Part shown: piece by piece, positions 1 through 64,000 of the stretch
Layout of the letters: the number at the start of each line of letters is the position of its first letter
Position numbering within the stretch: position 1 is the first letter of the stretch
Origin: Microcoleus vaginatus PCC 9802
Lineage (GTDB): Bacteria; Cyanobacteriota; Cyanobacteriia; Cyanobacteriales; Microcoleaceae
Reading direction: 5' to 3'
Assembly: GCA_022701275.1 (NCBI GenBank)
Contig: CP031740.1
Location: 5,035,001 to 5,099,000 of the forward strand
DNA length: 64,000 bases
Position numbers and translations under genes: made by a program
Notes under the pieces: model-generated
Seen by the model: the letters and a program-made list of their open reading frames with translations, nothing else
Told to the model about the DNA's origin: nothing
Databases searched by the model: none

Positions 1-1
1 C

Positions 2-316
2 GGTCAAGCAATTAAAACAGCGCTAGAGTCGCGTCGTTCTCTGCGGCGCGGTCGCAGAAGTCGGCACACAAGATATCGTCACACGAGATTTTTAAACCGG
101 ACTAAACCCAAAGCTTGGTTGGCTTTTAGCCTCCAACACAGAGTTTTGACCAGGCTTACTAGGATCCACAAGTTATCAAAAGTTGCACCAATTAAAACAA
201 TCTTTCAAGAATTAGTCATAGGTGATTTACAGAAGATAGAAAAGCCGGGAATTTCAGGAATTGAGTATCAGCAGGGTGTGTTAGCTGGTTACGAAGTTCG
301 CGAGTATCTGCTCAAT
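2..316 (+). pseudogene. iscB: IscB RNA-guided nuclease, 5' exon (start lies left of the window)
   Basis: The open frame from base 2 to 316 gives an Arg-rich stretch (SRRSLRRGRRSRHTRYR), then a segment ending GISGIEYQQGVLAGYEVREYLLN. This matches the bridge-helix and RuvC-II part of IscB, the IS200/IS605-associated ancestor of Cas9, which uses an omega-RNA to guide cleavage. The RuvC-II glutamate is seen in the FQELV motif. The RuvC-I region and the expected upstream omega-RNA are outside the window. The frame would run on to a stop at 356-358, but those codons belong to a group II intron that begins at 317. The rest of IscB resumes at 2791 in the same codon phase. The family call is firm; activity is doubtful because of the stop in the 3' exon. 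Confidence 0.88.
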
Positions 317-917
317 GTGCGACCCGTTTCCGCGAAAACGGAAAGCCTAGCGGCTTAAAGTGTAGGCGGAGCAAGGAATCAGCCTTTCGTATGGGCTGAA
401 ATGAACCTTGACAACTTAACGACCTTGAGGGTGTAAGTCCCTCCCCACAGGTGCAGTGGTGAAAGCATTACTCCTACTTCTAGGTGTAGCAACCCTAGAG
501 GTAAAGCGGGGTAAAAAAGGAGGTAACTCGGCAACCTAACTGAGAATCCCTTCGAGCAGGAATCCATGAGCAGCGCAAGCGAAGATGTGTCTAAACCATC
601 GTTAGGTATAACCAGTGAAATAGGTTGATCACACTGGGAGTCCCAAAAGGGCAAGGATAGGGAGTTGGCGGGTGTTAAGCCGACCAACAAAGCATTTCCC
701 ATAAACCCGGTGAATAGCATCGCTCTAAAGATTCAATCAATGGTCGTTAGGAACGGGATAACCCCCATACATCTCTCAGGAAGGTCGATGCCTGAGTAGG
801 TAGCTAGCCAGATGATGTATGGGGGCAGGATTGAATCAGAAGCTAATGCCTCGCTGTAATGGCGAGGATACGCTGACAGATTCACGATTGTTTGGAAATG
901 AATAGGAACAAGTAGCA

Positions 918-2660
918 ATGAATACGTCTAATACTGAGTCAATACAGACAGAAGTGGAATGGAAGGATATCAACTGGAAAAAAATACAGAGGATAGTCTT
1001 TAAGTTGCAAAAGCGCATATTCAAAGCCTCTCAACGTGGGGATGTCAAGGCAGTCCGTAGGCTTCAAAAGACTTTGATGAAGTCTTGGTCGGCTAAGGCA
1101 TTAGCCGTTCGTCGGGTAACTCAGGATAATCGGGGCAAGAAAACGGCTGGAATAGATGGGATTAAGAGTTTAATCCCCAAACAAAGGCTAGAACTTATAC
1201 ACCAACTGAGGTTAAACCAAAAGGCTAAACCTGTCAGGAGAGTCTGGATTGATAAACCTGGTAGAGACGAAAAACGCCCGTTAGGGATACCCACAATGAA
1301 CGACAGAGCATCCCAAGCTCTGGTAAAAGCAGCCTTAGAGCCGGAATGGGAAGCAAAATTCGAGCCAAACAGCTACGGATTCCGACCAGGGCGGTCATGC
1401 CACGACGCAATCGAAGCAATATATGGAGCAATCAAGCAGAAGCCGAAATACGTGCTAGATGCCGACATTGCCAAATGCTTCGACCGAATAAACCATGAAG
1501 CGCTGCTAGAAAAATTAAATACATTCCCCACCATCCGCCGTCAAATCCGGGCATGGTTGAAAGCGGGAGTGATTGACTGGAGCGAATACGCTAATCGCAA
1601 TAAAAAGAAAGGGTTCAGTCAATCATCTGAGGGAACGCCGCAAGGCGGGGTTATATCGCCCTTGCTAGCAAACATCGCCCTCCACGGCTTAGAAAATCGG
1701 CTACTCCAATACGTTGAAACCGTAGATATGAAAAATAACTACGGCAGACAACAGAGCAAACGCTCTAAGCGAATGACCCTAACAGTAGTTCGCTATGCTG
1801 ATGACTTTGTAATTCTACACAAAGATAAAGCCGTCGTCCAAAGATGTATGCAGATAACAGCAGAATGGCTCAGTGGCATTGGCTTGGAATTAAAACCCGA
1901 AAAAACCAGACTCTCACACACTCTAGTTGAAGAAGGAGGCAACATAGGGTTCGACTTCCTCGGATTTAATGTTAGACAGTTCGAGGTAGGGGAGTATGCG
2001 TCTAAGCAAGGATTTAAAACCATCATCACACCATCCAAGGAAAAGCTGAAAGTCCATCTATCTAAAGTAGGCGACCTAATCGATAAGCACAAAGGTTCAT
2101 CGCGAGATGCCTTAATTGCAACACTAAACCCCGTGATAAGGGGCTGGTCGAACTATTACAAAACGGTTGGCAGCAAAGATATATTCCAACTTGCAGACCA
2201 CATCATCTATCAGCAAATACGAGGATGGGCAATTTACCGTCATGAAAGCGCCGACAAGACTTGGACAACCAAGGGAAATAACAATTGGGTATTCGCCACC
2301 AAAAACGGCAAGCATTGTCTAGCCAAGCATGGCGATACTCCAATAACCAGACACACAAAGGTGAAGGGTGAAATAAGCCCTTATGACGGAGATTGGGTCT
2401 ACTGGAGCAAACGAAAAGGGGAATACCCTGAAACTCCCAAACAATTATCCGAGCTTATTAAAAAGCAAGATGGGAAGTGTTCGCACTGCGGTCTGTACTT
2501 CACGTCAGATTGTCTAATTGAAGTACATCACATAGATAGAAACAGAAGCAACAACAAGAAGACAAATCTGACAGCCGTACATAGACACTGCCACGACATT
2601 ATTCACGCCAAATGGGAACCAAAAGAGTGGGAGATGAGAAGTGATGAATCTTATTTCTAG
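918..2660 (+). CDS. ltrA: Group II intron reverse transcriptase / maturase with C-terminal HNH
   Basis: A 580-aa protein. The RT fingers and palm are clear: GIDG and RPLGIPTMNDRASQALV near the N-terminus, FRPGRSCHDAI, TPQGGVISPLLANIALHGLE, and the catalytic YADD at residues 293-296. A maturase (X) domain follows (RGWSNYYKTV), then an HNH/zinc-type endonuclease domain at about 521-563 (CSHC, then VHHIDRN and HRHCHD). This is the chloroplast-like (CL) class common in cyanobacteria. The protein should assist splicing of the surrounding intron and drive its retrohoming by target-primed reverse transcription. It is uninterrupted and all RT motifs are present, so the intron may still be mobile. The ATG at 918 is chosen because the conserved N-terminus follows it directly. 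Confidence 0.95.
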   Translation: MNTSNTESIQTEVEWKDINWKKIQRIVFKLQKRIFKASQRGDVKAVRRLQKTLMKSWSAKALAVRRVTQDNRGKKTAGIDGIKSLIPKQRLELIHQLRLNQKAKPVRRVWIDKPGRDEKRPLGIPTMNDRASQALVKAALEPEWEAKFEPNSYGFRPGRSCHDAIEAIYGAIKQKPKYVLDADIAKCFDRINHEALLEKLNTFPTIRRQIRAWLKAGVIDWSEYANRNKKKGFSQSSEGTPQGGVISPLLANIALHGLENRLLQYVETVDMKNNYGRQQSKRSKRMTLTVVRYADDFVILHKDKAVVQRCMQITAEWLSGIGLELKPEKTRLSHTLVEEGGNIGFDFLGFNVRQFEVGEYASKQGFKTIITPSKEKLKVHLSKVGDLIDKHKGSSRDALIATLNPVIRGWSNYYKTVGSKDIFQLADHIIYQQIRGWAIYRHESADKTWTTKGNNNWVFATKNGKHCLAKHGDTPITRHTKVKGEISPYDGDWVYWSKRKGEYPETPKQLSELIKKQDGKCSHCGLYFTSDCLIEVHHIDRNRSNNKKTNLTAVHRHCHDIIHAKWEPKEWEMRSDESYF

Positions 2661-2714
2661 CCCCCTAACCCTTAATGGGAAAGAGGTACGCATGACAAGC
2701 GCCAAACAGTCGAG

Positions 2715-2748
2715 GAGCCGGATGATGGGAAACTATCACGTCCGGTTT
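2715..2748 (+). ncRNA. Group II intron domain V (catalytic hairpin), followed by domain VI
   Basis: GAGCCGGATGATG pairs with CTATCACGTCCGGTTT around a GGAAA-type tetraloop, giving the usual 34-nt domain V with the AGC catalytic triad at its base. Directly after it, 2754-2786 forms domain VI: the CGGGGTA/TACCCCG stem capped by GCGA, a GGG/CCC base, and an unpaired A at 2783 as likely branch point. The match to the domain V consensus is by eye but strong. Confidence 0.85.
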
Positions 2749-2790
2749 TGCATGGGAGTTCGGGGTAGCGATACCCCGTTCGACCCTACC

Positions 2791-3504
2791 AAATGGGAAA
2801 GACAATGCGCTTACTGTAGCGCGGAAAATGTACCGCTACAGGTCGAGCATATTCCTCCTAAAGCGTCGGGCGGAACCAATAGAATATCTAATTTATGCTT
2901 AGCCTGTGAACCTTGCAATACCAAGAAAGGGACTCAGGATATCAAGATATTCTTAGCAAAAAAGCCCGATGTTTTGAAGAAAATCTTGGCACAAGCTAAG
3001 CGCCCATTAAAAGATGCCACTGCGGTCAACTCAACCCGATGGGCTTTGTTTGAGCGCCTAAAAGAGACAGGTAAAATGATTATCACGGGTTCTGGCTGGT
3101 TGACCAAATTCAACCGCATACGGTTGGAATTACAAAAAACTCACTTCTTTGATGCTGCTTGCGTAGGTGATACGTCTAATATTTCCGTATTAGCAAATCA
3201 GCCCCTCAATACCAAAGCTACGGCGCATGGTTCAACGCAGATGTGTCGCACCGATAAGTTTGGATTCCCTTCTCGGTAAGTTCCTAAATTTAAGTTTGCA
3301 AAGGGTTTTCAGACAGGCGACATCGTAAAAGCCGTTGTTACTTCGGGCCAGAAGATTGGCACTTATACGGGTAGAGTTGCTGTTCGCTCCTCTGGTAGTT
3401 TTAATGTGTCCTCAGCCCAGGGCTTAATTCAAGGAATCAACCACAAATATTGTTTTTATATTCATCAAAAGGATGGTACAATTATGGATTTTGAGAGTTA
3501 TTGA
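2791..3504 (+). pseudogene. iscB: IscB 3' exon (HNH, RuvC-III, C-terminal domain) with an internal stop
   Basis: Begins exactly at the intron 3' end with KWERQCAYC, the first zinc-binding pair of the HNH domain. VPLQVEHIPPKASGGTNRISN and the second CxxC (LACEPC) follow, then RuvC-III with THFFDAACVG. Reading stops at TAA 3277-3279 after DKFGFPSR. The same frame then continues to TGA 3502-3504 as VPKFKFAKGFQTGDIV... and ...KYCFYIHQ, the usual IscB C-terminus. The stop is therefore a single nonsense change, probably at a Tyr codon (FPSRY), which removes about 75 residues. The ATG at 2641 is not a real start, since it lies in the RT gene and intron. A protein ending at 3279 would keep all nuclease motifs but lose the C-terminal target-recognition region. 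Confidence 0.88.
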
Positions 3505-3567
3505 CGGGACACTAAAGTATCCCGTGTCCCTTTTCCTCCTAGGGCTAAAGCCACTGGGTTTCCAAGC
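3505..3567 (+). other. Tail of the iscB element with small hairpins
   Basis: Contains the interrupted palindrome GGGACAC...GTGTCCC and, further on, GGCTAAAGCC. Such subterminal hairpins are typical of the right end of IS200/IS605-type elements that carry iscB. The presumed right end is cut by the ISKra4-like insertion, whose 8-bp duplication lies at 3560-3567. No transposase tnpA is visible. The assignment as a right end is inference. Confidence 0.35.
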
Positions 3568-4744
3568 GGGTGCATCTCACTTTTGCAAATCTCTAAAAAA
3601 GGCTAAAATAAAAAAGCCAGTAAAAACCTAAAAAAAGATGAGGTAAAAAAATGACACCCTCAGATCAACAGCAGCTAAAAGCATACTTAGAAGGGGCAGC
3701 CGAAATTCTTTACAGAAATACAGACCCAACAGATCTAAAAACTTTTGAAAGTATAGAAAAAGCCTTACGTCAAAAAATGTTAGAGGAAGTAGGCCCAGAA
3801 CTAGGTAGCTTTTTTTTTCAAAAGTATCAGGAATTAAAACAGGAAAAACCCGAACAGTAAAATCTGTAGTCGGGTTGCTCAAAATTACCAACAATCAGGC
3901 GGAATATTTCGGGTTAAAATCTTTTACTCAACTCAGCCCCCTGATGGAGAAGTGTACTCTTTTAATCAGTGCCAATGAATCTTATCAAAGAGGAGAAAAA
4001 GATTTAGAAAAATTCACAGGTATTAAAGTTTATCATAGTACATTACAAAGATTGGTGAAGCGACAAGATTTTTAATTACCTACATCTAAACAAGGAGTGC
4101 CAGAAATTACATTAGATGGGGGAAAAGTCAGGCTCCGCAATGAGTACAGGGGCCAGCCATGTTATTGGAAAGATTATAAAGCTCTCTGTTTAGATAATGT
4201 TTATTGTGGAGCTTTTTTTCAAAGTGAGCAAGATCTAATTGACTGGACTAATAGTCAAAAATTACTACATCCTATTTATTGCAAAGGAGATGGTCATGCC
4301 GGGATTTGGAACCTATTCCAAGAAATTGGAGTGACTGAACAAAGAGAAGAGATTTTAGATTGGTATCATTTGAAAGAAAATATTTACAAAGCCGGGGGGT
4401 CATTGAGACGATTAAAGCAACCAGAAAGTCTATTATGGTGCGGTCAAGTTAATGAAGTTATCGATTTGTTTAAAGACCTGAAAAAGAAAGCAGTTAAAAC
4501 ATTTTGCACTTATTTGGAGACTCATCGCTGCCGAATAGTTAACTACCTATTCTATCAAGAATAATCCCTGAGTTCTCTAGGTTCTGGAACAGTTGAGTCA
4601 ACGATTAAAAGAATTGGACGAGCGGGTCAAACTATCGGGAGCGCAGTGGAATATTGAGAGTGTTTCCTCTATTCTTTCTCTTCGGTGTGCTTATCTTAAT
4701 GGTCAACTCTCCAGTTGATGTATTTGCAAAACTGAGATGCACCC
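3568..4744 (+). mobile_element. ISKra4-like insertion sequence, copy 1
   Basis: A complete 1177-bp element. The left end (3568-3589) starts GGGTGCATCTCA and the right end (4723-4744) is its reverse complement, with one mismatch over 22 bp. It is flanked by a perfect 8-bp direct repeat, TTCCAAGC, at 3560-3567 and 4745-4752, which proves the boundaries. A second copy with the same ends lies at 18900-20064. It sits just downstream of iscB, apparently inside that element's right end. Confidence 0.9.
3651..4718 (+). pseudogene. ISKra4-family transposase, several frames
   Basis: The first frame (3651-3860) encodes a 69-aa N-terminal part ending LKQEKPEQ. The second runs from about 3855 as KSVVGLLKITNNQAEYFGLKS to a stop at 4075; the third runs 4097-4564 (EITLDGGKVRLRN, YWKDYKALCLDN, GDGHAGIWNLF, LDWYHLKEN) and also ends early. 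Remnants of GSGTVESTIKRIG and SGAQWNIES lie beyond the last stop in shifted frames. The first break is shared with copy 2 at the same place and may be programmed -1 frameshifting. The stop after RQDF and the later breaks are private to this copy and look like decay. A DDE-type transposase; almost certainly inactive. Confidence 0.8.
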
Positions 4745-4794
4745 TTCCAAGCTCCCGTAAAGTTTTTATGAATGCAACTAAAAGAGGAGTAGTA

Positions 4795-5967
4795 AGTAGG
4801 TAGGCGGTAAAAAACCTATCTATGTAACAAAACATTAAGTTACCTAATTGGAGTTAAACTTAAGACGTTGTGTAGTGTAATTTCCCCTTTGTCCTCTAAC
4901 TTCTACTCCATGAATTACGGCGTAGGCGAGTTCTAACTCATCATCAAACATTTGTCCTGCCAATTCATCTTTTTTAATGTGTTGCCACTCCAATTCAATG
5001 GGGTTCATTTCCCAACAATACTTGGGCAAAAAGAAGATATATAAACCTTGATTTTCCCAACGCGGCCATAATTCTTGGACTTCTTTGCATCGGTGTATTG
5101 GGCCGTTGTCTTGTACGATTACTCTCCGTCGTCCAATCTCAGCAGCTTCCTGGGCTTCTCGTTCCATCATTTTGATATAAGCTTTTCGATCAACACCCCC
5201 AATGATTAAACCGTAAACAAAACTGATTCCCTGTTGAAGAAGTCCGACAATACTTAGTCTGCGACCACGCCGTTTCGTTTGTTCCAACCGTTTTTGCTCA
5301 CCTATTTGGTAATAAGTATAACCAGGTTCACTCCACGCACAAAATCCTGATTCATCTAAATATTTTAAGTCAATTCCTCCCGCCGCTGCCTCTAATTGCA
5401 ACATATCTAAGTCGGATTGCTTCGTTTCTTGTACTATGAGGTCTTGTTTTCCTTTATGACTTTTTCTAAGCGAATTTCCAAATAAACCTTTTTTTTTAGT
5501 ATCCGTCTTAATCGGTCGGCACTTAGTTTAACAGAACGTTCTTTTTCTAATTTCTGGACTAATTGAAGACTGTTATATGTACGTGGTTCGTTTTTGAGGC
5601 ATTCTTTTAAAAACTCTATATCTGACTCTTTCCACTTGGGTTTTGCCCCTCGACCAGGCGATTCCCAAAGCCCTTCCATGCCTAGATGCGACCATTTATG
5701 TAAAACCTCTCTCACTGTTTGTGGAGTCCAGTTAAAATGAGCAGCTATTTTTTCAACGTACCAGCCATGTGCATTTAATCTAATTACTTCTGCTCTATCT
5801 TTGACTTTTTGTGGAACATCCGCAATTCTCAGTTCTAATAGAGTTTTGTCTTGTTGTTGAGTCAGGAATACCCTTAATCTAGCGCCCATATATTGAGTTA
5901 CCTCAGTAGATGTATTCTCTTTCTTTACTTATTTTAACATACTTCGGTTTTTTTGCGCCGACCTACT
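4795..5967 (-). mobile_element. IS630-family element type B, copy 1
   Basis: A 1173-bp element bounded by imperfect inverted ends (AGTAGGTAGGCGGT at 4795, and the reverse complement of AGTAGGTCGGCGCA ending at 5967). It is flanked by the TA target duplication typical of IS630/Tc1 elements (4793-4794 and 5968-5969). A second copy lies at 17609-18784 in the opposite orientation. Confidence 0.85.
4844..5889 (-). pseudogene. IS630-family transposase (type B), two frames
   Basis: The first part (5889 to 5434) carries the N-terminal helix-turn-helix region (DRAEVIRLNAHGWYVEKIA, ...WTPQTVREVL). The second (to 4844) carries the catalytic core: first Asp in KYLDESGF, second in VIVQDNGPIHR, and Glu in MNPIELEW. 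The two join across a run of nine A residues (minus strand, 5489-5497). The second copy has GGG rather than GG after the run and reads straight through, so the break here is either a 1-nt loss or a programmed -1 slip on the A run. The DDE residues are intact. It has fewer defects than copy 2 and could be the active one if slippage works. Confidence 0.78.
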
Positions 5968-5969
5968 TA

Positions 5970-6242
5970 TTTGGTTGCGCCTAATGCTCCAAAGCAGAAG
6001 CCACATGTAGAAAATATCCTTGGCGTAGGAGCGAAGCGACTTGCAAGCGGGCATCTTGGCTATTCCCCCCGAGCCAGGAACGATCGCTCATAATGGAAAT
6101 GAAGGCGAGCAAAGTTTATTGCCGTTGAATTTGGGCAAGCAAGCGCTCCCATTTAGCAAGAACAGCAGTACATAGCTGCTGTCGGTGTAATGTTTTTGGT
6201 TCGATTCAATTTACCAAAGCTATCAAAGTCAAGGAGATTGAC
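5970..6242. other. Intergenic, no gene recognised
   Basis: About 270 bp between the right end of the IS630-B element and the zinc-ribbon gene. No open frame with a recognisable product. The last bases hold a good ribosome binding site (AAGGAG, about 6231-6236) for the gene starting at 6243. Confidence 0.5.
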
Positions 6243-6458
6243 ATGGAATGTCCACGGTGCAAGGGGATCAAAATCATTCACGTCCGCGCTGTTCCGGGTG
6301 TCCACCAGCAATATGATGTGGAATGCCCCGTTTGCGGTGGCACTGGAGAGCTTCCAGACTCCACCGAACTCCCGAACCATTGCCCCGCTTGTGGCGAACC
6401 TATCCGCGCGGGCGAGACGTGGTGCGATCGCCATAAACCAGCAGAGCAACTTGAGTAG
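6243..6458 (+). CDS. Small zinc-ribbon protein (71 aa)
   Basis: A short protein with three Cys-pair knuckles in a row: CPRC near residue 3, CPVCGGTG near 31 (like the DnaJ CxxCxGxG repeats), and CPACGEP near 48, then a C..H pair (WCDRH). It has no membrane segment. The ATG follows AAGGAG at a good distance (AAGGAGATTGAC), which supports a real, translated gene. It is the only apparently intact non-transposon gene between the iscB element and the beta-lactamase. Function unknown; zinc binding is inferred from cysteine spacing. An overlapping frame on the other strand (6278-6553) looks like a shadow. Confidence 0.65.
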   Translation: MECPRCKGIKIIHVRAVPGVHQQYDVECPVCGGTGELPDSTELPNHCPACGEPIRAGETWCDRHKPAEQLE

Positions 6459-6521
6459 GCATTAAACCGAAATAAGTGCCAATAGAGAAGAATTATAGTC
6501 ATTTCAAATAAAAAAGAGACA

Positions 6522-6975
6522 CTATTGAGCGCAGTAGGCACAGATGAGTTCATCTAAAGATGTGCCAGGAGGAACATACATTCTGGCTCGCTTTAAGGCA
6601 CTAAAATCGTGTTCAATATCGTTCAGGTCTGGAGGATATTTCGGGAGAAAAAGAACTTGATGATCCGTTTCCTCTACCAGTTCTCGAATGGCTGTTTTTC
6701 GATGAATCGGTGCATGCTCCATGATTAATATAGATGGCTTTGTTAGAGAAGGTAAGAAATATAAAGATAACCACCCCTAAAAGCCTCCTGCATTGAGGCT
6801 TCCCGTAAAAACCATTGGGGCAATTAAGTCCTTTTTTGCTTTCCGTCTTCCGGCTACTAGATTTTCTCTTTTTCCACGTTTTCCGGAATTTTCACCCAGA
6901 TTTTTTTTCCTTTTTTTGACCAGCCCTAAGCACAATCTTGAAACGACTCAAATCCTGATTCCTCACTAAAAACCC
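6522..6975 (-). pseudogene. IS630-family transposase relic
   Basis: Reading leftward from about 6975, fragments ESGFESF, AGRRKAKKDLIAPM, FTGSLNAGGF, SILIMEHAPIHR and VLFLPKYPPDLNDIEHDFSALKR can be seen in shifting frames with several stops. They belong to the catalytic domain of an IS630/Tc1-like transposase; the second Asp of the DDE triad reads Glu here (MEHAPIH, normally MDNAPIH). Only the last 66 codons (6722-6522) are open. The N-terminal part and clear ends are missing. Confidence 0.7.
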
Positions 6976-7080
6976 GACTTTGACTCCCCGATACTTTAAT
7001 CAATTATCTGAGATTATACCACTTTCATAAAATAGTGCTACAATTAGTAAGTATCGTTTGTGTGAGCCAGTACCCAAATA

Positions 7081-8101
7081 CAGCAAATTCCAGGTTTATG
7101 AAGTACAGTAGCAGCAGCTTGTAAACCAGTTTTTTAAGTGCTTACGATTGACCAAATAAGCGTGCCGTAGCCAGCAAAATGTCAACCATCTTAGTAGTGG
7201 TTGGCGAGAACTGACGTAAAAAAGACTTGAGTTGCGACCACCATAATTCTATAGGATTGAAATCGGGAGAATAGGGTGATAAGTTCAGTAAACTAGCACC
7301 AGCGCTTTGTATCAATGGTTCAATAGTCCCCAACTTGTGAGCGGGTAGATTATCCATAACAACTACTGCACCCTCCCATAAGTTTGGCACTAAAAAATGT
7401 TCAATAAAGACTTCAAAAGCTCTGCCATCCATTGAGCCATTTAGTGTCATTAATCATACAACTTTTTTTAAGCTAATTGCTCCGACAACTGTGACTTTAG
7501 CACCGCGATAAAATGGTTTTAAATCGTAGACTCTACTACCACATCTTGAACGTGCATGGCTTCGCGTTAGCCCCACTAGAACCCCCATTTCATCCAAAAA
7601 TACTAGGTTGTCAGGGTGAATATTTTTCACTTTTTCCCAATATTCACACCTCAAAATTTGCACTCTTTTAGTGGCAGACTGACTACTGCGTATGGTCTTT
7701 TTTTCCGCGTCAAATTTTGTTTTTGTAGTTAGTTCACGACACATCATGCGCTTAGCTGACAGCTTCGTTGTAGTTCAAACGCCAATATTCACAATATTAT
7801 GACAACGTGCTATCCGGATATTTTTCTACCATCTGGATCAATTCATTTGTGCGCGAGTTTAACACACTTTTTAGGCTTCCACCCTGTTGTTGGGGTTGAA
7901 CATGACCCGTCATTTGTTTTTGTTTTAAGATTTTTTGAACAAACCCTTTACTCACATCAAATCTGGCGGCTACTTTTCTAATTGAGGTATCACCTTGTTC
8001 ATAAATTTTAACTATTTTCTCACGCAACTCAATCGAATAAGGTTTCATTTTTTTCGCTTATGTATTAAATAGAGTGGATCATATATACATGGAATCTGCT
8101 G
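7081..8101 (-). mobile_element. IS630-family element type C, copy 1
   Basis: A 1021-bp element with near-matching ends (CAGCAAATTCCAGG at 7081; the reverse complement of CAGCAGATTCCATG ending at 8101), flanked by TA at 7079-7080 and 8102-8103. The same element lies inverted at 11103-12118. Together they bracket a 3-kb segment. Confidence 0.85.
7142..8048 (-). pseudogene. IS630-family transposase (type C), broken
   Basis: Three open pieces. 8048-7797 carries the N-terminal helix-turn-helix domain (MKPYSIELREKIVKIYEQGD, KVAARFDVSKGFVQKI). 7747-7454 carries the first catalytic Asp (VFLDEMGV). 7450-7142 carries the rest (VVVMDNLPAHK, FNPIELWWSQLK). The stop after KYPDSTLS (TCA TAA, where copy 2 has TCA GAA) is private to this copy. 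The TGA between LKKVV and LMTLNGSM is shared with copy 2. Confidence 0.85.
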
Positions 8102-8103
8102 TA

Positions 8104-8523
8104 TCAGCCATCTAACTTCTCACCTGGCTAGGAATTGCTATAGTCAATGCTATAGTCAACAGAGTAATTTAGCGAACTCATGCAATATGAACTATATTTC
8201 GTATGTAACTAAAGCTAAAATTAAGTTTATACCTTTAGGTAGATTTTACTCGATTGGTCGGGAGCATAGATTTGAGGCAGCGTTTTTAGGCTACCAGCAC
8301 AAAACAAGCCACAAAAGCTGTAAATAGCTAAGATTTTAAACGGCTACAACTTGCAAACTCTTAAAAAGATAGCTTGGTACTCCTAAGAGCAACCTCTCAT
8401 CTAGCTTAAATAATTCCTGAACCCTTACTTACCAGCCGTCGCCGACTTGCGTTTTTTTTTATAGCTTATGTACGCCCTTTTAAACTAAAATTAATTATCA
8501 ATTATAAACTTTATTTCTTCTTT
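8104..8523. other. AT-rich intergenic, no gene recognised
   Basis: About 420 bp between the IS630-C copy and the hydrolase pseudogene, very AT-rich at its right end. No open frame or RNA gene was recognised. It would hold the promoter of the hydrolase if that gene was ever expressed. Confidence 0.4.
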
Positions 8524-9211
8524 ATAAAAAACTTATCAATTGTTTGTACAATTGCTGCCTTTATTGTGGTCTTTGATGGCAAAACCTCCGCCGCAACTAG
8601 CGATTATTCACCGCCATTTAAAGAAACCAGCTTTTACAGTACAACGATATCTGCTAATAACGATTTAGCAGACATTTATTATCCCAAACCATCCGATATT
8701 AATTCGGGCAAGTATTCTTTCCAGATTGTACTTTTATTGCAAGGTGCGCTTGTAGATAAATCCTTTTATTCAAATTACGCTAGCCTCGGGGCGCGGTACG
8801 GCTTTGTGGAAGTCGTTCTGAACCATTTCCGCCCTTTCTTTGCTCATCAATCCCAACTCACCGCCTAGCTGTCAGAAACTTCGCAAATTGGGGCGGTTTT
8901 GTCTCAAATGGCGATCGAAAATAGAAACACTACATCTCCGATTTCGTCTGTTGTCGATACACAGCGCCTTGGTTTATTGGGTCATTCTTTCGGTGGTGCA
9001 GTGGGGCTATCAGTGATTGGTAACAAATGCCTCCCAAAATTGTATTTGTGTCAAGAGCCATTTACGCGCCCGGAAGAACTATTAACAGGTGTATTTTTTG
9101 GAGCCAACTTACGCAATCCGATTTCAAATGAATTTGTGCCTATCGCTAATGATGGCATTGCAGTGGCGTTGATTCAAGGCGCTATCGATGCTGTCGCCCT
9201 TCCAGAGCGAG

Positions 9212-10486
9212 CTGACGGGGTGACCACCCCGTCAAAAGCCCCACCAGTGGCGGATTTGCCCAACGTGAGGTAAAAAAAGATGGGGTCGAAATTGTTAAGT
9301 GTCCCCATCTAGATAATTATGTTTCCTCAATTTTACCAGAACCATCTAGAAAAAACAACTCAAACCGGCCGAATACCAGACCCTGAAGGCTCTGGTATAT
9401 ATGTTACAGAGTCACAGACAAGTTAGTATTGAATTACTGGCTTCTTTCTGGCCTTATCCGATTCAATTTGAAAGTCGGAGGCGTAGCCTGCAAAGATTTC
9501 TGAAATTAGACTGCTTCAACATAGAAAGCCTCTGGTTTCCACTTGTTAAATAAATTTTAAAAGCTAAATTTAACTAATCTCAACCTTTGAAACTCGCGAG
9601 CGATAGAACGCAGTGGCGATCGCATAATGTATTTAGGGTCAGTCTGATTTGGGAAAAACGAAGTATCCCCTTATACTAGCGACTGCTAGACAAGAGAGGA
9701 TGTAGTAACCTTGGTGAACAAAAAGCTCTAATCACTCCTGTTTTAGAGTTACTATCAGATTATGAAGTTATCGTGTTGGGGGATCGGAAATTTGGTAACG
9801 TCAAGCTCGCATCTTGGCTCTGTCACAGACAAGTAAAGTTTATTTTTAGAGTCGAACAATGGCGCTATATCCAAGACGAGAACTAGGATTACATCCGCTT
9901 GTCTGACCTGGGTTTAGTACCGGGAACCAGCTTTTATTTATCCGATGTAAAATTTACCAAATAAAAAGGATTTGGGACTTTTGATATTGCGGGTTATTGG
10001 CGACGTAAATATCGGGCTAAACGGAAGGATGAAGGTTGGTATCTTTTGACCAAGGTCGGCAATTTAAAGCAATCAATCAATATTTTTCAAGGTCGGAGTG
10101 GGATTGAGGGGATGTTTAAAGACTGTAAAACAGGTGGTTATAATTTAGAAAAAAGCCCTGCTAATAATCCTTGTTTAAGAAGTTTGATATTATTAATAGC
10201 GTTCGCCTACAGTTGTGCAGTGATTCAAGATCAAAGAATCAAGACAATGGGAATCCAAAAATATGTGGGTAGGTTAACTGAATATGGGCGGTCAATACGT
10301 CGCCCTAGTAGTTTTTGGATAGGATTATATAGTCAAGGTTGGGTAATTGGCCTGGAATGCAAGTCAAGATATTATTAGTAAATTAATGAGAATCAGGCGT
10401 AATAAACTACCATTCTTTCAGAGGGGTATAAGGGCTATGTGCTTCATTTTATCAATGTTTTGACTCTTGTTGTCACCCCGTCAGCC
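9212..10486 (+). mobile_element. IS4-family element, copy 1 (inside the hydrolase gene)
   Basis: Ends are CTGACGGGGTGAC at 9212-9224 and its exact reverse complement at 10472-10484. Direct repeats GAGCGAG flank at 9205-9211 and 10487-10493 (possibly 9 bp with one mismatch). The left end also forms its own hairpin (GACGGGGT / ACCCCGTC). Boundaries are supported by the restored hydrolase frame, with 1-2 nt of uncertainty at the right. Confidence 0.75.
9319..10378 (+). pseudogene. IS4-family transposase, degenerate
   Basis: Fragments in shifting frames: the N-terminus FPQFYQNHLEK from 9319, then LLSDYEVIVLGDRKFGNVKLASWL (second catalytic Asp region), and an open C-terminal piece (10046-10378) with QGRSGIEGMFKDCKTGGYNLE. 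That last stretch is the IS4 Y/F-R-E-K signature with the catalytic Glu. Internal stops and a large deletion remove the first Asp region. Related to the element at 21149-22474, with which it shares the SFWIGLY tail. Confidence 0.72.
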
Positions 10487-11102
10487 GAGCGAGATCAAAG
10501 CACCTTTGATAAAATTCAAATACCACCCAAAACTTTGATTACTGTTACGGGTGCGAATCATTTCGGCATTAGCGATGTTAATAACCCTGCTGGTGCGAAC
10601 CCCGACCTCAATACTGCTACATTAGAGCCAGCCGTTGGTATTGAAACGATCGCCCGTTGGAGCGCCCTGTTTTTGCGTGCAAATATGCTTAAAGATCGAG
10701 CTGCATTTGATTATATTTACTCTCAAGGTGATGGCCTCGATCCGAAGGTCAGTGTCACCAGCGTGGCAGTTCCACAAACATCTTCTCTGGCAGGATTGGC
10801 GAGGTTTGGTATTGTAGGACTTGGTTATCGTTGGAGAAAACGGAAAGCTACTATGGCGAGTAGTAAATAGCTACGGAGATGACTAAAACTTGGTGTAATT
10901 AAAGTCAGGACATTCCTTTGGGGGGTAGTGCTCCATAGTCAGGATACTATGACTAATTTCAACAAGTTAAGGATGCGTTATAATGATGAATAAAATACCA
11001 GATAGCCCCAATATGATTAGATATTTTTTTAGCAAACAAGAGAACTTTGCTCCCTAAGTTGGATATTCTTTGTCGCCTTGTATTATTAAATCTTTCTATA
11101 TA

Positions 11103-12118
11103 CAGCAGATTCCATGTATATGTGATACAGTCTATTTAGTACATAAGCGAAAAAAATGAAACCTTATTCGATTGAGTTGCGTGAGAAAATAGTTAAAATT
11201 TATGAACAAGGTGATACCTAAATTAGAAAAGTAGTCGCCAGATTTGATGTAAGTAAAGGGTTCGTTCAAAAAATTTTAAAACAAAAACAAACGACGGGTC
11301 ATGTTCAACCTAAAAAACAGGGTGGAAGCCCCAAAAGTGTGTTACACTCGCGCACAAATGAATTGACCCAGATGGTAGAAAAATTTCCTGATAGCACGTT
11401 GTCAGAATATTGTGAATATTGGCGTTTGAGCTACAACGAAGCAGTCAGCCCTAGCATGATGTGTCGTGAACTACAAAAACAAAATTTGACGCGAAAAAAA
11501 AGACCATACGCAGTAGTCAGTCTCCCACTGAAAGAGTGCAAATTTTGAGGTGTGAATATTGGGAAAAAGTGAAAAATATTCACCCTGACAACCTAGTATT
11601 TTTGGATGAAATGGGGGTTCTAGTGGGGCTAACGCGAAGCCATGCACGTTCAAGATGTGGTAGTAGAGTCTACGATTTAAAACCATTTTATCGCGGTGCT
11701 AAAGTCACAGTTGTCGGAGCAATTAGCTTAAAAAAAGTTGTATGATTAATGACACTAAATGGCTCAATGGATGGCAGAGCTTTTGAAGTCTTTATTGAAC
11801 ATTTTTTAGTGCCAAACTTATGGGAGGGTGCAGTAGTTGTTATGGATAATCTACCCGCTCACAAGTTGGGGACTATTGAACCATTGATACAAAGCGCTGG
11901 TGCTAGTTTACTGAACTTATCACCCTATTCTCCCGATTTCAATCCTATAGAATTATGGTGGTCGCAACTAAAAGCTTTTTTACGTCAGTTCTCACCAAGC
12001 ACCACCAAGATGGTTGACATTCTGCTGGCTACGGCACGCTTATTTGGTCAATCGTAAGCACTTCAAAAACTGGTTTACAAGCTGCTGCTACTGTACTTCA
12101 TAAACCTGGAATTTGCTG
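11103..12118 (+). mobile_element. IS630-family element type C, copy 2
   Basis: A 1016-bp element with ends CAGCAGATTCC (11103) and the reverse complement of CAGCAAATTCC (ending 12118), flanked by TA at 11101-11102 and 12119-12120. Inverted relative to the copy at 7081-8101. Its target is an IS1-family transposase gene whose frame is restored when the element is removed. Confidence 0.87.
11156..12057 (+). pseudogene. IS630-family transposase (type C), broken
   Basis: Same protein as at 7142-8048. The ATG at 11156 opens MKPYSIELREKI. It is stopped by TAA in GDT*IRKV (11219-11221), continues in frame through the HTH to KRPYAVVS, shifts frame before MQILRCEYWEK (11536-11745, with VFLDEMGV), then meets the shared TGA before LMTLNGSMDG (11749-12057, with VVVMDNLPAHK and NPIELWWSQLK). 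All DDE residues survive but in three pieces. Inactive. Confidence 0.85.
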
Positions 12119-12443
12119 TAATTTGTTAAGCCACTATTTTTGGCTAAGGGTTTGTATTTTTTGGTCGAAAAAATTGTCGACTAGACCGGCAACAAATCTG
12201 TGTAAGTAAGAGCACATTGACTCTCGAAGAGGTGGTAAAGAATTCCATAATCCTTTAGATACCAACTCCTCTCTGCTGCCAATATACACCCCAACAATAT
12301 CTTTGGTCAGACCATCTATAGCCACCCAATCCACTGTTTATTACCTTTCGAGCCTACCAATGACCAAATCTCATAACATTGAAGTTTTAATTTACCCTTT
12401 TTCTATCCTTAATACGCCTTAACCCTAACCGAGAACTATTGAC

Positions 12444-13475
12444 ATGATTCCAGTGATTAAAAAAGCTTGGCTTTACACATTTTGCTTGTTTTTACTGACT
12501 TTTAGTTGCACAAGCATTAACTCCAGTAATAGAGAAGACACCCCCAACAAGCAAACAAGTGCGCCGAGCGGTATCACAATATCCAACGCCGATCGCACAA
12601 ACGAATTACGCGATCGCATTGAACAAATCTCTCACGCTGCTCAAGGGCGTGTTGGGGTGACAGCCACAGTGCTAGAAACCGCGCAGTCAGTGACTCTGAA
12701 TGGAAGTCAGCAATTTCCGATGCAAAGCGTTTACAAGTTTCCGATCGCGATGGCGGTGACTCTGAAGGGAAATCAGCAATTTCCAATGCAGAGTGTTTAC
12801 AAGTTTCCGATCGCGATGGCGGTTCTGGCTCAAGTAGACCAAGGAAAATTGAAGCTACATCAGAAAATTCGTGTTGAAACCAGTGATGTACTCCAGGGTA
12901 GTCGGATTCTCGACGAGAAATCGCAGGGAATGGAATTCATTCTGGCTGAACTATTAAAGTACATGGTTTCTGAGAGTGATGGTACGTCTTGTAATGTGCT
13001 GTTACGACAAGTCGGTGAGCCAAGGATTGTCACGGAGTATTTGCGTAGTCTTGGCATCAACGATATCGTTGTTGCTAATACGGAGAAGGAGCTAGCGCAA
13101 GACCCAGCAGTGAAGTATCGTAACTATGCGACACCTGATGCTACTGTTGTTTTGTTACGCGCTCTTCATGAGGGGAAAGGGCTTTCAAAATCTAGTCAAG
13201 CCTTATTGCTGCAATTGATGACACAGACAACTACAGGTCCAAAGCGCATTAAAGGACTGTTGCGTGATGGGACAGTTGTGGCGCACAAAACTGGTACTTC
13301 ATCTACTGTAAATGGAGTGACGGCTGCAACCAATGATGTAGGACTTGTGGCGCTTCCCAATGGGCAACACATGGCGCTCGCAGTTTTTGTTTCAGATTCT
13401 CCAGCAAACGATGCGATACGCGAGGAAGTCATCGCAAAAGTGACGAAGGTCGCATGGGACGAATGGAGCAGATAG
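12444..13475 (+). CDS. bla: Class A beta-lactamase lipoprotein with duplicated active-site motif
   Basis: 343 aa. The N-terminal signal peptide ends in a lipobox-like LLTFSC (Cys22), so a periplasmic lipoprotein is likely. Class A serine beta-lactamase motifs: SxxK (SVYK), SDG at 178-180 (in place of SDN), an omega-loop glutamate in NTEKELAQD (about 214-216), and KTG at 282-284. Spacing resembles subclass A2 (PER/VEB/CfxA-like). The SVYK motif occurs twice, at residues 95-98 and 117-120, because 66 bp are tandemly duplicated in frame. It would hydrolyse beta-lactams by acylation of the serine; whether the enlarged enzyme folds is unclear. It stands alone, flanked by an IS1 relic upstream and a broken RHH gene downstream. 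Confidence 0.88.
   Translation: MIPVIKKAWLYTFCLFLLTFSCTSINSSNREDTPNKQTSAPSGITISNADRTNELRDRIEQISHAAQGRVGVTATVLETAQSVTLNGSQQFPMQSVYKFPIAMAVTLKGNQQFPMQSVYKFPIAMAVLAQVDQGKLKLHQKIRVETSDVLQGSRILDEKSQGMEFILAELLKYMVSESDGTSCNVLLRQVGEPRIVTEYLRSLGINDIVVANTEKELAQDPAVKYRNYATPDATVVLLRALHEGKGLSKSSQALLLQLMTQTTTGPKRIKGLLRDGTVVAHKTGTSSTVNGVTAATNDVGLVALPNGQHMALAVFVSDSPANDAIREEVIAKVTKVAWDEWSR
12690..12821 (+). repeat. In-frame 66-bp tandem duplication in the beta-lactamase gene
   Basis: Two adjacent 66-bp units, 12690-12755 and 12756-12821, each begin GTGACTCTGAA and end TTCCGATCGCGATGGCG. They differ at five positions by my reading: two change the protein (Asn to Lys, Ser to Asn) and three are silent. Each unit encodes 22 residues including QFPMQSVYKFPIAMA, so the catalytic Ser and Lys are present twice. 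Confidence 0.92.
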
Positions 13476-13695
13476 ACATAAAAGTTTATAGGGAACCGTT
13501 TCTTTAGTGTTTGAAAATTTCGCTCAATTGCGATCGCAACCATTCATGAGAAGGAGCAGGCTAGTTGGAGGCCTTGGTGAATACAGGTATGAATTCAAGA
13601 TTTCGGAATGGCTATAGGCCAACTAGGGTGAGTTTTGTAACATCAAGCGAAAAGGTGATTCATACTATGAATCAGCCACGCTAGAATCCTTATCC
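13476..13695. other. Intergenic, no gene recognised
   Basis: About 220 bp between the 3' end of the beta-lactamase gene and the 3' end of the convergent RHH pseudogene. Contains a HIP1-like TGCGATCGCA. No clear terminator hairpin was seen. Confidence 0.4.
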
Positions 13696-14035
13696 CTACG
13701 CCTCTTCTTTCAACCCATCCTCCAACAACATCCGCACTCTGATCCACTTTCTTGCGCCCCGTCTTTGCAGCCAACATCGACACTTTACGGTGCAGAGTTT
13801 CCGACATATCCACAGTAAACCTGACCGTCGTTTCTTTATCCGGTGCTTGCAGTTTGCTCATTAAACTAGGCTCCTTTGATTGGATGGGTACAGGGTTTGG
13901 TGCAAATGCTTCCGGCTGCGGTGGTGTTGCAGTTGGCAATGCAGTTTCCTGTGTTGGTTGTGTGGGTGGTGTTTCCCCTATTAGTGATGTTGCGGGTGTT
14001 GTTCCTACTGATACAACTTCTGTTGGTGCTTGCAC
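13696..14035 (-). pseudogene. Ribbon-helix-helix (partition/repressor-like) protein, frameshifted
   Basis: A Pro/Thr-rich N-terminal region (TPPTQPTQETALPTATPPQPE) is followed by DKETTVRFTVDMSETLHRKVSMLAAKTGRKK. This is the beta-strand and first helix of an RHH/Arc-type DNA-binding domain like those in small plasmid or chromosomal partition and repressor proteins. Right after GRKK the frame breaks; the expected ending WIRVRMLLEDGLKEEA appears in another frame and stops at TAG 13696-13698. So a 1-nt indel destroyed the second helix. The start is uncertain (GTG at 14035, or further upstream after another frame change near VIVDTYALLRNKL). Confidence 0.6.
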
Positions 14036-14088
14036 ACCTGTTTTTATGTGTGTTAGCTTATTACGTAGAAGGGCATATGTGTCAACGA

Positions 14089-14407
14089 TTACCGTCTGTC
14101 GTCATTGTTCGAGGATGAGGAGTGGTTGAAGGCTTCTGATTCAGGGTCGGTGGTTGTTCCGGTTAAGTCATCCACTCCAGCAAAACGGAAAGCTTCAACA
14201 AAATGTACTTGTGAGGGTTTTCCAGTTCCAAGTTTTCGGACGTTAATAACAAATTTATCGACAATCGCTAAAAACTGAGTCTCGCCTAAATTGCGTCTGG
14301 TTTCAGTTAGTTTCGACAAGCTGACGATACCAGCTCCTTTGCAACAGAGAGCTTTGGATTTACTGAAGGTTTCCCTAATATTGTAGTCATCTATTGAGCG
14401 AGGGCGT
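14089..14407 (-). pseudogene. Unrecognised protein, 5'-truncated C-terminal fragment
   Basis: An open frame with no good start (a stop precedes it at 14408-14410) reads SIDDYNIRETFSKSKALCCKGAGIVSLSKLTETRR..., then KFVINVRKLGTGKPSQVHFVEAFRFAGVDDLTG and an Asp/Ser-rich tail. It lies directly upstream of, and slightly overlaps, the RHH gene on the same strand. That arrangement resembles a two-gene partition or plasmid-maintenance operon, but I do not recognise the family and no P-loop remains. Treat as a relic. Confidence 0.35.
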
Positions 14408-14410
14408 TAG

Positions 14411-14745
14411 CCCGATTGCCCGGCTGATTGGGGTTTTGCTTGGATGCTTAAGACCACAGGGGGGAAGTTCCGATTAAAAAGTTGAGATAGTCTCAACTTT
14501 GCGACCGCTTTGCAAAAAGTTTCCCGCTTTGCATCAAACCAGGAAGCCAAGCGCTCTCGCTTCCTATTTAGCTACCCTTGAACAACGAAACTATACTTAC
14601 ATCTTGCACCAGTCGAATAATCTCACATTCAATCTGCCCTGCTTGACAACAAAGGTTAAAACCCAAAGTTAATTTCTAGCTTGTCTGACTGGGGTGAGAC
14701 TTCCTAATTGGTGCATTGTCTTACTTAGAGGCATCCAGCACATTT
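14411..14745. other. Intergenic upstream of the ABC exporter
   Basis: About 330 bp with no recognised gene. There is no convincing ribosome binding site before the exporter start. Confidence 0.4.
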
Positions 14746-16656
14746 ATGAATTTTCCATTCAAAGCACGTTTGAAGAGCCAGAAGAATTCACCAAAAATGG
14801 TGATGCCGTTAATTAACCAACATTGGTTGGTGCGGATCGTTCTGCGCTCCATTTCCTACTTCCGCAAAGACTTATGGCTGATCGTCACGCTCTTGCTTTT
14901 GATCGGGGCATCGGTGCTTTTCAACCTTCTCAACGCCTGGCCGATGGCGATTCTAGTCGATACGGTTTTGTCACCAACTCCGAAATCCGACTGGATTCAT
15001 ACACTGTTTCTTGCCCCGTTCGGTGAAGGCACGCTGAACCGAATTTTCGGAATGGCGTTCGTCGCGACGATCATCAGAATCCTGAGCGATACCGTTTTCA
15101 TGCTCCGTAGGATGTTGAACTACCGCATCCAGTACAACGGAACCTTGCGCGTTCGCACCGAACTCTACGACAAACTACAAGCGCTGAGTCTCGGCTGGCA
15201 CGGATCCCGATCGCAGGGTGACGCAATCTATCGGTTGAGCTACGACAGCCTCGGGCCTTGGGGGGTAATCGATACGCTCATCGGCTCCACTGCAGCATCG
15301 GTGACGCTGACGGCGATGATCTGGATTATGCTGTCGCGCCACGTCCTTCTCACCGTGTTTGCGCTTTCCTTCACTCCGCTTCTAATACTGGCGAATTGGT
15401 ACTTCGAGGGAAGGATTAGGAGTCGAGCCCTCGAGTCGAAGGAGACCGATGCGGTGATGACCTCAACCATGCAGCAAGCTATAGAGTTGATTGGACTAAT
15501 CCAGTCCTTCGGTCGAGAAGCAACGGAGTCGCGACGCTTCGGGCAGGCGGTCGAGCGCAGCGTCAATGCTTCCATGAGGCTCCATTGGCAAGAGAACCTC
15601 TATCCGCTGGCGGTTCAGGTAGTCTTCGCCCTCGGAAGCGGGGTAATCTTCGGCTACGGCGGATACCTAGTTTATCGCGACCAGTTCTTGCGTCCGGTGC
15701 AGGGCGGCGTGAGTATCGGCGATCTAATCGTATTCATGGCGTACCTCAATCAGTTCTGGGACCCGATAGGTTGGGTGTTGGGTTTCACGACCAAGATCCA
15801 GACGTTTGTAGCTTCATGCGATCGCATCTTTACGGTCATTGACGAGTCGCCTGCTATAAAAGATGAGCCTGATGCGCGCTCGCTTCCCGTCCATCCCCGC
15901 ACACTAGCACTTGCCGACGTGAGCTTCGAGTACAACTCTGGGCAACCCATCTTACGGAACATCAGTGCTAGTATCGAGCCGGGTCAGATGGTGGCGTTTT
16001 TGGGTCCTAGCGGAACGGGAAAGAGTACGCTACTCAATCTTTTACCGCGCTTCTATGACCCGACATCGGGCAGCATCCTCCTCGACGGCTTCGACCTCCG
16101 CACCCTTAAAATTGCCGATGTTCGCAAGCACATGGCGCTCGTCTCGCAAGGCAGCCCACTTTTCCCCGGAACGATCGCAGAGAATATCGCCTACGGTCGC
16201 CCGGATGCTCTGCTCTCCGATATTCGGAAGGCGGCGGTGGAATCTGGGGCAGCCGAGTTCATCGAAACCTTGCCGGAGCAGTATGATACTTTAATCGCTG
16301 AGGGCGGTCAAAACCTCTCGGGTGGACAGCGACAGCGCCTAGCTATCGCGCGAGCGCTGGTCACTAAGGCTCCCATACTTATCCTCGACGAACCCACGAA
16401 TGCGCTGGACTTGAAGCACGAGCAGTGGGTCATAGAGACTCTGCAACGTCTGCGGCGCAACAGAACCATCATTTTGGTCACGCACCGACTCGAAACTGCC
16501 GTAGACTGCGATCGGATTTTTGTGATGCAGGAAGGCGAGATTTGCGAGTCTGGTACCCACGCCGAACTCCTTACCCAACAGGGACTCTACTACCGAATGT
16601 TGGGCTACAACCCAGTAAGGTCAAGAGGACTTACTGATAAACCCTGCATAGAGTAG
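14746..16656 (+). CDS. ABC exporter, fused membrane and ATPase domains (MsbA/HlyB type)
   Basis: About 636 aa from the ATG at 14746. Six transmembrane helices lie in the first ~330 residues (for example YFRKDLWLIVTLLLLIGA and GGVIFGYGGYLVY-like stretches). An ATPase domain follows: Walker A GPSGTGKSTLLNL, Q-loop LVSQGSPLF, signature LSGGQRQRLAIARAL, Walker B ILILDEPTNALD, H-loop THR. It works as a homodimer or with a partner to export lipid, peptide or drug; the substrate is unknown. The DNA is visibly richer in G+C than the flanking IS-rich DNA, with different codon choices, suggesting horizontal acquisition. It is intact though surrounded by relics. The start is uncertain (TTG 14716, ATG 14746 or ATG 14797). 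Confidence 0.9.
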   Translation: MNFPFKARLKSQKNSPKMVMPLINQHWLVRIVLRSISYFRKDLWLIVTLLLLIGASVLFNLLNAWPMAILVDTVLSPTPKSDWIHTLFLAPFGEGTLNRIFGMAFVATIIRILSDTVFMLRRMLNYRIQYNGTLRVRTELYDKLQALSLGWHGSRSQGDAIYRLSYDSLGPWGVIDTLIGSTAASVTLTAMIWIMLSRHVLLTVFALSFTPLLILANWYFEGRIRSRALESKETDAVMTSTMQQAIELIGLIQSFGREATESRRFGQAVERSVNASMRLHWQENLYPLAVQVVFALGSGVIFGYGGYLVYRDQFLRPVQGGVSIGDLIVFMAYLNQFWDPIGWVLGFTTKIQTFVASCDRIFTVIDESPAIKDEPDARSLPVHPRTLALADVSFEYNSGQPILRNISASIEPGQMVAFLGPSGTGKSTLLNLLPRFYDPTSGSILLDGFDLRTLKIADVRKHMALVSQGSPLFPGTIAENIAYGRPDALLSDIRKAAVESGAAEFIETLPEQYDTLIAEGGQNLSGGQRQRLAIARALVTKAPILILDEPTNALDLKHEQWVIETLQRLRRNRTIILVTHRLETAVDCDRIFVMQEGEICESGTHAELLTQQGLYYRMLGYNPVRSRGLTDKPCIE

Positions 16657-16743
16657 GAGTACGACATAGCGAACTTATAGAGTCTATTTGAGATCTTTTA
16701 CGGTCTTGTGGTAACGTCACCCTATAAGCAAAACCCAGCAGCT

Positions 16744-17009
16744 ATGCCTTACTGTAGCAGCCTAACGGACTCAGAATGGGAAATAATGGAACCCATACTA
16801 CATCAGATATTGCCTACGAAGAAGCAGGGGCGCTTACCATCCAACTCGACAAAGAAAGAAATCTTGGATGGAATCTTGTATCAATTAAAGAATGGCTGCA
16901 ATTGGCAAGACTTACCTGCGTGACTTGCCCCCGTACTCAACCGTATATTGGCATTACAAGCAGTGGCGATCGCAGCGAGTGATAGAAGAGCTGATGAGAG
17001 TTTTATAGA
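16744..17009 (+). pseudogene. IS5-family transposase N-terminal relic
   Basis: From ATG 16744: MPYCSSLTDSEWEIMEPIL, RLPSNSTKKEILDGILYQL, GCNWQDLP. The frame then stops (TGA) and continues in another frame as RDLPPYSTVYWHYKQWRSQ to TAG 17007-17009. This is the N-terminal DUF4096-type domain of an IS5/IS1031-group transposase, missing its catalytic DDE part. It begins close behind the ABC exporter stop. Confidence 0.75.
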
Positions 17010-17608
17010 ACCCATTTGAGATCTCAGGAAGCGGCTGCAAGCCGCTTCCACATTAGCCTGACAAACCAGAGGTTAATTTTATACCAAATCCGGGTTAGCT
17101 ACCCCCGTTAGGATGGCAAAAAAAACTGCACTCACTTGTATTGGTTTAAAACTCCCAACTAGGAGAGAAATTGGGCAAGAAAGCTGTCACCTATTTCAGG
17201 GAATTTAGCGAATTTAACAATTACTAAACAAGTGAATATATTCGCCTTCGCAAGGCGAGCGCTCGTTGATGATATTTAAACAGGACTTCGCCGCCCAACG
17301 AGAGGTTATCCTTCAGAAGGCGAGCTGTTTTGTGGCCACCAGTAATAATTGGTCAGATTTTTGATGGGTTGCGTCATAGTTGTCGATAAAATTTGACGGC
17401 GTTCTTCGAGAACTGATTCCAAGTCTTGTATCTTGTCGAAACTTTTATTGACGCTTAGGTTCATCAGTCACAGACCACAGCCTTTCTGCTGGTTGAAGTT
17501 CTGGAGAGTAGGCTGGCAAATATTCTACACAAATTCCTGATGGAATAACCAGTCGCTCGCTTATATGCCAACCAGCTCTGTCCATGACTAATAAGATTAT
17601 TTTGGATA

Positions 17609-18784
17609 AGTACGTCGGCGCGAAAAAACCTAACTATGTTAAAATAAGTAAACACAGAGAATACATCTACTAAGGTAACTCAATATATGGGCGCTAGATT
17701 AAGAGTATTTCTTACTCAAAAGCAAGACAAAACCCTATTAGAACTGAGAACTGCGGATGTACCACAAAAAGTAAAAGATCGAGCAGAAGTAATTAGATTA
17801 AATGCACATGGCTGGTACGTTGAAAAAATAGCTGCTCATTTTAATTGGACTTCACAAACAGTGAGAGAGGTTTTACATAAATGGCAGAAGCTAGGTATGG
17901 AAGGGATGCAGGGAATTAGCAGGTCGAGGGGGAAAACCCAAGTGGAAAGAAGAAGACATAGAGTTTTTAACAGAATGTCTCAAAAATGAACCACGTACAT
18001 ACAACAGTGTTCAATTAGCTCAGAAATTAGAAAAAGAGCGTTCTATCAAATTAAGTCCCGACCGATTAAGACGAATACTAAAAAAAAAGGGTTTATTTGG
18101 AAACGAGCCAGAAAAAGTCATAAAGGAAAACAAGAAGTTGCAGTACGCCAAATCAAACTCTTCAGACCTAGATATGTTGGAATGGGGGGCTGCTGCGGGA
18201 GAAATTGACTTAAAATATTTGGATGAATCAGGGTTTTGAGCTCCCAAGCGAACCTAGTTACACTTATTACAAACGAGGTGAGCAAAAACGGCTCGAACAA
18301 ACCAAGAGGCGTGGTCGTAGATTAAGTATTGTAGGGCTTTTTCAACATGAAATCAGCTTTGTTTACGGTTTGGTAATTGGGGGTGTTGATCGAAAAGCTT
18401 ATATCAAAATGATGGAGTCAGAAGCCCAGTCAGCGTCTCAGAGCAAGCGAATTAGAGTAATAGTACAGGATAATGGTCCCATACATCGATGTCATGAAGT
18501 CCAACAATTATGGTCGAAATGGGAAAGCGAGGGTTTATATATCTTATTTTTACCGAAATATTGCTCAGAAATGAATCCCATAGAATTGGAGTGGCAACAT
18601 CTCAAAAAAGATGAGCTAGCAGGACAAATGTTTGAGGATGAATTAGAGCTGGCTTATGCCGTAATTAATGGGGTAGAAGCTAGAGGAAAAAAAGGAAACT
18701 ACGCTACAAAACGCCTTAAATTTAGCTCTGAGCGCCCTACTTAATATTTTGTTACCTACTTGTAAATTTCCCCACCGACTTACT
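17609..18784 (+). mobile_element. IS630-family element type B, copy 2 (nested in element D)
   Basis: A 1176-bp element beginning AGTACGTCGGCGCG with TA at 17607-17608, and ending 18784 before TA 18785-18786. Same family as 4795-5967, inverted. Its insertion splits the D-type transposase inside the sequence TGAGLSKII. Confidence 0.85.
17687..18744 (+). pseudogene. IS630-family transposase (type B), multiply frameshifted
   Basis: The same protein as at 4844-5889. The first frame (17687-17989) holds the HTH region and breaks after KLGMEGM. A second (GKPKWKEEDIEFLTECLKN to LDESGF) reads through the A9-GGG run. The third (18223-18744) holds VIVQDNGPIHR and MNPIELEWQHLK. At least two indels are private to this copy. 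Inactive. Confidence 0.85.
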
Positions 18785-18899
18785 TAGTCCGGCTCCGGTT
18801 TGTAAGGCAAACTTTTCTAATACTAGGCTCAGCCATTCACAGTTGACTCTCGGCTTGGGATAAACCATTCGGTTTTCCCGGTGGGAGGATTCACAAATC

Positions 18900-20064
18900 G
18901 GGTGCATCTCACTATTGCAAATCTCTGAAAAAAGGGCGAAAATAAAAAAGCTAGTAAAACTGTGAAAAAAAATGACACCCGAAGACCAAAAGCGCCTAAA
19001 AGCACACTTAAAAGAGGTAGCATCCATTCTTTACAGAAATACAGATTCAACCGAACTGTCCAATTTTGAAAGTATCGAAAAATCTCTGCGTCAAAAAATA
19101 TTATCAGAAGTGGGACCAGAATTAGGTAGCTTTTTTTTTCAACAGCATCAGGAATTAAAACAGGAAGAACGCGAACAGTAAAATCTGTAGTTGGGTCGCT
19201 CAGGATTACAAATAATCAGGCGGAATATTTCGGGTTAAAACCTTATAGTCAACTCAGTCCCATGATGGAAAAGTGTGCTCTGATAATTAGAAATAATGAG
19301 TCTTATCAAAAAGGAGAAAAAGATTTAGAAACATTCACAGGAATCCCAGTGTCTCATAGTACATTACACAGATTAGTAAAGAACCAAGAATTTGAAGGAC
19401 CTACATCTAAACAAGGAGTACAGGAAATTACCTTAGATGGAGGTAAAGTCAGACTACGCAATGGAAACAAGGGTGAGCCATGTTATTGGAAAGATTATAA
19501 AACCCTGTGTTTAGATAATGTTTATTGCGGAGCCTTCTTTCAAAATAATCAAGACTTAATTGATTGGAGTAATAGCCAAAAACTGCTACATCTTATGTAT
19601 TGTATAGGGGATGGTCATCCCGAAATTTGGAACTTATTTCAAGAAATTGGAGTGACTGAACCAAGACAAGAAATCTTAGATTGGTATCATCTGACAGAAA
19701 ATTTGTACAAAGCAGGGAGTTCATTGAAACGATTACAACAAGCCGAAACTCTGTTATGGTCCGGTCAAGTTAATGAAGTTATCAATTTATTTAAATAGTT
19801 GAAAAGAAAAGGATTTAAAACCTTTTGCAATTATTTAGACTTCCATCGCAACCGAATAGTTAACTACCGATACTATAAAGAATAATCTTTAACTTCTATC
19901 GGTTCTGGAACAGTGGAATCCACGATTAAACGAATTGGACTAAGAGTGAAACTATCGGGAGCGCAGTGGAATATCGAGAGTGTTTCCTCTATCCTTTCTC
20001 TGCGCTGTGCTTATCTCAATGGTCAACTTTCCGCTTGATGTATTTGCAAAAGTGGGATGCACCC
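18900..20064 (+). mobile_element. ISKra4-like insertion sequence, copy 2 (nested in element D)
   Basis: A 1165-bp element with the same ends as 3568-4744 (GGGTGCATCTCACT at 18900; inverted end 20043-20064). A perfect 8-bp duplication CACAAATC flanks it at 18892-18899 and 20065-20072. Its target is the D-type IS630 transposase, whose frame (YLYGFVNPPTG) is restored on removal. Confidence 0.92.
18972..20038 (+). pseudogene. ISKra4-family transposase, broken
   Basis: An N-terminal frame 18972-19181 (MTPEDQKRLKAHLKEV) ends at the same relative place as in copy 1. The main frame then runs from about 19199 (LRITNNQAEYFGLK) to TAG 19796-19798, where copy 1 has an Asp codon. The C-terminal remnants (STVESTIKRIGLRVKLSGAQWNIES-like) follow in other frames to about 20038. 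The central domain is better preserved than in copy 1. Confidence 0.8.
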
Positions 20065-20944
20065 CACAAATCCGTAAAGATACACCCATTCATAGCGATG
20101 ACAAACAACGGCCGATGGTCTTTCTCCAATTGGGGCCCATACTTTACGGAGAATTGGTTTGAGTCCTACTCTATGTTCATCGAAGGACCAGACCTCTATT
20201 TGCTGTGAAGGAAACTCTTTTTGTAGTTCCGTCACTCGGTTTGACAGTTTTTTTTAAATGCTTCTTGCTCAATTTTATCCCCGTTCTTATGTCGAGGTCG
20301 AGGTCTTTGAGGTGAGTAACCGCACTTTTTTAAGTATTCCCAACCCCTTTGTTTGCCGACTTGTTCTCTCCCGATTTTTTTGGCAATCCATAATGCGACC
20401 TTTGGTCTAGTCCACAGACCTCGATCGTCCGATTCTCCTGCTAAACTTAAACGCAGTTCTTCTAATTGAAGAGTGTTGAGCAAGGCATGGGTGGGGCGTT
20501 TCTTTGGAGGTTGCTTTTTGAGATGAATCGCTGTCTCTCCTTGCTGGTTATAGCTTTTAACTATTGCTCGCGCATAATCATAATTAATCCCAAGGACTGC
20601 GGCTGCTTCTTTAATGGTTTTTGAGAGCGCAATTAACCAGAGTAAGTGCCAGCGACGCGCTTCGATCGGGTTGGTTGCCGAACGGTAACGCTCCTTGAGT
20701 TCTGCGGCGCTCAAGTAAGGTTCCAGATGTGCTATTCTGGTCATCTTTTTGTTTGAACTATTAACTCATGAAGACTATTGTAGTTATTTTTGCTATCAAT
20801 TTTCATGAGCCGATCGTCCGCAGAGCATTCGAGTCCCCGCAGAGCATTCGAGCGCCCGCTTGCCATAAACACATAGAGGGCAAGCGGGCGCCCCTGGCCC
20901 TCAATCGCCATCATAACGGGGGTAACTAACCCGGATTTGGTATA

Positions 20945-21148
20945 AGTTCATCTTGCCCCGATACAATGGCGAGAGCTTTTACTCCTCCCTGCGCTGCTAA
21001 AGCAAAGGCGAACGCTGCCCCTTGAGAGAAACCAACGGCGAGAACATTATCGAGATTTTGGATCCCAAGAAACTCTCGCATATCATCCACCCAAGAAGAC
21101 AGGGTTTTATTTGGATGAGGGTCAGACAAACCCAAACCAGGTGGGTTG
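20945..21148 (-). pseudogene. Alpha/beta-hydrolase internal fragment
   Basis: Reads PPGLGLSDPHPNKTLSSWVDDMREFLGI, then VLAVGFSQGAAFAFALAA with the nucleophile elbow GFSQG, ending VSGQDEL. The 5' side is cut by the IS4-family element at 21149 and the 3' side by the IS630-D element. Only about 65 residues of a roughly 280-residue enzyme remain. Not the same protein as the PEP-CTERM hydrolase at 8524. Confidence 0.7.
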
Positions 21149-22474
21149 AGGGGGCGACAACGATCCTAAAGCGGTTGCTGGATAAGCTTTATGGCTCTCA
21201 ATCCCCTCTGATAAAATGATTTCTTATTGCGAACCAAACCTATCATAGACTCTACCCACTCCTGGCAATACTCAAAGGCAATTAGCCAATTTTCGCCATA
21301 TAAACCTATCCAAAAATTGCTATGTCTTCTTCTTGTTCTACCTGTCTCTTGGGGACGACACACATATTTTTCTTGTCTCTGAAGCCGAGTTCTTTTTCCT
21401 TGTAACCATGCCGAAGTCATCGCCAAAGCTATTACAATCATTAAAGCAATTAATCTATCCGGTGATGCTTGGCAACCTTCTTTCGTTATATCCTCCGGTT
21501 TTGCAGTCTTTAAACATTGCTTCTATGCCATAACGTTGACCGTAATTTTTAATCGCATTTTTCAAATCTGGGAGATTAGTTAATAGATACTAAGGTTCAT
21601 CTTCTTGCTTACCTTTATATTTTCTTTTCCAGGCAGCTACTAAGTTAAAGCGAGAGAAACCTTTGGTTTGAGTTAAATTAATCTGAGGATAGAAGAGATG
21701 ACTACCGGGTTGAAATGGAATAGTATTTAGTGCTTGAAATGGCTGTCTTTTTTCTCGAAAACTCGTATTACCTTTTTGGCGAAGCACAAAGCTAAGATGC
21801 TGACTGTGTAACCCGAAGTGCTAACTCTATACTATGAAACTCACGGTCGCCAATAATCACTAATTTATATTTTTTTAACAGCCAAATTACCGGACGTAAT
21901 ACTTGCTGCTGTTCAGCTAAATTAGAAGCCCCTTGTTATCTAACAGTGTCCAGAATATCGGGAAAGCTCTTTTTTGATAAATCGCACTTACCATTAAAAC
22001 ATTATACTCTTTCCATTGGGTTCTATCCAATGCAATGATTAATTTACTCCCAGCTTTGAGCTGACAGGATATCACCTGTTTCACTATCGGGAACCACAGC
22101 ACCAGTATGCTGAGTGCTTTAATCTGTAAAAATCGTTGTATGTGACGCCGGCGACTACTTTGTAATATGGGTAATTGGAGGGTGGCAGCTAATCGTTCTA
22201 TTCTAACTTGTTTTTGAGACTGTAACAACCACACTAGCATTTGAAGGGTAAGTAATTGTGCACGAGTCAGATATTTTTCGAGAATCTCATGATAGAATAA
22301 GGGCAACATATTATTGTTTGGGTCTTGTGGTATTAGCAGGACCCTTCTTTTTTATCACAACTGGGTATTCTTTTCCCTCGATAGATTATTTTGTCAATAA
22401 GCAGAAATTTTTGTGACGGGTCGATCGGGCGAAAAGTTTTGCCTGTAATAGTTTGGGGGCACTTGTCGCCCCCT
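21149..22474 (-). mobile_element. IS4-family element, copy 2
   Basis: The ends share AGGGGGCGACAA (21149-21160) and its reverse complement (22463-22474). No target duplication is visible, and the flanks belong to different broken genes (a hydrolase to the left, an IS630 N-terminus to the right). The element may therefore have been rearranged after insertion, or have arrived by recombination. Confidence 0.62.
21166..22309 (-). pseudogene. IS4-family transposase, degenerate
   Basis: The N-terminal part (22309-21917) reads MLPLFYHEILEKYLTRAQL, then KLIIALDRTQWKEYNVLMV with the first catalytic Asp. A middle part (21787-21590) holds GFSRFNLVAAWKRKYKGK. A C-terminal part (to 21166) holds the NFWIGLYGENWLIAFEYC tail. 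Several frameshifts and stops separate them; the E-containing signature lies near 21500 in shadow frames. Inactive. Confidence 0.75.
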
Positions 22475-22540
22475 GAAGCCATCAAGCTTGATTGCTTGGA
22501 TCACTTTTTGACGGAGGTCGTAACTGTAGGGTTTGGGCAT
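22475..22540 (-). pseudogene. IS630-family transposase N-terminal scrap
   Basis: From ATG 22540: MPKPYSYDLRQKVIQAIKLD, the start of the helix-turn-helix domain of another IS630-type transposase, cut after 21-22 codons by the end of the IS4 element at 22474. Too short for database-style certainty, but the opening motif is characteristic. Confidence 0.6.
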
Positions 22541-22597
22541 GGGTTTCGCTCCGGCACAGCCGGAGCAAGATTAAGGGATTCTTCCAGTATAGGGCTT

Positions 22598-23387
22598 AAC
22601 CGCCTTGGCGGTTGCTATAATAGGCAGAGTTTTATACTTTAACTAATAAATGACTAATCGAATTGATATGGCCCAAATCAAGAGAGACTTAGAGTAACAA
22701 AAAGTTTTTCTATGTGTGATAAATAATGCCTAAGTCTTGTATTTTCTCCTTCAACGCGGGTCATATAAGTTTTACTAACAATGTGGTCACTCTCGTCAAT
22801 AAACTGGGGATAAACCACGTAACCATCCGTAGCATAAAAAAAACATTTCCACCCTTTAATAATTTTCCATAAGGGCTTAAATGTTTCTGCGGATCTGTCA
22901 CCTATAGTCCCGGCTAAAATTCCCGCAAACCCTTTATTCACTGCCGTCGCTCGCCAAATTTTGTTTTTTTTATTGCCCACAAATGTTTGCAATTCATCTA
23001 TTTGTGCCACTGCGGGAATCTCGTCATAATTTGGCTGTTCAGACAAACTTAACCCAGCCAATTTAACCCAATTAATAACAGTGTTATGACTAACACCAGT
23101 TAGTCTTTCTATCCGACGAAAACCATTCCCTTCAAGGTAAAGATGCAGGCAATATTTTTTGACAGAATCGGGATAGCCTAGGGGCGAGTAGCTATCAATA
23201 AACTGGCGGCGACAGTTTTTACAAAGATAATTTTGTTTACCTCTTTTCTGACCATTTTTCTTAAGATTACTAGATTGACATTCAGGACACATCATAGCTG
23301 AATTTTCTTTGACTGTTAGCGCTCAGCATACCACAACTGTGCAACGCCAAAACGTTCCCGACTATTGTCTTAACCGCCAAGGCGGTT
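22598..23387 (-). mobile_element. IS1-family element, near complete
   Basis: About 790 bp, a normal IS1 length. It lies between AACCGCCTTGGCGGTT (22598-22613) and its exact reverse complement (23372-23387). Because these 16-mers are themselves nearly palindromic they could be flanking repeats rather than the true ends. No clear target duplication was seen. Confidence 0.6.
22678..23295 (-). pseudogene. IS1-family transposase, frameshifted near its C-terminus
   Basis: 205 aa from ATG 23295: an N-terminal zinc finger (CPECQSSNLKKNG, CKNCRRQF), an HTH (GFRRIERLTGVSHNTVINWVK), and a catalytic region with AQIDELQTFVG (Asp), YATDGYVVYPQF (Asp) and TRVEGENTRLRHYL (Glu). After RHYLSHIEK the frame shifts; the expected KTFCYSKSLLIWAISIRL continues one base out, consistent with loss of one A in GAAAAAC, and then a stop. 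All DDE residues precede the lesion, so partial function is conceivable but unlikely. Confidence 0.85.
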
Positions 23388-23420
23388 CGCGGTTCCTATA
23401 AATGTTGATTTTTGAGTGTC

Positions 23421-23732
23421 TTAAAGCCAATCTTCTTGATCGCTTTTTTGCTTTCTATAAACCTCACCTTTGGCGTGAATTTTACGGGTTTGTTCGTAAA
23501 GACTTTCTTCGGTATAATGCCATTTTTGCAGGACTTTTTTTAAGTCTGCTTGGATATCTCTAGCGCCGGGAAAGCCTCGGTAGCGAATTATTAATCTTGC
23601 TAATTCTGATAAATTGTAGTCGTTTGCTTCGGAGGCTAATAAAGTATTGACACTGGCTCGATCGCGCTTGTATTGCGGATGCTGCTGATCTTGAGTTTTT
23701 TCTACTGAATCCATACTATTTATGTTTCCCAA
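23421..23732 (-). CDS. DUF3288 family protein
   Basis: 103 aa, a soluble small protein found across cyanobacteria. Key features: QHPQYKRDRASVNTLLASEANDYNLSELARLIIRYRGFPGARDIQ in the middle, and IHAKGEVYRKQ near the end. Length fits the family. Function unknown. It lies downstream of the unknown 302-aa gene on the same strand, with a perfect hairpin between them (23748-23780), and may have its own promoter. Confidence 0.88.
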   Translation of the reverse strand: MGNINSMDSVEKTQDQQHPQYKRDRASVNTLLASEANDYNLSELARLIIRYRGFPGARDIQADLKKVLQKWHYTEESLYEQTRKIHAKGEVYRKQKSDQEDWL

Positions 23733-23747
23733 TCATTTAGAATACCG

Positions 23748-23780
23748 AGATACCCGACTTCTTCAAGAAGTCAGGTATCT
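23748..23780. repeat. Palindromic cyanobacterial repeat
   Basis: AGATACC-c-GACTTCTT is followed, after one base, by AAGAAGTC-a-GGTATCT, an almost perfect 33-nt hairpin. Near-identical palindromes (CGACTTCTTGAAGAAGTCGG) are scattered in filamentous cyanobacterial genomes. It could terminate transcription from the gene on the right, but there is no T tract. Confidence 0.7.
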
Positions 23781-23813
23781 AATTAGACGTAGGACACGGT
23801 TGGGCCTAAGCCC

Positions 23814-24722
23814 CTACTGCACTTCTTCAGTCAGCCCCAGAAATTTTTGTGTTTGTTGAGTAATACCAAATACCCGATCGCCATGACAAAAGATTTCCCA
23901 GGCGCGAATTCCCATAAAACCAATACCTGCAACCGCCAAGGGCATCGCTGCGGCACCTAAAAGCGCAGCAATGGGGGGAAATATCATGCACAGTGTTAAC
24001 AGAATGCCAGTAATAACACCGCCAGCAATGCCAGCTTTGGCGGTGGCGGTGGCGACTTGTTCCACTAACTCTGACTGGGTAATTTTCCCTTCAACGCACA
24101 ATAGCGAGTTTTCTAAGATAGAAAATATTAACTCAATTACTGCTGCGGCGATCGCCCCTTTCATTGCAGCCCCAACAATTTCAGCAACTGCTGCTTTAAA
24201 CGCTGCATCCGCTAAAACTTGCTTAGCGACTGCTAATTCTGCGGCAGTCATGTCTGCACCACCACGAGCACGATTCACCCAAAAATATTCAAAAATCCCG
24301 TTAGCAGCTTCGCTTCCGCCTCCATTGACGTGTGCTTGGATGTGACTCCAATCTTTATCTTGACAGAAGTTGCGAATTGCTTCTGGGCCTTGTGCACGAA
24401 TTTGGGCGGGTATGGATTCAAATACTTTTGCTGCTTCTTGAACATTTCGCATTCCGTCACGCACCCCTGCCCTAGCAAATTTGGATTGCAGATTTGTTGG
24501 CAGGTTCTCAAAACGGATGTTATGTGCTATTTTAAAAGCTTCTTGAGTGGCGATCGCCCCGGCACTAACCATTGAACTTGGCGCTGATTGTACCCACCCC
24601 GTTAATATAGTTGCACTTTCCTCAAATTTTGCATCGATTTGGTTGCCTAAGTTTTGGATCTCGGCAACACTTTTTTGTACTTTAGCCGTTAGGAATTCGA
24701 GCGGATTATGGTTAATATCCAT
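23814..24722 (-). CDS. Unknown Ala/Gly-rich protein with C-terminal hydrophobic segments
   Basis: 302 aa; I do not recognise the family. The N-terminal ~150 residues are soluble and helical (EIQNLGNQIDAKFEES, RDGMRNVQEAAKVFESIPAQ). From about 170 the protein turns Ala/Gly-rich and hydrophobic: AAMKGAIAAAVIELIFSI, then GGVITGILLTLCMIFPPIAALLG and AMPLAVAGIGFMGIRAW. These look like two or three membrane segments with glycine-zipper spacing, as in pore-forming or membrane-inserting proteins. No signal peptide. It follows a TPR gene by 55 nt on the same strand, which suggests co-transcription. Confidence 0.75.
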   Translation of the reverse strand: MDINHNPLEFLTAKVQKSVAEIQNLGNQIDAKFEESATILTGWVQSAPSSMVSAGAIATQEAFKIAHNIRFENLPTNLQSKFARAGVRDGMRNVQEAAKVFESIPAQIRAQGPEAIRNFCQDKDWSHIQAHVNGGGSEAANGIFEYFWVNRARGGADMTAAELAVAKQVLADAAFKAAVAEIVGAAMKGAIAAAVIELIFSILENSLLCVEGKITQSELVEQVATATAKAGIAGGVITGILLTLCMIFPPIAALLGAAAMPLAVAGIGFMGIRAWEIFCHGDRVFGITQQTQKFLGLTEEVQ

Positions 24723-24777
24723 GTTGCTCCAGCTTGCATCGTTAATGATTGAATTATTTTGACTATAACATTCCTCT

Positions 24778-25347
24778 TCAGTAAGTGTTATTGTTTACTG
24801 AATTGCTTCTAGCTTCTAACTCCGGCTGTAAATTTAGAGCTTTTTTTTGATAAAATAAACCTTCATTAATTCGCCCTTCCTCTTCCAAACTTTTGCCTAA
24901 ATTCCAATAAGCGACGGCTAAATCTGGTTGAAGAGCAATAGATTTTTGATAGTAAGTTATGGCCTCATCGAGCTGGCCTTGTTTGTAAAACATACTGCCC
25001 AAGTTAACATAGGCTTCGACAAAATTAGGATCAAATTCTATCGCCTTGGAGTAGGCGCGAATGGCCGCGCCTATTTTGCCTTGGGCTTGCAGGATATTGC
25101 CTAGAGTTTTGTAGGCGGCGGGGAAATTCGGTTGCTGGCGAAGTGCTTGGTAACATGAGGCGATCGCCTCTACATATTTCTGTTGCGTATAATAAATTTC
25201 AGCTATCTTGTTGAGTGCGATCGCACTATCCGCTTGAATGGCTAGTAATTTTTGATAGTAAGCGATCGCATCCTCAAGTTTTCCTGATTTCTGGAGGCTC
25301 TCGCCCGTTGACAAATACTGCTCTGCTAACTCGGAATTTACGGTCAT
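24778..25347 (-). CDS. TPR-repeat protein
   Basis: About 189 aa from ATG 25347 (an upstream in-frame start at 25398 would add 17 residues). It consists of five tandem tetratricopeptide repeats, each near 34 residues with the usual A.A..LG....Y pattern (for example AYKTLGNILQAQGKIGAAIRAY and AYVNLGSMFYKQGQLDEAITYY). TPRs are protein-interaction scaffolds. In cyanobacteria such domains are often fused to glycosyltransferases or sulfotransferases, but here the protein ends shortly after the last repeat. Partner unknown; the gene downstream is the best candidate. Confidence 0.85.
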   Translation of the reverse strand: MTVNSELAEQYLSTGESLQKSGKLEDAIAYYQKLLAIQADSAIALNKIAEIYYTQQKYVEAIASCYQALRQQPNFPAAYKTLGNILQAQGKIGAAIRAYSKAIEFDPNFVEAYVNLGSMFYKQGQLDEAITYYQKSIALQPDLAVAYWNLGKSLEEEGRINEGLFYQKKALNLQPELEARSNSVNNNTY

Positions 25348-25519
25348 AGATTTTACTTTAACAGCCGACACTACTTTACCACAACTGTTAGTTAGCAACC
25401 GCGATTTCTAGGAATATTCTGACTATTTTAGATCTTAAATTTGTTTCTGTACCAGAATGCGGAAAAAAATAGTATGATTATTTTGAACCAGCATCAACGC
25501 TAATTGCAGAGGATATCTC

Positions 25520-26262
25520 ATGCCATCACTAGCAGGAAAAGTGGCAATTGTGACTGGTGCATCGCGAGGAATTGGACGCGCGATCGCCCTGCGATTATCC
25601 CAAGAAGGCGCATCAGTGGTCATCAACTACGCCAGAGGCGCAGAACAGGCCAAAGATGTTGTGTCAGCGATTGAAGCAGCAGGCGGCAAAGCATGAGCCG
25701 CGCAAGCCGATGTCAGCAAAACCGAAGAAATTCGCGATTTGTTCGATCGCACTCTGGAAACCTATTCACAAGTCGATATTTTAGTCAATAATGCAGGAGT
25801 AATTCTTTACAAACCTGTAGGGGAAGTTACCGAAGCAGAGTTTGATAATCTGTTTGCAATTAACGTCAAAGGCAGGTTTTTTGCTGGTCAAGAAGCTGCT
25901 AAACGCATGGCGGAGGGAGGAAGAATTGTTAATTTTTCCAGTTCGACAACGCCGATAATGATGCCCGCTTACGGGGCTTACGTGGCGACAAAAGGTGCGG
26001 TAGAACAGCTAACTCGATCGCTGCTGGCTAAGGAATTGGCCATCGCCAAATTACAGTCAATGTCATTTCTCCGGGCCCAACAGATACAGAACTCTTCACT
26101 GTTGGCAAAACCGCTGAACAAATACAAAGATTTACTCAAATGGCTGCTTTGGGAAGACTTGGAAAAGTTGAAGATATTGCCGATGTGACGGCTTTTTTGT
26201 ACAGCGAACAAGCCCGCTGGATTACTGGACAAAATATCCGCGTTAACGGCGGCATTGCCTAA
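25520..26262 (+). pseudogene. Short-chain dehydrogenase/reductase, broken
   Basis: From ATG 25520: the NAD(P)-binding TGASRGIGRAIA, later NNAGVI, the catalytic region SSTTPIM...YGAYVATKGA (YxxxK), and the SDR C-terminus ITGQNIRVNGGIA ending at 26262. A TGA at 25694-25696 interrupts KA*AAQADVS, and a frameshift near 26042 (KELA/QITVNVISPGPTDTELF) breaks the second half. The catalytic Tyr and Lys codons survive. A former FabG/glucose-dehydrogenase-like enzyme; two lesions make function unlikely unless they are sequencing errors. Confidence 0.85.
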
Positions 26263-26499
26263 AGATATACTTCAGTCAGCTTGCAGTGGACTTCGTTTGT
26301 ATAGCAGCAATGTCAAGAGACTGTTGGTTAATCAACCAGGGGTTTCACCACTTATCCCTAAAAATGGTAGATCTGGAGTAAATGTCTAATTGACCATATA
26401 GCTGTTAATTACCAAGAGCGAACGCAAATGCTGCGTTCCCGAGGTGGGGGGTAACACCCCCGGCGAAATCGCCAACAGTCTCTTTCAATCGCCGAGTTT
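26263..26499. other. Intergenic, no gene recognised
   Basis: About 240 bp between the dead SDR gene and the convergent kinase-like gene. It contains short palindromic stretches (for example CCGAGGTGGGGGGTAACACCCCCGGC) but no open frame of interest. Confidence 0.4.
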
Positions 26500-26541
26500 A
26501 AGAATCCTCAACCAAAATCTTTGATTTGGCTGGGGATTCTT
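26500..26541 (-). terminator. Hairpin downstream of the kinase/WD40 gene
   Basis: AAGAATCC (26500-26507) pairs with GGATTCTT (26534-26541), extended inward by CAACCAAA/TTTGGCTG with one mismatch. It lies 30 nt past the stop of the minus-strand gene. No strong U tract, so a terminator role is only likely. Confidence 0.5.
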
Positions 26542-26571
26542 CAAATTTGATGGGGCGGACAATCAAACAAA

Positions 26572-28617
26572 TCAAGGAGACAGCCGCCATACTTTAATCG
26601 TGTCGTCAAAACTGCCACTGATCAGAGTTTTGTCTTGAGGATTAAAAGCCAATTCCACCCAAGTAGAATGACCCTTCAGCGTGCCGGCGATTTCACCCGA
26701 ACTCATGTGCCAGAGCTTGATAGTCCCGCTCAAATCGGCGCTAGCGAGCTTGTCTCCGTCTGGACTGAAAGCTAGAGACTGAATTCGATCGGCATGACCG
26801 TTAAAAATCACTTCACCCGAGGGTGCGGGCCCGTGTTCCTTGGTGATATCCCAAACCCTCACCGTATTGTCCCAGCCCCCACTGCCCAAAATTTTACCGT
26901 CAGGGCTGACAGTAAGAGCCGAAACAGCATCTACATGACCCATGAGAGTCGCTTGGAATTCCCCAGTCTTCCAATTCCACAGCTTGATAGTACCGTCGCC
27001 ATTGCCCGTAAAGAGAGTGTCTTTATAGGGACTGAAAGCCACCGACTGCACCTGGTCAAAAACTCCTTTGAGAGTTTCCAACTCGGCACCGCCTTCCACT
27101 TGCCACAGCTTCAAAGTATTATCCTTACCAACGCTGGCGATGGCTTCGCCGTCTGGACTGAAAACGACCGAGAACACGCCATCTGTGTGTCCGTCCAAAG
27201 TCTGAATTAACTTGCCAGAATAGAAATTCCACAATTTAATCGTACCGTCAGCGCTGCCGCTGGCGATCGTCCTGCCGTCGGGACTGACGGCCACCGACCA
27301 CACAGGCCCCAAATGTCCAGCTAAAACCTTGAGTAGCTTGCCACGACGCTTGTGTAGCAGATGAATTGTGCCGTCGTTATTCCCGCTGACTATCACGCGG
27401 CCGTTGGGAGCAACTGCTACCGCCCAAACCGGGTTTTTGTCTTGATCCGCCAGAGTCCGCACTGCGGGCCGGGAGTGCGATGCCTCACCGTTGAAATCCT
27501 GCATCGGGGGCGGATTGAACCGAATTTCGGGAATGGTAGAAACAGGCTCAGAAGAAGTGAAAGCCTGCGGTGCTGGAGATGGCAAGCGAATACCCAGCAG
27601 TACGGACAGCAGGGCAACCGTACTTGCTCCCCACATGGCTAAAGTCCACTTGGGTTTGCTGAGAATCACGTCTACGGGTGCCGGGCCGTATTTCATGTCT
27701 GTGAGAATTGCCTCGGTCGAGCGATAGCGTTTTGATGGTTCTCGCTGCACCATTTTATCCAGGATGCGGCCGAGTCGCCCCGAAACTGGTACTTTCAAAT
27801 AATGCCTCCAGGCCCAACTTTCGGCTTTGATGTCAAACAAATCAAAGGGCGACATTCCCGTTAACAAGTGAATGCAAGTGACGCCCAAACTGTAGATGTC
27901 GCTGCTCTTAATCGCTTGACCTTTAATTTGTTCCGGGGCCGCGTATTCCGCAGAACCTGTCACCGTTTCTGTTTTCAGTGGCCCGCTGTTTGCCGGAATA
28001 GCCGCGCCGAAATCGACTAAAACTAGCCCAGAGGCACTTTCCTGGGACAGGAGATGTAGATCCTCTTTCCCTGCCAAAGCTGGGGAGACTTGGGGAGTTT
28101 TGCGGTGAATAATATTCGACGGTTTGATATCTCCGTGAATCAGTTGATTTTCGTGAACAAATTGCAGGACTGGCAACAATTCGCTCAGCAGATACCAAAT
28201 TTGAATTTCTTTAACAACACCTTTTTCTGAAAGCCGATCGGCTAAATTGCGGCCTTCGATGTATTCTTCCACTAAATACTGGCAACCTTCGAGTTCAAAA
28301 GATGCCAGCAGTTTCGGTATTTGCGGATGTTTCCCCAACTCGTCGAGAACTGAGGCCGAGCCGCGAAATGTCCGGTTTTGCTGTGTGCGACCGTCGGCGA
28401 CTGCCGCGGGCGCGCAGAACTGTTGAATGACGCAGCGGGGTTGCGAAGGTTGGTCTTCATCGACTGCTAAGAAGGTGCGGCAAGTGAGACTTTGACCGAG
28501 GGTGTGAAAGACTCGGTAGCGGCCTTTTAGCAGCAAGTTCGACTCGCAACTTTTGCATTCTGTCGCGCGATCGAGATTTTGGGGATTCTGGCAATGGGGA
28601 TTGGTGCAGTAACTCAT
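26572..28617 (-). CDS. Zinc-ribbon / kinase-like / WD40-repeat membrane protein
   Basis: 681 aa. Residues 4-24 form a zinc ribbon (CTNPHC...CKSC). Residues ~32-310 form a Ser/Thr kinase fold: catalytic loop HGDIKPSN at 161-168, DFG at 202-204, and APEQIKGQA with SDIYSLGVT afterwards. A transmembrane segment follows (WGASTVALLSVLLGI, about 328-342). The C-terminus holds about seven WD40 repeats (VAFSPDG...ASGS..TIKLW), likely a beta-propeller outside the membrane. Two catalytic anchors look absent: strand beta-3 reads CVIQQF where the family has CVIKQF, and the alpha-C Glu region reads FRGSAS. It may therefore be a pseudokinase signal transducer. It stands alone on its strand. Confidence 0.88.
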   Translation of the reverse strand: MSYCTNPHCQNPQNLDRATECKSCESNLLLKGRYRVFHTLGQSLTCRTFLAVDEDQPSQPRCVIQQFCAPAAVADGRTQQNRTFRGSASVLDELGKHPQIPKLLASFELEGCQYLVEEYIEGRNLADRLSEKGVVKEIQIWYLLSELLPVLQFVHENQLIHGDIKPSNIIHRKTPQVSPALAGKEDLHLLSQESASGLVLVDFGAAIPANSGPLKTETVTGSAEYAAPEQIKGQAIKSSDIYSLGVTCIHLLTGMSPFDLFDIKAESWAWRHYLKVPVSGRLGRILDKMVQREPSKRYRSTEAILTDMKYGPAPVDVILSKPKWTLAMWGASTVALLSVLLGIRLPSPAPQAFTSSEPVSTIPEIRFNPPPMQDFNGEASHSRPAVRTLADQDKNPVWAVAVAPNGRVIVSGNNDGTIHLLHKRRGKLLKVLAGHLGPVWSVAVSPDGRTIASGSADGTIKLWNFYSGKLIQTLDGHTDGVFSVVFSPDGEAIASVGKDNTLKLWQVEGGAELETLKGVFDQVQSVAFSPYKDTLFTGNGDGTIKLWNWKTGEFQATLMGHVDAVSALTVSPDGKILGSGGWDNTVRVWDITKEHGPAPSGEVIFNGHADRIQSLAFSPDGDKLASADLSGTIKLWHMSSGEIAGTLKGHSTWVELAFNPQDKTLISGSFDDTIKVWRLSP

Positions 28618-29069
28618 TTGTCTTGCCGCTGGAGACCCCCGTCCGACATTATTGCTGGTGGGGGAGGAAAGCGGGGCGGTGCGTGCCGCTTCCTGTGGAC
28701 AAATTAAATAATTGGAATCTTTGCTTGATCATAATTGTTTCCCAGATTTTCGCCACAATTGCTTCGGTCGATCGCGCGTAAATAATTGCTGACTTTCCTG
28801 CGAGCGAGGTTTAATAGGTCGATCGATTGCTCGCGCGATCGAGTGCTCGGCGGGATTTGCTGTTACAGAATTACGTTATACTGTCATTGCGAATACTTTC
28901 AGTGCGATCGCAAGCATTGCCAAAGCAATCGCGAGGCATTGCCAAATATCCGCGATTGTTTGTTCTATGGAGTCAATCTCAAACCTCCAATCTCAAATCT
29001 CAAATCGACTAACAGATTAAAACTTCGGCAACTTTTGCCAAACTAACTACTAACTTTTAACTATTACTT
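28618..29069. other. Divergent intergenic region with short repeats
   Basis: About 450 bp between two divergent genes. It is rich in CGATCG/GCGATCGC motifs (28760-28860), has GCATTGCCAAA twice near 28914-28950, and near 28975-29007 a short heptamer array (AATCTCA repeated). No open frame looks real. It should hold both promoters. Confidence 0.5.
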
Positions 29070-30053
29070 ATGCCGTTAATTCGCGTTCCCAAACCTTGGG
29101 AAATTCTGGAACCCCAAATTACCCCAGAAACAGCATTTCTCAACCGCCGCCGCTTCATGACAAATTTAATTGGCGCCGGCGTGACTGCTTCGCTGCTGCC
29201 GCTGACCGGCTGCCAAAGCAATACTAGCTCAAAAACTGCTCTCGATCAAAGCTCAACCCAAGCATATTCGGAATTGAGCCGGAATCCCGCCTTTGCGAAA
29301 GTCGATCGAGCGATTACCGACGAAGCCTTAGCTACAAAATACAACAATTTTTACGAATACGGCGGCACAAAATCTATTTGGCAAGCCGCTCAAGCTTTGC
29401 CAACAGAAAACTGGAAAGTAGAAGTAGGCGGTTTAGTAAAAAATCCCCGCACTTATGATATTGACGACCTCTACAAAAAATTTCCTATCGAAGAACGAGT
29501 TTATCGATTTCGCTGCGTAGAAGCCTGGGCGATGGTAGTTCCTTGGGTCGGGTTTCCCATGAAATTACTGATGGCTGATGTCGAACCGCAATCAAAGGCT
29601 AAATTCGTTCGCTTCACCTCATTTTACGATCGCAAGATAACTCCCGGCCCCGGTTTGATGTCGCAATTTTATCCTTGGCCTTATACCGAAGGTCTGCGGG
29701 TCGAGGAAATGGCTAACGATTTAGCATTTTTTGCCACAGGCTTGTATGGCAGAAAACTACCTAAGCAAAATGGTGCGCCGCTGCGGCAAGTGATTCCTTG
29801 GAAATACGGTTTTAAGGGGGCTAAGTCGATCGTAAAAATTGAATTTGTCGAACAACAGCCCGCCACTTTTTGGAATACAATCGGCCCCAACGAATACGCC
29901 TTTGAAGCAAATGTGGAACCCGACAAACCGCACCCCAGATGGTCGCAAGCCAGCGAACGGATAGTCGGCCCCGGTAACAGTTGGTCGTGGGAAACTCGCC
30001 CGACTTTGCCCTATAACGGTTACGGCGAATACGTGGCGAGTTTGTACAGTTAA
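29070..30053 (+). CDS. msrP: MsrP (YedY-like) molybdopterin sulfoxide reductase catalytic subunit
   Basis: 327 aa. A twin-arginine signal (RRRFMTNLIGAGVTASLLPL) is followed by Cys in LTGCQ. The oxidoreductase molybdopterin domain includes YRFRCVEAWAMVVPWVGFPM with the Mo-ligating Cys, and a conserved C-terminal end (HPRWSQASER...WETRPTLPYNGYG). MsrP reduces methionine sulfoxide in periplasmic proteins using electrons from a membrane heme subunit MsrQ. No msrQ is adjacent here. Length fits the family. Exported folded through the Tat system. Confidence 0.93.
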   Translation: MPLIRVPKPWEILEPQITPETAFLNRRRFMTNLIGAGVTASLLPLTGCQSNTSSKTALDQSSTQAYSELSRNPAFAKVDRAITDEALATKYNNFYEYGGTKSIWQAAQALPTENWKVEVGGLVKNPRTYDIDDLYKKFPIEERVYRFRCVEAWAMVVPWVGFPMKLLMADVEPQSKAKFVRFTSFYDRKITPGPGLMSQFYPWPYTEGLRVEEMANDLAFFATGLYGRKLPKQNGAPLRQVIPWKYGFKGAKSIVKIEFVEQQPATFWNTIGPNEYAFEANVEPDKPHPRWSQASERIVGPGNSWSWETRPTLPYNGYGEYVASLYS

Positions 30054-30070
30054 TTAAGTACGCGAGATGT

Positions 30071-30108
30071 AATTTGAGGAACCGGCTTGTCGGCTTGTTC
30101 CTCAAATT
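30071..30108 (+). terminator. Hairpin after msrP
   Basis: AATTTGAGGAAC (30071-30082) and GTTCCTCAAATT (30097-30108) form a perfect 12-bp stem with a 14-nt loop, 18 nt past the stop. The sequence after it is T/C-rich. Likely rho-independent termination. Confidence 0.65.
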
Positions 30109-30203
30109 ATTAATTTCTCTCTTTTCTCTTTCTCGGCGCCCTCTGCGTTCTCTGCGGTTAATAAAAAAAAACTTTTTTGTTCGCTCTAGGAAAATGAAAT
30201 ACA

Positions 30204-30224
30204 GGACACGGCAGTGCCGTGTCC
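30204..30224. repeat. Palindrome GGACACGGCA/TGCCGTGTCC
   Basis: A perfect 10-bp inverted repeat with a one-base centre. It is the dispersed cyanobacterial palindrome built on GGGACACGGCAGTGCCGTG. A partial relative (GGACACGG) is seen near 23790. Confidence 0.6.
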
Positions 30225-30319
30225 CTACGCGATACCTGCACTATGTTTGTAAATTTTACCTTAAATTTGCAGTCGATCGACTACAATAAAAATTGATGAA
30301 GCTACCAAGGAATTGTTAA

Positions 30320-30982
30320 ATGGTAACAACAACATCAACTCCCGTAGAGCAGCAAACTACCCCAGAAAACCGAGTTATTTTAAAAGGTGTCAGTTGGTCA
30401 ACTTTTAAAGCATTGCTGGCAGATGTTGGGGACGATAGAGCTTGGAGAATTGCTTACGATGGAGGAGTATTAGAAATCAGGATGCCACATCTAGAACATG
30501 AAGTTCCGAAAGGACTGATAGAAAGCTTTATTGAAGCTACAGCAGACGAGCTAGAAATCGAAGTGATGAAAGCTGGTTCTCTGACTCTGGAACGGGAAGA
30601 TTTAACTCGTGCTGTCGAACCTGATACTTGTTTCTACATTCAAAATGAAGCCAGCGTCAGAGGTAAAAGAGATATCAACCTCCCAGAGGATTTGCCGCCT
30701 GATTTAGCAATAGAGTCGGATTACACGAATTCTTCAGTTAATAAAGATTCCATATATGCTGCTCTTGGTGTTCCCGAACTTTGGAGGTATCGGCGGGAAT
30801 CTCTGCAAGTTTATCACCTTGTAGATGGGAAATATGAAATGTGCGATCGCAGTTTAGCTTTTCCTTTTTTACCGATTGCAGAAATTCCCGGTTTCATCGA
30901 ACAAAGCCGAACAGTCGGACAGCGTGCGGCAGTGCGTTTGTTTCGGCAAAGAATTAGAGAGATTTTGCCTAGTCAAAGTTAA
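30320..30982 (+). CDS. Uma2-family (DUF820) restriction-endonuclease-like protein
   Basis: 220 aa, the normal length. PD-(D/E)xK fold features: PDTCFYIQNEASVRGKRDINLPEDLPPDLAIESDY, then KDSIYAALGVPELWRYRR, the standard Uma2 core. Cyanobacterial genomes hold dozens of these and their role is not settled. It lies 52 nt upstream of the four-gene ATPase/helicase operon on the same strand, but a TATAAT motif in the gap suggests separate transcription. Confidence 0.9.
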   Translation: MVTTTSTPVEQQTTPENRVILKGVSWSTFKALLADVGDDRAWRIAYDGGVLEIRMPHLEHEVPKGLIESFIEATADELEIEVMKAGSLTLEREDLTRAVEPDTCFYIQNEASVRGKRDINLPEDLPPDLAIESDYTNSSVNKDSIYAALGVPELWRYRRESLQVYHLVDGKYEMCDRSLAFPFLPIAEIPGFIEQSRTVGQRAAVRLFRQRIREILPSQS

Positions 30983-30992
30983 CCTCAAGTTA

Positions 30993-30998
30993 TATAAT
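30993..30998 (+). promoter_or_regulatory. Possible -10 box of the four-gene operon
   Basis: A perfect TATAAT 37 nt before the ATG at 31035, with no convincing -35 box at 16-18 nt. It may drive the operon independently of the Uma2 gene. Confidence 0.35.
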
Positions 30999-31034
30999 AC
31001 AGCATATTGCACGTCTATTTTGTAAAATTTACCT

Positions 31035-31874
31035 ATGGTTGAAATCAATCCTTTCCCTGAAAATTTTTTAGAGCAAGCCAGAGAGCAAGCAGCCTCCACC
31101 ACCCAAAGAGAAAAAAAACTCCAAGCAGATTTGGAAGAAATGAAAGACTTTCGCAAGGTATGGGAGGACCTTAACCTATTCCTTCATAAACAGTGGCCGC
31201 TGCACTGCCTGGATTTATTAGATAAGCACAAGCCCCTTATAGATAGGATTAGGGTTGATCAGTCCCCTGAAGTTTCCCTACTGGATGATATTTATCGGGT
31301 AGCCAAAGAGCGGGCTGAAGAGCTTAAGCCACATCGGTTTCCAGCCTATTTAGAAAAAGCTTGTCAGGCGACTAGCTTACAGTTAGATCAAGACAGTCGT
31401 CATCCCCGCTACAAGTTTGAGAAAGGATTCTTTCAGCTTGATATAGATGACAAAAAAAAAACAGCAAGCTTGTCTAACTATGAATCATCAAAAATGGTTG
31501 AATTCCCTGCTGACATAGGAGCTATAGTTGAGGTTGTACAACGAGAACACAAGAGGATTTTTGGGCGAACTTTTGATGGCAAAAAGTTTCTTAAAAAGCT
31601 CCTATCCCAATATTTGGCAATACTAAAGAAAGATAAACTATCAGATGGCTCAACCATTCCTATTCGCAATATCACGCAACGTCTCGGAAAGAACGAAAGT
31701 GGATTTCGTACAGATGAATTCCTCATCGACCTTTCACGGCTGGTTGAGCAAGGGCCAATAGAGATTGATGGCTGCCGTCTGGAATTACAACAGACGAAAG
31801 AAACTAATCAAGGAATGCTTCTTCACATAGAGCAAAAACGCTATATCGGTTTCATGTTCTTTAAAAAGGTGTAA
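31035..31874 (+). CDS. Unrecognised protein, first gene of the ATPase/helicase operon
   Basis: 279 aa, soluble, charged. The N-terminus is coiled-coil-like (FLEQAREQAASTTQREKKLQADLEEM). The middle has a Phe/Lys-rich block (RYKFEKGFFQLDIDDKKKTA). The C-terminal ~110 residues look like a helical/winged domain (KKFLKKLLSQYLAILKKDKL, IPIRNITQRLGKNESGFRTD, DLSRLVEQGPIEIDGCRLEL). I do not recognise the family. It ends 2 nt before the next gene, so it is co-translated with the ATPases and probably is a structural or adaptor subunit of their complex. Not obviously a nuclease or methylase. Confidence 0.75.
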   Translation: MVEINPFPENFLEQAREQAASTTQREKKLQADLEEMKDFRKVWEDLNLFLHKQWPLHCLDLLDKHKPLIDRIRVDQSPEVSLLDDIYRVAKERAEELKPHRFPAYLEKACQATSLQLDQDSRHPRYKFEKGFFQLDIDDKKKTASLSNYESSKMVEFPADIGAIVEVVQREHKRIFGRTFDGKKFLKKLLSQYLAILKKDKLSDGSTIPIRNITQRLGKNESGFRTDEFLIDLSRLVEQGPIEIDGCRLELQQTKETNQGMLLHIEQKRYIGFMFFKKV

Positions 31875-31876
31875 TT

Positions 31877-33130
31877 ATGGCTCAGCGCATTGCTACTCAG
31901 GTTGTTGAGTCACTTCGCAAAGGTACTCCACCCCAGCGTGGTGTTGATTTATATTCGGTAGGAAATGAAAAATTAATCGCAGGGATTAAAAAATTTCATT
32001 TAAGCGGTATAGAAGAAAAGGGAATCATCCGTTTTATCAGCGGTTCGTGGGGAGCCGGAAAAACCCATTTCTTTAGGTTGCTTCGGGAAGTCGCCTTTCA
32101 AAATAACTGCCTAGTCTCTAATGTACAGTTGGATAAAGCAGCAGCTTTAAATAAGTTTGAGAGCGTTTTTTATTCTATTTTGCGGAATATTTCAACGAGA
32201 TCTTACTTAACTGAAAACGAAGCAGCACCCTTTGGGCAAGTTTTAAAAGAATCTTTAGCTTATTTATCTACAGGCAATTGTAAAGTTAGTAACGAAGTTT
32301 CCTACGAGGATTACGTTAAAGCTAGAGAAGCTCTGATTCTCGATAGGAGCATTGATATTGATTTTAAAAAGATGATTCAAAAATACTGGGAAACTTTTCT
32401 GCCTGAATCCCCCGATCTAGCTCTTCAAGAACAAAATAGAGCTGAAATTCTCCAATGGTTCAGTGGAGAAGGTAGCGTGGCCATGTACCGGAAGCGATTT
32501 GAAGTTAACAAAATTGTTAATAAAGACAATGCGAAACTAATGCTACAATCCCTTGCTGGATTTGTGAGACTTTCCGGCTACAAAGGATTACTCATCCTGT
32601 TTGATGAGGCTGAACAGGCTTACTCTATTATGCGTAAATCCTCTCTACGGGATGCTCACAACAATTTGTTATCTCTGATCAATAATATTGAAGCCCTGAA
32701 GGGTCTGTTTCTCATCTATGCAACCACACCTGACTTTTTCACAGACCCCAAACACGGAATCATAACCTATGGAGCTTTAGAAGGACGAATCGGCAAGCCA
32801 GAGCAACAACGTCAACCGAGAGCATTAGATACTATCTGGAATTTTGATCAGGTAGTAACAGAGCTATCAGACTATCAGAGTGCGGCTAAGAAAATCCTGA
32901 GTATTTATGCAACTGCTTATCCAGAAGCGACACGAGAATTACCTTCTGAAGTAAAAGTTGAATTTTTTGTAAAAGAACTTTATGAAATTCATCCGGCCCT
33001 CAGTGGTGTTCGCTTTTGGCGCGTCCTAGTAACAGCTTTGATTACACATTTTGATGACCATCTTGAAGGAGAAACCAGGTCAGCGGAAACTATATACGAC
33101 GACGTAATGGATCATCTTAGGGAGGAATAA
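31877..33130 (+). CDS. BrxD-like P-loop ATPase (DUF2791 type), first paralog
   Basis: 417 aa. The N-terminal VVESLRKGTPPQRGVDLYSVG leads to Walker A GSWGAGKT (residues 56-63). Walker B is LLILFDEAEQ, with D243 E244. The C-terminal half contains FLIYATTPDFF (sensor-like) and GRIGKPEQQRQPRA. This layout matches the BREX ATP-binding family (BrxC/D, DUF2791). The ATG follows the previous stop by 2 nt. It is paralogous to the next gene (same opening ESLR.G.PP and the same ATPase order), so the two may form a hetero-oligomer. Likely role: ATP-driven clamp or loader on DNA. Confidence 0.82.
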   Translation: MAQRIATQVVESLRKGTPPQRGVDLYSVGNEKLIAGIKKFHLSGIEEKGIIRFISGSWGAGKTHFFRLLREVAFQNNCLVSNVQLDKAAALNKFESVFYSILRNISTRSYLTENEAAPFGQVLKESLAYLSTGNCKVSNEVSYEDYVKAREALILDRSIDIDFKKMIQKYWETFLPESPDLALQEQNRAEILQWFSGEGSVAMYRKRFEVNKIVNKDNAKLMLQSLAGFVRLSGYKGLLILFDEAEQAYSIMRKSSLRDAHNNLLSLINNIEALKGLFLIYATTPDFFTDPKHGIITYGALEGRIGKPEQQRQPRALDTIWNFDQVVTELSDYQSAAKKILSIYATAYPEATRELPSEVKVEFFVKELYEIHPALSGVRFWRVLVTALITHFDDHLEGETRSAETIYDDVMDHLREE

Positions 33131-33133
33131 TCG

Positions 33134-34333
33134 GTGAATGTAGAAGTGCAGCGAGTCATTGAATCTCTTCGTCTTGGAATTCCCCCTGATGGTCATGTAC
33201 GCTACTTCACAGTAGGTAGACTGTCAGAGATTACGGAGCTGACCGCTAGGCTTCAACAAGGAAAAACCGATGCGCTATTGCTAAAAGCTAACTACGGTTC
33301 TGGCAAAAGTCACTTGTTGCGATTTATCCGTGAAACCGCTTTAAAAGCAAATTTTGCTGTTAGTTCCGTAACACTGGATGCTAAATCTGCTGTCCGTTTC
33401 AATCGCATGGATCAGATGTTGGGTGCAGTCTGGCGTGGTTTAGAAATTCCAAACAACTCTGAAGATAGAGGTGTCCGCGCTTTCTTCGACTGGGTTTGCG
33501 AACAAGCACGTGAGAGTAAAGGAACAGCAGGTAAGCAATGGCAAAAAATAACGAATAACGGGCAATGGGATTTTTCTCAATCCCTTGAATCTCCAGCTAC
33601 TTTTATTGCCTTGCGCGCTTGGATGAGCGGAAGAGTCAATAAATATTTAGTAGAGGATTTGCTGTTTCAAAAAAGTAATTATAAGACACAGGATCTTTAT
33701 CAAGAGTTGATACATAAAAGCCGGATGTGCTACCGAAAAGAACTAGAATTAACTCGCACAATTAAGTGGCAAAACTATACAACAAAGGCACTTTTGTTTG
33801 ACTTTAAATCTCAAGGTTACGCTCAGTCTTGGGCAGCAATTAGAGATATTCATACCCTTGCTTGTGCTTCGGGAATGAGGGGGATTATCATACTTTTCGA
33901 TGAATTTGAGGATGTTTTATCTAACATTACAAATATAGCCCATCAAGAAATGGCATTTCAAAATCTATTCCAGTTTTTTGCAGGTCAGCAATTTCAGGGC
34001 ATGAGTTTTTTTGCTGTGACACCAGAATTTGTCAGCAAGTGCAGGAAGCGTCTGATTAGTAAGGGTCGGTGGGATTATGACTATGCTCAATTGGATAGGC
34101 TTTCTACCTTTGAAATGAGTCCCCTAGAGATCAGTCAGTTACAAGAGTTAACCATAAAGATTAAGGAGTTTCATGGAATTGCTTATGGATGGGATACTAA
34201 TTCATCGGCTATTGAACTAGGTCTGAGTGCGGTTGTCAAAAAAAATGGCTCTATTGCAGTTCAAGACCGTACTCGTCAAACGATTAAAGAAGTTGTGAAG
34301 TTTTTAGACCGACAGCTTGAGGAAATAGAATGA
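33134..34333 (+). CDS. BrxD-like P-loop ATPase (DUF2791 type), second paralog
   Basis: 399 aa from GTG 33134, 3 nt past the previous stop; no other start fits the conserved N-terminus (VIESLRLGIPPDGHVRYFTVG). Walker A NYGSGKSH (53-60); Walker B IIILFDEFED with D256 E257; FFAVTPEF sensor strand. The gene ends overlapping the helicase start by 4 nt (ATGA), implying translational coupling. In type II BREX a BrxD ATPase is paired with helicase BrxHI in the same way; here there are two ATPases. Confidence 0.85.
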   Translation: MNVEVQRVIESLRLGIPPDGHVRYFTVGRLSEITELTARLQQGKTDALLLKANYGSGKSHLLRFIRETALKANFAVSSVTLDAKSAVRFNRMDQMLGAVWRGLEIPNNSEDRGVRAFFDWVCEQARESKGTAGKQWQKITNNGQWDFSQSLESPATFIALRAWMSGRVNKYLVEDLLFQKSNYKTQDLYQELIHKSRMCYRKELELTRTIKWQNYTTKALLFDFKSQGYAQSWAAIRDIHTLACASGMRGIIILFDEFEDVLSNITNIAHQEMAFQNLFQFFAGQQFQGMSFFAVTPEFVSKCRKRLISKGRWDYDYAQLDRLSTFEMSPLEISQLQELTIKIKEFHGIAYGWDTNSSAIELGLSAVVKKNGSIAVQDRTRQTIKEVVKFLDRQLEEIE

Positions 34334-36444
34334 GTAGCATTGAATTGTTAGAGCGCCGTGTTGCTTCAGCATTTTATGGAAGTTTTACAACTTTGCGTCC
34401 GGTACAAGAAGCTGCTATTGAACTGCTAGTAAAGGGTCAAAATATTGTCCTCTCTTCTGGTACGGGTTCTGGGAAAACTGAGGCTGTTTTGGCTCCGTTG
34501 CTAAGTCGTTATTGGCGAAAAGCTGTCACAACTGAAGCCTTGATTCTGATTTATATTGCCCCTACGAAGGCACTGGTGAACGATTTAGGCAAGCGGCTGT
34601 ATCCGCCATTGGATAAATTGGGACTTCGTGTTGGCATACGTCATGGCGATCGCGATGATTTAGTATCTGGGCAAACACCCCATGTTCTACTAACAACGCC
34701 AGAATCGCTGGAAGTGCTACTTTTCCGCAAAGATGCAACTTTACAAACAGTTTGCGCTGTAGTTATTGACGAGGTGCATCTTCTCTACAACACGCAGAGA
34801 GGATTGCAACTATCTGTCCTACTTCAAAGACTCCAACAAAGCTTAGGACAAGAGTTGCAATGGGCTGCCTTATCTGCAACAGTGGGGAGACTTTCAGATG
34901 TGCGCGATTTCTTGTTTGGATCAGCAGCTAGTGCTGAATTCCTTCAATTTCCTGCTCATCGTTCTATTGATGCCCATGTGCGGCATATTGCTGATGAAGC
35001 CAGCTTTCTGAAGCTCATTTGCAAGTTGACAGCAGGGAGACAGACTAAACTATTGATCTTTACTAATTCTCGCCGAGAATGTGAACGGTTAGCAGGAAGT
35101 TTGCAGCATGAAAAAAGGTTAACTTCCCTCATTTTTACTCATTACTCATCTCTCTCGCCAGAAGTTAGAGTGGAAACTGAGGAAAAATTTACTGCTGCAA
35201 GAACTGCGATATGTATTGCTACCAGTACATTAGAACTTGGTATTGACATCGGTGATATTGATGCTGTGATTCTTTGGGGATTACCCAGCGGGGTTGAATC
35301 ATTCCTACAGCGAATTGGTCGCAGTAATCGACGCGCCAATAAAACAAATGTTATCTGCCTAGTACCGGATAATTCCGATCATATAATCTTTGAGTCGTTG
35401 CGTTTTATTGCTCTTGTCGATGCAGCGAAAAAAGGTGAGTTACCCATTCGCTCTCCCTATGAATTATTTGGAGCGATTGGGCAACAGTGTCTCAGCGTCA
35501 TTGCATCGGATGGTGGTCGCTTCACTAGAATTGCAGAATTGTGCAAGCTATGCGATCACCGAGAGTATCTAGATCGCTCATCTATCGAAACAATACTTGG
35601 TGAATTAGCCAATAATAGTTATCTTCAGCGTCACGGTTTCAAAAATCAATATGGTGCCGGTGCAAACCTGTACAAGCTTGTCGATTATAGAATAATCTAC
35701 GGAAACTTTGGTTCGGGGTCTCAAACTATAGAATTATGTTACAAATCTAAAGTTTTAGGTGAAGTTCCTGCTGAGAACTTACTCAGAGTTAGACCAGGAA
35801 TGCTGGTACGTTTTGCAGGTAAAATTTGGCGGGTACGCAAGGCTTCGATGGCAGGTATCCTTGTTCAACCATCATCTGAAAAAGGTAGTGCCATTGATTT
35901 TACCTATGGGGGTAGAGGAATTAGCACAGATGCTTTTGTTTGCGATCGTGTCTGGCAAATCATCCACAATGAGGAATTGCCGAGTGAGGTTTTAACCCGG
36001 AGCCTACACGAAAGTTTAGAAAAAGCGAGAGATAACCTGCGAAGGATTTGTCGGATTGACCAAATTCCCTATATTCGTTCATCTAAAGGTATCCGCTATT
36101 TTACATTTGGAGGTTACTTGGTCAATAAGGCTGTAGCTCTGATTAATAAGCAACTAGATTACAAAGCTGATGATGTTTCGCTGCTGGTAATATCACCCAT
36201 TAACTGGGCATCTATTCCCACAGAAGCACAAGCCTACGAATCAGTTTTTCATCGGCTGTTAGAGACATCTTCTGAACGATCTATTTATCAAACATTGCTA
36301 CCTGCTGAGCTTCAATTGCGCGAATTCCTGCAAGATTGGTTAAGAAATGAGACAGTCCGCAGAGTATTGGTGAGATTGGCTCATTCTGATCCGGTGCTCG
36401 CCTCTCCTCAAATAGAAGTTTTATTTCCGGCTACTTATCGCTGA
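34330..36444 (+). CDS. Lhr/BrxHI-like superfamily 2 DNA helicase
   Basis: 704 aa. Motif I SSGTGSGKTEA (42-52), Ia APTKALVNDL, Ic TTPESLEVLL, motif II DEVH (147-150), motif III SAT (182-184), motif V TSTLELGIDIGD, and motif VI QRIGRSNRR (about 327-335). The C-terminal ~350 residues resemble Lhr-type accessory domains (RVRPGMLVRFAGKIWRV). No nuclease domain is visible. It probably unwinds or translocates on DNA with the two upstream ATPases. The stop at 36444 is followed by only 67 nt before the convergent miaA, so the operon ends here; there is no methylase, PglZ-type phosphatase or BrxA/B in the window. Confidence 0.88.
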   Translation: MSSIELLERRVASAFYGSFTTLRPVQEAAIELLVKGQNIVLSSGTGSGKTEAVLAPLLSRYWRKAVTTEALILIYIAPTKALVNDLGKRLYPPLDKLGLRVGIRHGDRDDLVSGQTPHVLLTTPESLEVLLFRKDATLQTVCAVVIDEVHLLYNTQRGLQLSVLLQRLQQSLGQELQWAALSATVGRLSDVRDFLFGSAASAEFLQFPAHRSIDAHVRHIADEASFLKLICKLTAGRQTKLLIFTNSRRECERLAGSLQHEKRLTSLIFTHYSSLSPEVRVETEEKFTAARTAICIATSTLELGIDIGDIDAVILWGLPSGVESFLQRIGRSNRRANKTNVICLVPDNSDHIIFESLRFIALVDAAKKGELPIRSPYELFGAIGQQCLSVIASDGGRFTRIAELCKLCDHREYLDRSSIETILGELANNSYLQRHGFKNQYGAGANLYKLVDYRIIYGNFGSGSQTIELCYKSKVLGEVPAENLLRVRPGMLVRFAGKIWRVRKASMAGILVQPSSEKGSAIDFTYGGRGISTDAFVCDRVWQIIHNEELPSEVLTRSLHESLEKARDNLRRICRIDQIPYIRSSKGIRYFTFGGYLVNKAVALINKQLDYKADDVSLLVISPINWASIPTEAQAYESVFHRLLETSSERSIYQTLLPAELQLREFLQDWLRNETVRRVLVRLAHSDPVLASPQIEVLFPATYR

Positions 36445-36511
36445 AAGGTTCAATATGATCTCACAGCTTTCTTAGATCATGGTCGTCCTCACTACGAACT
36501 TATTAACAGGA

Positions 36512-37435
36512 TTATGTGCGATAGGCAAAATCTTCTTTGACAAATTGCTGCACTCTCTGCCAAACTCGCTCCAATAAATCTGGTGCGCTAACATCAAACC
36601 ATTCAATTTCAGGATACGCTCGAAACCAGGTGCGCTGTCTCTTCGCAAATTGCCGCGTGTGCAAAATTGTTAATTCTTTGGCTTCTTCAAGCTTAATCTC
36701 GCCAGCCAAATATTGTTTCATTTCCTGATATCCCAGCGTGTTCAACAGTGGCAAGTCGCAGCCGTATTTTTTACACAAATATTCTACTTCAGCAATCCAA
36801 CCGCGTTCTAGCATTTGTTCGGTGCGCTGTTTGATCCGATCGACCAAAACATCGATCTGGCAATCCAACCCTATTTGTAAAATAGGATAATTGGGAGGAT
36901 TTTCGCCCTGCTGTTCGGAAATAGAGCGACCCGTGACATAAAATACTTCCAGTGCTCTTAAAGTTCTTACTGGGTCATTGAGGTGAATTTTCTCAGCGGC
37001 AGAGCGATCGACTTGCTGCAACATCGCGTAACATTGAGATTGTCCGAGTTCTGCAAGTTGCGATCGCAATTCGGGCATCGGCGCTACCCTCGGAATTTTC
37101 AAACCGCGCACGATCGATTTAATATATAAGCCTGTCCCTCCCACCAACAACAGAGGAGGAGACAGGGGAAAATCGACATCAGCAATTAATTTTTGAGCTT
37201 GCTGCTGGTACTCTGCTAGTGTCAGAGTTTCTGTCGGATCGCAAATGTCAATTAAGTGATGCGGTACACAAGTGCGATCGACCGCCGTCGGTTTTGCGGT
37301 TCCGATGTCAAATTCGCGGTACACTTGACGGGAGTCCGCACTCAGGATCGAGGATTGCAGTCGCGAAGCCAAAGCCAAAGCCACTCCAGACTTCCCCGTC
37401 GCCGTCGCCCCGCAAATCGTAATTAATCTAGGCAT
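36512..37435 (-). CDS. miaA: tRNA dimethylallyltransferase
   Basis: About 307 aa from ATG 37435 (MPRLITICGATATGKSG). MiaA adds a dimethylallyl group from DMAPP to A37 of tRNAs reading UNN codons. P-loop GATATGKS; SADSRQVYREFDIGTAKP (catalytic Asp region); GGTGLYIKSIVRGL; and near the C-terminus TRQFAKRQRTWFRAYPEIEWFD, all diagnostic. Length is normal. It is convergent with the ATPase/helicase operon and stands alone. Confidence 0.95.
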   Translation of the reverse strand: MPRLITICGATATGKSGVALALASRLQSSILSADSRQVYREFDIGTAKPTAVDRTCVPHHLIDICDPTETLTLAEYQQQAQKLIADVDFPLSPPLLLVGGTGLYIKSIVRGLKIPRVAPMPELRSQLAELGQSQCYAMLQQVDRSAAEKIHLNDPVRTLRALEVFYVTGRSISEQQGENPPNYPILQIGLDCQIDVLVDRIKQRTEQMLERGWIAEVEYLCKKYGCDLPLLNTLGYQEMKQYLAGEIKLEEAKELTILHTRQFAKRQRTWFRAYPEIEWFDVSAPDLLERVWQRVQQFVKEDFAYRT

Positions 37436-37622
37436 AAGCTGTCGCACATTTCCCTCTAAAAACTCTCAAATCCTCTCCTCTCCATGCTTTCTTCTCTCTC
37501 CATCCACTGATTCACCGCGATCGGGCTGGGCAGTCGCTAAGTAATCTCAAAACTATTCCCCTCCCTCCCCCTAATAAATTTCCCTTCAGAAAGCCCTAGC
37601 ATCGCCTTTAACGGTTTTGTGC

Positions 37623-37628
37623 TATAAT
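37623..37628 (+). promoter_or_regulatory. Possible gyrB -10 box
   Basis: A perfect TATAAT 65 nt before the gyrB start; no good -35 hexamer at the usual distance. A single -10 match in A/T-rich DNA is weak evidence. Confidence 0.35.
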
Positions 37629-37633
37629 TTTAG

Positions 37634-39634
<2,001 letters not shown>

Positions 39635-39698
39635 ATTAGCCATTAGCTAACAGTCGAGGACGAGCGACTAAGGACTAAACTTTTGCAGCAGTTTGAAC

Positions 39699-39722
39699 CC
39701 TTGTGCCTTCCGAGGCACAAGG
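39699..39722 (+). terminator. Hairpin downstream of gyrB
   Basis: CCTTGTGCC and GGCACAAGG form a perfect 9-bp stem around TTCCGA, 65 nt past the gyrB stop. The following CTTTCTG is only weakly T-rich. Confidence 0.55.
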
Positions 39723-39868
39723 CTTTCTGCCGTTTGAGGCCGGTAGGTTTTGTTATAAAAATTAATACAATCTCTCATCAAATCGATCTAAGGTAAATGC
39801 TTAGGTAAATTTTAGATTTTTGGCGCATCCATCAGCTACCACAAAAATAGAAGGTTGGACAATATAGC

Positions 39869-40585
39869 ATGAGCATCAATTTAGCGACCAAATTGCGTGA
39901 GGGAACCAAAAAGTCCCACACAATGGCAGAAAACGTCGGTTTTGTCAAGTGTTTTTTAAAAGGCGTTGTAGAAAAAACTTCTTACCGGAAGTTAGTAGGA
40001 AACCTCTACTTTGTCTACTCGGCAATGGAAGAGGAAATGGAACACCAAAAGCAGCATCCGGTTGTTTCAAAAATTTACTTTTCTGAGTTGAATCGGAAAC
40101 AAAGCTTAGAGCAAGATTTATTTTACTACTACGGTGCGAATTGGCGCGAACAAGTAGCTCCGTCAGCCGCAGCTAAAGCCTACGTCCAGCGGATTCGCGA
40201 GATTTCGGCAACTGCACCGGAACTGTTAGTAGCTCATTCTTACACTCGCTACCTTGGCGATTTATCCGGCGGACAAATCCTGAAGGGAATTGCCCAGAGG
40301 GGGATGAATCTTTCCGAGGGAGAAGGCACTGCTTTCTATGAATTCCAGGATATTCCTGATGAAAAAGAATTCAAGGCTAACTACCGTCAGGCAATGAATG
40401 AACTGCCGATTGACGAAGCCACCGCAGAGCGAATTGTTGACGAAGCTAATGCAGCTTTTGGCATGAACATGAAGATGTTCATGGAATTAGAAGGCAATTT
40501 GATTAAAGCAGTTGGTCAGATGCTTTTCAATACCCTGACTCGGAAGCGCGGTGGTGCCAGTACCGAATTGGCTACTGCTGATTGA
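39869..40585 (+). CDS. ho1: Heme oxygenase
   Basis: 238 aa. Oxidises heme to biliverdin IX-alpha, CO and iron with ferredoxin as donor, the first step of phycobilin synthesis. Conserved N-terminus LREGTKKSHTMAENVGF with the heme-ligand His, FLKGVVEKTSYRKLVGNLYFVY, and the distal helix LVAHSYTRYLGDLSGGQILKG with its Gly-rich bend. Soluble and close to the length of cyanobacterial HO1. Monocistronic here, with 230 bp of upstream sequence. Confidence 0.97.
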   Translation: MSINLATKLREGTKKSHTMAENVGFVKCFLKGVVEKTSYRKLVGNLYFVYSAMEEEMEHQKQHPVVSKIYFSELNRKQSLEQDLFYYYGANWREQVAPSAAAKAYVQRIREISATAPELLVAHSYTRYLGDLSGGQILKGIAQRGMNLSEGEGTAFYEFQDIPDEKEFKANYRQAMNELPIDEATAERIVDEANAAFGMNMKMFMELEGNLIKAVGQMLFNTLTRKRGGASTELATAD

Positions 40586-40586
40586 G

Positions 40587-40691
40587 TTAAAGCTTACTAG
40601 GGATAATTTGAGCCTCGTTTAAGAGGAAAACTTTAAATCCTGGGGGTTTGATGGCTGCTTTTACAGTCACCCAATCTCCGGGATTTTGCAT
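40587..40691 (-). pseudogene. Possible 34-codon remnant
   Basis: From ATG 40691: MQNPGDWVTVKAAIKPPGFK, ending NEAQIIPSKL. This looks like the tail of a small OB-fold-like protein rather than noise, and upstream codons continue open for a few residues. It may be the 3' end of a decayed gene or the C-terminus of something displaced. Weak. Confidence 0.25.
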
Positions 40692-40744
40692 GGTGGGCGA
40701 TCGACTTTTTAACTCACAACTCAACACTTACAACTCAAAGATAT

Positions 40745-41443
40745 TTAACGCCCCATGCCGCGATTAGGAGGCTCCTCGTCCGGGACAGGCAAAGAAGTTG
40801 GCCTTACTTGGCGCTCCAAATACTTGCTCAAAGCGTAAGCGATATCCCCACGACTCATCGGCTTCAAAGGATTAATCTTATTAGTTGCGAGATCAACATT
40901 AACAAACCCTTCATAAAGTGCAGTAGCTAGAGACTTTCTAGCCCAATTAGGAATTTCACCTGCATCTGGATACTTAGCTAAAATTTCGGAAATGCTGGAA
41001 TCGGGAAACTGAAAAACCCCGTAAGCTTGAGCAAAAATCGCTAAAGCTTCAGCGCGAGTCACCCTTTGATTTGGGAAAAACATTCCGTCGCGATATCCAC
41101 TCATTGTTCCCGTTTTCAAAACAGTTTGAATCGCACTGTAAGCCCAGTAACTCTTCGGTACGTCCGGCAATTCCCTATCCGGTTTCTGAGCGGTTTTCCG
41201 CCGTTCCAAACCAAAAGTTTTTACTAAAATCACCGCCAAATCAGCGCGACTGACAAGACCCTGAGCATGAAAATTGCCACTGGCATTTTTATTCATCAAC
41301 CCTGCATTCACAACCCGGTCGATCGGGTCAATTATTTCTTGAGATTGAACCGCCATAAACACTCCTTGCAGTAGGGCGATCGCCAAAAAAATACTCACTA
41401 ACCTTTTCACGATTTTAATTATTCCTGTCCCTAAAACAATCAT
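40745..41443 (-). CDS. S-layer homology (SLH) domain protein
   Basis: 232 aa. An N-terminal hydrophobic signal (IVKRLVSIFLAIALLQGVFM) precedes SLH repeats: RVVNAGLMNKN...VSRADLAVILVKTFGL, then DVPKSYWAYSAIQTVLKTGTMSGYRDGMFFPNQRVTRAEALAIF, then a third ending MSRGDIAYALSKYL. SLH repeats bind pyruvylated cell-wall polysaccharide. There is no further domain, so it is either a small wall anchor or an accessory of the envelope. It lies just downstream of mfd on the same strand. Confidence 0.9.
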   Translation of the reverse strand: MIVLGTGIIKIVKRLVSIFLAIALLQGVFMAVQSQEIIDPIDRVVNAGLMNKNASGNFHAQGLVSRADLAVILVKTFGLERRKTAQKPDRELPDVPKSYWAYSAIQTVLKTGTMSGYRDGMFFPNQRVTRAEALAIFAQAYGVFQFPDSSISEILAKYPDAGEIPNWARKSLATALYEGFVNVDLATNKINPLKPMSRGDIAYALSKYLERQVRPTSLPVPDEEPPNRGMGR

Positions 41444-41524
41444 GAAAACAGCAGTAATATTTTTTCCGGTTCCATCGGTATTATTCTGTGGTTTCGGGGG
41501 TGCGCTAGATTTGGGGATTATATA

Positions 41525-44500
41525 TTAAAATCCAACATTTGCTTCCGGCAAAGCGCCCTGCATTTTACCCAGCCAATCAATCAAATTATCTAATTGCTTT
41601 TGGGCCGTCAAAACCGCCATACCTCGAATAGTAACCTTCCCCTTGCTGTAGACAAAACGAGAGCGCAAATGTTCCGGCAAATTAGCCTTGAGCAAATTCC
41701 AAGCAGGCTCCTCCATAGCTGTTTCCAAAACTATGTGCTGCTTATTCTCCGGTTTGATCCGAGAAAAACCGATTTTTTTAGCGATTTGTTTGAGTTCGAC
41801 CACACGGATAAGTTGCTGGGCTGGAAGAGGAATCGGCCCATAACGATCGCACCAATCAGCCTGAATCTGCTGTAATTCTTCAGGGGTATTAGCAGAAGCC
41901 ACAGACCGGTAAGCGCTCATCTTTTGATCCAAATCTGCGATGTAATCGGCAGGAATAAACGCCGTCAAAGTTAGGTCAATTTGCGCGTCTTCAACTTTCG
42001 GAATTTCCTGACCTTTAATTTCCCGAATAGCCTCCTCTAACATTTCAGCATACAAATCAAAACCGATCGCCTCCATTTGACCAGATTGTTCAGTACCCAA
42101 AACATCACCCGAACCGCGAATTTCCATATCTCGGACGGCCAACTGATAGCCCGAACCCAACTGGGCAAACTCTTGAATTGCCCGCAGCCGCTGCCTTGCA
42201 GCATCAGACAGCTTGTTCTGCTTGGGATAAAACAGCCAAGCATGAGCTTGAATCCCCGCGCGTCCCACCCGTCCCCGCAACTGGTAAAGCTGACCCAAAC
42301 CAAAGCGCTGCGCGTCTTCAATTAAAATAGTATTGACACGCGGAATATCCAAACCCGACTCAATAATCGTCGTGCACACCAAAATATCGAAATCTGCCGC
42401 ACTGAAAGTCAGCATGACCGATTCTAATTCCGAAGCATCCATTTGACCGTGGGCGATCGCAATTCTGGCAGACGGTACCATCTCCTGCAACTGAGCGGCC
42501 AACTCATCAATCCCCTCAATCCGCGGCACCACGTAAAAAACCTGACCGCCCCTGTCCAATTCTTGACGAATTGCCGATCGCACCACTTCCGGGTTATAGG
42601 GAGCCAAATGCGTCTGAATCGGGCGCCTGCTGGGAGGCGGAGTCGAAATCAAACTCATCTCGCGAATCCCCGACAGCGACATATACAAAGTCCGGGGAAT
42701 CGGCGTTGCTGTCAGAGTCAGAACATCTACCTCTGTTTTGAGAGCTTTAATTGCTTCCTTTTGCTTAACTCCAAACCGCTGTTCTTCATCCACCACCAAC
42801 AAGCCCAAATCCCGAAATTTAATGGCTTTGCTCAAAACAGCTTGAGTACCGACAATCACATCTAATTCCCCAGTCGCCAAACGCTTGTGAATCTCCCGGC
42901 GCTCGGTTTCCGTGCGAAAGCGATTGAGCAAACCAACTTCGATCGGATAAGGGGAAAAACGCTCTGAGAGCGTGTGATAGTGCTGTTGGGTCAAAATCGT
43001 CGTCGGCGCGAGCAAAGCCACCTGCTTGCCCGCCGTAACCGCCTTAAAAATCGCTCTCAGAGCAACTTCTGTCTTGCCAAAACCAACATCGCCACAGACC
43101 AAGCGATCCATCGGTCGATCGCCCTCCATGTCGCGTTTCACATCCTGAGTTGCCTTCAACTGATCCGGGGTTGGCTGGTAAGGAAAAGAATCCTCTAATT
43201 CTTGTTGCCAAGGCATATCAGGAGGAAAAGCGTAACCTGTTTGTTTAGCTCTTTTAGCATAAAGATTCAGCAAATCCACTGCCAATTTCTTAACAGCTTT
43301 GCGAACCTTTGTTTTAGTTTTTTCCCAAGTTTGGCCGGTCAGCTTGTTTAGATCCGGTACTTTATCGCCTACAGTCCGAAACCTCGACAAAGCCCCCAAC
43401 TGATCTGCCGCCACTCTCAGAGTACCGTCAGCGTATTGAATCAATAAATACTCGCGAGTTTCGCGATCGATCGTCAAACGTTCCAACTTGATAAATTTAC
43501 CCACTCCATGCTGGCGGTGAACCACATAATCACCAGGGCTTAATTTATTCGGGTCTACTTGCTTAGAAGCAGCGCGACGGCGCTTGCGGACGTAGCTAAA
43601 AGTAGCCAAAGAATGCTGACCGTAAAATTCCCTATCGGTAATTAAAACAATCCGAAAAGTCGGCAGAATAAACCCTTCCAATTCTGCCAGCCCGCTGTAC
43701 TTCAAAGCAACCGGAATGTGCTGCAATTGCAATTTGTCGATCGCCAAATAATCGCGCGGATTCACCACAAACTGAGCCGGACAGTCGTGTTCCGAAAGCA
43801 GAGAAACCGATCGACTCGGTTGAGCAGAAACCAGAAAAATGGTAAAACCCCGATCGCGCTCTTCCCTGAGCATTTGAGACAGCTTCGCAAATTGGTGAGG
43901 CATCACCGGCACAGGCCTGCTGGCCAAATTAATCGCAGGCGCTAGCTGGTCGATATCCGCAGAGCTTTGAAATTTTTTAGCAGTAGGATCTTCTGCCAAT
44001 TCTGAAAGTTCTAGCCGATCGAAAGCTGCGACATCTGCCATTGATTCAGCAAAAGTGCGGTGAATTTTCGGAACTTTCAAATTAGCAAGTGGCAATTTTT
44101 CTGTGGCCTCACCAGCAACTGCCGATTCCCGATTGCAATTATTCCACTGTTCCTGTGCATTCTCAAACCAGCGGTCGCTGTGACCTTCGCACCCTTGGGG
44201 TTCGTCAATAACAACTAAAGTATTTTCTGTCAAATAATCCAACAAAGATGCAGGTTGCTCGAACGCTAAACCCAACAGCCTGCGGACAAATCTTTCCGCT
44301 TCATTTTCCCCTTCATTTTCGGGGTCGAAAGAGCCTAGGTGGTTGATTGCATCAAGCTTTTTTTCAGATAAAACTGCTTTAATAATTGTGTTAAAATTAG
44401 TAGGAGTTAAAACTAATCGCTCGACCTTATCGAGCGATCGCTGCGAAGAGGGATCGAACTCCCGAATTTGCTCCAAATCATCCCCAAACCACTCCAGCCG

Positions 44501-45100
44501 CACCGGCAACTCAGCCGCCACCGGAAACACATCGACAATATCACCGCGACGGCTCCACTGACCCTCCATTTCCACCAGAGCCACCCGATCGTACCCCATC
44601 GACACCAGTTGGCGGTCAAGTATCTTCGAGTCTTGAACCGCACCTCGCTTCAGCGTCAGACAGTAGGGTTCAAAAGCAGCAGGTGGCGGCAAGTGAGACT
44701 GGAGAGCTCTTTCGGTAGCTACAATCGCGATCGGCTTAGAATTGGCGTTTGTTTCTCGTTTCTCGACCAAATCCGCCAGCACCTGCATTTGTCCCCAAGT
44801 CATTTCGTTCTCGTCGGAGTAAGATAGCTCGTAGGGCGAAGCCTCCGAAGTTGGGTAAAAATGCACAGTCTGCCAGCCCATAGCCTCCAGCCCTGCCACC
44901 CAGCGGCCCGCTTCTTCTAGAGTGGCCGTCACTACCAGTAAACTCCGCCCTTCTTGCTGTGCGAGGGCGGAAGCTACTAAACCTTTGGGCAAGCGAGCGA
45001 TGCCGTTGAGTTGCAAGCAGCGATGGCGCTTGAGCTTGTTGAGGAGTTCTGTGGCTAGGGGTGATCGCCCCAGGGTACGAATTATTGAAGAGAAAGTCAT
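41525..45100 (-). CDS. mfd: Transcription-repair coupling factor
   Basis: 1191 aa. Order: UvrB-like N-terminal module ([20 protein letters not shown], ...TSEASPYE), RNA-polymerase interaction domain ([18 protein letters not shown]), then a RecG-like translocase with [35 protein letters not shown] and [10 protein letters not shown], and a C-terminal TRCF domain. It removes RNA polymerase stalled at lesions and recruits UvrA. Length normal, no lesions. The SLH gene follows at about 80 nt. Confidence 0.98.
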
Positions 45101-45389
45101 GCGCTTTTAATTTTAATCCCTGATCGGCGAAGGCTCTTTCCCTTTGCCTGTTAAGGAGATTGTACGACAAACATCCATGATTGTGCCGCTCTGCTGTTGA
45201 CGCCTTGGAACTTAACTGGAGATAGATTTCTGCTTTAATATGTCGATCCTGCGATCGCGATCGAGCCCGGGACGTTAATCTAGTGACAGGTTTAGAAAAA
45301 ATTTCGAGTTTGCGATCGAGATTCGCAGCTTGCAGGCTTCTCCTTTAACCGGGCAGAGCGCTTCGCCGTTACTACCGAAAATTTTAGAA

Positions 45390-46721
45390 ATGTCCCCAAG
45401 TACCGATATTCTGATTGTTCTCCTGCTGGTTTTCCTCAATGGCTTGTTTGTGATGTCAGAGATGGCCATCATTTCTGTACGGAAGGTGAGACTGCAACAG
45501 ATGGCTAACCAAGGTTCAACCAATGCCCGCGTAGCCTTGGATCTGGCTAATGCCCCCAATCAGTTCTTACCGACAGTTCAAATCGGGATTACGATGCTGG
45601 CTATTGTGTCGGGCGCTTTCGGAGAAACGACGATTTCTAGAAGAGTAGAGCCTTTGTTGCTGCTGATTCCTGCCCTCGCGCCCTACTCTAAGACGATCGC
45701 CTCAGTAGTAGCAGTTTTAACCATCACTTATCTGACCTTAATTATCGGCGAACTCGTGCCGAAGCGGCTAGCGCTCAACAACCCGGAGCCGATCGCTTCT
45801 AGCGTAGCAATTCCCATGCGAATGCTCTCAAAAATTGGCGCTCCTGCGGTTTATCTGTTAAGTCATTCCACTGACTTAGTGATGCGGATCATGGGGATTG
45901 TGCCTTCAACAGAACCGCAAGTTACAGAGGAAGAAATTAAAGTTTTAATAGAGCAAGGGACAGAAGCCGGAACCTTTGAAGAAGCCGAACAAGACATGGT
46001 AGAAAGAGTCTTTCGTTTGGGCGATCGGCGAGTCAGCGCCTTAATGACCCCGCGTCCCGATCTTACCTGGCTCGACCTCGACGACTCAGTAGAAGAAAAC
46101 CGCCAAAAAATGCTCGGCAGCGGTCATTCTCGGTTTCCCGTCTGTCAAGGAGGCCTCGACAACGTGCTCGGTTTAGTACACGTTACAGATATGCTGTCGA
46201 GGACTTTAACCGGTCAACCCCTCGATTTAAGCGCTTCTTTACGGCGGCCTTTATTTGTACCGGAAAGCACGCGGGGGTTAAAAGTATTAGAGCTTTTCAA
46301 GCAATCTAGCAATCAAATTGCCTTGGTGGTAGACGAATACGGCGTGATTCAAGGATTGGTTACAGTCAACGACATTTTAGTCGAACTCGTTGGCGACTTT
46401 CCCTCGATTGAAGATGCTGACGAGCCGGAAGCCGTGCAGCGCGAAGACGGTTCTTGGCTGTTAGACGGAATGCTAGCAGTCGAAGATTTTTTTGAGCTGT
46501 TTGGAATCGAAGAATTGTCACCCGAACACAAAGGAAGTTACCACACGATGGGCGGTTTTGTGATTACCAATTTGGGCAAAATTCCCACAGCAGCGGAGCA
46601 TTTTGAGTGGAACGGTTTGCGCGTGGAAGTAGTCGATATGGACGGGAACCGAGTTGATAAAATCTTGGTAATGCCACTCGAATCAGCGGCCGATCGACCT
46701 AAAGCCCAACCAAATACCTAA
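45390..46721 (+). CDS. CNNM/CorC-type (hemolysin-C family) membrane protein
   Basis: 443 aa from ATG 45390; the longer frame from 45330 lacks the family start. A DUF21 domain with four membrane segments (ILIVLLLVFLNGLFVMSEMAII; QIGITMLAIVSGAFGE; ASVVAVLTITYLTLIIGELVPK), a CBS pair (ALMTPRPDLTWLDL...HSRFPVCQG; QIALVVDEYGVIQGLVTVNDILVELVGD), and a C-terminal CorC/HlyC domain (GFVITNLGKIPTAAEHF). Family members are linked to Mg2+/Co2+ efflux; the hemolysin name is historical. Convergent with the envelope cluster, separated by a hairpin. Confidence 0.92.
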   Translation: MSPSTDILIVLLLVFLNGLFVMSEMAIISVRKVRLQQMANQGSTNARVALDLANAPNQFLPTVQIGITMLAIVSGAFGETTISRRVEPLLLLIPALAPYSKTIASVVAVLTITYLTLIIGELVPKRLALNNPEPIASSVAIPMRMLSKIGAPAVYLLSHSTDLVMRIMGIVPSTEPQVTEEEIKVLIEQGTEAGTFEEAEQDMVERVFRLGDRRVSALMTPRPDLTWLDLDDSVEENRQKMLGSGHSRFPVCQGGLDNVLGLVHVTDMLSRTLTGQPLDLSASLRRPLFVPESTRGLKVLELFKQSSNQIALVVDEYGVIQGLVTVNDILVELVGDFPSIEDADEPEAVQREDGSWLLDGMLAVEDFFELFGIEELSPEHKGSYHTMGGFVITNLGKIPTAAEHFEWNGLRVEVVDMDGNRVDKILVMPLESAADRPKAQPNT

Positions 46722-46740
46722 AATTTAAACTCAGCGGTAA

Positions 46741-46757
46741 GGTGCGCTAGGCGCACC
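46741..46757. terminator. Shared hairpin between convergent genes
   Basis: GGTGCGC-TAG-GCGCACC is a perfect 7-bp stem with a 3-nt loop between two convergent stops (46721 and 46789). It may act as a bidirectional terminator, and is also a known dispersed palindrome type in cyanobacteria. Confidence 0.5.
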
Positions 46758-46788
46758 CTACATCAACCATTCAGCGGATATTTCAGAC

Positions 46789-48123
46789 CTACTTCTTTTT
46801 GCTTCTAGCCTCATCTTTCCGCAAAGATTCCAGAATAGAACGACCTACATAATTGCTAAAAACCAGCTCTCCAGCTTGATTGTAGTGGCAGCAGCTATCT
46901 ACATAAACAGCCTCTTTAGTCTTGTCAAAAACATTCACAGCATTCAGTAGATTAATATTATTTTTTTCCAAATTCGGAAAGTTTTTGAAAAGAGCCGGAT
47001 ATCCAATTTGTACAGATTTAGCATAAGGAGTCTCCTTGTTAAAAGCAATCTGCTTTTCGGCTTCACCAAACACCCTTTTCGTCTGATAATATTGATTAGG
47101 CTGAAGAACATGAAAATAAGGCACATTACTAGCCGACAGGACTTTGTGCATAAAAATTGAACTTTTCGCCCAATTGTCCGCCATGTTTTTAAAAGCTACT
47201 GAATCCTGTAAAACCGACTTATTAGTATTTATATAAATAACGCTGCCACTGCCATTTTTTTGTTGTTTAATCCGTTCTTCTTCAAACTTAAGAACATCTG
47301 TTTTATAGTTATTTACTAGCTGTTGAACGTAAACAGAAGTCAAAGCATTGCACGCCGCTAAAGAGCAGTGTTGCAAACTTTCCAAACCCTCATTAATCCT
47401 AGTTTTATTTTCTTGAATTCGGAGAGTTGCTTCCATAGCCTTAGTAGAAAGGCTATTATTCGCGAAGTTAGCCAGCGGCGAAATATGCTGAATGCTTGGC
47501 ATCGCCAAATCGACTTGATTTTTATTGTTTAAATTAGAAAGTGCTACTTCATTAAAACCATCTATATTGACGACCATATCTAATTCTTGACCTAAAGCCA
47601 AAAAGTAGTTTAAAATTAATAATTGCTGTGGCTGTTTGTAGCCTCCCGTCGCAAAAGACAAAATTACAAATTCTTTATCTTTTAAACCGGGCAACTGTTT
47701 GAGGTATTTAGGTAAAATTTGATTCTGAACTTGAAATATTGCATAATCGGAAGCCACAGAACCGCCAAAAACTCCGATAAAAAACTGATTAGTTTTAGTT
47801 TTCTTCAGAGGATAATCGTAAGGAGAAATAAACCCATAATTATTGACTTTAAAACCAGGTCTAAAATCAGCGCTGGGTTGTTGAATAAACCCAAAAAAAG
47901 GATGAAACCTTTCGACAATAGACTTGTTCAGCCGCACTCCTTCTAAATTAATTCCTAAATCCGACTTATTTTCCGTCTTTTCTCTAGTATAGAAAAATTG
48001 CTTGTGCTTGACAAAATACCATCCCAAGGAACCGAGTTCCAGGAAAACCAGTAAAAGCGCTAAGTTAATCAAAGCAATTGTTAGAAATTGTGGTTCTTTT
48101 TGGAGGACTTTTAAATCTTTCAT
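46789..48123 (-). CDS. SGNH-hydrolase-like membrane-anchored protein, paralog 1
   Basis: 444 aa. One N-terminal membrane anchor (FLTIALINLALLLVFLELGSLGWYF) precedes a large extracytoplasmic part with degenerate SGNH blocks: block I GVFGGSVASDY (Ser in a GGS rather than GDS context), block III NIDGFNEV (Asn), and block V DSCCHYNQAGE (Asp/His). This suggests an O-acyl esterase or transferase acting on a surface glycan. The next gene upstream (7-nt gap) is a clear paralog, so a tandem duplication formed the pair. Last gene of the cluster. Confidence 0.82.
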   Translation of the reverse strand: MKDLKVLQKEPQFLTIALINLALLLVFLELGSLGWYFVKHKQFFYTREKTENKSDLGINLEGVRLNKSIVERFHPFFGFIQQPSADFRPGFKVNNYGFISPYDYPLKKTKTNQFFIGVFGGSVASDYAIFQVQNQILPKYLKQLPGLKDKEFVILSFATGGYKQPQQLLILNYFLALGQELDMVVNIDGFNEVALSNLNNKNQVDLAMPSIQHISPLANFANNSLSTKAMEATLRIQENKTRINEGLESLQHCSLAACNALTSVYVQQLVNNYKTDVLKFEEERIKQQKNGSGSVIYINTNKSVLQDSVAFKNMADNWAKSSIFMHKVLSASNVPYFHVLQPNQYYQTKRVFGEAEKQIAFNKETPYAKSVQIGYPALFKNFPNLEKNNINLLNAVNVFDKTKEAVYVDSCCHYNQAGELVFSNYVGRSILESLRKDEARSKKK

Positions 48124-48129
48124 AAACCT

Positions 48130-49455
48130 CTATTTCGACTTCCTGACTACTTTAATAATTGAACTGGAAACATAATTTGCCAATACTTCTTCTCCCACTG
48201 AATTATAGTGGCAGCAGGCATCTTTGTAAACCGTCTCTTTTGTATTGTCTAAAATATTCACTGCGCTAAAAACATTAACCCCAGCTTTTTGCAAATCATC
48301 GACTTTGGACAAAAGCACCGGATAACCTTTTTTTACCCCTTCAATGTAAGGACTCTCTTTGTTAAGCGCGATTTCCTTTTCCTTGGCGGTAAACGCTCGC
48401 TTAGTGGGATAATACTGGTTGGGCTGGATAAAGTGAAAATACTTAATCTTTCTACTTGATAAAATTTGATTCATCCCGATCGACGATTGGTACCACATCG
48501 ATGCCATTTTGTTAAAAGCAGTGGCATCCTCGAAAACAGAGTCAGCTTTGGGAATGTACACTATACTGCTATTTGCCGGGTTTGAGTTGGATTGTTTGAC
48601 TTGCGTATCGTACTTGACAACGGCTTGCTGATAATGGTTGATTAATTGTTTCACCTGTAGCGAGGTAACAGCGTGACACAAAGCAAGCTGACAAGTTTCC
48701 AATTTGTCAATACCTGCTTTCAACTGTTTTTTGTTTTCGTTAATTTGTACGATCGAACTCATCACTTCCGGTGACACGTTATTGCTCGCTAAACCTGTTA
48801 ACGGCTGTATGTGCTGAACGCTGGGCATTCCTATTTCTACTCGGGCTTTGTTATTTAAATTTGACAGTGCTACTTCGTTAAAACCGTCAATATTGATGAC
48901 TAAATCTAATTCTTGACCCAAAGCCAGAAAGTAATTTAAAATTAGTAATTGTTGGGGCTGTTTGTAGCCGCCGTTGCCAAAATTTAAAACCACAATTTCG
49001 CGATCGGCAAATTCTGGATAACTCTGCAATTTTTTAGACAATATTTGATTTTTATATTCATCTACTGCAAAATTGTTGGCAACGGAACCGCCAAAAACTC
49101 CGATAATAAATTGTTTTTTATTGGTTTTAACAAATGGATATTCGTAGAGGGAAAAAAAGCCGTGTTTGTTGACTTTTAACTTTAATTTTTCATTGGTAAA
49201 AGCACCTTGGTTGAGCACGTAGCCAAAAAACGGGTGCAGTCTTTCTACGATAGATTCATCTACTCTAATTCCGAGCCGTTCAATATCTTCTACTACTTGT
49301 TCTTTAGCTTTAGTTCGGGTATAAAAAAACTGCTTTTGTTTTATAAAATAAAAAGCTAGCGACAAAGCTTCGAGACAAATAAAGGCGATCGCCAAATTAA
49401 CCGCTATTATAATTAATATATTTTTGCTTTTTTCGAGTACCGTTGAATCTTTCAT
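48130..49455 (-). CDS. SGNH-hydrolase-like membrane-anchored protein, paralog 2
   Basis: 441 aa, same layout as its neighbour: anchor (ILIIIAVNLAIAFICLEALSL), HPFFGYVLNQG, block I GVFGGSVANNF, GGYKQPQQLLILNYFLALGQELDLVINIDGFNEVALSNL shared almost word for word, and block V DACCHYNSVGEEVLANYV. Divergence is greatest between about residues 230 and 330. The start codon lies 13 nt downstream of the SGNH gene before it, so the three are one transcription unit. Enzymatic activity is inferred from the SGNH blocks only. Confidence 0.82.
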   Translation of the reverse strand: MKDSTVLEKSKNILIIIAVNLAIAFICLEALSLAFYFIKQKQFFYTRTKAKEQVVEDIERLGIRVDESIVERLHPFFGYVLNQGAFTNEKLKLKVNKHGFFSLYEYPFVKTNKKQFIIGVFGGSVANNFAVDEYKNQILSKKLQSYPEFADREIVVLNFGNGGYKQPQQLLILNYFLALGQELDLVINIDGFNEVALSNLNNKARVEIGMPSVQHIQPLTGLASNNVSPEVMSSIVQINENKKQLKAGIDKLETCQLALCHAVTSLQVKQLINHYQQAVVKYDTQVKQSNSNPANSSIVYIPKADSVFEDATAFNKMASMWYQSSIGMNQILSSRKIKYFHFIQPNQYYPTKRAFTAKEKEIALNKESPYIEGVKKGYPVLLSKVDDLQKAGVNVFSAVNILDNTKETVYKDACCHYNSVGEEVLANYVSSSIIKVVRKSK

Positions 49456-49468
49456 GAAATTTGACGGC

Positions 49469-50701
49469 TTACGGTTGTTTTTTGGGAACTTGAGACTGCT
49501 TCAAATTTTCGCACAAATTTCTGTTAATCAGGATACTAGCCAGCCGATGCCCGAGTTCATTCCAGTGACCCCCACAGGGTACAGAGTTCTCAAAACCGTG
49601 GGCGCAGACTTGATATTTTTCAGTGTAACCTTGGATCTGTTCGGATAAATTTAGTACCCGAAAACCCTCGCGCGCGCCCAATTTTTCCAGCCGCCTATCG
49701 GGATAAAACAAATCCTGAATGTTGTTCTTTCTCATAAAATTTTTTCGCCTCTCGGCATCCGGTCTAACTTGCATCGGATCGCCGATCGTCACAACCAAGA
49801 AATCAGCATTTTTCTGCACGACTTCATTCCGCATCGTCACAATCAAACCCTCTGTCACCCTCCAAGCCTCTTGCCAAGCTGCATCCTGAGGTTCCTTGAG
49901 GTTTTGGGTACTTAAAGCGGTAAAATCCTGCGATAACTCACGCTTTTTCCGCTCTAAGTCTACTTTTTTAATGACCTGCAAAATGCGCGAATTGTTGACG
50001 AGAAAAGTGGGCATCCGGTCTACGAAGGAAACTGCTCTTTCGTTGCGGTCGATCGGCGCCAGATTGCGAAAAGACATATCCGGTACTAACTTGCCGCTAG
50101 CATCATAAGCAAAAAATGGTCGGTAGCGATCGTATTCCAATTGCGGCGAATTGTTAATTATATCATTACCAATAAAAAAAGCAAGAATTACAATATCAGG
50201 ACTGTAATCCCACACTTTTTTTCGCAGCATTATCAATTGTTGAGCAGTACCGTAGCCCTGCACCCCGAAATTCATGACCTCAACATTTTTGCGTCCCTTA
50301 ACAGCTTCGCAGTTGCCTAACTTTCGTTCCAATTTCGACCAGAAAGTTTGTTCGACAGGTACCTGAATTGCTTCGGTGAAAGAATCGCCCAAAACCGCCA
50401 CGCGCAAAGTATTTGGAGGTTTGGCTTTTGTATGTTCACGATCGCGCAAACCCTCGCTATTGACCTGCACAAGACTCGCACCTTCCCCATTCCACTCCCC
50501 CGACGCACCCGGTTTCAGCTTCCAGCCCAAATTCGGATCGGAAGTGTGGAAACCAGTTGGCGCCGAGTCTACGAAATCTCTTATTTTTGGATAGCCCTCA
50601 ACTCTAGCAACTCGCAACCCAACTTCACCAATTACCACCCCCATCAATAAACCGCCGAGTGTCAAACCTAAATTGACACCCAAATTTTTCAACTTGCTCA
50701 T
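49469..50701 (-). CDS. SGNH/GDSL hydrolase family protein
   Basis: About 410 aa from ATG 50701 (MSKLKNLGVNLG); the longer frame to 50734 overlaps the DUF5989 gene and lacks a good start. An N-terminal anchor (LGLTLGGLLMGVVIGEVGLRVA), then canonical SGNH blocks: AVLGDSFTEA (nucleophile Ser), GVQGYGTAQQLIMLR, FFIGNDIINNS (Asn), and HWNELGHRLAS (His). Likely a periplasmic carbohydrate esterase or an acyltransferase-type tailoring enzyme. It starts 4 nt after the DUF5989 stop. Confidence 0.87.
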   Translation of the reverse strand: MSKLKNLGVNLGLTLGGLLMGVVIGEVGLRVARVEGYPKIRDFVDSAPTGFHTSDPNLGWKLKPGASGEWNGEGASLVQVNSEGLRDREHTKAKPPNTLRVAVLGDSFTEAIQVPVEQTFWSKLERKLGNCEAVKGRKNVEVMNFGVQGYGTAQQLIMLRKKVWDYSPDIVILAFFIGNDIINNSPQLEYDRYRPFFAYDASGKLVPDMSFRNLAPIDRNERAVSFVDRMPTFLVNNSRILQVIKKVDLERKKRELSQDFTALSTQNLKEPQDAAWQEAWRVTEGLIVTMRNEVVQKNADFLVVTIGDPMQVRPDAERRKNFMRKNNIQDLFYPDRRLEKLGAREGFRVLNLSEQIQGYTEKYQVCAHGFENSVPCGGHWNELGHRLASILINRNLCENLKQSQVPKKQP

Positions 50702-50705
50702 TATT

Positions 50706-50870
50706 TCAAAACAGCGTGTAAATAAACGGAGCAATCACAGAACCCTGACTCAATACAATCAAAGCTCCTAAAAAGACTAAAGTCACAATTAACGGCAACA
50801 TCCAATACTTTTGGCGTTCTTTCATAAACGCCCACAAATCTTTGAGAAAATCTAAAGTTGCTTCAAACAC
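50706..50870 (-). CDS. DUF5989 (SxtK-like) small membrane protein
   Basis: 54 aa from GTG 50870: MFEATLDFLKDLWAFMKERQ, KYWMLPLIVTLVFLGALIVL, then SQGSVIAPFIYTLF. An amphipathic start, one transmembrane helix and a short tail are typical of DUF5989. It starts directly after the SxtJ-like stop and ends 4 nt before the SGNH start, so it is certainly in the operon. In saxitoxin clusters the same trio is called sxtI, sxtJ and sxtK. It probably helps place the carbamoyltransferase at the membrane; this is inference. Confidence 0.85.
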   Translation of the reverse strand: MFEATLDFLKDLWAFMKERQKYWMLPLIVTLVFLGALIVLSQGSVIAPFIYTLF

Positions 50871-51278
50871 TTAAAAAGGACGCTCCATACTAACTTTTGT
50901 TCTTGCTTTACTTGGGATGCGGTAAGTATCCATTTTCGGATTGAGCTTTCGCCGCATTGCATCTTCGCCGAAAATATTTTTGATTACTCCCATCGGCCAA
51001 ACTATCAGGTAAAAAACTATCCCTAAGACGAGCGGCGTTTGGATTTTGTGGAGGAGCAGTCCAAACCGCATCCATGCGTGATAAACGGGATTCAGCGATT
51101 TCGGCGCAACCAATCCTAGCACGATTAGGACGGCGCCGATTGCCCAGGGCAGCCAAGGTAGAGAATGCCGCCGCAGTAAAGGTACTGCTAAACCGAAGAT
51201 CACTGCAATCAAGCCGCCAATTAGCAGCCCGAAATCGCGCAAGCCTTTTTTGTCGAGTTTTTTAATTTCGTCGCTCAT
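50871..51278 (-). CDS. SxtJ-family membrane protein
   Basis: 135 aa. A cytoplasmic start (MSDEIKKLDKKGLRDFG), then two close hydrophobic pairs: LLIGGLIAVIFGLAVPLL and LPWAIGAVLIVLGLVAP, then LVLGIVFYLIVWPMGVIKNIFG with a conserved basic tail (DAMRRKLNPKMDTYRIPS). This matches SxtJ-type proteins next to carbamoyltransferases. Three to four membrane helices. Function unknown. Separated from the carbamoyltransferase by 93 bp filled with heptamer repeats. Confidence 0.87.
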   Translation of the reverse strand: MSDEIKKLDKKGLRDFGLLIGGLIAVIFGLAVPLLRRHSLPWLPWAIGAVLIVLGLVAPKSLNPVYHAWMRFGLLLHKIQTPLVLGIVFYLIVWPMGVIKNIFGEDAMRRKLNPKMDTYRIPSKARTKVSMERPF

Positions 51279-51286
51279 TAGAAATG

Positions 51287-51376
51287 GGGAATTGGGAATT
51301 GGGAATTGGGAATTGGGAATTAGTTATTAGTTATTCGTTCCCACAAATAACTAATAACTAATAACTAATGACTAAT
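51287..51376. repeat. Heptanucleotide short tandem repeats (STRR)
   Basis: Five perfect GGGAATT heptamers (51287-51321), then TTAGTTA-type heptamers and their inverted form TAACTAA (three copies near 51345-51366). Such arrays are a hallmark of filamentous cyanobacteria. It lies between two genes of one operon, so it is transcribed; the inverted arms could fold. Confidence 0.85.
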
Positions 51377-53348
51377 CTAGTTCAAATTCATTTTTCCAAG
51401 CATCATCTTGTTTCCAAGGAATTTGTTCGGACTTGGGAAGCAAGTAATTTTCCAAAACCAGATAGTCCATTTCGGTTCGCATGAAACAGCGGTAAGCATC
51501 CTCTGGAGTGCAAACAATGGGTTCGCCTCGGACGTTGAAAGAAGTATTTACGACAATCGAACAGCCCGATCGCTTTTCAAAATGGCTGATTAAGTCATAG
51601 TAGCGAGGATTGGTTTCTTTGTGAACAGTTTGGATGCGAGCCGAGTAATCGACGTGGGTGACAGCCGGAATTTCTGAGCGCGGAATGTTGAGCTTTTCAA
51701 TGCCAAACAACTGCTCTTGTTCCGCAGTCATGGGAATGCGGAGACTCGCTTTGACAGGTGCTACTAATAGCATATAAGGGCTAGAATGGTCAATCTCGAA
51801 ATAATCCGCAACTCGCTCGGCTAAGATTGACGGCGCAAAAGGTCGAAATGATTCCCGATATTTAATTTTCAGGTTCATCACGGACTGCATTTTAGCACTG
51901 CGGGGATCGCCAATGATCGATCGACCGCCCAGAGCCCGCGGCCCAAATTCCATCCGCCCTTGGAACCATCCCACCACATTTCCCTGTTCCAAAATCTCAG
52001 CCAACTGCGGCATTAATTCGGCATCGTCCAATCGGTGGTAGCTGGCTTTGACAGCATCCAAATATTCGAGAATTTCTGCGTCAGTAAACCTCGGCCCCAA
52101 ATAAGAGCCGCGCATTTGATCGTGACAAGTTAAATGAGCAACAGACTTCGCCAAAGTTGCCACCGCTTGGTTTGCAGTGAGAACTTCACTCCTCTCCTCA
52201 ACCGCTGCGTTTGTAGTGACAAGCTCAGTCTTGAGGGATTCTGTACTATTTGCTGTCGAGTTCGCGCTCACAGTGCGAGGTTGTTCGCAATACTGGTACC
52301 AAATCGCCAAAGCCGCGCCCAAAGCACCGCCAGCATCTCCCGCCGCCGGCTGAATCCAAATATCTTTGAAAATACCTTCCCGCAAGAGTCTGCCGTTAGC
52401 AACGCAGTTGAGAGCAACGCCGCCCGCAAGACAAAGATAATCGACATTCAATTCTTTTTTAACTGTTCTGCAAAGCCGCAAAACAACTTCTTCGGTAACA
52501 ACTTGAATGGAAGCGGCTATATCCATTTCCCGCTGAGTCAATTTTCCTTCAGCTTGACGCGGCGGCCCTTCAAACAGTTCGTCAAACTTCTTATTTGTCA
52601 TGGTTAAGCCAACAGTATAGTTGAAATAATCCATGTTCAAACGGAAAGTTCCGTCATCTTTGAGGTCTATTAAATAGTTGAGAATTTTGTCTACATACTT
52701 GGGTTCGCCGTAAGGAGCTAAACCCATGAGTTTGTATTCGCCAGAGTTGACTTTGAAGCCGGTGTAATAGGTGAAAGCTGAATAAAGCAAGCCCAAGGAG
52801 TGGGGAAAATCGATTTCCCACTGAGGTGTAAGTTCGTTGCCGTCTCCCAACCAAACCGAGGTTGTTGCCCACTCGCCCACGCCGTCTAGGCACAAAACGG
52901 CTGCTTTTTGAAACGGGCTGGGGAAAAATGCCGATGCTGCGTGGGATTGGTGGTGTTCGGTAAATAGCAGAGATGGCAGTTTATTCGTTTTGCAGTTGGC
53001 CATTTCTGCGAGCTCTCTTTTGAGCATGGTTTTGAGGTAAAGCTTTTCTTTGAGCCATATCGGCATGGCTGTTAGGAAAGAGCGAAAACCTTGGGGCGCG
53101 TAGGCTAAATAGGTTTCGAGAAGGCGCTCGAATTTGACTAAAGGTTTGTCGTAAAAGACTATTCGATCGAGTTCCCGCAAATCTATTTTCGCTTCTTTCA
53201 AGCAATAAGCGATCGCATTCTTGGGAAATCTGGCGTCGTGCTTTTTGCGGGAAAATCTTTCTTCCTGCGCTGCGGCTATAATTTCTCCATCGCGAATTAA
53301 GGCTGCGGCGCTGTCGTGATAGTACGCCGAGATTCCAAGTATGTTCAT
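51372..53348 (-). CDS. SxtI/NodU-type carbamoyltransferase
   Basis: 658 aa from ATG 53348 (MNILGISAYYHDSAAALI); the longer frame adds only a spurious MRFVRRR. The N-terminal Kae1-like domain has HDSAAALIRDGEIIAAAQEERFSRKKHD and EHHQSHAASAFF (metal/nucleotide His residues). The C-terminal domain has LCLAGGVALNC, QGRMEFGPRALGGRSIIGDPR and IVVNTSFNVRGEPIVCT. It transfers a carbamoyl group from carbamoyl phosphate, via carbamoyl-AMP, to a hydroxyl, here probably of a surface polysaccharide. A Ser/Thr/Asn-rich linker (about 355-410) looks like a lineage-specific insert. First gene of the cluster. Confidence 0.93.
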   Translation of the reverse strand: MNILGISAYYHDSAAALIRDGEIIAAAQEERFSRKKHDARFPKNAIAYCLKEAKIDLRELDRIVFYDKPLVKFERLLETYLAYAPQGFRSFLTAMPIWLKEKLYLKTMLKRELAEMANCKTNKLPSLLFTEHHQSHAASAFFPSPFQKAAVLCLDGVGEWATTSVWLGDGNELTPQWEIDFPHSLGLLYSAFTYYTGFKVNSGEYKLMGLAPYGEPKYVDKILNYLIDLKDDGTFRLNMDYFNYTVGLTMTNKKFDELFEGPPRQAEGKLTQREMDIAASIQVVTEEVVLRLCRTVKKELNVDYLCLAGGVALNCVANGRLLREGIFKDIWIQPAAGDAGGALGAALAIWYQYCEQPRTVSANSTANSTESLKTELVTTNAAVEERSEVLTANQAVATLAKSVAHLTCHDQMRGSYLGPRFTDAEILEYLDAVKASYHRLDDAELMPQLAEILEQGNVVGWFQGRMEFGPRALGGRSIIGDPRSAKMQSVMNLKIKYRESFRPFAPSILAERVADYFEIDHSSPYMLLVAPVKASLRIPMTAEQEQLFGIEKLNIPRSEIPAVTHVDYSARIQTVHKETNPRYYDLISHFEKRSGCSIVVNTSFNVRGEPIVCTPEDAYRCFMRTEMDYLVLENYLLPKSEQIPWKQDDAWKNEFELD

Positions 53349-53517
53349 TCGTCTCCTCACAAATCGCAATGCGTTTGTATCTGACTATTTAGAATAGCTA
53401 TCGATTATAGCTGCTTAAGTACGGATTTGGGCGATAGTTTTGCGATCGCCTCTAATTTTACCTGGATCGATGTCGGTGGGCCACCCGAGGGCGATCGCCT
53501 GTTAGAGAGCATTTAAG

Positions 53518-54003
53518 CTAGCGCCGGCGTATCCTGCGCCCCCAAGCTCTGAAGTAAGTGACCACCGGGAATTGATAAAATTCACCTACCAACCACAGCA
53601 CGATGCCTAAATGCGACAAAAAAGCTAAGCCTGTCCAAGCTGCAGGCACCCACGACAACCGGCTGCCGGGAACCGGGGGAAAATAGTAAGCTGAAAGTCC
53701 CAGCAAGGTAGTGGGAAGGAAAATTAGACCAATAGCCGCTGCCAAGTAGGGCCATCCGAATTCTACGCCTTCGAGGTGGGCTCCTATCCACCGTTTGCCG
53801 TTCCAGTGCCAAGTTACGGGCGGTTGGCGATCGGCCATTTGGAGCGATTGTCTTTCAACGCTTGCGGTATAAATGTGCTGGCAGAAGTTGCAAGCTAGGG
53901 CGTCCATCATCGGCATGGTATAAATTTGACCGGTGCGGCACACGGGACAGGGATATGTATCTTGAGGGTTGAAAGGTCGGGGTGATTTGTGGAAAATATG
54001 CAT
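53518..54003 (-). CDS. Zinc-ribbon membrane protein, unknown function
   Basis: 161 aa. An N-terminal knuckle CPVCRTG with a second pair CNFCQ (residues ~19-42) is followed by PPVTWHWNGKRWIGAHLEG and two membrane helices (LAAAIGLIFLPTTLLGLSAYYF; WTGLAFLSHLGIVLWLVGEF), with a very basic C-terminal end (RAWGRRIRRR). Conserved-looking cyanobacterial membrane protein; I cannot name the family. Alone on its strand between the carbamoyltransferase and nadK. Confidence 0.78.
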   Translation of the reverse strand: MHIFHKSPRPFNPQDTYPCPVCRTGQIYTMPMMDALACNFCQHIYTASVERQSLQMADRQPPVTWHWNGKRWIGAHLEGVEFGWPYLAAAIGLIFLPTTLLGLSAYYFPPVPGSRLSWVPAAWTGLAFLSHLGIVLWLVGEFYQFPVVTYFRAWGRRIRRR

Positions 54004-54149
54004 AGATCAGGCTGTTTGTCAAGATATTGAGCGATCTTAACAAAGTACAGAGATTATGCGTTGGCTGAGGGCGGTTTTTGTATGATTGTTGGTTTTTTCA
54101 CGCTTACGGGCCCCACGGGTTAATGCAGTTTCATGGTGGATGATTCGGA

Positions 54150-55070
54150 TTAATTGCGGTGATTGTTGCTATAGCGAATTCTGGCTCCTGCCCAGTGAAG
54201 TTTTTCCCTCAAAGTGTTGTAATAAGAATAGTTTTCCCGCAAAATAATAAACTTGGCTTCGCAGTCTGCCCTCCGCACGTCTACGCGCTGTCCTGGCCAA
54301 ATTGCAGTCCCCAAAATGCCGTCTGTCCAGAGTTTTGTACTGAGTTCGTAATCTGCTAAAGGCCAAATGCTGACGACTGAACCGGGCGGCAGGACGATCG
54401 CCCGACTGGATAAACTCAAAGGGCAAATCGGAGTAACTGCGATCGCCTCCATTCCCGAGTGCATAATCGGCCCGTTGGCAGATGCGGTGTAGCAAGTCGA
54501 ACCGGTGGGAGTTGCCACAATTAAACCATCGCCTTGATATTGATCGACTACTTCGCCGTCAACTTCCATTTCTAGAATACAGCTCGGCATTCGATCGGCT
54601 GAAGCAGGTTTGACACACATTTCATTTAGTGCCAAAAATCGATCGCTTTCCGGTTCAAGATTAGTTCTGTTTCCCTCAAAAATCGCCGCCTGCAACATCA
54701 TCCGCTTCTGTACGGCATACCTGTCTTCCGAAAGTCTGTCCCAAATATCCTCAGTATTTTGGAAATCCTCAAAAGACTCGCTTAAAAAACCCAGATGTCC
54801 CCCCACATTCGCTGCCAAAATCGGGATGCCGTCAGCCGCCAAATTCCGCGCAGCAGCTAGGGCCGTACCGTCGCCCCCCAGCACTACCGCTAAATCAATT
54901 GGGCTGTTACTAGAAGCTAAAAACACCGGATACGGGTTATCTTTCGGGCCACTCGGCCCCATTAAAACGTGACACCCGCGACTTTCTAATTGGCGGGCAC
55001 ACTGTTCTGCCCACCGCTGGCTGAGGGTATCTCTGGCTTTGTGGGCGATAATTACTTGTTTTAGTTGCAC
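54150..55070 (-). CDS. nadK: NAD kinase
   Basis: 306 aa. Phosphorylates NAD to NADP. The GGDGTALAAARNL motif (catalytic Asp), GHLGFLSE, NEMCVKPASADRM, and the substrate loop GDGLIVATPTGSTCYTASANGPIM all fit; C-terminal LSSRAIVLPPGS. Length normal. Cyanobacteria carry two NAD kinases; this is a typical one. The ATG at 55070 is followed by the usual KQVIIAHKARD start. Confidence 0.95.
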   Translation of the reverse strand: MQLKQVIIAHKARDTLSQRWAEQCARQLESRGCHVLMGPSGPKDNPYPVFLASSNSPIDLAVVLGGDGTALAAARNLAADGIPILAANVGGHLGFLSESFEDFQNTEDIWDRLSEDRYAVQKRMMLQAAIFEGNRTNLEPESDRFLALNEMCVKPASADRMPSCILEMEVDGEVVDQYQGDGLIVATPTGSTCYTASANGPIMHSGMEAIAVTPICPLSLSSRAIVLPPGSVVSIWPLADYELSTKLWTDGILGTAIWPGQRVDVRRADCEAKFIILRENYSYYNTLREKLHWAGARIRYSNNHRN

Positions 55071-55510
55071 AACCTATCGATTTTAGATTTTAGATTTTGG
55101 ATTTTAGATGATTAGATTTTAGACTGAATTGCCGCGAGCGGGACGATCGCACCGCACATCGATTTTAGACTTTAGATTTTAGATTTTAGATGATTAGATT
55201 TTAGACTGAAGTGCCGCGACCGGGACGATCGCACTGTTGTACTCGGAAAAATATTATTCCGATGCCGCAGGGCATCTCCCCTCGGAGATTCTGCCTCTGG
55301 TTTATAGCCATTCCAAAAAGTAATCCAATTTTTGGCAAGCTGCAAACCCTTATCTCATATCAATTCCGGTTATATCGGAATGATTAAACCACAGAGGACG
55401 CAGAGGATACAGAGGAAGGGAACAGAGATGAATAATTCCGATGAAGGGCGGATTTGATATCATCTGTCATTCCCAATTCTTTAATGGAAAATCGAAAATC
55501 GAAAATGGTA
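55071..55510. other. Repeat-rich intergenic region
   Basis: Two ~75-bp direct copies (55079-55154 and 55160-55234) each hold TTTTAGA heptamers, then GATGATTAGATTTTAGACTG and GGGACGATCGCAC. After this come a GAGGACGCAGAGGATACAGA-type stretch (about 55390) and AAAATCGAAAATCGAAAA at 55488-55505. No gene is seen. These are short-repeat arrays typical of filamentous cyanobacteria. Confidence 0.75.
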
Positions 55511-57160
55511 TTATCCCTCGCTGCGGCTGGATTTGGGCCGCGGCCAGATAATGCTGGAATCGGCCGCGAGTAGGCGAGAAACTGCGATCGCCCCAAAGCG
55601 GTTGAGGTGGCTGGGGTCAAAAAAATAGTCGTTACGGCCCGGCCAGCGCTGCGACAAGTCGCGGAAAGCGAAGCCTTTTTGCCGCGAGAGTTGCTGCATT
55701 CGCTGCCGGAACTGCTGTTCTGCCCACAGGCGAGTTCCGTCTAAGTAGTCGTTGGTGAGGGGCAAATTAACGAAAATTAGGGGAATTTTGCGAGCTTTGG
55801 TAAATGCTACAACTGAATTAAAGGCTGTTGCTTGTTTGCCTCCGAGGTTGAAGTTTTCGTAGTCGCGATCGTACTGGCCTGAAACGTAAGCGCGTTCCCG
55901 ATAATAAGTGTTGGGGTTGTAAGTGCCCGATATAGCCATGAATCCGTTAGAGTCGATCGAATCTGCCAATTGGTTGAGTTGTCTGATGGCTACTGTTGTG
56001 CGTCGCGAGACTGGAATCAATTGTGCTTTTTGGGTTGCTGCATTCGCTGCGATCGGTTTTAACTCATATCTTGCAGCATTCTCAGCAACGGGCAAGATGC
56101 CGGTTCCACTAGACAGGAATTTGATTGTGGGGTGGGTGTCAGCAACAGGCAAGATGCCGGTTCCACTGGACAGGAATTTGAGTGTGGGGTGGGCCTCTTG
56201 CCCGCCCCTGAAAGGTCGATCGACAGATGCCAATGCTTTGCGGAAAGTGTTGTTAGCGCAGGGCTGCGGGAATCTGTAACACAGCGGAATCTCCTTGGGT
56301 TCATCCGACGGCAGTTCGGGGCGAATGCCTGCTGCTAAAAGTTGGCTGCCTTCAGAATCGACGATCGAATTAAAAGTGCGATCGTCCCGGCCGCTGTTAA
56401 ATCCGCGCACACCATCCGCCCAGACAATCATTTGAGGCAAATGCTCCGGCTTCAAAAGCCGCCGCAGTTGAAAGTCAACTACTTGTGCAGTTGCGCCGTT
56501 GACTGAAAAGTTAAATACTTTTAAGCCCGGACGGCCCCTTTGGGCCAAAGATTGTTTTAGCTGTTTGGGATCGACGCCCTGCAATGCCCGGGAACTGCCG
56601 ACAATCAAAACATCTGGTGGGCCGACAGTCGCAACGTAGGATAGGTAAAGTTCTAGTTGTTCGTTTAGCAAATCGCTGCTGAAGCTGACTGTACTGGCTT
56701 GCGATCTGGTTGCGCTCGCTTGCTGCTGGGAATAAACCAGGTTTCTCATGTACTCGATTACTTTTTTCTCCGCAAACGCCCGTCTGGGACTGCCGGCGGG
56801 AACCGCTTGCATCCAGGCGACGGCCTGTACCCACAGGGCGGCTACTTTGTCCCAGTCTTGTTTTGAATTGGCTGATTGAGCCAAATTAGAAGCTTGGGTG
56901 GCAAAGTTAACTGCCTCGGTGAAGCCATCGTTTTGAGGGCATGAGGGAACGCGGACGGATTTTTTGGATTTGTTGGGATTTCGGGCTAACAGAGACGTTG
57001 GGGACTGGGCTAGGACTGCCGATTCGATCGAACCCGATGGCGCTGCGGTGTTGGGCGGCTTCGTTGACGAACATCCCAAAGTTAAGGCTAGCAAGGCGGT
57101 TGCGGCACAGGTACGTTTGAGGATGCTGGTGCTGATGCTAGCAATGTAGCGGCGAATCAT
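55511..57160 (-). CDS. DUF1574-like (SGNH-like) lipoprotein carrying an inserted repeat
   Basis: 549 aa. Signal peptide with lipobox (ALLALTLGCSS). Core SGNH-like features: LIVGSSRALQGVDPKQL (block I Ser), IPLIFVNLPLTNDYLDG, and FDPSHLNRFGAIAVSRLL (D-x-x-H). Such proteins accompany surface-glycan assembly, in line with the SGNH cluster nearby. Residues ~322-359 are a doubled peptide (FLSSGTGILPVA) produced by a 57-bp dispersed repeat inserted in frame; it interrupts an otherwise normal protein and is probably a surface loop. Function unproven. Confidence 0.8.
   Translation of the reverse strand: MIRRYIASISTSILKRTCAATALLALTLGCSSTKPPNTAAPSGSIESAVLAQSPTSLLARNPNKSKKSVRVPSCPQNDGFTEAVNFATQASNLAQSANSKQDWDKVAALWVQAVAWMQAVPAGSPRRAFAEKKVIEYMRNLVYSQQQASATRSQASTVSFSSDLLNEQLELYLSYVATVGPPDVLIVGSSRALQGVDPKQLKQSLAQRGRPGLKVFNFSVNGATAQVVDFQLRRLLKPEHLPQMIVWADGVRGFNSGRDDRTFNSIVDSEGSQLLAAGIRPELPSDEPKEIPLCYRFPQPCANNTFRKALASVDRPFRGGQEAHPTLKFLSSGTGILPVADTHPTIKFLSSGTGILPVAENAARYELKPIAANAATQKAQLIPVSRRTTVAIRQLNQLADSIDSNGFMAISGTYNPNTYYRERAYVSGQYDRDYENFNLGGKQATAFNSVVAFTKARKIPLIFVNLPLTNDYLDGTRLWAEQQFRQRMQQLSRQKGFAFRDLSQRWPGRNDYFFDPSHLNRFGAIAVSRLLAADSSIIWPRPKSSRSEG
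56085..56198. repeat. Tandem 57-bp dispersed repeat inside a coding gene
   Basis: Units 56085-56141 and 56142-56198 each start GCAAC(G/A)GGCAAGATGCCGG and continue TTCCACT(A/G)GACAGGAATTT. They differ at a few bases and are multiples of three, so the host frame is kept (TGILPV on the host strand, ATGKMPVP on the other). This repeat family is usually intergenic. Confidence 0.85.
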
Positions 57161-57244
57161 AAAGCTTTCAGCGATCGCGAAACATTAATAGATATTACCG
57201 CAAGCCACCATTCGTCTGCAGCGGCGATGGTGACTTTTGAGTAT

Positions 57245-60200
57245 TTATGTATGGGATTCGATGACTGCTTCGGCTTCAAGGGCGATCGACCTCAATTTAT
57301 CCAATGTATCCTGGTTCGCACTCTGCCATAACCCCCGCTGACGAGCTTCTAGCAATCTTTCCGCCATATCTCGCAGTGCCCAAGGATTGTTTTCTTGAAT
57401 AAATGTCTGCACTTTCTCATCAAAAATGTAAGCCTCTGCGATTCCTTCATACATAAAATCCTCTACACAATTTGCCGTAGCATCGTAAGCAAACAAAAAA
57501 TCTACAGTTGCTGCAATTTCAAACGCGCCTTTATAACCGTGTCGCATGGCACCTTCTATCCATTTGGGATTCACAGCCCTGCTGCGATAAACCCGCGCAA
57601 TTTCTTCTCTCAGTTGCCGCACTTTCGGATTTTCGGGAATCGAGTTATCTCCGAAATAGGTTTCAGGATTTTTGCCTTGCAAATTGCGAATTGCGGCAGT
57701 CATTCCGCCTTGGAATTGATAATAATCATCGGAGTCGAGGATGTCGTGTTCGCGGTTGTCTTGGTTTTGCAGAACTATTTGCATTTGGCCGAGGCGTTTT
57801 TCAAATGCTTCGGGTGCAGAACATCCCCATTCACTCTGTTTAACTCCTGCTACATCTCCCTGCAAATTTGAGGAACTAGAGGAGGTATAGGCGTAACTGC
57901 TCCAATTAATGTAAGCTTTTGCTAAATCGCTGTCGTCTGTCCAGTTTTGAGCTTCAATGATGCCTTGAAGTCCTGCGCCGTAAGCACCTGGTTTTGAGCC
58001 AAAGACTCGAAATTGCGATCGCCCTTGCGCCTCTTCCTGACTCAAACCTGTAGATTCCCAATACAAAATCTCTTCCTTAACTTGTGCTGCTAAAGGGTTG
58101 TTTTCTGGCGATTCGTCTAAATCGGCCACAGCTTTTACCGCACTGTCAAACAAATCAATTAAATTAAAAAAAGCATCGCGGAAAAAGCCAGAAATTCGCA
58201 AAGTAACATCAACGCGCGGCCGCCCCAAAACAGAAACTGGCAAGATTTCAAAATCTACAACCCGGCGCGAAGGGCCATCCCAAACTGGTTGAACTCCTAT
58301 CAGCGCCAAGGCTTCGGCGAGGTCGTCTCCCCCTGTCCGCATGGTGGATGTTCCCCACACTGACAAACCCAAAGTTTTCGGATATTCGCCGTTTTCTTGG
58401 GTGTATCTTTCAATTAAAGTTTCAGCAGCAACTCTGCCAACTCTCCAGGCGGTTTCTGTGGGAATGGCGCGGATATCTACTGAGTAAAAATTGCGACCGG
58501 TGGGCAATACATCTGGTCGGCCGCGAGTGGGCGCGCCGGATGCGCCGCTTGGTATGTGCCGCCCATCTAGTCCGCGCAAAAGGTTGGTAATTTCTTGGTT
58601 TGTTTGGAGGAGTGAAGGTAAAAGATAGTTATTTATCCAGTCTAATTCGTGTTTAGTTGCTTCTCCTGTTTGGGAACTTATAACCGCAGATGAACGCGGA
58701 TTAATGCGGATGTTTTCGATTAAATCATCTACTAAGTCAGCGGCTTTTTCTTCGAGTTCTGCTGTTAAATCGCCTGCTGTGCGGTGCTGAATTATCGACG
58801 TTGGATCGCAGGTTAAGGGGTCGAAATCGTAGCCTGAGTCTTCTGCTAGGGCGCGGGTTAAGCCCGATCGCCCGTTGGTGGGATGGCGGGCGATCGCAAT
58901 TATCAAATCTCTCAACTGTCTACCTTCGGGACACTGCCCAAAAATGTGCAATCCGTCGCGGATTTGGGATTCTTTGAGTTCGCAAAGATAGCCGTCTGTG
59001 CAAGTGATAAATTCGGTAAATTCCGATTTATTTAGTTGTATTCCTAAGTCTTTATCTAAGTTTTCTTTGTTGGTGAGGGCGAGAATGCGATCGCGAATCA
59101 TGGGCAATCTGGACGGATCTAAACTTTGGGCTTCGCAATACTCATCAATTAAGGTCTCCAACTGCTGCAAAGGCCCGTAGAGTTCGGCGCGAGTCATCGG
59201 CGGTGTCAGGTGGTCGATTATCACGGCTTGCGATCGTCTTTTTGCTTGGGAACCTTCCCCCGGATCGTTGACAATGAAGGGATAAAAATTCGGCATCGCG
59301 CCTAATGCTACTTCTGGATAACATTTGTTAGACAATGCTATACTTTTACCTGGAAGCCATTCTAAATTGCCGTGTTTTCCGGCATGAATTATGGCGTCAA
59401 TTCCTAACTTTTCTCGCAGCCAATAATAGTAAGCGAGATAATTGTGAGTTGGTTCTAAGTCTGGTGCATGATAATTTAACGCGGGGTCAAGTTCATATCC
59501 CCGCGATGGTTGAATTCCTACAAATACATTACCGAACTGAATCCCCGGAATCGGAAAAGACGTATTGTTACTTATAAAATCTTGTGCATAGCTTCCCGGA
59601 AGCCCCCATCTTTTACAAATCGCATCTTGCACTTCCTGCGGCAAAGTAGCAAAATATTCTTCATATTCTGCCAAATCCAAAGATTGATGAACAGGCCGCA
59701 ATTCGCGTCCTTCCGGGTCATTTGTCACCCCAGAAGTTAACAGTTCAATTAACTCGTTGCCGCTAGCGGGTAGGTTTTCAATTTGATAGCCAGCTTCCTG
59801 CATAGCTTTGAGGATTTCGACACAGCTAGCGGGCGTATCTAAGCCGACACCGTTGGCTAAGCGGGCGTTGCGGGTGGGGTAATTTGCCAGAATTATGGCA
59901 ATGCGTCGGTTGGCGGCTGGGGTTTGTTTCATCTTCACCCAATTCGCGGTTAAATCTGCTACAAATGAAATGCGATCGCCCGCTGCTACATAGCCTACTA
60001 CATCTGTTTCTAATTCGCTGTTCCAAGTCTGTACGGCTTTAAAAGAAACAGCCCTAGTAATGATTTTTCCGTCTACTTCCGGCAATGCTACATTCATCGC
60101 CACATCGCGGGGCGAAAGTCCCTGAAGTTCCGTTTCCCACTGTTCCAAACCGCCACCGCTGAAGATTGCTTGCAATACGGGAACGTCTAAGGATTTTAAG

Positions 60201-61060
60201 CTGTTTTGTGCCGGTTCTTGACTGCTGAAACCGGAGACTGCAAAACTTGTGGTGTTGAGCAATAATTGAATTGGTTCTGATTCTTTTGGCTGGAAATATT
60301 CCAGCAATTCTATTTGCAAATCCGGTTCCCGAAGAGAAGACACAAAGACGGGAACCGGTACTAAGTTTCGGTCTGCTAGAGCTTGACAAAGTGCATCAAT
60401 TGGTGCTAAGTTTCCTGATAAGTAATGAGCTCGATAAAATAAAATTCCTACTTTAGATTTAGAAGTAATGTCCCCGTGTCCGCAAGTTGGAGACGATTCA
60501 ATTTGCTTTTTCCAATCATAAATTCCGACGCGGGAAACTGTTTGAGGTAGGGGCGGATTATAAGCAGTTTTCAAGCAAGTATCGGCGGCAAATTTTAGTG
60601 CATTAATAAAGTTTTGGACTCCGCCTTCGGTGAAATAGCGCCAAAGTTGATTGACTGCTGACAGCGATACATTGGAATGGCTGATTAAATCGGGATCGGG
60701 ACTGTCTTCTCCCGGCATTACAATCAGTGAGGCGTTAGTTTTTTGCACAGTTTCTCGCAGGATTTCTAACCCGTAAGACCAATAAGAACGCCCTCCTAAC
60801 AGTCTTAAGATTATCACCTCTGCGTGTTCTAAAACTTCCTCGGCATAAGTATCAATTGTTAGTTGTTGCTGCAACTGAAGCAGGTTTACTGCGCGCACTT
60901 TGGGAAATTTTGCAGGCATTTTGGATGCCGCCGCTGCAAGAGTTTGAATGTCGGTGTCAGCAGCACTAATAAATACTATTGGTGCTGGGGTTTGCTGAAT
61001 AAAAATTACTCCTTCTGCTTGAGGGTTCCAACCTCCTGGTGTGGCGGCTATTTTGTGCAT
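57245..61060 (-). CDS. cobN: Cobaltochelatase subunit CobN
   Basis: 1271 aa, normal size. Features: GRSYWSYGLEILRETV near the N-terminus, then GILFYRAHYLSGNLAPIDALCQAL, HAGKHGNLEWLPGKS (metal-handling His residues), WGTSTMRTGGDDLAEALALIGVQPVWD, and SSYAYTSS...GVKQSEWG at the C-terminal domain. CobN inserts cobalt into hydrogenobyrinate diamide with a ChlI/ChlD-type partner pair. It resembles ChlH but has the CobN-type ends. Alone on its strand; no cobalamin riboswitch was found upstream. A nearby EamA/Liv group is separate. Confidence 0.95.
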   Translation of the reverse strand: MHKIAATPGGWNPQAEGVIFIQQTPAPIVFISAADTDIQTLAAAASKMPAKFPKVRAVNLLQLQQQLTIDTYAEEVLEHAEVIILRLLGGRSYWSYGLEILRETVQKTNASLIVMPGEDSPDPDLISHSNVSLSAVNQLWRYFTEGGVQNFINALKFAADTCLKTAYNPPLPQTVSRVGIYDWKKQIESSPTCGHGDITSKSKVGILFYRAHYLSGNLAPIDALCQALADRNLVPVPVFVSSLREPDLQIELLEYFQPKESEPIQLLLNTTSFAVSGFSSQEPAQNSLKSLDVPVLQAIFSGGGLEQWETELQGLSPRDVAMNVALPEVDGKIITRAVSFKAVQTWNSELETDVVGYVAAGDRISFVADLTANWVKMKQTPAANRRIAIILANYPTRNARLANGVGLDTPASCVEILKAMQEAGYQIENLPASGNELIELLTSGVTNDPEGRELRPVHQSLDLAEYEEYFATLPQEVQDAICKRWGLPGSYAQDFISNNTSFPIPGIQFGNVFVGIQPSRGYELDPALNYHAPDLEPTHNYLAYYYWLREKLGIDAIIHAGKHGNLEWLPGKSIALSNKCYPEVALGAMPNFYPFIVNDPGEGSQAKRRSQAVIIDHLTPPMTRAELYGPLQQLETLIDEYCEAQSLDPSRLPMIRDRILALTNKENLDKDLGIQLNKSEFTEFITCTDGYLCELKESQIRDGLHIFGQCPEGRQLRDLIIAIARHPTNGRSGLTRALAEDSGYDFDPLTCDPTSIIQHRTAGDLTAELEEKAADLVDDLIENIRINPRSSAVISSQTGEATKHELDWINNYLLPSLLQTNQEITNLLRGLDGRHIPSGASGAPTRGRPDVLPTGRNFYSVDIRAIPTETAWRVGRVAAETLIERYTQENGEYPKTLGLSVWGTSTMRTGGDDLAEALALIGVQPVWDGPSRRVVDFEILPVSVLGRPRVDVTLRISGFFRDAFFNLIDLFDSAVKAVADLDESPENNPLAAQVKEEILYWESTGLSQEEAQGRSQFRVFGSKPGAYGAGLQGIIEAQNWTDDSDLAKAYINWSSYAYTSSSSSNLQGDVAGVKQSEWGCSAPEAFEKRLGQMQIVLQNQDNREHDILDSDDYYQFQGGMTAAIRNLQGKNPETYFGDNSIPENPKVRQLREEIARVYRSRAVNPKWIEGAMRHGYKGAFEIAATVDFLFAYDATANCVEDFMYEGIAEAYIFDEKVQTFIQENNPWALRDMAERLLEARQRGLWQSANQDTLDKLRSIALEAEAVIESHT

Positions 61061-61251
61061 TAATTTTTTTTATCTTAATAAATAGTGAGAGAAAGTGCGA
61101 TCGCCTTGAGTATAACATGACTTATACATCAATAGAGGCGCGGGCTTGTTTCCCACCCAGACATCCCCGCCCAACCGAGAGAGGGCGAGCACGGGGGCAC
61201 CGCCCCTACATTCGGCGAGAGAACGAGCGTCAAAGTCCCGGAAATCTCAAC

Positions 61252-62112
61252 CTATAAACTGATAAATAAAACTCCCAAAATCATGATTCCCGCCCCTAAG
61301 AATCTTTGTTGAATATCTTTTTCCTTAAAAAGGAAATGACCGAACAATACACCCATTAACACGCTAGTACGCTTAATCGCGATCACTTGCACTACGAAAG
61401 CTAATGTCAAAGCTTGCATTTGAAAAATTATTCCAATAGCATTGAAAAACCCCATAGCAGCTAGCATTGGTAATTGTTTGAAAATTTGTCGCCCTGGATT
61501 TGGGGTTTTGTGCAATAAAACTGGCAGTAGCAACACACTCATAGTACCAAACAAAGAGAATACCCAAAAAATAGGGTTGGAATTTGTAACTCCTATTTTG
61601 TCAAAATTTGCGGCAATACTCCATAGTACTGCGACGATTAACATCAACTTGGGTCCGGGTTCATCCAGCAGTGCTTTGAATGGGGCTAAATATCCTTTAG
61701 ATTTCTCTTTGATATTTAATAAATAAGAGCCTGCTACGATTAGTAAAATGCCAATATAATCAAAAAATTTGGGATATTCACCGACAATTAACGGTGAAGT
61801 TACCAACATGAATAATGGTGTCAAAGCTACCATCGGTAGTGTCAGGGATAAATCTGATACTTTGATGGCTTTGATGTAGAGGAGGGCTGTGACAGCGTTG
61901 ATGCTACCTCCGATTAATAGGGCGAGCCAAAATTGAGAGTTTAATGGCGGAATTCCTGTATATAATACCCAGGGAAGCAAACAGATGACTGAAAAAAATG
62001 AGAGAGACCAAGCGACGACATATTCGTCACTTTTTTTGAGGTTTTGTTTGCCAAAAACGTCTTTGACAGCTTCAAAAAAAGCGGTCAAAATTCCCAAAAT
62101 CAACCAACTCAT
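61252..62112 (-). CDS. EamA-family (DMT) membrane transporter
   Basis: 286 aa with ten hydrophobic segments (for example WLILGILTAFFEAV, FFSVICLLPWVLY, FWALLIGGSINAVTALLYI-like, YIGILLIVAGSYLL, WVFSLFGTMSVLLLPVLL) in two EamA halves. Substrate unknown; the family exports metabolites or amino acids. Its start (ATG at 62112) overlaps the livF stop by ATGA, so it is translationally coupled to the Liv ATPase gene, which is unusual. Ends with a short C-terminal tail. Confidence 0.87.
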   Translation of the reverse strand: MSWLILGILTAFFEAVKDVFGKQNLKKSDEYVVAWSLSFFSVICLLPWVLYTGIPPLNSQFWLALLIGGSINAVTALLYIKAIKVSDLSLTLPMVALTPLFMLVTSPLIVGEYPKFFDYIGILLIVAGSYLLNIKEKSKGYLAPFKALLDEPGPKLMLIVAVLWSIAANFDKIGVTNSNPIFWVFSLFGTMSVLLLPVLLHKTPNPGRQIFKQLPMLAAMGFFNAIGIIFQMQALTLAFVVQVIAIKRTSVLMGVLFGHFLFKEKDIQQRFLGAGIMILGVLFISL

Positions 62113-62846
62113 CCTAAATATGCGCTCCTGACTCGCTCGTCGTTTAGCAAATCCGTTCCAATACCTGTGAGGGTAATATTACCAGCTTCTAGTACGTAAC
62201 CCCGATCGGCAATTTGCAGTGCTAAACTGGCGTTTTGTTCGACTAAGAGAATTGTAACGCCTGTTGAGCGGAGGTTTTGAATAATTGCAAAAATTTCTTT
62301 GACGATCGCAGGTGCTAAGCCTAAACTAGGCTCGTCTAATAATAGCAGCTTCGGGCGACTCATCAGAGCGCGGGCGATCGCCAGCATTTGCTGTTCCCCG
62401 CCGCTGAGAGTTCCTGCTAGCTGGCGACGCCTTTCTGCTAGGCGCGGAAATATCTCAAATTGGCGCTCTAAATCGGCTTTTACTGCGGCCGAGTCCGATC
62501 GAATATAGGCCCCCAATTCCAAGTTACTCAACACCGTTTGCTGCGCCAAAACCCGCCGCCCTTCTGGACTGTGGGCGATTCCCAATTTCACAACTTCGTG
62601 AGCTTGGCGGCGGCTAATATCGCGCCCGCTATAAATAATTTGTCCTTGCCGCAAATTAACTATTTTAGAAATCGCTCTCAGGGTGGTACTTTTGCCCGCA
62701 CCGTTGGCACCGATGAGACTGACAACCTCGCCTGCATTAATCGTGAGATTAATATTTTGTATCGCTTGAATTCCCCCATAACTTACAGAAACATTTTTGA
62801 GTTCTAAGAGGATGCTTTGGGTGGTTGTGGGTGAGCTATGTTGCAT
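62109..62846 (-). CDS. livF: LivF-type branched-chain amino-acid ABC transporter ATPase
   Basis: About 245 aa from ATG 62846 (MQHSSPTTTQSILLELKNVSV); the upstream frame to 62987 adds 47 residues not seen in the family. Walker A SLIGANGAGKSTTLRAI, signature LSGGEQQMLAIARAL, Walker B LLLLDEPSLGLAP, H-loop VEQN. LivF and LivG power import of branched-chain or related amino acids. It ends in the 4-nt ATGA overlap with the EamA gene. Upstream it is 281 nt from livG, in repeat-rich DNA. Confidence 0.93.
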   Translation of the reverse strand: MQHSSPTTTQSILLELKNVSVSYGGIQAIQNINLTINAGEVVSLIGANGAGKSTTLRAISKIVNLRQGQIIYSGRDISRRQAHEVVKLGIAHSPEGRRVLAQQTVLSNLELGAYIRSDSAAVKADLERQFEIFPRLAERRRQLAGTLSGGEQQMLAIARALMSRPKLLLLDEPSLGLAPAIVKEIFAIIQNLRSTGVTILLVEQNASLALQIADRGYVLEAGNITLTGIGTDLLNDERVRSAYLG

Positions 62847-63127
62847 TTTGTGTGACTTGACTGTTGATAAAATTTTCTCTCTTTTGGCACAGTTCGCTAG
62901 TCGGTTAGTCCGCGACTCCGCCAGAGGTTTCAACCCCTGGCTCATAGCTGAAGTCCTCTTAATAGGACTGGGAGATACATTTAACAATAACTATTAATCT
63001 TACTCGTTCCCCCGCTCTGTCTGATAACGCAGAACCAGAGACTCTGCCTCGATTTTTTATGTTACCAAACGAGGCGGAGCCTGTAGATGTCGCTTCCCTG
63101 CCAGAGCCGGGGAAACATTTACAATTT
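62847..63127. repeat. Intergenic repeats between livG and livF
   Basis: Holds AGTTCGCTAGTCGGTTAGTC with a nearby hairpin AGTCCTCTTAATAGGACT (about 62951-62968), and a second region (63001-63120) with paired GAGGCAGAGTCT/AGACTCTGCCTC-like and CTGCCAGAGCCGGG elements. These look like dispersed cyanobacterial repeats. No gene. They separate two genes that are usually adjacent. Confidence 0.6.
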
Positions 63128-63946
63128 TTACGTTTCATCTCCCAAATAAGCCTCAATCACCGCCGGGTCATTCCTCACAACAGCAGGTTTTCCCAAAGCA
63201 ATAAGCTGACCGAAATGCAAGACGGCAATTCGATCGCACAACCCCATAACTAGCGGTACATGATGCTCGATCAATATTACAGTTAAATTGAATTGTTGGC
63301 GTACTTCTCGGATAAATTGGCTTAATTTGTGCTTTTCATTGGGATTCATCCCTGCTGCAGGTTCATCTAACAAAAGTATTTGCGGTTCTAAGGCTAAAGC
63401 GCGGGCAATTTCTAAGCGCCTCTGGTCGCCGTAGGGCAAGTTTTTGGCTTGTTCGCCCGCGCGATCGCCCAATCCGACTAAATCCAACAATTCTAAGGCT
63501 TTTCGCTGGGTTTGGCGTTCCATTGCGTTAGATGCTGGCAAGCCGAAAATCCCCGCCAGCACCGATAAAACTGGATTGCCCGATCGACTGTGGATGTGTC
63601 TGGCGATCGCCACATTTTCTAGGGCAGAAAGTTCCCCAAACAACCGGATATTTTGAAAAGTTCTGGCAATACCTTTATTAGCAATTTGATAAGGCTTCAA
63701 TTGGGAAATATTTTCATTTTGATAAATCAGGTTGCCACTAGAAGCAGGTATCAGTCCAGTCATTAGATTAAATAGAGTTGTCTTGCCCGCGCCGTTAGGA
63801 CCGATTAATCCAAAAATTTCGTGTTTTTCAACTGTAAAAGATACGTTGTTTACAGCAATTAAACCACCAAAACGACGAGTTAATCCTTGGGCTGCTAAAA
63901 CAGGATTGCTTGTTGAGAGGGTAAGGGGTTCGGAAATCATAAACAC
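63128..63946 (-). CDS. livG: LivG-type branched-chain amino-acid ABC transporter ATPase
   Basis: 272 aa (or 270 from ATG 63940). Walker [20 protein letters not shown], the LivG-type insert ([22 protein letters not shown]), signature [15 protein letters not shown], Walker [14 protein letters not shown] with the AAGMNP variant typical of LivG, H-loop IEHH. Works with LivF and LivH/LivM permeases, which are not in the window and may lie to the right. Normal length. Confidence 0.93.
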
Positions 63947-64000
63947 ATCATAGAACGAATATAAGATATCTATAGCAATCCTCGCATCATTTGTGAATTT

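Follow-up and report, generated by a model that had tools for sequence, protein, structure and literature searches.

Layout of the operon and its insertion site

ORF calling on the window, by which we mean the whole 64-kb stretch of DNA analysed, showed four ORFs on the + strand at 31035-36444, with gaps of 2, 3 and -4 nt between them. The features of the locus are as follows.

30970..30998, + strand: match to a sigma-70-like promoter, including TATAAT, lying 36 nt 5' of the gene 1 ATG
30983..36536, no strand: cassette inserted between the Uma2 and miaA genes, missing as a block in G002 and G012
31035..31874, + strand: gene 1 (X), 279 aa, unclassified
31877..33130, + strand: gene 2 (ATP1), 417 aa, BrxC/D-family ATPase
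33134..34333, + strand: gene 3 (ATP2), 399 aa, GTG start, divergent BrxC/D-family ATPase
34330..36444, + strand: gene 4, 704 aa, SF2 Lhr/BrxHI/SngC-like helicase

The promoter match is weak evidence, with 9 promoter-type sites observed in the scanned region against 11.2 expected; compared with the relatives whose site is empty, its TATAAT sits inside the inserted DNA. In Microcoleus the cassette amounts to 5.5 kb of DNA inserted at a variable site, which relatives show empty, decayed or replaced, and no convincing repeats were seen at the insertion ends. The flanks comprise a gene read as msrP, Uma2, miaA and gyrB (ORFs and Pfam), and no defence island surrounds the copy in the window. The search for X covered 386 genomes at the level of the phylum and 378 at that of the order (overlapping draws), Cyanobacteria being the sole phylum covered. 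The X profile matched 2 of the 24 genomes of the Microcoleus genus and, across the phylum, 12 of 386, with three of these 12 matches weak. Cassette copies were damaged in several relatives, and G013 retained ATP1 only, as an open 444-aa frame with a pairwise dN/dS of 0.37. The cassette is mobile, patchily distributed and easily lost.

For genes 1-4, single pairwise estimates of dN/dS were 0.39, 0.12, 0.23 and 0.19-0.28, respectively, indicating that all four are under purifying selection. Because of these values, and because the genes recur in other organisms with their order kept, the operon is considered to be beyond chance. An earlier note on this DNA had called the four products surely one system; the tight gaps and the four-gene recurrence bear this out, but the wording was slightly strong, since G013 retains ATP1 alone.

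Sequence relationships of the four products

At E<=1, X matched nothing in Pfam, PADLOC or NCBIfam, in line with the earlier description of the first gene as unrecognised. Its predicted make-up is a helical N-terminus, strands in the middle of the protein and a winged-helix-like C-terminus, residues ~207-267 being predicted as strand-helix-helix-strand-strand; the AF2 model has a mean pLDDT of 51 and falls below 50 over the winged-helix-like part, so that it is taken as a hint only. X is probably a DNA-binding adaptor or specificity subunit. No nuclease motif was seen among its conserved columns, and no nuclease was recognised in the operon, as the note had stated. Compared with Aulosira, X is the most divergent of the four products (57%, versus 77, 74 and 71% for genes 2, 3 and 4). 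In all, 16 members of X were collected. Searches of X against PDB sequences reached a best E of 0.011, with a designed protein, and there was no similarity to ATP1 profiles and none detectable to the BREX proteins tested. The idea of X as a fragment of SngA, of BrxB or of either of two further proteins encoded upstream in the Aulosira BREX locus was rejected, no similarity being found.

Both ATPases matched PF10923 (BrxC_BrxD) in Pfam, gene 2 with E 1.6e-52 and gene 3 with E 1.2e-19, and PADLOC BrxHI matched gene 4; the claim of two BrxD-family ATPases and a BrxHI-like helicase is thus supported. ATP1 carries the Walker A motif GAGKTH and the Walker B motif LILFDEAE, and ATP2 carries GSGKSH and ILFDEFED. 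Against the NCBIfam BrxD equivalog they scored 121 and 50 bits, with a cut-off of 350. The PADLOC SngB model matched ATP1 at 6.6e-33 and ATP2 at 2.2e-12, BrxD scoring higher for each. Among PDB sequences, ATP1 found short ABC-protein matches only and ATP2 none. In the 6.7-Mb genome PF10923 had five matches, three of them pieces of the operon and two of them weak matches outside it, which scored 24 and 20 bits and lie in very long frames. The ATPases and helicases were placed in small, unrooted trees, for which the program flagged long branches. In the ATPase tree, both ATP1 and ATP2 fell outside the BREX-2 and Shango clades; ATP2 clustered (97/94) with the ATPases encoded in second place at the three-gene loci described below, whereas ATP1 of the four-gene lineage did not group with ATP1 of those loci.

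Gene 4 has the Pfam make-up DEAD plus Helicase_C and the motifs GTGSGKT, DEVH, SAT and QRIGRSNRR. PADLOC BrxHI covered residues 19-678 (8.8e-99, 330 bits) and PADLOC SngC residues 18-677 (5e-82, 275 bits). In the small helicase tree, the gene 4 clade was separate from BrxHI of two BREX-2 loci and from SngC. The viral contigs scanned held one 34% match to the helicase and no relative of X or ATP2, and 50,697 phage records gave no ATP2 match.

Four-gene and three-gene loci elsewhere

Co-occurrence of the four genes elsewhere had been set as a test beforehand, and all four were found, intact, in the same order and with tight spacing, on Aulosira and Desulfomonile plasmids. The sole record outside Cyanobacteria came from a plasmid collection. 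The Aulosira cassette, on plasmid3, adjoins a BREX-2 locus, lying 172 bp behind it on the same strand, and Aulosira has its own BrxD and BrxHI beside the cassette, both in other clades than the cassette's. The Desulfomonile plasmid also carries AbiEi/AbiEii, and no other BREX genes are annotated on that plasmid. In G122, which belongs to the four-gene lineage, two HsdM-type methyltransferase genes were among the neighbours.

PglZ (PF08665) had 0 matches at E<=0.001 across the whole 6.7-Mb genome of the window, which therefore holds no complete BREX; PglX and PglW were seen neither among genes 1-4 nor in the two flanking genes scanned. The absence of a BREX core, as claimed earlier, thus applies to the window but not to every copy, the Aulosira one standing directly behind BREX-2. 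The profile libraries (Pfam, PADLOC, NCBIfam) placed none of genes 1-4 or their relatives in a described system, the outcome that the note had left to a profile search, and in the literature searched no description of the operon was found.

X followed by two ATPase genes, in the same order and on the same strand, was found at 11 further loci in the Cyanobacteria phylum, not all of them independent (same-genus pairs G116/G265, G044/G064 and G540/G555). No helicase of the gene 4 clade was seen at these loci, G465 ending at a contig edge, and the helicase is therefore regarded as a partner of a wider unit. X and ATP2 connect the three-gene and four-gene lineages, and ATP1 does not clearly do so. 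Flanking genes were scanned for chosen ORFs; the neighbours of three-gene loci scanned were mostly housekeeping, metabolic or unknown, with a DruE homologue 4.7 kb away in G051 and a CHAT-TPR gene 100 bp downstream in G310. Weak X matches in G041 and G053, which have no adjoining ATPase gene, and in G166 were excluded from the triads, as was G204, where ATP1- and ATP2-like genes accompany a 297-aa protein that matches X by profile only (hhalign probability 71).

Possible function and comparison with known systems

We tentatively favour, at slightly under even chances, the reading that the operon is a mobile anti-phage (or anti-plasmid) cassette whose mode of action resembles that of the ATPase-helicase half in type II BREX and in Shango. 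The fast-evolving X, with its probable C-terminal winged helix, would bind or recognise either the invading DNA itself or a DNA-protein structure located on it. The two ATPases, as ORC/Cdc6-like members of the BrxC/D family, would assemble on X into a mixed oligomer and serve as a loader, and they might load or activate the Lhr/BrxHI-like helicase, whose translocation on DNA would block replication or strip proteins. Each of these elements is our inference: that the operon serves defence, that the AAA+ proteins form a hetero-oligomer, that X is a DNA-binding adaptor and that the helicase is loaded.

On the side of defence are the recurrence of the tightly spaced four genes on the Aulosira and Desulfomonile plasmids; the known defence genes near four-gene copies (BREX-2, HsdM-type, AbiEi/AbiEii) and, in the three-gene lineage, DruE and CHAT-TPR; the match of the ATPases and helicase to BREX-2 and Shango proteins; and the patchy occurrence, the loss of the cassette at its site in relatives and the fastest divergence in X. 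On the other side, the window flanks are not a defence island and the triads have, among the neighbours scanned, mostly housekeeping, metabolic and unknown ones. The lone ATP1 frame of G013 speaks against a strict four-part machine, and the damaged copies, the ungrouped ATP1 and the low-confidence X model count against the favoured explanation.

A broader reading, with perhaps one chance in four or slightly better, is that X and the two ORC/Cdc6-like ATPases make up an immune core that has gone unrecognised and can exchange its partners, in which a winged-helix recognition subunit and a heteromeric AAA+ switch would fire different effectors, here an Lhr-type helicase and in G310 perhaps the CHAT protease. 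Its chances are lowered slightly by ATP1, which forms no common group for the three-gene and four-gene lineages. If it is true, BREX-2 and Shango would be joined by a third branch, in Cyanobacteria and Thermodesulfobacteriota.

DNA repair is also a role of Lhr-type helicases. The nearest NCBIfam model of gene 4 is a ligase-associated DNA damage response helicase (227 bits, cut-off 850), and its best PDB relatives are the ATP-dependent DNA helicases 5v9x and 7lhl, which we take to be Lhr enzymes. These results, together with the two plasmid-borne copies and the persistence of a lone ATP1 in G013, would fit a module for DNA repair or replication restart, or for plasmid or island maintenance, in which the AAA+ pair would load the helicase at damaged or stalled DNA. 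Such a role is unlikely, however, with the cassette so rare, patchy and readily lost, with defence genes among the neighbours of the four-gene lineage, and with BrxHI and SngC both outscoring the repair model.

A still smaller chance is given to a Shango variant, in which the TerB-domain protein was replaced by X and the ATPase duplicated. The ATPase-helicase logic is common to both and the SngB and SngC models match, but the helicase and both ATPases lie outside the Shango clades, ATP2 clusters with its counterparts from the three-gene loci, and X shows no similarity (hhalign probability 0.2) to the proteins encoded first at five Shango-type loci, four of these proteins being annotated as TerB N-terminal. 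Least credible is a detached type II BREX accessory module or relic, as the position of the Aulosira copy could suggest; Aulosira's own BrxD and BrxHI coexist with the cassette, the window's genome has no PglZ, and the Desulfomonile plasmid, the only part considered there, has no other annotated BREX gene.

As in type II BREX, a BrxC/D-family ATPase gene stands right before a BrxHI-like helicase gene, and the BrxHI model matches over nearly its full length; the operon differs in having two ATPases rather than one, the extra protein X, no other BREX genes, and clades of its own in the ATPase and helicase trees. An excerpt of PMC12839542 treats BrxD and BrxHI as a linked pair, calls the role of BrxD in type II BREX uncharacterised and offers a loader role for the two as a proposal, from which the loader idea above is taken. 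The resemblance to type II BREX noted earlier holds in the BrxHI and BrxD matches, but Shango, which appears from sequence to be nearly as close, went unmentioned. Shango reference loci are likewise compact and plasmid-borne, with ATPase then helicase; they consist of SngA (a TerB protein), SngB (ATPase) and SngC (helicase), whereas genes 1-4 include no TerB protein and have two ATPases, these and the helicase falling in separate clades.

The phosphorothioate-linked PbeABCD is also a four-gene cassette with a helicase and an ATPase, reported in the portion of PMC6459918 at hand to stop viral replication without cleavage, while that of PMC10853773 argues for cleavage. Identity with it was rejected: by the descriptions in these portions (PMC6459918, PMC10853773), PbeA is a PLD-domain helicase, PbeC an ABC-type ATPase, and PbeB and PbeD are small, and genes 1-4 have another Pfam make-up.

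Here the BREX-type ATPase-helicase pair fits into 5.4 kb and, as in Shango, comes without the BREX methylase and PglZ. The cassette could reveal what the ATPase-helicase part does alone, whether the helicase gets loaded on foreign DNA, and by what means a form with two ATPases chooses its target when it encodes no DNA modification enzyme itself.

Anatomy and protein families of the operon

The four genes form an operon of ORFs that all lie on the + strand, spaced by 2 nt and 3 nt and then overlapping by 4 nt. Their products are called X, ATP1, ATP2 and gene 4 (the helicase) in gene order, and the four genes together the cassette. The left half of the window also contains mobile-element genes.

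918-3279: reverse transcriptase of the group II intron type, carrying a maturase domain, then an HNH endonuclease gene that overlaps it
18223-18744 and 22678-23295: DDE_3- and IS1-type transposase genes or fragments
31035-36444, + strand: cassette of X, ATP1, ATP2 and gene 4

Profile searches showed that ATP1 and ATP2 are both BrxC/D-family ATPases (Pfam PF10923, E 1.6e-52 and 1.2e-19), and both scored far beneath the NCBIfam BrxD cut-off. Gene 4 belongs to the superfamily 2 helicases, with BrxHI (8.8e-99, residues 19-678) and Shango SngC (5e-82) as its top PADLOC models. The ATPase motifs GAGKTH and LILFDEAE were seen in ATP1 and GSGKSH and ILFDEFED in ATP2, and the helicase motifs GTGSGKT, DEVH, SAT and QRIGRSNRR in gene 4. 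X (279 aa) gave no match at E<=1 in Pfam, PADLOC or NCBIfam. Its conserved columns (conservation in >=85% of 16 X sequences) fell mainly in the C-terminal half. An AlphaFold model built from two sequences had a mean pLDDT of 51, with values <50 across most of the C-terminal part, and showed a long helical N-terminal part, a few strands and then a strand-helix-helix-strand-strand order. This low-confidence model suggested that the C-terminal part would fit a winged helix.

Insertion site and recurrence of the cassette

The host genome is a single contig of 6.7 Mb, and by ATP2 the closest named contigs, at 94% identity, were those of Microcoleus sp. CAN_BIN18 and of a Microcoleaceae genome. Upstream of the operon lie a gene that is presumably msrP and a Uma2-domain gene, whose Pfam name is putative restriction endonuclease; downstream lie miaA (Pfam IPPT) and gyrB, the latter recognised by alignment to the gene of the CAN_BIN18 contig L003. 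No PglZ match was found anywhere in the 6.7-Mb genome, and three of its five PF10923 matches were within the operon. Several relatives bear a ~1.3-kb insertion in gyrB that the window copy does not have (at 39006-39011), and the L003 gyrB (5764-9009, 1081 aa) has an intein splicing domain inside.

The window was compared with the corresponding site in eight same-genus genomes. The cassette was present in G010, divided between two contigs (L046, L083), and G013 retained gene 2 alone as an open 444-aa frame, 77% identical (L080 12136-13470), with X, ATP2 and the helicase gone. The site was empty of the cassette in G002 and G012, and the G002 alignment broke at window position 30982 and restarted at 36537. 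In G001, G004 and G008 a gene of 2047-2084 aa occupied the cassette site (L084 5080-11223, L086 5323-11577, L087 5031-11213); the one copy scanned of the three, that of G004, encodes a kinase-AAA16-GAF-histidine kinase protein. G005 showed no cassette match before its contig end, ~0.9 kb beyond miaA. X was present in 2 of 24 genus genomes, the window's own counted. The cassette is thus an insertion at a variable site, and the large replacement gene in three relatives suggested that the locus before miaA is itself variable. Apart from Uma2, which is kept at the empty sites, no known defence gene adjoins the window copy. A TATAAT box lies within the inserted DNA, 36 nt 5' of the gene 1 ATG, such sites being no more frequent than chance in the region.

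A scan of 72,556 plasmid records gave two matches for X and two for ATP2, in the same pair of plasmids: Aulosira laxa plasmid3 and a 27-kb Desulfomonile tiedjei plasmid. Both carry all four genes in the same order, with gaps of 1, 4 and -4 nt in Aulosira and -4, 2 and -4 nt in Desulfomonile. Gene 4 matched 982 plasmid records, and among the 60 matches listed, only those in Aulosira and Desulfomonile exceeded 32% identity. The best gene 4 score among 386 phylum genomes was 1568 bits, in the window's own genome, and all others stayed at <=180 bits, so its helicase clade was not seen without X in these genomes.

Further members of the window's lineage were damaged or incomplete. UBA9251 (L004) lacks the DNA between a point close to the end of X and mid-ATP2, and a one-base difference breaks the gene 4 frame in CAN_BIN18 (L003), a metagenome assembly. 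In G122, ATP2 is split in two by a 460-aa frame, and its final part and gene 4 are absent within the 20 kb fetched, where an IS66 transposase gene comes next.

Pairwise dN/dS against close copies was 0.39, 0.12, 0.23 and 0.19-0.28 for genes 1 to 4, compared with 0.18 for miaA; for gene 2 against the lone G013 copy it was 0.37. Identity to the Aulosira proteins was 57, 77, 74 and 71%, and because its value is the lowest, X is the fastest-evolving of the four.

As for the neighbours, in Aulosira BrxB, BrxC, PglX, PglZ, BrxD and BrxHI stand immediately ahead of the cassette at a spacing of 172 bp, the Desulfomonile plasmid also bears AbiEi, AbiEii and a Cas4-like nuclease gene, and in G122 a pair of HsdM-type methyltransferase genes is transcribed divergently from the cassette.

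A three-gene triad, BREX-2 and Shango

A single-sequence search found X in 5 of 386 phylum genomes, and a profile of eight X proteins in 12 of 386 phylum and 7 of 378 order genomes, two draws that overlap. Three of the 12 phylum matches were weak, and the two examined had no ATPase neighbours. Beyond the window's lineage (G000, G010, G122), strong matches numbered seven in the phylum draw and four in the order draw. In all 11 of these carriers (G116, G265, G271, G310, G044, G064, G051, G465, G562, G555, G540; three same-genus pairs included), X is followed on one strand by two BrxC/D-family ATPases, with gaps of -32 to +84 nt. No gene-4-clade helicase was found at ten of these triads (seven searched genome-wide; G562, G555 and G540 within 18 kb), and at G465 the contig stops right after the second ATPase. 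Neighbours scanned at the triads were mainly metabolic, housekeeping or unknown. A 991-aa CHAT-TPR gene begins 100 bp downstream in G310 (L042 11271-14246), a Druantia DruE homologue starts 4.7 kb from X on the opposite strand in G051, and a Fic protein matching PADLOC SoFic and candidate models lies a few genes off in G265.

Trees of 31 ATPases and 14 helicases were built, both small, unrooted and open to long-branch effects. The Shango references were four loci that combine an ATPase and a helicase with a protein annotated as TerB N-terminal, and a Klebsiella locus counted as Shango from its layout, its first gene being annotated merely as ATPase. One fetched locus and the Aulosira BREX-2 represented BREX-2, and an Adhaeribacter helicase and a Burkholderia ATPase-helicase pair with no TerB annotation beside it were added. 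Window-lineage ATP1 formed a clade (100/100) separate from BrxD (100/99) and SngB (100/99), grouping weakly with these and others (89/79). ATP2 joined the second ATPases of the triads (97/94); their first ATPases fell apart from window-lineage ATP1, on a long branch. This placement of ATP1 speaks against a simple one-unit history. The gene 4 clade (98/100) was separate both from BREX-2 BrxHI (100/99) and from Shango SngC with the Burkholderia helicase (100/99). X showed no similarity to the first proteins of five Shango-type loci, nor to three proteins of the Aulosira BREX locus, BrxB among them.

Related ATPases were also seen elsewhere. On the Burkholderia plasmid (L072 3810-8262), a 254-aa protein unlike SngA or X precedes the Shango-clade pair. 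BrxD-like ATPase frames, mostly ~445 aa, occurred in 32 matching genomes of one family, taken as Nostocaceae (loci L013-L018 and L048 9298-10638 among them), and the two in the tree were sister to SngB (100/100). The BrxD-like ATPase match in G059 is followed after ~1.2 kb by the start of a helicase match.

Proposed function and comparison with known systems

The best-supported reading is that the operon is a loader-helicase defence module. What the data establish is the layout of the operon, its protein families and motifs, the selection on it, its presence or absence at the site and its recurrence. In the inferred mechanism X would locate the DNA, the AAA+ pair of ATP1 and ATP2 would assemble, and the helicase would be loaded and then block replication. 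The main rival is that the operon serves DNA repair or plasmid maintenance.

The accessible part of a 2026 BREX survey (PMC12839542) treats BrxD and BrxHI as a linked type II BREX dyad that may act as a helicase loader, and it mentions no system like this four-gene one; nor does one appear in the accessible parts of a YprA helicase preprint (PMC12458937), the Shango paper (PMC10250203) or PMC10952713. No description of the operon came up either in the literature searched on Shango/TerB, PbeABCD, DUF2791, BrxD/BrxHI, SngABC, ORC-Cdc6/Lhr and cyanobacterial and Desulfomonile BREX, which comprised main texts and few subscription papers.
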